A stretch of 30,365 nucleotides of DNA, taken from NCBI GenBank assembly GCA_900095095.1, contig FMBT01000351.1, positions 1-30,365 of the forward strand. The letters run 5' to 3'. Position 1 is the stretch's first letter. Every line of letters begins with the position of its first letter. The position numbers and the translations under genes were made by a program. This stretch comes from Fragilariopsis cylindrus CCMP1102. Lineage: Eukaryota; Bacillariophyta; Bacillariophyceae; Bacillariales; Bacillariaceae. Positions 1-30,365 of the stretch are shown here, piece after piece. A model generated the notes under the pieces. It was not told the origin of the DNA and did no database searches. It saw only the letters and a program-made list of their open reading frames with translations.

Positions 1-315
1 TAATTTTAGTAATAAATAACATCAAATAAAAAGATCTGAGAAAATTCAAAATCATGACTTCTGTCCGTCGTCGCTCATCAAATCACAGTTTGACAGTAGT
101 GTTTAGTATGGACGATCACAAATTTAGAGATTGATCATTGACGATGTCGAAATGGTCTAAAAAAAAAGCATCAGAAATAATAATAGGAGCCAAAAATTAT
201 CGGCTACTGAATGATGATACATGCATTAGGAGGTAGATAGGAAGGACAAATACAGATTCAATTTTGTAACTGGTAATAAATAATAAATAATAAATAACAA
301 AAAAAAACTATCAAG
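1..315. other. AT-rich upstream spacer, no gene seen
   Basis: This stretch precedes the lipase gene. I see no convincing coding frame, RNA gene or repeat array. It ends in A/T-rich sequence with several aataaataaataa-like runs just before the first ATG at 316, which fits a 5' untranslated or promoter region. I could not pick out a specific promoter element. Confidence 0.5.
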
Positions 316-1210
316 ATGATGAATAAAACGATAACAACAACAACAACCGCTGCTGCTGTGCTCGTATTGCAACAGAAACAGAAGCAGAAAGGATGTCAGC
401 ATCGTCGTCGTCGTCGTCGTCAGAAGCTGGTATTATTTTCGTCGTCGTCGCCGTCGTCGACATCATCACGACCACGATCGTCACTTTTTCATATTTTGAT
501 GATGAAATTATTATTAGCCGTAATATGCTGCTACTTCTACTCATACTCCACGAACAACAACAACAACAACAACAACAACAACGCGAAATCTGCGTTCTTC
601 TGCATGGCATTTACTACTACTACGACTACTACTAATACGGTAGTATCGCCATCATTACCATCGTCATCATTACTATCATCATCGTCGTCGTCCTATAACA
701 ATAACAATAACAATAACAATTACTATGATGAAATAAAGAATCTACAACAAATGGTATATGCATCATCTTTATCATATTTATCATCGTCATCATCAGAATC
801 AAATATAAATAAAAATGCAAATACCAATACAAATACAAATAAGAAGACAATGGAATTATCACCATATTTTATATCAAGTCAACTAATACCATTAATTCAA
901 ATTGTTGATCCAATAAGTCAATCGGGTGTAACTATATTTGAAGATTCATCACCAACGGATATAACAACAATACCAACGGAGACAGATACTACTACTAGGA
1001 CTAGCAGCAGTAGTAGTATTAGTAGTAGTAGTAGAACTACTTGTACTACTACTAGAACTATTGTTGTTGCATTTCGTGGTAGTGCAACACCAATTAATTT
1101 TAGTACAAATTTAAAATTTCGACTTGTTCCGATTGATGATGAATTATTATCCATGTCATCATTGTCTAGCATTACAGCTACCAGTAGTAATTCTACTTCT
1201 AATAATTCAA

Positions 1211-1251
<41 letters not shown>

Positions 1252-1980
1252 AATGACTATAAGATTCATGAAGGATTTCAAATTGCATCGATAGGGTTAT
1301 GGAAGTTAGTACAACCAAAATTATTGGATATCATTAATAATAATACTGTGGTGTTGTCTTCTTCTTCCTCCTGCTCTCAAAAAAAAGAAGATACTACTAA
1401 GATCCGTCTTGTATTTACGGGGCACTCACTGGGCGGTGCAACAGCACAATTATGTGCAATACAATACTATAATTATCAACAGAAACTGAAGCAACAGCAA
1501 CAGCAAGGAATAACAAGTAATAATGATGTAGACACAGTACAAGTACAGGTACTACCACCTTTGTCAGGCATAATAACATTTGGTGGACCTCGTATTGTTA
1601 ATAATGAATTGGCAAATTATTGGAACAAACTATTATTATTGTATAATCATGATACAGCAGCATGTACATCATCCAACGATAATGATAATATTAATATTAA
1701 TAATAGCATGAATATTATAATACGAAATTATATCCATTTAAAGGATACAATAATAAAACAAAATGGTCCATTATGGGATCAATTAGGATTTGGTAGAATT
1801 GGGGAGGATATAATATGTGAATATAATCAACCAATTGTATATAATAATAATAGTTATAATAACAACAGTAAAAATAATAATGACGATGATGATGATGATC
1901 TACCGTTAGCTGTAGTAGCATGGAATATATTAGATCATTGTCAATACTTAGGTATATATGTTGGTCCACGATTATTTTGA
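316..1980 (+). CDS. class-3 (alpha/beta hydrolase) lipase, low-complexity rich
   Basis: A single-exon ORF of 554 residues predicted to hydrolyse ester bonds of acylglycerols or related lipids. The lipase-3 blocks appear in order: VAFRGSA (about 251-257), HEGFQIA, the nucleophile elbow GHSLGGA with Ser371, FGGPR, RNYIHLKD with candidate Asp477, and LDHCQYLG with candidate His541, so a Ser-Asp-His triad is complete. Between the blocks lie long runs of Asn, Asp, Ser and Thr coded by pure triplet repeats, which inflate the protein beyond a normal lipase core. A hydrophobic stretch at about 57-75 preceded by Met62/Met63 looks like a signal peptide, so translation may really start at 499 or 502. 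It is followed by an AKSAFF segment and a Thr-rich stretch, which resembles a diatom plastid bipartite leader. Family assignment is strong; substrate and location are inference. Confidence 0.85.
403..582 (+). repeat. pure triplet microsatellites in lipase N-terminus
   Basis: (CGT)6 at 403-420 codes for six Arg, and (AAC)10 at 553-582 codes for ten Asn. Between them are further TCG/CGT-rich stretches. Because each run uses a single codon, it is a DNA-level slippage product rather than a selected protein tract. Confidence 0.85.
1213..1251 (+). repeat. (GAT)13 tract, poly-Asp in lipase
   Basis: Thirteen consecutive GAT codons encode an Asp run. It lies between the conserved lipase FRGSA block and the HEGF block, in a position expected to be a surface loop. 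Confidence 0.9.
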
Positions 1981-2193
1981 ATTTGGCGAATTAAAAAATT
2001 TAAGTCCTTAGATTAATTATTAATATACGTATATCAGCAGCTACTACAGTACTAGCATGGAATATTTTAGATCATTGTCAATATTTAGGAATATGTGTTG
2101 GTCCACGATTATTTTGAATTTGGCGAATTAAAAAAGTTAAGTCCTTATATTAATTATTAATATACGTATATCAGCAGCTACTACAGTACTAGC
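1918..2193 (+). repeat. 137-bp imperfect tandem duplication of lipase 3' end
   Basis: Two copies offset by 137 bp. The first starts at gcatggaata (1918) and includes the last 20 codons, the TGA and about 75 bp of downstream sequence. The second starts at 2055 and repeats the same codons, TGA and flank. The copies differ by scattered substitutions (for example atattag versus attttag and cttagg versus tttagg). The second copy lies after the stop codon, so it is noncoding. Confidence 0.85.
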
Positions 2194-2212
2194 TAGCTAG
2201 CTAGCTAGCTAG
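2189..2212. repeat. (CTAG)6 microsatellite
   Basis: Six perfect CTAG units immediately after the second copy of the lipase 3' duplication. The motif is self-complementary. Confidence 0.9.
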
Positions 2213-2595
2213 AGTAGATACTTCTCCTCGTTTTGAAGTAACTTGAAAACAAACTATAGAAATATCTTGCCATATTATTTTGCAGTATATGAGATGGATT
2301 TTGGTGGTTGAATCTGTACTGTATGAGCCGAAATTGATGTTACTACTACTTTGAAGGTACCGAGCACACAACACACATAAATTTTGACGAAACAGCGAAA
2401 CGTATAAATTAGATTATATAAAACCACATTCAAGAAAGCATCCAGTATTTACTGTAATAGCGTAATAATTAACCGACTATGATGGGCGCTTGTCAACTGT
2501 TTTAGGTAGAATTACACATAAATTGTTGGAATAAGCTGCTTTAAAATCCTCGTAGATTTATGTTACGTGCTAATATTGTTTCATACTTTTTGTTC

Positions 2596-2631
<36 letters not shown>

Positions 2632-2891
2632 GATGAATTTAAAATTTAAATACTAGGTACAATACAGTAAAATATAATACAATTCGACGTGCTTCCGTGT
2701 TCTTTTTCTGACAAGTGCTCCAGGGTATAACTGCTTGAAGTATTCTTAGGTTGGAATAAGCCGTGGTTCATCGTTTGTTACAGTACATGTATAATAATAC
2801 AAATATATACTAAATGATAACCACCGACCACACGCGAAGGCGAAGACGAAGACGAAGAACGGTTCCCTTTTTCTCCTAATTCTTCTTTCTA
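2213..2891. other. convergent intergenic spacer
   Basis: This is the region between the 3' ends of the lipase gene (+) and PEN2 (-). It holds a (GT)15 tract and a short gcgaag/acgaag purine-rich repeat near 2834-2862. I see no coding frame or RNA gene. Confidence 0.6.
2599..2628. repeat. (GT)15 microsatellite
   Basis: Fifteen perfect GT dinucleotides in the spacer between two convergent genes. Confidence 0.95.
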
Positions 2892-3479
2892 TTACCATCC
2901 AGTAGCTGCAAAAGAATTGGGATCACGTACATACCATGAAGAAGGAAGAGAATCGGGGAATATCACCTGAACAAACAGTATCCAAGTTATCCATCCACAT
3001 GTAACTGCAATAGCAGAGTTACGACCACGCATCACCCACATCCGTTCCTTTTCTGCATTCTCGTTGCCCGTGTCTAGTTCCGATGATGGATCTAGAAAGA
3101 TGGAATAATAAATAAAGAGGAATAAATAAACGTGAGAATGAATGAAAAAAAGTGGGTATAAGAGAAAGAAATATCACCCCCATCCTAACATGTATGGTTA
3201 ACACACATGCCGTAGATAACACACGAATAACACAACACAGCACAATACAACCGGCGTTTCGTTTCGTTTCGTTCGACGTTTGTACATACCAGCAATATGT
3301 TGCTCCCCCCTCAATATGCGTTGGGCATCTTCGTTTCGTTGTTTTCCGTAATAGTGAATGGCGTGTACGATCCAAAGCCAGGGTAGACCGATCAAGCCAC
3401 CGATGTAATAACGTCTACTAAGCTGATCATCTCGGAGTTCTTCTGGGCCTGGAGGTGGATCGTCGGAAGAGGTAGACAT
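2892..3479 (-). CDS. PEN2: gamma-secretase subunit PEN2 (presenilin enhancer 2)
   Basis: Small two-helix membrane subunit of gamma-secretase, which matures and activates presenilin for intramembrane proteolysis in the endomembrane system. Exon 1 is 3290-3479 and exon 2 is 2892-3091 (complement). The 198-bp intron has a GTATGT donor and a CTAG acceptor, and joining gives an Asp codon across the junction. The predicted protein is 129 residues. The family hallmark RRYYIGGLIGLPWLWIVHAI matches the PEN2 RKYYLGGFxxLPFLWxVN segment (first hydrophobic segment). A second hydrophobic segment (ITWILFVQVIF) follows, then a C-terminal tail ending RDPNSFAATGW. In-frame ATGs at 3557 and 3566 would add 26 or 29 low-complexity residues; I prefer 3479 because PEN2 N-termini are short. 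Recognised by motif, not by search. Confidence 0.75.
3092..3289 (-). other. PEN2 intron
   Basis: GT-AG intron of 198 bp between the two PEN2 exons, containing a cgttt-repeat run near 3254-3272. Its removal joins the first helix exon to the second helix exon in frame. Confidence 0.75.
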
Positions 3480-3566
3480 CTTGCTTTTAGTTTCCTTACG
3501 GGTGTTTGTTTCGTTGTTGTTGTTAATTGTTGTTGTTTTTGATGATTTACCGATCATTTCTTTCAT

Positions 3567-4057
3567 TTCGCCAACCTGCCGTTTTGTTTTGAAAGTAACG
3601 ACTATTTTAAGACACGAGTAACTAGTGAATGAGCACGTCGTAATAAAACACTGGCATTTTACAGTCTAGTAGAGCTTGGTAGCTAGACGCATTTACAGTG
3701 CCAACAGGGAGGAAACAAGTATATGCGGATCTTCAATCTAGACTAGACTAGACTCACTCTATCAGTAGTCTTTTAAAGAGTTATATAAACTAGAATATAA
3801 TTTGTATAGCAATCAATGATACATAAGCATGATTAATAAAAACTCAAAATACCAAAATAATTAATTGATTCGTTCATCTATGTATCAACTAAAACTTGTC
3901 ACAGGATACAGCGACAAAGTCAGGATTGAAGTGATGATAATTTTGGTTGTGGTTGTTATTCTACAAATAATAATAGAAATAAAAAGACCAAAATGATTGT
4001 TGATGATTGATAGATCCCCGTAAACATACACATTTATCTACCCTTTTCTCTTCTTGT
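3567..4057. other. spacer between PEN2 and histone H1
   Basis: AT-rich sequence between the H1 3' end and the PEN2 5' end, both on the minus strand. It should contain the H1 terminator region and the PEN2 promoter. A short ctagacta repeat lies near 3737-3752. No coding frame or RNA gene is seen. Confidence 0.5.
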
Positions 4058-4985
4058 TTAATTCTTCTTGGCAGCTCCTGCCTTTGCCTTCTTTGGTGCG
4101 ACTGCCTTCTTAGTTGTGGTCTTCTTCTTAGTTGCAGCAGGAGCCTTCTTGGTACTCTTCTTGGTTGTTGCCTTCGCCTTTACGACCTTTTTCTTAGTGG
4201 TTGTGGTTTTCTTCTTGGTTGCTGCAGCCTTTTTCTTGGGTGCTGCTGGTTTCTTAGCAGTGGTAGTCTTTTTCTTGGTGGCAGTTTTCTTTTTAGGCGC
4301 AGCCTTCTTCTTTGGCGCAGCCTTTGGTTTCTTTGTCAATGCCTTCTTTGCATCCGGTGAAAGCTTGTACGATGCTTTGACTTTGACTAAGTCACCGTCA
4401 GTTACTCCTTTCTTAAGGGCAGCACTCATAACATGCTTCTTGATTTCCTTCTGTATATACAGATAATAGTAAATAGCGGAGATAGGCAATTGTATTTGTG
4501 TGAGAGAGACAATGTTATGAAAGTCAGAAAGTTAATACAAGTTAATGAAAGAGAATATTGTCGTCGTCGAGGTCCTACTACTGGATGTACGTAAAAGTTG
4601 CGTAGACGTCTGGTGAAAGTAGCAACGGTCATAAAAATGACAGCATGCAATCAGTATCAACAAAACTTTACAAGTATATTCGTCTGATATTTAACTGTCA
4701 GTAGATATAAGTCTCATTGTTTAATTCGAGGTGTAATCGATGATATGGCCATTTTATTTTCTCGTACCAGGTCAATTTATGCGTGGTTTTTTTTTTCCTT
4801 CCGAAAAACAAATTTACAGAAACAGAAAATGGTCGTAAAAACGATTTGCAACCAGACGATACAACTCTAATTCTTCGACGTACTTTTTCGTTGGTTTCTA
4901 ACCACTTCTTAAGTGCTGGTAGAGAAGAACCGGTACGGTCCTTCATGTCCAAGATTGCTTTTTTGATGATTATTAAGGTAGCCAT
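4058..4985 (-). CDS. linker histone H1
   Basis: Binds linker DNA at the nucleosome entry/exit site and compacts chromatin in the nucleus. Exon 1 (4884-4985) codes for 34 residues beginning MATLIIIKKAILDMKDRTGS. Exon 2 (4058-4450) codes for 130 residues. The 433-bp intron runs from GTACGT to ACAG and is phase 0. The spliced 164-residue protein has an H1/H5 winged-helix globular domain at about 3-72 (SLPALKKWLETNEK, then HVMSAALKKGV, DGDLVKVK and SYKLS). A long Lys/Ala/Thr/Pro tail of AAPKKK, TTKKK and similar repeats follows, the typical H1 C-terminal domain. Without the splice, exon 2 alone would lack helices 1 and 2 of the fold, which supports the model. The intron inside the globular domain is unlike the intronless replication-type animal H1 genes. 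Confidence 0.87.
4451..4883 (-). other. histone H1 intron
   Basis: 433-bp GT-AG intron. The donor follows the GAA AAA codons and the acceptor is TATATACAG before AAG GAA ATC. It splits the winged-helix fold between helix 2 and helix 3. Confidence 0.8.
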
Positions 4986-5825
4986 TTTGATAGTATTTTT
5001 TTAAATTGAAAAGAATATAAGTAGATTTATTTTGTGTGCGATTTGTATGTATATTAATTGCAATTGTTGTCGGCGGTAGCTTCACTTCACTTTTTTTTCT
5101 TTTCGCGGGGTGAAAGTGACATGTAACAACGAATACGACAAGTCAATCAAAAGTTTGTGGCGCGGGGCATAAGTGGGAAATAAAAGGGATTTGGGGTATG
5201 AAGTTTTTTTATTAACATTTCCCCTTTATTAAAGGTTGATCCCATCCCCATTTTGCACTCTTCGCCGATTCTTCATTGCAAATTTGTTTGTTATGATTAC
5301 TAGTATATATCATGGAACCGGAGCTACTAGAGTCTAGGTCTTTTTACTATATCTATACTTCGTGCTAACATTATCATTTCTTTGCTACTAGTATATCATG
5401 GGGTAGTCCAACTTCTTTTGCTACCATTGGGAGTATAATATCTATAAATATATAGATTAATTATATATATATTTATATATTATAATATCACATAAGTTAG
5501 TAAATCCATGAGTTAAATTAAATTAAATATAACTTAAAAGTCAGTTTTAGCGTGATACAAGTATCTGAAAAGCTTTAGTTTTAATATCTGAATTAATTAT
5601 ATTCGACTAAGTTCAACACTTTTTTTTATATTTAATCTAAGTAGTCAAAACGAGTCGGTTATGTTGTTTCACTTTTTCACTTGTGGGTGAGAAAATCAAA
5701 ATAAACCCAGAAACTGCTAAAAACACCAGTAGAACGTGTAGAAACCTGGGTGAAATCCTGTGCTAAAAATATGTAGTTACGGTACTTAACGCTATTTTCA
5801 AATATTTATTTTTAGAATACGAAAT

Positions 5826-5875
5826 CTCTCTCTCTCTCTCATTTTCTCTCTCTCTCATTCTCTCTTCTGCTACCG
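5826..5875. repeat. interrupted TC microsatellite
   Basis: Three blocks of TC dinucleotides separated by atttt and attc interruptions, giving an almost pure pyrimidine strand. Confidence 0.85.
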
Positions 5876-5897
5876 TAACATAATAATAAATAGAGCT

Positions 5898-5913
5898 GGG
5901 GGGGGGGGGGGGG
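5898..5913. repeat. G16 homopolymer
   Basis: Sixteen consecutive G residues about 23 bp after the TC-rich block and about 310 bp upstream of the Sec10 start. Such a run can form a G-quadruplex and its exact length is hard to sequence. Confidence 0.9.
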
Positions 5914-6225
5914 TACTTTTCCACGCAATGAACTTAGACGCCCCTAGCGCCAGCAACAATCTCAGTCATGCATGTATTGGAAAACACACATCCATGGTAA
6001 AAACATTAGTTACTACTAGTAGGTAGCACCGTGCATTAAAATAGAGACGAATGATCAATACATAATATGTCGACATACTTATGTCATAAAACCAAATCAA
6101 GAACGCATTGAGCCAAATTGTAACCCTCTTATCGCATACTCTCATAAGCTCGCCAGACCGGTTACTATCTTTCATTTTATCTTAATAACAGTATCGAGAG
6201 GTACTTGTAACATTCTACTCGAAAC

Positions 6226-9200
6226 ATGGGTCGAGAAAGCCCCAAATCCGACAACAACCGGTCTCAACAGCAACAACGGGGGAAATCTCCACGACGCACT
6301 AAACCCAAAAAAATCAGGGCAGGCGACAAAGACATCATCCGCAAAGCGAAGTCAGGGGACAGCGATGTTTCCTCCTCCTCGCGTGGCGGCGGCGGTGGTG
6401 GTGGTGGTGGTGGTCGAAAGAAACCTGATGACCTTTCACTGAGCAGTGAGCGTTCCTCTTTGAAGAATTCCAATTCCGACAACAACGTCTTGGTAAGCAT
6501 TCCGAAAGAATATCTATCCAAACCAGACAAGGCGGAACCCATCCTTTATTACTTGCCGAAAATAGCAGCAAAAACCAGTAACGATGGTCGCAATACCAGC
6601 AGCAGCGGAAACAGTATGGCAAAAAATAAGTTCCCTAACCTACGATTTTTGTTGGCCGCCGCTCAAGACGACATTCGTCTTCATCGGGCTCGTCAACAGG
6701 CTGCAAAATACCGTGACCTAAAATTATTGTCTACATATAAAATAGAAAGTGATGATGTTTGGTTAACTCGTCAACAACGACTACATGAACGCGAAATTCT
6801 TCTGGGGAAAATTGATATGGATCGGAATATTATTATAAAAGAATTGCTAGAGGGTAAAACCACCGGTATGACAGCTAAGGAGGCCACGGCAATCCAATTG
6901 GCGCGATGGCAACGAGCATTGGAACTCTACGTCTACGATCCACCACGCACCCAACTTCAAAAGCAGCAACAACATTCGTCGTCGATGGCGACTACTGCTA
7001 CACCGTCCGGTGAGCCACAGCAGGATCAGCAGCAAAAAACAAACTTGGACTTTTTGCAATTGTTGGAAAAATTGAGAGAAATCGTCATCGAGGTAAGTTT
7101 AGGCGTTCATTTTGTGAATTATGTTCCTTCCGCAATCATTCTTTCTTCTTATTCCAATCTTTCAACTGTTTTCTTTAAAACCGAATTTTGTTGTAATTTA
7201 TTGTATACGTTAATATTGTTTCGGATCAAATCATCGCATGTATCTATTTGATTTAATCTAATCCGCGAAAATTCACACAATAAAACGGGATATTTGTCTG
7301 CTTGCATTCAATATCTTATCATTGCAACGGATCTATATTCCACTTCTATTATTATCACGTTTGAATAGGAGGAAGATATGACGGCATCTTTTAGCCAGGC
7401 TGTGAACACGTGTAGTACTTTGGTGGAAGTCACCCGTCAAATAACAAAAGATGCGACAGAAAAAGTTTTAGAAGGTGCGTATTATTTATATGTTGATGCA
7501 CGTTATCTAGCCTATGGAGGACGGATAGATAGATAAATCTTTTTTGTGTGTTCTAACTCCACTCTTCACTACTAAAAATGTAATATAGTCGAAGATGCCT
7601 ATCAAATCCGACTGGAAGCACACGAGCTCTTTTGTCGCAACGCATTGGGTAGGACAGAAGAAATTCTCAATCAATTTCGCATAAACGGACGTGCGGCGTT
7701 ACAAATCGGCAATCAGTTAGAGTTTGCCGAGTCGAAACGAAAACGTTGCGAAACAGCCTCCATGCTCATTCGTCGTTGGTGGTTGATGGAATCTCTAGCA
7801 GAACAAGAGAATATGTCAGGAGAACCACTTAAGGTACAGGAAGAAGTAAGAGGAGCTGTACCATTGACGAGCTGTCGGATGGACCCACTCTTCACGCGAT
7901 CTGAAAATAGCATCGAGGCTAGTCGAGCACTTCGACAATTGCGCCAAGTGGTCAAATCACGCGGCAACGCCGCATCGGCCAACATGCAAACGGGCAAATG
8001 GGAAAAATCTGATGTGACTTCTAGTAGACGTTTTGATTTGACGGCGGGATTGATTCAGCGGACGAGCGAAGCTCTAGAAGAACGGCTTTTGAATTCTTTC
8101 ACCGATATTTACAGTCGTGGTGGTGTCTACGAATTTAGTACGGCGGTGAGTATGACTCAAAAGCATCGAGCCGGAATTATTGCCTGGCAAGAATTGAGGG
8201 ATACAGCCCATGCATGCTGGCTGTATGAGGGCGGTCGCAAGCTTCACGAATCCTACGTGGATATTGTCGTAGCAACGAGACTACCGGAACTTTTTGATAC
8301 GGAGAAGATGAAACGAGTGGGAGAAGAAGATGAAGAGAAGGACGGAGAAGAAGAGTTCGACATAGATACCGCCAGAAGGCAGCTTTCGAGTCTCTTTCAT
8401 CGTGTCTCAGAAGTATTTATGCAAGAGTTTCAGCTGATTGCCTACGTTTTCGACTACTCTGATGGATCGGAGGGTGCTGCAACGGAAAGTATACCCTTAA
8501 CCGTCGCCAGATCATTGTGCGTTCGTGTGATTGGAGATCCAAAACACGGCTTGCAGGCGAGGATCAACGATCTACTGGATAGAATTGATAGAAAAAGTGA
8601 TTTCGATACTGGCACAAAGAAACTTGATACGTTCGTCGTCATCCATGATAAAGCAGCAAGTTTATTTGAACTACTAAAGGATGCAGCAGAGGGACTAGTG
8701 CGTGACAAAAATAATACCATCAATGCCAGAAATGCAGTGGAAAGTCTCAAGGTCTTTTTGAATTCTCAAGAGATTGCACTGAATAATAGCCATCGCACCA
8801 ATTATTTAAATCTGGAACTTCGTCTAATGCATCACGAATGCTGCGCTTCTTTGGATCAAGCTGGGTGTATACTGATGCGACCCTCTCCGGTGAAAGCCAA
8901 TCGGTCTATCCAAGAAAAGGGTATACTGGAGGAATACCAGGCGCCGTTGTTACCTTTGGATAAAAATTCTCTGATTAAAGCCGGCTGTAATGAAATTCTG
9001 AGCGGTCCATTGAAGTCTAGCGTCTTGCGGCAACCTTTAATACATGCCACTGATTCCTTGTCTAGAGCTCGCTTGATGTTTGGAAATGGAAAGGAAGTAG
9101 GAGAATCTGCGGCCCGTGTGGTTACTAGTATTTACAATCAAATGTGCATCTTTTACGGACAAGCATTTTTATATCCAGTTGTTGAAGCATTGCAAGAAAT

Positions 9201-10179
9201 GCTCAAAGCAAACCCTCCTAACCAAGCACCGCAACTACCTTTTGACGAAGAACAACCAGCTCATGACCTAGGTGTCGATCCGACTTTTTGGGTTGCTTTA
9301 GAACGTATTCATTCGGCAGCTAAGGCCTTTGATCGCGAACTGTGGGCCGAACCACGGAAGGGCTCGAACCGTGTTTGGGATATTTTGTCATCTGCTGGAG
9401 AAGGGTCAGCAGTTTCTGATAGTATGTCTGCTGCACGAGAATGCCGCGTTGATTTCTTTACAGAACTCGAGAGTCGAGGAGAAGACGCCATTCTTAGAGC
9501 GTTGGACACATTGGGTGCTCATATACAATGGATCTTGGTAACTGGAAGCGAAGCAGGCTTGTCGTCCGGTGCAGTTGGTCTATTTAAGTCGGTTGCCGGT
9601 AATTCGGGAGGGCCATATGCTGTGACTTCGGGGTCTTCTTTGGAAGCACCTAACAGTCCTGCCGTAAAGTCTTTGACGTACTGTCTCCGCGTACAATTTG
9701 TGCACATTCAGGCAGCCTTGACCCCTCAATCTCTATCTGCCTTTTGGTCTGCCTTATCTATGAGACTATACGAAATCCTTGTTACTCGTTTACTTCAAAA
9801 TTGGTATGTGTCTACCGTTGGTGCAGTTATTTTAGCCCGTGATGTGGAAGCCCTACGATCGGTTGCCATGCTTGCTGGAACAAAACATGAGCACTGGGAT
9901 GTATTGCGGGAATTGTTAACCCTTTACATGACTCCTCCAGATGCATTGAAAATCATGTTGGTAGGTCCTGAGGGAGATCCAAATTCTGGAAAGGGTCTCT
10001 TTGGTAGTGCTGGACGAGACCAGTCGTTGGTTTTTATGAGCCGTCGAGTGGATTACCGATATAAGACCACTCAAGGTCAGAAAAAGAGCACATGGGTTAC
10101 ACAAATTTTGAATGAATTGCACGTTCGTGACCCTACAGAGAATTACGTAAATATCGGGTTGTTCACTCAGAAGAGCTAG
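6226..10179 (+). CDS. SEC10: exocyst complex component Sec10 (EXOC5)
   Basis: Subunit of the exocyst, which tethers secretory vesicles to the plasma membrane before fusion. Three exons, 6226-7092, 7369-7474 and 7589-10179, with GTAAGT and GTGCGT donors and TAG acceptors, give about 1,187 residues. Residues 1-130 are disordered and charged, with a Gly10 run. The Sec10 signature near residue 355, RINGRAALQIGNQLE...KRKRCETASMLIRRWW, matches the family G..A..IG..LE....R.R..A..LI block. The C-terminal helical region at about 1020-1130 (FWSALSMRLYEILVTRLLQNW, then an ILARDVEALR segment and a PPDALKIML segment) resembles the Sec10 end, where the family has LL..D...Y and .PENL..L. It is longer than the roughly 700-870 residues usual elsewhere, mostly through the N-terminus and insertions. 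Coding sequence is clean, unlike the right end of the window. Confidence 0.8.
7093..7368 (+). other. Sec10 intron 1
   Basis: 276-bp phase-0 intron, donor gtaagttt, acceptor gaatag. The frame stays open for a while past the donor, but that stretch has non-coding AT-rich composition. Confidence 0.75.
7475..7588 (+). other. Sec10 intron 2
   Basis: 114-bp phase-1 intron, donor gtgcgt, acceptor atatag. Joining gives a Val codon and continues the coiled-coil segment VEDAYQIRLEAHEL. Confidence 0.75.
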
Positions 10180-10747
10180 TCGTAGTTTTGGAATGTACTA
10201 GTAGTATGTAATTCTTCTACTACACTGTAGATATATTCTCATCATGTATAACAAATTAAGTGTATAATGTTAAATTATGATTGAAATACAGAGATATTTA
10301 ATCGCGCTATCTTTACTACGGAAAATCATTGATAAAACTAGAGAAATTAACAAATACTACGGTACTAGTACATTTGGTACAAGCAGCAACGCTGCGAGTA
10401 CTGTACTCAATGTGCGTGCTTCACTTTTACGCACTATATTGTTCTAGTGTTCTAAACTCTAAAAAAGTACTTAAACTAAACGAAATCATCATGCACGACT
10501 GAACAAATTGTTTCTGACAGAGAAAATCTACTGTATGCTTTAAAAATCTTATGATGACGTCATCTAAGAAACGACTAACATCGTGCTAATACTTGAAGTA
10601 GTACCGGTAGTAAGGAAATAAATGCACATCAAAAAGAGAAGGATCCTAGTACAAATAAATAATAATAAACGAAGGAGTATTTTGATAACTCTTGTCACTG
10701 AAAGTATATACAGTAATATAATCTTATAAACTATTAACACAACAAAA
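10180..10747. other. spacer between Sec10 and ornithine cyclodeaminase
   Basis: Contains the Sec10 3' flank and the upstream region of the next gene, both on the plus strand. AT-rich; no coding frame or RNA gene is visible. An A-rich leader (cacaacaaaa) precedes the ATG at 10748. Confidence 0.55.
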
Positions 10748-13015
10748 ATGTTACTGTCAAGATCTCTAAAAAAATCTCAGGTGGTTCGTCGATTTACCGC
10801 GTCGTATCATGCAAGCACCGCATTAGCAGCATCGACGACTACGACGAACGAAACACCAACTTTTCCAGCACCAAGATTATTTTCCTATGAACAGATTAAG
10901 AGTAACCTGACTGTGAACGACGGTAAGTTAAGAACAAAATGAACAAAAAAGGATTACGAATAAAAAGAAAAATAACAATCGAAATGAATATGAATAATGA
11001 TGTTTTGGTGCTCAATGGGGTTTCATTACTCATTACTTATATACTGCACTCTTGCATTTGTGTTTCACCTATTCATATTGATATTGGCATTGGCATTGAC
11101 ATTGACATTGACACTGACATCGTCGTGGTTGTTAGCCATCCCTTCAGTTGAAGAAGCGTTTGGCGCTCTTGCGAAAGGAAAGGTTGATGTGCCGATGCCG
11201 ATGCATATTGGTATTGAAGAATCTGAAAATGCTGGTCCTGGTAAGTGATGTTATACATACAACATACAGTGTGCAGTGTCCTACACACATATGATATATA
11301 TGTATGTATATATATATTGAAATTTTTTCACTTACATCTATCTATTCAAAATCAAGGTGACTGTCATATCAAAGGTGGGTATGTATTTGGTGCGAAGACT
11401 TTTACAGTTAAGCTTGCATGTGTCAGTTTCTACAAAAACGTAACGGAACGAGGATTGGTGAGTAAAAATATTGAGAGTTTGGTTATGTAATGATGATAAT
11501 GGTGATGGTGATGGTGATGGTGATGGTGATAGTGATGATACTCATTACCAGTTGATATATTTAAAGCTAGGCCCCAGTACTCATATTGATTCTTACGTTG
11601 CAATAAAATAAAATATCATATATTATATTATAAATATATATATATATATACTACCAAACTAGCCCGCTGGTTCGGGAGTTTTCGTCGTCGTCGACGCCGT
11701 CAGGGGTTGTCCTCTCGGTATTTTTCAAGAGAATCGCTTCAGTAAGTTTACTCAAAGTCTACTCGTAATTTGTAATCCTTACAAGTACTATGATCTTTTC
11801 TCTACAGTGTGCCCGAAACAGATATCTTGTTGATACACGGATTTGAAATATTACTGTCCCAAATACTACTTACTTACTTTTATATTATTTTTCATCCTCA
11901 ACAGTGACCGATCTGAGAACAGGCGCTGCAGGAGCTGTTGCTCTCAAGTACACCACACCCGAAGACAATAACGTTATTGGGTTTATTGGTACAGGTGCCA
12001 TCGCTCGGAATATGTGTCGTGCTGCAGCTGCCGTACGAAAAAACTTTACGGGTATCGCATATGGGCTGGACGTTGAAGGGGCTAAGATTTTCGCAGACGA
12101 GATGTCAGCCGAATTGGGCATTCCCTTTTCAGTTGCTTCGTCAAGTGAAGACCTATGCGGTCAATCGAACGTAATATTTACACAAACAACGGGATCAGAC
12201 TTTGTCTTGAATCTCAATCATCTTAAAAAGGGAACGACTATAATTGCTTCGGGTACGGATCAACCAACAAAGCAAGAGCTTCCCAATGACGTTCTTGCTT
12301 CTGCTGACAAGTATATTTCCGATTTGACCAAACAAACGAGTCGGGTAGGTGAGCTACGTGGAGCTATCGAAGCGAACGCTATGACCACAGACGATGTTTA
12401 TTGTGAGCTAGGGGAACTAGTGAATGGCACAAAAGCGGGAAGAGAAAACGACCACGAACTTATTGTGGTCGACCTGACCGGAACGGGAGGTAAGTTGGAA
12501 GATAAGTAACGGCTGTGCTATTATATTTCATCTTAGTGTTTATCTTGCAATACATCTGATAGGTATAGTATCATTATTATCATCATCGTCGTCGTCTTTA
12601 TTCTGACGCTCGTTGCCCCTTCTCTCTCTCTCTCTCAGCGCAAGACGCCGCCATTGGACAGGTGCGTTGGAAGTAGTGACGACATTGCTATTTTCCCATA
12701 TGATTGTTCATCTTGAAATCTATCTGACACATATAGTATAACCCACCCTCCCCTCTCTCTCTCTCTTTCTCAATCAAAAAACTCAATTAATCAATCAACC
12801 ATGATGGTGTAGGTTGCGTGGTACGTACAGCACTTCGTGACAACAGCGCGTTACGATTACGTTGAAATTTTTCTACTGTCTTATCGTGGAAATTGCAATT
12901 TCTTTCTCGCAACAAGTGTCTGACAATCGTCATCTCTCTCTCTCTCTCTCTCTCTTGCACACTCGACCAACCAAATGCAAACACACACACCAGGGACAAG
13001 TTAAGTCAACTTTAA
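10748..13015 (+). CDS. ornithine cyclodeaminase / mu-crystallin family
   Basis: NAD-dependent enzyme likely converting L-ornithine to L-proline and ammonia; other members are ketimine reductases. My model has exons 10748-10922, 11148-11240, 11357-11457, 11663-11741, 11905-12489, 12639-12661, 12813-12820 and 12994-13015. All are GT-AG and phases agree, giving 361 residues. Seen: KLACVSFYKN (substrate-site Lys region), NRFMTDLRTGAAGAVA, the Rossmann loop GFIGTGAIARNM, SGTDQPTKQEL (the Asp is the proposed catalytic residue of the family), and the C-terminal DLTGTGAQDAAIGQ motif. Residues 1-40 (MLLSRSLKKSQVVRRF, then Ser/Thr/Ala) look like a mitochondrial presequence. Diatoms are known to carry this enzyme alongside a urea cycle, so a link to ornithine use is reasonable. 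The last three exons are the least certain part. Confidence 0.88.
11080..11125. repeat. (ATTGAC)n-like hexamer repeat in intron 1
   Basis: Imperfect hexamer tandem repeat (attggc/attgac/actgac) inside the first intron of the ornithine cyclodeaminase gene. Confidence 0.7.
11498..11540. repeat. (GATGGT)n repeat in intron 3
   Basis: Tandem gatggt units with flanking gatgat variants inside the third intron of the ornithine cyclodeaminase gene. Confidence 0.8.
12620..12638 (+). repeat. TC repeat acting as polypyrimidine tract
   Basis: A TC dinucleotide run ends directly in the CAG acceptor of the exon at 12639. Similar TC runs at 12751-12770 and 12932-12954 lie in the next two introns, upstream of their acceptors. 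Confidence 0.75.
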
Positions 13016-13520
13016 AAAATCAACCGTAAACAGTAAGATACCATCTTTTGCGCGCACTACGAAACAGGCACGTCAGACGTCGAAAGTAGTACTATTAACT
13101 ACTTAGAAGAGTAGAAAATGTGTTATAAATCGCTTTCTTCCTTGTTAGTATAGAGAGAATAGCTAGAACTAAAATGAATAATTTATTAGTTTGTGCTATT
13201 CACCATCAATTACGGTAAAATATAAAAGAATGCTAGCTCAATCATAATAGTATTTCACTACTTTTTCTTATGAAATACTGATAAACGTGCACTCAGTGAC
13301 TTCGCTAAACTGATGTATCGAAGTCACTTGGTACTATGTTCAATATGATTTTGCAGCTAGTAGTTTATTATCTTCGTTAAGGTTTATGTGTTTTATGTTA
13401 ATTAAATAGTACACGTGTATATGTTTGTATATATTTCCATTCTTTTTTGTCATAGTTATTTATTTATTGTTTCGTTCTCTCGCCGTTTTTATGTTTTTAT
13501 ACTCTTTATGGCAAAGATGC
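13016..13520. other. convergent spacer
   Basis: Region between the 3' ends of the ornithine cyclodeaminase gene (+) and the giant LRR gene (-). AT-rich with several T-runs; no coding frame or RNA gene is visible. Confidence 0.6.
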
Positions 13521-13585
13521 TTAGACACCAGGCTCTCCGCAGATACAGCACTCACAGGTCACTGTCTCGCAGTCAACAGAAATCG
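13521..13585 (-). other. Cys-rich C-terminal tail
   Basis: The last residues contain VDCETVTCECCICGEPGV, with five Cys in a short span. A terminal Cys cluster after plant-like LRRs is common in diatom LRR proteins. Confidence 0.65.
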
Positions 13586-16500
13586 AATTTAATGCACCCG
13601 CATACATATTCTCACAAATATCATTCGATACAGATCCCGTTAAGTCATTGTAGTGGAAAGTCGCATCTTTTAATTCCTTCGGGAGGGAGAGTGGGATAGA
13701 TCCAGTAAACATGTTACCATGTAGTAACAGAGTTTTGAGATTAGGGGGATCGCCAATCGAGGAAGGAATGGTACCAGTAAAATCATTATCATCGAGGTGA
13801 ACGTTCTTCAAGTCGAGCGTCCCAAGATTGGCGGGAAGAGTGCCCGAAAACTTATTGTTTTCAGCAAAAAAGACTTGCAAATCAGGCATCTGCTCGGGAA
13901 TATCTTGAGGTAGAGTTCCTTCGAACTTATTGAAACCAGCATCCCAATAAACCATGTCCGGGAAGCGCAATAAGTAAGCAGGCATTTCACCAGAAAATTG
14001 GTTGAAGGCAATCGCAAGCGTATCTAGCTCAGTCAATGACTTAAATTCAGGAGGAAACGTGCCGGTAATCAAGTTATCAGATGCCGTGAACTCGTAAATG
14101 GTAGATACGATGGAGAGCTCGGATGGTAGAGTTCCTTGTAGCCCATTACCATGGATACGAATCATTTCCATTTGTTCGACGCGGTTGCAAGGATCCAAAC
14201 CGATCATGTTGTACCAATCACACTCATGAAGATCGGACAACCACATGTCGTTTTCAAGCCATTCGCCTCCATCCTGCTCACAGAAAAATACAGTCATGGC
14301 ATAACGTTGACGGATGCGCTCACCGTCGAATTCCAGAACATCTTCTCCAGTTCGAAGCCAATCACGAGCTTTACTCTGGCATGATCCCGGAATATCAAAG
14401 AGCTCCGCAGTACCAGGTGGAATGTATGGGCCAAGGCTATCCGAAATCATCTGACAGGCTGGGTCATTGACACATGGTATGAGAGTTTTAGGGTCTGGAA
14501 AAAAAGCATCCGTAGGAGATGGTAAGTTTGGATTTTCCAGAGAGAATTGGGGTGTGTTTGGAGACGGAGCAGGAATTGTTGCAGTAGGACCGATAGCTGC
14601 TCCTGCACCAGCAACGGCTCCAAGTGCCAACATTGACCAAGCTGCTAGAGGTACTCCAGTCACCGTGGGTTGCTTTTCTTCGTCGTCTTCTTCGTATTCA
14701 CTGGTGTCGTCATCAGGAATTGCAGCCAATTCCAAGTCATCATCGCTTTCGGTTGCAGCGGTTACAGATGGTCTGTCGAAAGGTCCCTCAGGACGAGCAC
14801 CGCTCCAGTCATATTGAGGTTCCTCTTTCTTGTACCACGCACTATCAGGCTTGTTGGCCGACCAGTCCATATCAGGCTTGTTGGCCGACCAGTCCATATC
14901 GGGTCCTTGTGGGGTAGATCGTAATTTTGTGGGTCTTCCACCAGCCCAGTCATAGAAAGGTTCTTCCTCAGCTACAGGAGTCAGTTCGAAATCATCATCA
15001 GCTTCAAATGGTGTTGTAACAATTGGCCTGTTGAATGGTTCAGCAGCTTTCTGAGCAGACCAATCAAACGAAGGCGATTGTGAGTAGGCAGAATTCTCCG
15101 GCTCTGCAGGGTTTCGTTGCCATCCATATCCAGGTTCATTTAGATTCTTTGGACGCCCATCTCGGGGTACGGACTTCACATCACCGGGTCTATCGTAATG
15201 ATCATCTTCATCAGGAATTCCAGGAATATTGCTATTGGGGGTTCTTTGCCAAATAGACTCTGGATGATCTTCATTCTTTGGTTTGCCATCTCGCGGAACA
15301 GACTTAACATCACCAGGTCTATCATAAACATCATCTTCATCAGGAATTCCAGGAATATTACTATTGGGGGTTCTTTGCCAAATAGACTCTGGATGATCTT
15401 CATTCTTTGGTTTGCCATCTCGGGGTACGGACTTCACATCACCGGGTCTATCATAAACATCATCTTCATCAGGAATTCCAGGAATATTACTATTGGGGGT
15501 TCTTTGCCAAATAGACTCTGGATGATCTTCATTCTTTGGTTTGCCATCTCGGGGTACGGACTTCACATCACCGGGTCTATCATAAACATCATCTTCATCG
15601 GGAATTCCAGGAATATTACTATTGGGGGTTCTTTGCCAAATAGACTCTGGATGATCTTCATTCTTTGGTTTGCCATCTCGTGGTACGGACTTAACATCAC
15701 CGGGTCTATCATAAACATCATCTTCATCGGGAATTCCAGGAATATTACTATTGGGGGTTCTTTGCCAAATAGACTCTGGATGATCTTCATTCTTTGGTTT
15801 GCCATCTAGGGGTACGGACTTCACATCACCGGGTCTGTCGTAAACATCATCTTCATCCCCGTTAGGTTTATGAGGAGGACTGAACATAGATCGAGCCCAA
15901 TCAAGATCATTTTCTGGTTCTGAGTTAACAGGTTGACGAGTTTTTGGGATCGAATTCAAAGTATTGGGACGATCAAACGGGTTATTCTCGTCCGCTACTC
16001 CAGGAATACGGTCGTTTGGCTCCCTTCTCCAATTAGTAGAATCATTTGGATTTTCTTGGTTGATTGGCGATCTATCACGAGGAATTGAATTGAGGCTTCC
16101 TAATCTTTCCAAAGGAATATCGTCGGTGGGGACACCAGGGATATCATTTGAAGGCTTTCTAGCCCACTGGTATTGTGGCTCTTCCATCATCTTTGGTTTG
16201 CCATCTCGCGGCACGGACTTTACATCACCGGGTCTATTGTAAACATCATCTTCGTCTATTACTCCTGGGATGTTTTGATTAGGCTGCCGAGACCACAATA
16301 ATGAGTCGGGAGAGTCTTTGTTCTTTGCTTCGCTATCTCGCGGTACAGACTTTACATCACCGGGTCTATCAAAAACGTCATCTTCATTGGGAATTCCTGG
16401 GATGTTTTGGTTGGGCTGCCGAGACCATAATGTATCGGGAGAGTCTCTATTCTTCGGTTTACCATCTCGCGGCACAGACTTCACGTCACCGGGTCTATTA

Positions 16501-17671
16501 TAACATCATCTTCGTTGGGAATTCCGGGGATCATTTGATTGGGCTGCCGAGACCATAATGTGTTTGGAGAGTCTTCATTCTTTGGTCTACCATCTCGCGG
16601 CACAGACTTTACATCGCCGGGTCTATCAAAGAGGACATCATCATCAGTAGCCCCAGGAATCTTTTCGTTAGGATTGCGGGTCCAAACATCCGCGTTTTCT
16701 GACCCAGTCTCATCAGGAGCCCTTGAACGAGGGATTGAATTTAAACTATCTGGCTTTTGAAATGGAACATTCTCATCATCAGTGCCAACGATATCTGCTC
16801 CATTATCCCGAAGCCAAGTGTAAGCCGCCTCGATTTCTTGAGCTCGATCTTCAGAACTTTGTCCAGGCTTTGTTGGCAATAGCTGGTCAATAGTCTTGAA
16901 TGGTTCAAGTGATGGGCTATCAGCGCCATCTTTTTGACGAACCCATGTCAAAGCGTCGTCTAAATCTTTCGCTCTATCTTCTGGCGAACGCTTACTGGGA
17001 AGTTTTTCCTGGTTCAACTTCTTGAAGCTCGTGGGTTCGTCTTCGTCGGTCAATTTCATATCGTTCTCACGCATCCAACAAAGAACTCCCTCTACATCTG
17101 ATGCACGATCCTCGGGAGTCTCGTTTTGCTTCTTCGGCAACAATTGGTCAACTAATCTGAGTTCATCGGTTGGTCCCTTGTCGTCATTCTTAGGTTTACC
17201 CTGTCTCATCCAGTTCAAAGTACGATCAAGATCTTGTAGTCTTTCTTGAGGAGATCGAGGCATCAAAGAAGTTTCTGGGTGCCCTGCCATCGGTTCTAAA
17301 CTAGAAAGTTCCTCAGGAGAAACGTTGGCATTGTTTGAGCGAACCCAGTCAAGTGCACCCTCGATTTCCCGCGCTCTTTCTTCAGGCTTGCGTAAGGGTC
17401 TCTTCGGAAGAAGTTGGTCGAGGACTTCGAATTCTCCAGTTTTGTCATCAGTGACGTCCTTCCCTTGACGAATCCATGTTAGCACATCGTTAACGTCGTT
17501 CGCGCGATCTTCCGGTGTGCGTCTAGTAGCAGGAATAGATGCAAGTTTCGCAAATGGAGGAGTTTCGTCGTCCTCACTTTCATTTGGCGACGCATTACGT
17601 GTCCAATCAAGTGCCCTTTCAATGTCAATAGCCTTCTCCTCCGGAGTCTGATTCTGATTGGACGGAAACAA
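13521..17671 (-). CDS. last coding exon of giant gene: modules, membrane segment, LRRs
   Basis: Begins after the acceptor TTAATATAG at 17672 with TTG TTT CCG. It continues the helical modules (about nine W-x-R units, 16.8-17.7 kb), passes into Pro-rich 43-residue modules (15.1-16.75 kb), then DWSANKP repeats, an acidic EYEEDDEE stretch, the membrane segment and the LRR ectodomain, ending at TAA 13521-13523. A one-base loss near 16,497 splits it into a 396-codon frame (16481-17671) and a 987-codon frame (13521-16484). Both frames carry the same module family on either side of the break, so they are one protein, not two genes. Confidence 0.85.
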
Positions 17672-20600
17672 CTATATTAATAAGTGGATGTATTTCATTT
17701 ACAGAAAATGAAAGCGAAGAAAAGATTAAATTAGAATTGGTAAAACATGTAATAACTCATGATAACTAGAAAATAATCATAATATAAAAGGGGGAGGGAC
17801 ACACACACACACACACAGATATATAAACGCATATCATATCGATCTTACCTGGCTAGTTGTCTTAAACTCTCCAGTCGGGTCTAGCGAATCAGGTGTACCT
17901 TCACGCAACCACGTGAGTATATCATCTAGATCGTCTTGACGTTGTTCAGGGCTTCTTCTTGAAACAGGAATTGAGCTCACTTTATCAAAACGAGGAGATG
18001 AAGCATCATCGACAGGTTTCATACCACTGTTGCGACACCAATCTAAAAAGCCTTCGATATCACGAGCTCTTTCCTCTGGTGACTCTTGCTTCGGTAAAGG
18101 AAAGATTTGATCACATTTTCGAAAATCTCCATCCGGAGTGTCATCAACATCATTCTTGCCATTGCGTATCCACGTAGAGATGTTATCAATGTCATTTTTC
18201 CGATCTTCTGGACTACGCTTCGACATATTTACGAAGGGGTGTAGGGTAAATTGTAAAGGTGTGACATTATCGGCTACCGGAACACCGTTTGAACGCATCC
18301 AGTTCAATACACCTTCAACATTGCTTGCACGGTCTTCAGGACTTTGGTCAGTCTTTGGAGGCAGCATTTGATCAATTGCAGCAAATTCATTGGTGGGAGT
18401 GTCAGGATTACTAGGACGACCTTCTCTAATCCAATTAGTGATATCATCAACATCTTTTTGCCTGTCTTCTGGAGATCTTTTGTTCACTGGAATTGATGGT
18501 AGCTTGTCAAACTTGGTAGGCTTTTCATCATCTGGTGAAACAGGAGGAACATTGTTGGATCTCATCCAGTTCAATACACCTTCAACATCGCTTGCACGGT
18601 CTTCAGGACTTTGGTCAATCTTTGGAGGCAGCATTTGATCAATTGCAGCAAATTCATTGGTGGGAGTGTCAGGATTACTAGGACAACCTTCTCTGATCCA
18701 CTCAGTGATATCATCAACATCCTGTTGCCTGTCTTCTGGAGATCTTTTGTTCACTGGAATTGATGGTAGCTTGTCAAACTTGGTAGGCTTTTCATCATCT
18801 GGTGAAACAGGAGGAACATTGTTGGATCTCATCCAGTTCAATACACCTTCAACATCGCTTGCACGGTCTTCAGGACTTTGGTCAATCTTTGGAGGCAGCA
18901 TTTGATCAATTGCAGCAAATTCATTGGTGGGAGTGTCAATATTACTAGGACGACCTTCTCTAATCCACTCAGTGATATCATCAACATCCTGTTGCCTGTC
19001 TTCTGGAGATCTTTTGTTCACTGGAATTGATGGTAGCTTGTCAAACTTGGTAGGCTTTTCATCATCTGGTGAAACAGGAGGAACATTGTTGGATCTCATC
19101 CAGTTCAATACACCTTCAACATCGCTTGCACGGTCTTCAGGACTTTGGTCAATCTTTGGAGGCAGCATTTGATCAATTGCAGCAAATTCATTGGTGGGAG
19201 TGTCAGGATTACTAGGACGACCTTCTCTAATCCAATTAGTGATATCATTAACATCTTTTTGCCTGTCTTCTGGAGATCTTTTGTTCACTGGAATTGATGG
19301 TAGCTTGTCAAACTTGGTAGGCTTTTCATCATCTGGTGAAACAGGAGGAACATTGTTGGATCTCATCCAGTTCAATACACCTTCAACATTGCTTGCACGG
19401 TCTTCAGGACTTTGGTCAATCTTTGGAGGCAGCATTTGATCAATTGCAGCAAATTCATTGGTGGGAGTGTCAATATTACTAGGACGACCTTCTCTAATCC
19501 ACTCAGTGATATCATCAACATCCTGTTGCCTGTCTTCTGGAGATCTTTTGTTCACTGGAATTGATGGTAGCTTGTCAAACTTGGTAGGCTTTTCATCATC
19601 TGGTGAAACAGGAGGAACATTGTTGGATCTCATCCAGTTCAATACACCTTCAACATCGCTTGCACGGTCTTCAGGACTTTGGTCAATCTTTGGAGGCAGC
19701 ATTTGATCAATTGCAGCAAATTCATTGGTGGGAGTGTCAGGATTACTAGGACAACCTTCTCTGATCCACTCAGTGATATCATCAACATCTTTTTGCCTGT
19801 CTTCTGGAGATCTTTTGTTCACTGGAATTGATGGTAGCTTGTCAAACTTGGTAGGCTTTTGAACTGTAACAGGTTCAACGCCCATGCTTCTGCACCAATC
19901 GATTACAGATTCAATATCTTTTGCACGGTCTTCAGGACTTTGTTTCTTTTTTGGAGGAAGCATTTTATCGATTGCATTAAAGTTTCCTTCGGTGTCATTG
20001 ATGTCCGGTTTCCCTTGTCTGATCCAACTTAAAACAGCATCTGCCTCTCTCTTCCTATCATTTGGGGTTCTCTTCGAAACCCCGATTTGACTTGCTTTGA
20101 TCAACGCTGGAGTATCGATGTCAATTTTTCCAATAGTTGGCGAAATGTTCCTCATCCAAGAAAGAGCATCGTCTATAGTTTTTGCTCTTTCCAATGGTGT
20201 TTCTCCATTTTTCATTGGCAAAATGTCGTCAATTATCTTAAATTTGCCATCAGTTGTATCATCGATAGGATCCTTACTGTTTCTCATCCATAGCATAATA
20301 TTGTCCATTTCCTCTGTTTGATCACCAAAACTCTTACGGTTGACTGGTATTGAGGGTAGCTTAGAGAAATCGGATGGACGATCGTCTTCATTGTAGAGAG
20401 ACGAAGATGGATTGCGCATCCATGTAAGAGCTTTTTCGATGTCGAAAGCCCTTTCTTGACGGGTTTGGCCTTTTTTCTCAGGAAGGATCTGGTTAATTTT
20501 AGCAAAATTTCCTGTCGGATCAAGCGCGACTTTCTGCCCGTTTCGTAACCAGGCAAGGACATCATCAACTTCAATATTATCCCCCTCGCTTGTTTTGGGG

Positions 20601-23600
20601 TTCACTGCGATAGATGGGTTGTTATCGAAACGAATAGAGTCATGAACGTGGTCCAGATTCAAATCGTTCACTCGGCACCAGTTTAGTGACGACTCGATAT
20701 CACGGGCTCTAGCTTCGGGTGCTTGTCCCTTCTTCACTGGAAGCATGCTGTCAATCTTGGTGAATCCACCAGTGGGATCTTCAGAAAGAAGCTGTCCTTG
20801 TCTAATCCATTCAAGCACATTAGCCGCTTCTTTTTGTCTGTCTTCTGGCGACTTGTGAGAGACTGGAATGGAAGAAAGAGTGCTGAATGCAGGTAAAGAA
20901 CCATCATCATCTAAAAGCTTCACTCCTGTATTCCTGCAATAGTCGAAAATAGATTCAATATCGCGGGCTCTATCTTCGGGTGATTCAGCCTTCTTCGATG
21001 GAAGCATGTTGTCAATCTTGGTGAATTCACCAGTGGGATCTTCAGAAACAGGTCGGCCTAATCTAATCCATTCGAGCACATTTTCGACATCAATCTGTCT
21101 ATCTTCGGGCGACTGATGTGTAATCGGGATAGAAGAAAGAGCGCTGAATGCAGGTAAAGAACCATCATCATCTATAAGGTTCATTCCTTTATTTCTGCAA
21201 TAGTCAAAAACAGATTCAATATCTCGGGCTCTATCTTCAGGTAATTGCCCCTTCTTCACAGGAAGCATGTTGTTAATCTTAGCGAATTCACCGGTAGGAT
21301 CTTCAGAAACAGGTTGTCCTTCTCTAATCCATCCTAGAATATTCTCAGCATCTCTCTTTCTTTCTTTGGGTGACTTGTGCGAAACTGGAATGGAAGAAAG
21401 GGTGCTGAATGTAGGCACAGAGCCATCGCCCGAAATCTGCACTCCTTTATTCCTACAGAAATCAAAAACAGATTCAATATCTCGGGCTCTATCTTCAGGT
21501 GATTGTCCATTCTTCACTGGAAGCCTGTTGGCAATCTTAGCAAATTCACCGGTAGGATCTTCGGAAACAGGTTGTCCCTGTCTAATCCATGCAAGAACGT
21601 TTCCGATATCATTCTGTCTTTCTTCGGGTGACTTGTGCGAAAATGGGATAGAAGAAATAGTGCTGAATGCAGGCACAGAGCCATCATCTAGAAGCTTCAC
21701 TCCTGTATTCCTGCAATAGTCAAAAACAGATTCAATATCTCGGGCTCTATCTTCATGCGATTGTCCCTTCTTCACTGGAAGCTGGTCGTCAATCTTTTTG
21801 AACTCATCAGCTGAATCAGCATCAGCTGGTTTACCACAGCGAATCCATTCAAGCACATTAGCAGCTTCTTTTTGTCTATCTTCTGGCGACTTATGAGAAA
21901 CTGGGATAGAAGAAAGAGTGCTGAATGCAGGCACAGAGCCATCATCGGAAAGCTTCGCTCCTTTATTTCGGCAGTAATCAAAAACGGATTCAATATCTCG
22001 GGCTCTATCTTCAGGTGATTGTCCCTTCTTCACTGGAAGCTGGTCATCAATCTTTTTGAACTCATCAGCTGAATCAACATCAGCTGGTTTACCACAGCGA
22101 ATCCATTCAAGCACATTAGCCGCATCCCTCTTTCTTTCTTCAGGCGACTTGTGAGAGATCGGGATGGAAGAAAGAGTGCTGAATGTAGGCACAGAGCTAT
22201 CATCGTCTGACGGCTTCACTACTGGATTTCTGCAGTAATCTAATGCATTCTCGATACTTATCGCCCTATCTCTTAGATCTTGACCATTCTTTGTCGGCAA
22301 GAGAGAGTCTACTTTACGAAACAGACCAAGAGGATCTTCAGAATGCTTTTTCCCATCGCGTAACCACGTAATGACATTCAGTAAATCTTTTGACCGCTCT
22401 TCAGGAGTGCGAGTGGCTATTGGTATGGAGTCTACCGTGCTGAAATCAGACATTATTTCGTTTGCATCGTGAAGGGGTAGTATTCCTTTGTTTCTAACCC
22501 AATCGATAGCCTTCTCTATCTTCTGCGCACGTTCTCTTGGTTTCTCTCCTTTAACATGCGGAAGCATCATTTCAATCTTCGTAAATTCACCGGTTGGATC
22601 TTCAGAAACAGGCCGTCCTTGTCGGATCCAGTTGAGGACATTTTCAAGATCACGTTGACGTTCTTGTGCGCCTCGAACATGTACAGGAACGGAAGCGAGC
22701 TTATCCAAAGATGGTAAAGGAGTTTCTTCCTCGTCCATGGTCAGTCCTGCCATTCTTAGCCAATCAAGCGTACTTTCGATGTCACTAGCACGTTCTTCGT
22801 CTGTCTGTTTATTCTTCTTTGGAAGCATCTGATCAATTCTTGAAAAATCATTTGAAGGATTACCAATATTATTAGATCTGTTGCGCAAAAAGTCAAGAAT
22901 ATTATCTTGTTCTCTCTTCCTCTCTTCAGGGCTTCGTACTGAAAAAGGAACGGAATTCATCTCAATAGAACCGGGAATGGAATCAATATCAGCAGGTTTG
23001 ACACCGAGAGAGCGACACCAATCGAGAGTACGCTCGATCTCTCTAGCTCTATTCTTAGACGACATTTTCTTCTTTTCTGGTAGGAGATGATCAAGCTTTC
23101 TAAAGACACCTGACGGATCAAGTGCAGAAACTTTGTCCCCCCTTATCCATGACAAAACGTCATTGACATCCTTCTTTCTTTCCTCTGGACTCCGGCGTGA
23201 GATTGGAAGGTTTCCAGTTTTACTCAGTGCTGGGAGTATATCGTCGTCTGTAGAAATGTTATGGTTTCTGGTGTAATCTAATACACCTTCGATATCACGA
23301 GCACGATCCTCTAAAGTTTGTCCAGACTTGTCTGGTAGAAGATTGTTCAATCTCGTGAAATCATCATTTGGATCATTGGTATTATAATCGTCAACTCCGT
23401 TTGTACGTAACCAATTTAACACATTAGTTAGGTCTTTTGATCGTTCCTCGGGTGTGCGTTGAGACATGGGTATCGAATTTACCATTTTGAAGTCAGGAAC
23501 ATCGTCATTAGATAGTACATCATGGTTTGTGTTGCGCCACCAGTCCATCGCGCTTTCAATCTCGCGCGCACGATCATCGATGCTTTGACCCCGCTTTACA

Positions 23601-26600
23601 GGTAACATACCATCCAATTTGCTAAATTCACCTTCAGGGTCAGTAGATTCATCATTCTGTCCCTTACAACGAAGCCAGTTTAAGATATCACTAGCATCTT
23701 TTGATCTTTGTTCGATTGAGCGGCTAGAGACTGGAATAGTAGAAGAGATGGTATCAAACGCTATATCGTGCATGTCTATTGTCGCATTAGCATCTTTTTG
23801 ACGAATCCAATCCAACGATGCCTCAATCTCACGTGCACGATCATCGATGCATTGACCCTGCTTTACAGATAACATATCATCCAACCTTCTAAATTCGCCA
23901 CTTGAATCAAACGCAAAATCATCCTTTCCCTTGTTACGGAGCCAATTTGAAGTATCGGAAAGATCTTTGGAACGTTGTTCTGGACTTCTACCTAGAACAG
24001 GAACGGAGCCAATTTTATTGAAGTTTTCAATGGCATCTTCATCGTGGATCGAAATATTGTTCATCCTACACCAATCAAGAGCGCCCACGATCTCTCTTGC
24101 GCGATCATTTGGGCTCTGACCTTGCTTTATAGGTAGCATAGCATCCAATTTGCGGAATTCACCATTTGCGTCGTACTTCTTCCCTTTCCCTTTATTTCTC
24201 AACCAGTTGAGGGCGTTCTCGAGGTCGATGACATTCTGTTCTGGGCTACTGTTGACTATTTCCATCGTTGGAACCTTATCAAATTCTGGTACGGCGTCAG
24301 CACCATGAGAGCTAACGTCCTTTTGTCTCATCCAGTCTAACGCTCCCTCAATTTCACTAGCACGATCTTCTGAAGACTGTCCTCGTTTCTTGGGTAGCAT
24401 TCCATCTAGTCTTCGGAACTCTCCATTAGGGTCATAGATACCGTCATCATCACCCTTGTTTCGAAGCCAATTCAAGGCATCAGATAAGTCTTTAGATCTC
24501 TGTTCAGGGCTTCTTTTACCTGCATCAAAGGTTGGGGCGCTTTCCGAACCAAGTAGATAATCAGCACCACCAAGACATTTGTTTCGAATCCAATCAGAAG
24601 ACATTTCAATTTCTTTAGCTCTATCCTCTAGGCTTTGTGCTCCATTTTTTGGAAGCAAAGAGTCAAGTTTCTCGAATTCTCCGGTTGAGTCGATTAGATT
24701 ATCATTCTCTCCTTTATTGCGAAGCCAGTTCAGGGCATCCTGTTGGTTCTTGATTCTCTGTTCAGGTGTGCGTTTGGAGATTGGAACAGAACCAAGATTA
24801 GAGAGCTTTTCAATGACACCATCATCTGTTAAAGAAACGCCACTATTGCGAATGTAATCCAAAGCACCCTCAATAGCACGGGCCCTATCTTTCAACTGCT
24901 GAAATTTCTTCTTTGGTAGGAGCTTATCAAGCTTTCTGAAATCGCCGGTAGGGTCATACTTCCTGTCTTTCTTTCCCTTACGTTTAAGCCAGTTCAGTAC
25001 ACCTTCTACATCTTCACTTCTTTGTTCAGGAGAACTGTACGCGGAAAAAACAGATTCAATATTTTCAAATGATGGCATCTCTTCATCTCCGTCAGCATTT
25101 TCAGAGCTTCTGATCCAATCTAGACAAGCCTCAATCTGTCGTGCGCGATCATCGACTGTTTGATCATGCTTCTTGGGTAGCACACCATCTAGTCTTTGGA
25201 ACTCTCCATTAGGGTCATAGATATCGTCATCATCGCCCTTGTTTCGAAGCCAATTCATGGTGTCTTTCAAATCTGTACGTCTTTGCTCGGGTGTTCGGGC
25301 CGAGACTGGAAAGAATCCTAGATCACTATATTTGTCAACGATGTCATCGTCGTCAGGAGATACACCGTTTGAACGTAAAAAGTCCAACGCTCCTTAATAT
25401 CAAATGCAAAAAACGAAACATAAGTCAGGAATATGAGAACATAAGGATAGGACTTATTGAGATGTAACAATCTCCAATCGTTATCTATAGTACTGGTTAA
25501 ATAAGACAGAGACAGTACATATATTTCGTATATCTTACCTTCAATTTCACGGGCTCTTTCTTCTGGGGTTTGACCACGCTTCTTCGGTAGCAGTTTGTCT
25601 AACTTGCGAAAGTCCCCAGTTGGATCATATTTCTTACTTTTGCCTTTACCCTTCCTTATCCATTTAATAGAATTTTCAAGATCCTTAAGCCGCTGTTCTG
25701 GGCTACTTTTAGCAATTGAAGTTGACGGGAACTGGATGAAACTACTTGGAAAATCATAGTCACCATCGTCACCACCGGCATTGCCTTGCTCTCGAATCCA
25801 ATCCAAGGCACCCTCGATTGCCTTTGCACGATCTTCAAGAGTCTGGTCACGTTTCATTGGAAGAAAACCATTCAATTTAGAGAAGTCTCCTGTAAGATCA
25901 AGATTTTCAACAGTTTTGCCCTTGTTCCGAAGCCAGTTCAATGCGTCAGACATGTCTTTGGAACGCTGTTCGGGGGATCGCTTGGGGATTTCGGTCATAG
26001 TTGGAACATTCATTGATTTTGAGTCATAGGTTTCATCCGTTGGATTCAACCCCCTTTGACGCATCCATTCCAAGGCATTAGCAAGCGCTTGGGCTCTTTC
26101 CTCAAGCGGTTGACCTTTTTGGACGGGTAACGATGATTGAAGCTTTTGGAAGACACCCGATGGATCCAAAGTATCGTCATTGGAACTGTTACGGAGAAAG
26201 TTCAGTATATTGTTGACATCATTCGGAGAGGATGAGCCAGAGGAACGGCGACCAATTGCTGCAGATCCAACTTCGTCGAATCGAGGGATAGATTCGTCGT
26301 TGAGACTATCGATATCTATGCCATTAGATCTCAACCAATTTAGAGAATTTTCCATTTCTTTAGCGCGTTCCGACTCAGACATACCAGCATTGGTTGCGGG
26401 GAGCAATCTTTGGATCTTATCGAAGACAGAATCATCAGTGCCTCCGTGCTCTCCTTGCCGTAACCAGCCTAGAGCATCTACCAAGTCCTTCTCTCTGTCT
26501 TCCGGAGATCTATGAACTATCGACTCAGTACCAATCTTGCCAAAAGATGACGAGCCGTCGTCGTCACCAGAAACATTAACTCCATTAGTACGCAACCAAG

Positions 26601-29600
26601 CAAGTGCGTTAACCATATCGGTTGCTCTATCTTGCTCTGTCTGACCTTCACGTAATGGAAGTAAACCATCCAGCTTAGAAAACGCGTTACCACCCTTGTT
26701 GTCCTTGTCGTCATCGGTGCTGCGAATCCAGCTGAGCGCATTTTTCGTGTCACGGTCTTTCTCATACACAGATCTCAATCCCATGGGAATTACTCCAAGT
26801 TTGTTGAAGGATGAGACATCCGTATCATCATCATCAAGATCAAGACCCTTGGAGCGTAACCAGTTCAATGCATCTTCCATCTCTTTCGCTCTATCACCAA
26901 CAGATTGCCCCTCTTTCTTCGGCAATAGTATATCCATTTTTTGGAATTTTTTAGACTCGGCGTTGTCGACATCCGAATTTCGCAACCAGTTCAAGGCATC
27001 TTGCGTTTCATTCATTCGTTCTTCTCCAGACTTCGGCGTAAAATCGCCAACGGCAAACTTTTGAAAATCGAGGTCAGACCCATCTCCATCTCCATCTTTA
27101 TTTCGCAGCCAGCTAAGCGCCTTGGCCATCGCATCCGCCTGTTCCTGTTCTTTTGTCTTCGGTACACTTCCAAAATAGTCTGAAGGATCATCCAAATCAA
27201 GATTGTTTAGGTCTTTATCACGGAGCCAATCAAGTGCACGTGTCATTTCTTTTGCTGTTCCTTCAGAATTGACTCGTTCAGAGTCAATCGAGCCATATCG
27301 GCTTAAATGACTAGAGAAATCTGGTGCATCGTCTTCGAATGGAACGTCGTTTGAGCGCATCCAATCTAGTGCCCTACTCATTTGTTCAGCTTTTTGCTGT
27401 TCCTTTGATCGAGGTTGAGAGCCGAAGCTACCAATTGCTGAAAACTTGTTCTCGTCATCTTTGCTGAGCGATTCGGGGTGCTTTTCTCGTAGCCAATTTA
27501 GTGCATCATCGAGCCCTTTACTTTCCTGACCATCAGCGCCAACAGGAGAGAACGTACCAATGCCCGCAGACTTAAATTCTTCCCCATCAACGGGAGCTTC
27601 GACGACACCATCACGCAACCAGTCAAGAGCCTTCGCCATATCAGCAGCCGTCTTTTGCTCCTTGTTCTTTTTCGCGATGCTAGCAAATGACAAATCGTTA
27701 TCGGTTTGATCTTCTTCGTTACCTGTTGGAACGGTCTCTTTCTCTTGCTTGCGAAGCCAATCCAACGCACTTGGAAGCGAGCCACCACCACCCGTATCGA
27801 TATTCTTGAAAGAAGCAACGGAACCAACACCAAGGGATATGTCGTCATCAATGTCATCAGCAGTATCATTAGATTTTAGCCAATTGAGTGCATTTGCCAT
27901 TTCTGCAGCCTTCTTCTGTTCTGCAGTCACCGGTCCTGTTGCATCAGCTGCCTTCAGAGCCTGTCGCTTTTTGAGCCAATCCAATGCTCCTCCAAATCCC
28001 GACTCTTGGATGGAATCTTTAGCTCCTGACTTCTCAATGACGTCATCAACCTTTCTAAAGCTATCGACGGTTTCATCGTCAACATCGGTCTTTGAGCGTA
28101 GCCAGTTTCAGCGCGCTTTCCATAGAAGTTACCCCACCGGAATCGCCGCTCTTAGGCATAAGAGAGTCAATCTTCTTAAAGGATGCTAGAGACATGGCAA
28201 CCGAAATGTCGTCATCAAAGTCGAGCTCTGCATCGTTACTGTTAATCCAATCCAAGGCGCTAGCCATTTCACTGGCTCGCTTTTGTTCTTCTGTAAAAAC
28301 CCCGGATAATTGTGGAGCTGCATCAGATTCAGGTTTGCTCGTTCCAAGAATATTCAACGACTCGCTGATCTCACCAACATTTTGACTTCTGAACCAATCA
28401 AGATTGGCATCGGTGCCTGGTTCCATATCAGGATGGGCAAGCTCATTCCATCTCTGCGCAAAATTCTCAAGCTTACCATCTTATCTTCTTCTACAGGACT
28501 TGAATCTTCGTCCAACTCAAATCATTTCGCCTCCACCAGTCCTAAAGCATCTTCTATCTCTCGTGCAACAACCTTTGGCTTGCGATTCTTTTTTCCCCAG
28601 GCATGGAATAGTTCACGTATGTCTTCAACCTTTTTGTCTTCACACTATCAAGATCAAAATTCTTGTTCTTCTTCCGCATCCAACGAAAGAGGTCAGCGAT
28701 TTCCTTCACAACTGCACTTTGTGCTTACGAGGCATGTTTAGTCTTGCGCCAGAGCTGAGCTAGACGCTTGGCCTTTTCAAACACTTCAGCATCTTCGAGA
28801 TCTTGGTCTATCTCAAGGCTATTTCCTTCACGTTCCCACCAACCAACACCATCGTTCAAATCTTTGGCCGTTTGGTTGACTTTACTAGCAGGAAGGTGAT
28901 CGAACCCAGTTTTTAGACATACCCAGGTCACTGTGCCAATCCGCAGTGTATCAGTAACCATTTGTGTCGCATCATCGTAGGAACTGTATTCAAACTCTCT
29001 TCAATGACATCATATTCCTTGCCAGTCTTCTTCCACCAATTCATTGCATTAATCATTTCTTTGACAGTCTGTTCGCCTCGACCTCTGAAATGTTACTAGC
29101 GTTCGTTCGTCGCCATTCCAGCATGATTTCACGAAGTTTCAACAGGACTTCACGTTGCGAAGATTTGACATCAAGTGATCCAACATCAAATACTTTCCCA
29201 TGACTGCGCCACAAATCAATAACATCTTGAATTTCCTTGCATGATTTCTTAGTTCTTGTCCACGTCATGGTGTTTTCGGCACCACGTGGATCCCACTTCT
29301 CCATCATTATCTTTACCTTTTCTGCCGAATATACGTCCGCAGGACGCTTAAAATCAGGAATATCGTCTTCTTCACAATTAGAACGCCACAGATCTAGTGC
29401 ACCTTCAATCTCCTTAGCGATAGCTTCCCCTTCTACGGGTACGGAAATCTCACTGGATTCGGCCCCAATTGCGCGCCAATCGATCATGGCTTGTTGTAAT
29501 TTCTTGAACTTGGCACCTTCCTCACCTTCGAATTGGTCAAATATCTCTGGCTTGTAGTGATTACGTCTAAAATAGATGAGAGAATCAGCAATCTCTTTGA

Positions 29601-30365
29601 GCTGTTCTGGTGCAGGGTCGACCTTACAACCCCACAATGTCAAGAGTCCTTGAGCTTTTTTAAACTTGGCCACATCTGCTCCGGACGCCGTCTTGAAGTC
29701 CTGGATTTGATTACCATCGGTTTGGTACCACGACATGATATTATTCATTTCCAACGCCGAGCGTTGCATTTCGTTCGCATCTAGGGAATCACGGTGAAGG
29801 TGTAACAAGGCATGTTTGGTTTTTTTCATTGTATCCGCAACATGGGGTTCGAGTTGATCAAACGGCGTGTCTTTGTGCTTGGCCCAAAGCTTCAATGCCG
29901 CCTTCATTTGCTTGTTACGAGAATCAAATTTATCACCTTCCTTCAGCCCAAACAAGGCAAGCATATCCTTTGCCTTGCGAAACATCTCGTCGTCTTCATT
30001 GGTGGCTGTCAATGGATCAAACGTATTGGCATTGAGTCGCCACCATCGTAGAGCCTCCTCCATTTCGGATGCTGAATTATCTTGGCTGAATTTCCAATCG
30101 AGAACTAAGGCCTTGGTACGGTTAATGGCTGCCGAATTATAACGCGGATCTTTCGGATCGAAGTATCCATTCAAACCATACCCAAACACCCCTGGAGGTC
30201 CTTCGTACGGCGTTCTGCCTCTTCAAGGTTATTGCGTGGATCGAACGATTCCCACTTTTGTTTAGGCGAATCCTTTAGTTCCCATCGACCAAATAGTGCA
30301 TTGACCTTCAAAAAAGTGGACTGATCATGCTCAAATTCTGCTAAGTTCTCTCCGTAGGTTGTGTA
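13521..30365 (-). CDS. giant repeat protein with membrane segment and LRR ectodomain (5' end outside window)
   Basis: One minus-strand gene with coding blocks 25539-30365 (truncated by the window), 17849-25392 and 13521-17671, about 5,500 codons. N to C: Trp-rich helical modules; about 44-residue modules with SPExR...LxWxR, often paired as 89-residue units; 43-residue Pro-rich modules with RPGDVKSVPRDG and IPGIPDED; an acidic stretch; one membrane segment; a diatom-type LRR ectodomain with a Cys-rich tail. Two GT-AG introns fall inside repeats, and splicing restores the repeat pattern across each junction, which is strong evidence for a single gene. No enzymatic motif is visible in the part seen. 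The reading frame is interrupted at about 16.5 kb, 28.1 kb and repeatedly from 28.4 to 30.2 kb. Function unknown; surface receptor or adhesion/scaffold roles are guesses. Confidence 0.8.
13598..14180 (-). other. leucine-rich repeat domain, about seven repeats
   Basis: Repeats of about 24 residues with the plant-type pattern LxxLxLxxNxFxGxLPxxL, for example GLQGTLPSEL, LITGTFPPEF, QFSGEMPAYL, KFEGTLPQDI, KFSGTLPANL, DFTGTIPSSI and MFTGSIPLSL. Such domains bind ligands, usually outside the cell. Confidence 0.9.
14181..14450 (-). other. diatom-type LRR N-terminal cap
   Basis: Contains the series SKARDWLRTGED...IRQRYAMTVFF...GGEWLENDMWLS...HECDWYNM...DPCN. The order QRYA, GG.W, WLS and CDW matches the cap that precedes LRRs in many diatom and other stramenopile proteins. 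Two Cys pairs (around PCVNDPAC and HECDW/DPCN) may form disulfides, which fits an extracytoplasmic position. Confidence 0.75.
14589..14654 (-). other. predicted single membrane segment
   Basis: A 22-residue uncharged Ala/Gly/Leu-rich stretch (VPLAAWSMLALGAVAGAGAA and two more residues) between an acidic N-side flank (EYEEDDEE) and a neutral Pro/Thr/Ser-rich C-side flank. It contains small-xxx-small spacing (G...G, A...A), a pattern found in helix-helix packing. Hydrophobicity is moderate, so membrane insertion is likely but not certain. Confidence 0.7.
14848..14901 (-). repeat. two 27-bp direct repeats (DMDWSANKP)
   Basis: Two adjacent identical 27-bp units, each coding for nine residues (DMDWSANKP). 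They lie in the acidic juxtamembrane region. Confidence 0.85.
15186..15830 (-). repeat. five near-identical 129-bp tandem repeats (43 residues)
   Basis: The + strand mark gggtctat (one copy ggtctat) recurs at 15186, 15315, 15444, 15573, 15702 and 15831, exactly 129 bp apart. Each unit codes for RPGDVKSVPRDGKPKNEDHP followed by ESIWQRTPNSNIPGIPDED. Copies differ at only a few bases (for example tcatcagg versus tcatcggg, and one copy coding VPLDGK instead of VPRDGK). More diverged copies of the same module continue on both sides, to about 15,100 and 16,750. Confidence 0.95.
15831..16760 (-). repeat. diverged 43-residue Pro-rich modules
   Basis: Further copies of the RPGDVKSVPRDG / W-x-R / PNxxIPG module with more divergence, including LNSIPRDRSP, LNSIPKTRQP and LNSIPRSRAP variants. 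They form a bridge between the 129-bp array and the helical modules upstream in the protein. Confidence 0.8.
16484..16507 (-). other. one-base frameshift in giant gene
   Basis: In the sister module copies the + strand reads gggtctattgtaaacatcat (16220s) or gggtctatcaaaaacgtcat (16350s). Here it reads gggtctattataacatcat, one base shorter. The encoded frame changes from EDDV...to a stop after DPVT, while the next frame resumes at DVKSVPRDG. Confidence 0.85.
17672..17848 (-). other. giant gene intron (3'-most)
   Basis: 177-bp phase-0 GT-AG intron, donor GTAAGATCG after TTSQ, acceptor TTAATATAG before LFPSNQ. Joining yields GEFKTTSQ-LFPSNQNQTPEEK, which matches the GEFxKIDxMLPxKxxQSPEDR pattern of neighbouring modules. 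It contains a CA repeat near 17800-17816. Confidence 0.85.
17849..25392 (-). CDS. central coding exon of giant gene: helical W-x-R modules
   Basis: A 7.5-kb uninterrupted coding exon of about 2,515 residues. It is made almost wholly of alternating modules of about 44 residues: type A, QSPEDRARDIExxxDxxR, and type B, SIPVxxRSPEDRxKDxxNVLxWIRxGxP followed by DPTGEFxKID. A plus B gives an 89-residue, 267-bp unit. Predicted helices carry a conserved Trp/Tyr and Arg; linkers are rich in Asp, Pro and Gly. No Cys clusters, signal peptide or catalytic motif are seen. The long open frame with selected spacing shows it is under coding constraint. The structural class is inferred from the pattern only. 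Confidence 0.88.
18283..19860 (-). repeat. six near-identical 267-bp tandem repeats (89 residues)
   Basis: The + strand mark tttgatcaattgcagcaaat recurs at 18369, 18636, 18903, 19170, 19437 and 19704, exactly 267 bp apart. Each unit encodes EWIREGxPSN, TPTNEFAAIDQMLPPK, QSPEDRASDVEGVLNWMRSN and a KFDKLPSIPVNKR linker. Copies are almost identical in DNA and differ by a small set of shared variants. Confidence 0.95.
20860..22250 (-). repeat. second, more diverged 267-270-bp repeat block
   Basis: Consecutive 89-90-residue units with DRARDIESVFDYCRN(K/T)G, then (S/V)PxFS(T/A)LSSIP(V/I)(S/T)H(K/Q)SPE, then EWIR or AWIR. They are clearly related to the 18.3-19.9 kb units but diverged in sequence, and carry a Cys in the first helix (DYCRN) instead of Met. 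Confidence 0.85.
25393..25538 (-). other. giant gene intron (second)
   Basis: 146-bp phase-1 GT-AG intron, donor GTAAGATATACG after REIE, acceptor GATATTAAG. Joining gives REIE-GALDFLRSNG, exactly the A-type module pattern. Confidence 0.85.
25539..28106 (-). CDS. giant gene exon: ALDWLR modules (intact part)
   Basis: About 855 codons of modules with the core (E/D)(M/A)xxALxWLRxxx, separated by acidic linkers. Toward the C-terminal side they gain the GQxxxDRAxxME and RSPEDREKD signatures of the central exon; toward the N-terminal side they are simpler, as EQxKAxxMxxALDWLR. This gradient suggests the module family changed along the gene. The frame is lost at about 28,105-28,107, where the + strand reads gccagtttca instead of gccagttca, one base too many, before the WLRSK of that module. 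Confidence 0.85.
28079..28426 (-). CDS. giant gene fragment upstream of the 28.1-kb frameshift
   Basis: Frame of 115 codons (MEPGTDANLDWFRSQNVGE to TSMESALKL) carrying two more modules, NLDWFRSQ and ASALDWINSND. Ignoring the extra base at about 28,106, it joins the next exon part as MESALNWLRSK. The ATG at 28426 could be a start if everything upstream is dead, but the modules clearly continue past it. Confidence 0.7.
   Translation of the reverse strand: MEPGTDANLDWFRSQNVGEISESLNILGTSKPESDAAPQLSGVFTEEQKRASEMASALDWINSNDAELDFDDDISVAMSLASFKKIDSLMPKSGDSGGVTSMESALKLATLKDRC
28427..30365 (-). pseudogene. frame-disrupted 5' part of giant gene
   Basis: Recognisable protein modules continue to the window edge but in changing frames: FRWMRKKN, HAWGKKNRKP and WWRRND (28.5-28.7 kb), GVGWWEREGN (28725-28961), NAMNWWKKTGKEYD (about 29.0 kb), and a 378-codon frame at 29053-30189 with EALRWWRLN, LKLWAKHK, MSWYQTDGN, LDLWRSNCEED and VIDLWRSHG. 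Disruptions: at least three indels between 28.46 and 28.65 kb, an in-frame TAA at 28725-28727, and single shifts near 28,980, 29,070 and 30,195. The last ~170 bp again code in frame (QKWESFDPRNNLEEAERR). No splice sites of plausible spacing explain them. Either real decay or local assembly error; typed as pseudogene only for the broken part. Confidence 0.6.

Follow-up and report, generated by a model that had tools for sequence, protein, structure and literature searches.

The minus strand of a 30,365-nucleotide stretch of Fragilariopsis cylindrus DNA (the window) carries most of a three-exon gene for a protein of 5,825 residues. In this protein a very long array of short modules precedes a single hydrophobic segment and a C-terminal leucine-rich repeat (LRR) domain. 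We regard it as an evenly balanced proposition that this is a type II transmembrane LRR protein whose giant cytosolic array would act as a multivalent tether or scaffold. Diatom transmembrane LRR proteins are a known kind; new is the giant, probably cytosolic, beads-on-a-string array of an unnamed module. The gene is laid out as follows.

25539..30365, minus strand: portion of exon 1 in the window; the ATG lies about 316 codons further on, in contig C314
25393..25538, minus strand: intron 1, GT-AG, frame preserved
17849..25392, minus strand: exon 2, open for 2,514 codons, modules only
17672..17848, minus strand: intron 2, GT-AG, frame preserved
13521..17671, minus strand: exon 3 including the stop codon, with the final helical modules, the proline-rich modules, the hydrophobic segment and the LRR; an open 1383-codon frame in contig C424

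The window is the complete contig C57 of a 67.9-Mb assembly of 818 contigs, and the gene extends about 316 codons beyond base 30365. The 16,845 bases inside the window, minus the two introns, hold about 5,500 codons, in agreement with the original prediction of at least that number. For the full protein, three contigs of this genome were combined, each exon being taken where it is open: exon 1 from C314, exon 2 from the window and exon 3 from C424. Every exon has at least one contig in which it is open, but no single contig carries all three open. The start ATG lies in C314, 12 bases past an in-frame stop; the 1992 codons of C314:46506-52481 form a single open frame, which takes in part of intron 1.

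C314 overlaps the window at 25356-30364 (99.7%), contig C60 matches it at 21843-30364 (99.5%), and C424 begins at window position 21842, where C60 stops. All four contigs end within the gene. The simplest reading of these overlaps is that C314+C57 and C60+C424 represent two alleles, each broken within the repeat. The array, the hydrophobic segment and the LRR had been predicted to form one gene. All three lie in minus-strand frames of 13521-30365 and the modules are joined to the LRR in both C57 and C424, which supports this claim, but the window copy is not a single open frame. It contains the two introns, a single-base frame break around 16.5 kb that is absent from C424 and, in the exon-1 part shared with C314, 13 gaps (12 single-base, one three-base) along with one synonymous codon. 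C60 differs from C314 in exon 1 by six one-base gaps and no substitutions, and from the window in exon 2 by 13 gaps of 1-3 bases and one non-synonymous codon. Between C424 and the window we found one one-base gap, two synonymous codons and one non-synonymous codon in exon 3. In exon 2, C424 has two more units than the window, and the two copies also differ by a pair of one-base gaps, by four synonymous codons and by nine non-synonymous ones. Because their positions differ between contigs, the frame breaks look like assembly errors; real damage to one allele is also possible.

Silicon transporters (27 matches, best 757 bits) and light-harvesting proteins (104 matches) in the assembly identify the host as a diatom. 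The RuBisCO large subunit had no match in the assembly, so this seems to be a photosynthetic diatom with a plastid genome apparently absent from the assembly. A VWD profile gave no match in this genome and likewise none in the control genomes, and its absence is therefore not evidence. At lower coordinates in the window, Pfam matches mark four neighbouring frames.

316-1977, plus strand: class 3 lipase
3201-3665, minus strand: Pen-2-like frame
7645-10176, plus strand: exocyst Sec10-like
11904-12506, plus strand: ornithine cyclodeaminase/mu-crystallin

The end of the lipase-like frame carries a 137-base direct tandem duplication (1912-2193; 2.1 copies, 95% matches). A Lys/Ala/Pro-rich frame at 4061-4531 (minus strand), with no Pfam match at E 0.01, resembles a linker-histone tail.

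From the N to the C terminus, the protein consists of a Gly/Arg-rich region, about 4,600 residues of Trp-anchored modules (divergent ones first, then 86 helical modules at residues 1025-4728), 13 proline-rich modules (4772-5293), the hydrophobic segment and the Cys-rich LRR domain. The parts within the window are listed here.

16795..28260, minus strand: regular array in which 43 A and 43 B helical modules alternate (86 in all), forming units of about 89 residues (protein ~1010-4735), interrupted by the two introns
18296..19860, minus strand: 5.9 nearly identical 267-base (89-residue) units, two fewer than in C424
15108..16801, minus strand: 13 proline-rich modules of 43 residues (protein 4733-5297), with W-x-R and S[IV]P retained
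14589..14654, minus strand: the sole clear hydrophobic segment, a putative signal anchor (protein 5449-5470)
13524..14474, minus strand: C-terminal Cys-rich LRR domain (protein 5509-5825; Pfam LRR_1, 36.8 bits against a cut-off of 20.6)

An HMM search of the spliced protein returned 94 module hits, 91 with a domain E below 0.01. Of the 94, 93 fall within the portion spanned by the window; beyond them, 13 more W-x-R modules continue with unchanged period. This agrees with the 90 to 100 modules estimated in the original prediction. Across 99 consecutive [WYF]xR anchors the spacing averaged 43.55 residues (SD 1.70, range 32-48); the anchor residue was W in 88, Y in 7 and F in 4, and R stood at +2 in 95. 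The module of about 44 residues in the original prediction makes up half of a unit of 89 residues. Since the anchors had themselves been picked by HMM and pattern, a plain motif count provides the less biased control. Residues 1001-5300 contain 111 [WYF]xR motifs, compared with a mean of 16.9 and a maximum of 27 over 500 shuffles. For 100 of the 111, a partner follows 41-46 residues downstream (shuffled: 0.4, maximum 3). The same region holds 41 S[IV]P motifs against a shuffled mean of 3.0 (maximum 9; 300 shuffles).

S[IV]P is present in 22 of the 43 A modules, in one of the 43 B modules and in all 13 proline-rich modules. At fixed places of the A-module logo (n = 43), F occurs 26, S 26, I 23 and P 25 times. 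The proline-rich modules share their period, WxR and S[IV]P with the helical modules, and for this reason are likely to be true relatives of them; their profile match was 10.7% to A, 0.5% to B and 19.8% to the early modules. These early modules are the divergent, Trp-rich ones of residues 111-1000. A profile built from 11 of them, picked by hand, gave a match of 94.9% to the B module, over the last helix, and of 70.4% to the A module. Residues 1-110, which include the Gly/Arg-rich stretch, show no evident signal peptide when judged by eye. Residues 1-50 (C314 46518-46667) are RGG-like, a composition that we take to resemble RNA-binding or condensate-forming proteins. Elsewhere in the genome, lone B-type modules were found at C124:16883-17020 (77% identical) and C788:14938-15075 (74%); they sit in short frames, with a stop in one copy, as stray fragments of the array.

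The original prediction knew of no named domain family with the module pattern, and we detected no credible Pfam, PDB-sequence or PDB-fold relative of the modules. Pfam was scanned with six pieces covering the whole protein and with 27 stretches. Spectrin (PF00435) reached at best 18.7 bits, below its cut-off of 29.9, and appeared in 3 of the 27 stretches (best E 0.032). Nebulin was absent at E up to 1 from the six pieces and from the best 25 of 44 families in the 27 stretches, and no titin-type match was listed in the Pfam scan of the protein. NIL (PF09383) scored 24.6 bits against a cut-off of 24 in one piece, with a best stretch of 21 residues and no stretch singly significant, and appeared in 2 of the 27 stretches. 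Weak matches to UBA_7 (4 of 27 stretches, best 3.6e-05) and UBA_DHX29 (7 of 27, best 1.2e-04) were below cut-off in the six-piece scan, where they cover the C-terminal part of the profile. Single-protein scans of bacterial and archaeal contigs (14 pattern stretches) and of viral contigs (one) yielded no relatives; as these sets cover bacteria, archaea and viruses, they are uninformative on relatives in diatoms. A search of open-licence PubMed Central by title and passage found no report of the protein.

The fold of the modules was predicted with AlphaFold from two stretches of the array, using alignments that consist of the protein's own repeats; the models do not fix the placement of one unit relative to the next. 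Model 1 (269 residues, a 27-row alignment of the array against itself) had a mean pLDDT of 74.0 and a pTM of 0.37. Its low-confidence stretches (1-21, 100-110 and 188-198) each precede an A helix. As a control, model 2 was computed from a different stretch in the opposite register (28 rows). It had a mean pLDDT of 64.4, a pTM of 0.34 and no residue at 90 or above, and contained the same helices as model 1: A, a short helix and B. Low confidence was confined to the cut end (1-5) and to four stretches between B and A: 57-65, 135-153, 217-228 and 232-240. Short helices of low confidence lie within linkers at 6-10 and 101-106 in model 1 and at 137-146 in model 2. With moderate confidence, the models suggest a folding unit of about 89 residues composed of helix A, a short helix and helix B, with a linker of low confidence after it, like beads on a string. 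A continuous alpha-solenoid was also considered and was dropped because confidence between units was low in both models. The long modular rod of the original prediction likewise gave way to beads when these few units were modeled. Measured at fixed offsets from the anchors, the B-to-A linker has 22-27 residues in all 42 cases, and many linkers carry a conserved stretch around F..L.SIPV. This stretch, conserved yet predicted with low confidence, may be a binding motif.

Selection was assessed from 378 unit pairs, 83 of which had a usable dS; 82 of these fall in identity bins. The median dN/dS was 0.38 at 30-45% identity (44 pairs) and 0.32 at 45-60% (17 pairs), with high dS in both bins, 0.30 at 60-80% (14 pairs) and 1.02, meaning no constraint, at 80-95% (7 pairs). 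Older units thus look constrained and recent units do not. A unit signature occurs eight times in C424 and six times in the window, and the alignment places two extra 267-base units in C424. Judged by these sequences, unit number is not the same in the two putative alleles. The array can be read as a record of tandem expansion in which alleles differ by whole 89-residue units.

The predicted diatom-type LRR was supported by the Pfam LRR_1 match and by phmmer against PDB, in which the domain matched the plant LRR receptor GSO1 at 3.5e-72; FLS2 and BRI1 were matched too. The LRR part has at least 112 matches in the genome, a count that includes alleles and comes from scoring 100 of 226 candidates. 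Twenty-eight of these loci were inspected for a hydrophobic segment and for cysteine layout, and 21 were not judgeable. Six (L022, L025, L026, L027, L038 and L044) have a strong hydrophobic segment (2.57-3.54) with basic residues before it. It is preceded by at least 113-390 residues, with 0-3 cysteines before and 9-19 after in the stretch examined; lengths and cysteine counts are partial for L025, L026, L027 and L038, which are cut by locus ends, and L025 and L026 may be alleles. A further locus (L045) has the segment with two cysteines on either side, that is, without contrast. Whole open frames of the six relatives comprise 525-1,399 codons (introns not counted). Long LRR frames of 1,398-1,666 codons (L025, L026, L040, L043) are clustered on both C255 and C90 and may form a tandem cluster. 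LRR genes are reported to be prominent among Seminavis tandem duplicates (PMC7335047) and enriched in Nitzschia putrida (PMC9054022).

The one membrane segment of the original prediction corresponds to a single hydrophobic peak: hydropathy over 19 residues is greatest at 5449-5470 (1.76), and the next value is 0.99. On a summed insertion scale, the segment reaches a marginal +1.58, the best value elsewhere before it is 12.25, and five relatives range from -1.96 to -6.21. Cysteines number 25 in the 5,445 residues before the segment and 12 in the 317 residues of the LRR part. The N-terminal flank of the segment is acidic, not basic, so the positive-inside rule lends the orientation no support. 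A type II topology is most likely, with the array in the cytosol and the LRR outside or in a secretory lumen, given the single hydrophobic segment, the lack of an evident signal peptide, the cysteine distribution and the like layout of the six LRR relatives. The array, being N-terminal to the segment and sparse in cysteines, is most likely across the membrane from the LRR. The surface rod with an LRR head that had been proposed finds no support in a protein in which the LRR is C-terminal and a cysteine-poor array precedes the segment.

If the hydrophobic segment acts as a signal anchor, the LRR would face outward from the cell or into the lumen of a secretory compartment (the silica deposition vesicle, for instance), leaving the array in the cytosol. 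There, about 43 three-helix beads with near-constant linkers and 13 S[IV]P/WxR modules would present the same site dozens of times. By binding a filament or a partner that is itself clustered, this repeated site would couple a single outer LRR contact to a long inner cytoplasmic anchor. Our first guess for the partner is the cytoskeleton. At its most specific, and improbable as it stands, the array would be a membrane-bound ruler along raphe actin bundles, nebulin-like in working and not in sequence, with the LRR gripping the outer adhesive strand as the unidentified transmembrane link of the adhesion-motility complex. According to one paper on a gliding diatom, myosin would push on extracellular material by way of a transmembrane protein that has yet to be identified (PMC10547550); two others treat the membrane-spanning link as hypothesized or still to be shown (PMC11962607, PMC11420354).

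Alternatively, the protein could be a receptor whose LRR binds a ligand, such as a pheromone or another cue, and whose array clusters signaling proteins instead of filaments. The repeated low-confidence linker stretch would suit a docking motif, and MRP2 and MRM2 of Pseudo-nitzschia multistriata, which combine a transmembrane region with an LRR without a recognizable kinase, are proposed as pheromone receptors or adhesion molecules (PMC6261938). However, the size of the protein and a strict period over about 4,270 residues seem to us beyond what clustering needs, and a near-constant linker length suggests that spacing matters; we consider such a receptor possible but doubtful. Rather unlikely is an organizer of the silica deposition vesicle or cell wall, with the LRR in the lumen or wall and the array tying that membrane, while the valve forms, to the cortical cytoskeleton. 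The genome is that of a diatom and a type II protein could place its LRR in any secretory lumen equally well, but a search of open-licence PubMed Central brought up no such protein by title.

Two readings depart further from the tether. The array could be secreted as an extracellular adhesive or rod, the hydrophobic segment being no topology switch. The weakness of that segment would fit, as would the very large modular proteins described for diatom trails (CaTrailin4, Ca5609; PMC11420354), but the lack of an evident signal peptide, the N-terminal position of the array and its few cysteines make this very improbable. Finally, the array and the LRR could come from separate genes, or the whole could be a decaying pseudogene, as might be suspected because C60, C424 and the window copy carry frame breaks and all four contigs end inside the gene. 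Against this artefact, which we hold to be scarcely credible, each exon is fully open in at least one contig, the breaks are mostly single bases at places differing by contig, the module-LRR junction occurs in two contigs, and moderately diverged units show purifying selection.

The membrane-anchored tether with a cytosolic array remains our preferred reading. Diatom LRR proteins are numerous, and by our reading the roles of their inner parts are largely unexplained; a strictly periodic giant inner array would be a handle on what such proteins hold inside the cell. A giant tether would also be a concrete candidate kind for the missing membrane link in gliding.

Nebulin, spectrin and titin are giant filament-binding or spring proteins. 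The present protein resembles them in its many short modules, repeated with a strict period over a great length, and may share multi-site ligand binding. It differs in being probably membrane-anchored with an LRR, in having no nebulin or titin-type match among the Pfam families listed, and in a Spectrin score below cut-off. Adhesive trail proteins of diatoms are secreted and carry a GDPH domain (PMC7335047). CaTrailin4 (~900 kDa) and Ca5609 (>1 MDa), compared by their description in PMC11420354, are likewise very large, modular and from diatoms; unlike these trail components, our protein lacks an evident signal peptide and carries its hydrophobic segment close to the C terminus. GSO1, FLS2 and BRI1 have an LRR of the same sequence type (E as low as 3.5e-72), but here the LRR follows the membrane segment, and no protein kinase was found among Pfam families at E up to 1 in the six pieces. 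With MRP2, MRM2 and the LRR relatives in its own genome, the protein shares a hydrophobic segment, a plant-receptor-type LRR and the lack of a detected kinase, and with the six relatives also a Cys-poor N-terminal side and a Cys-rich LRR side. It is set apart from these six by about 5,450 residues, nearly all of them modular, before a much weaker segment.
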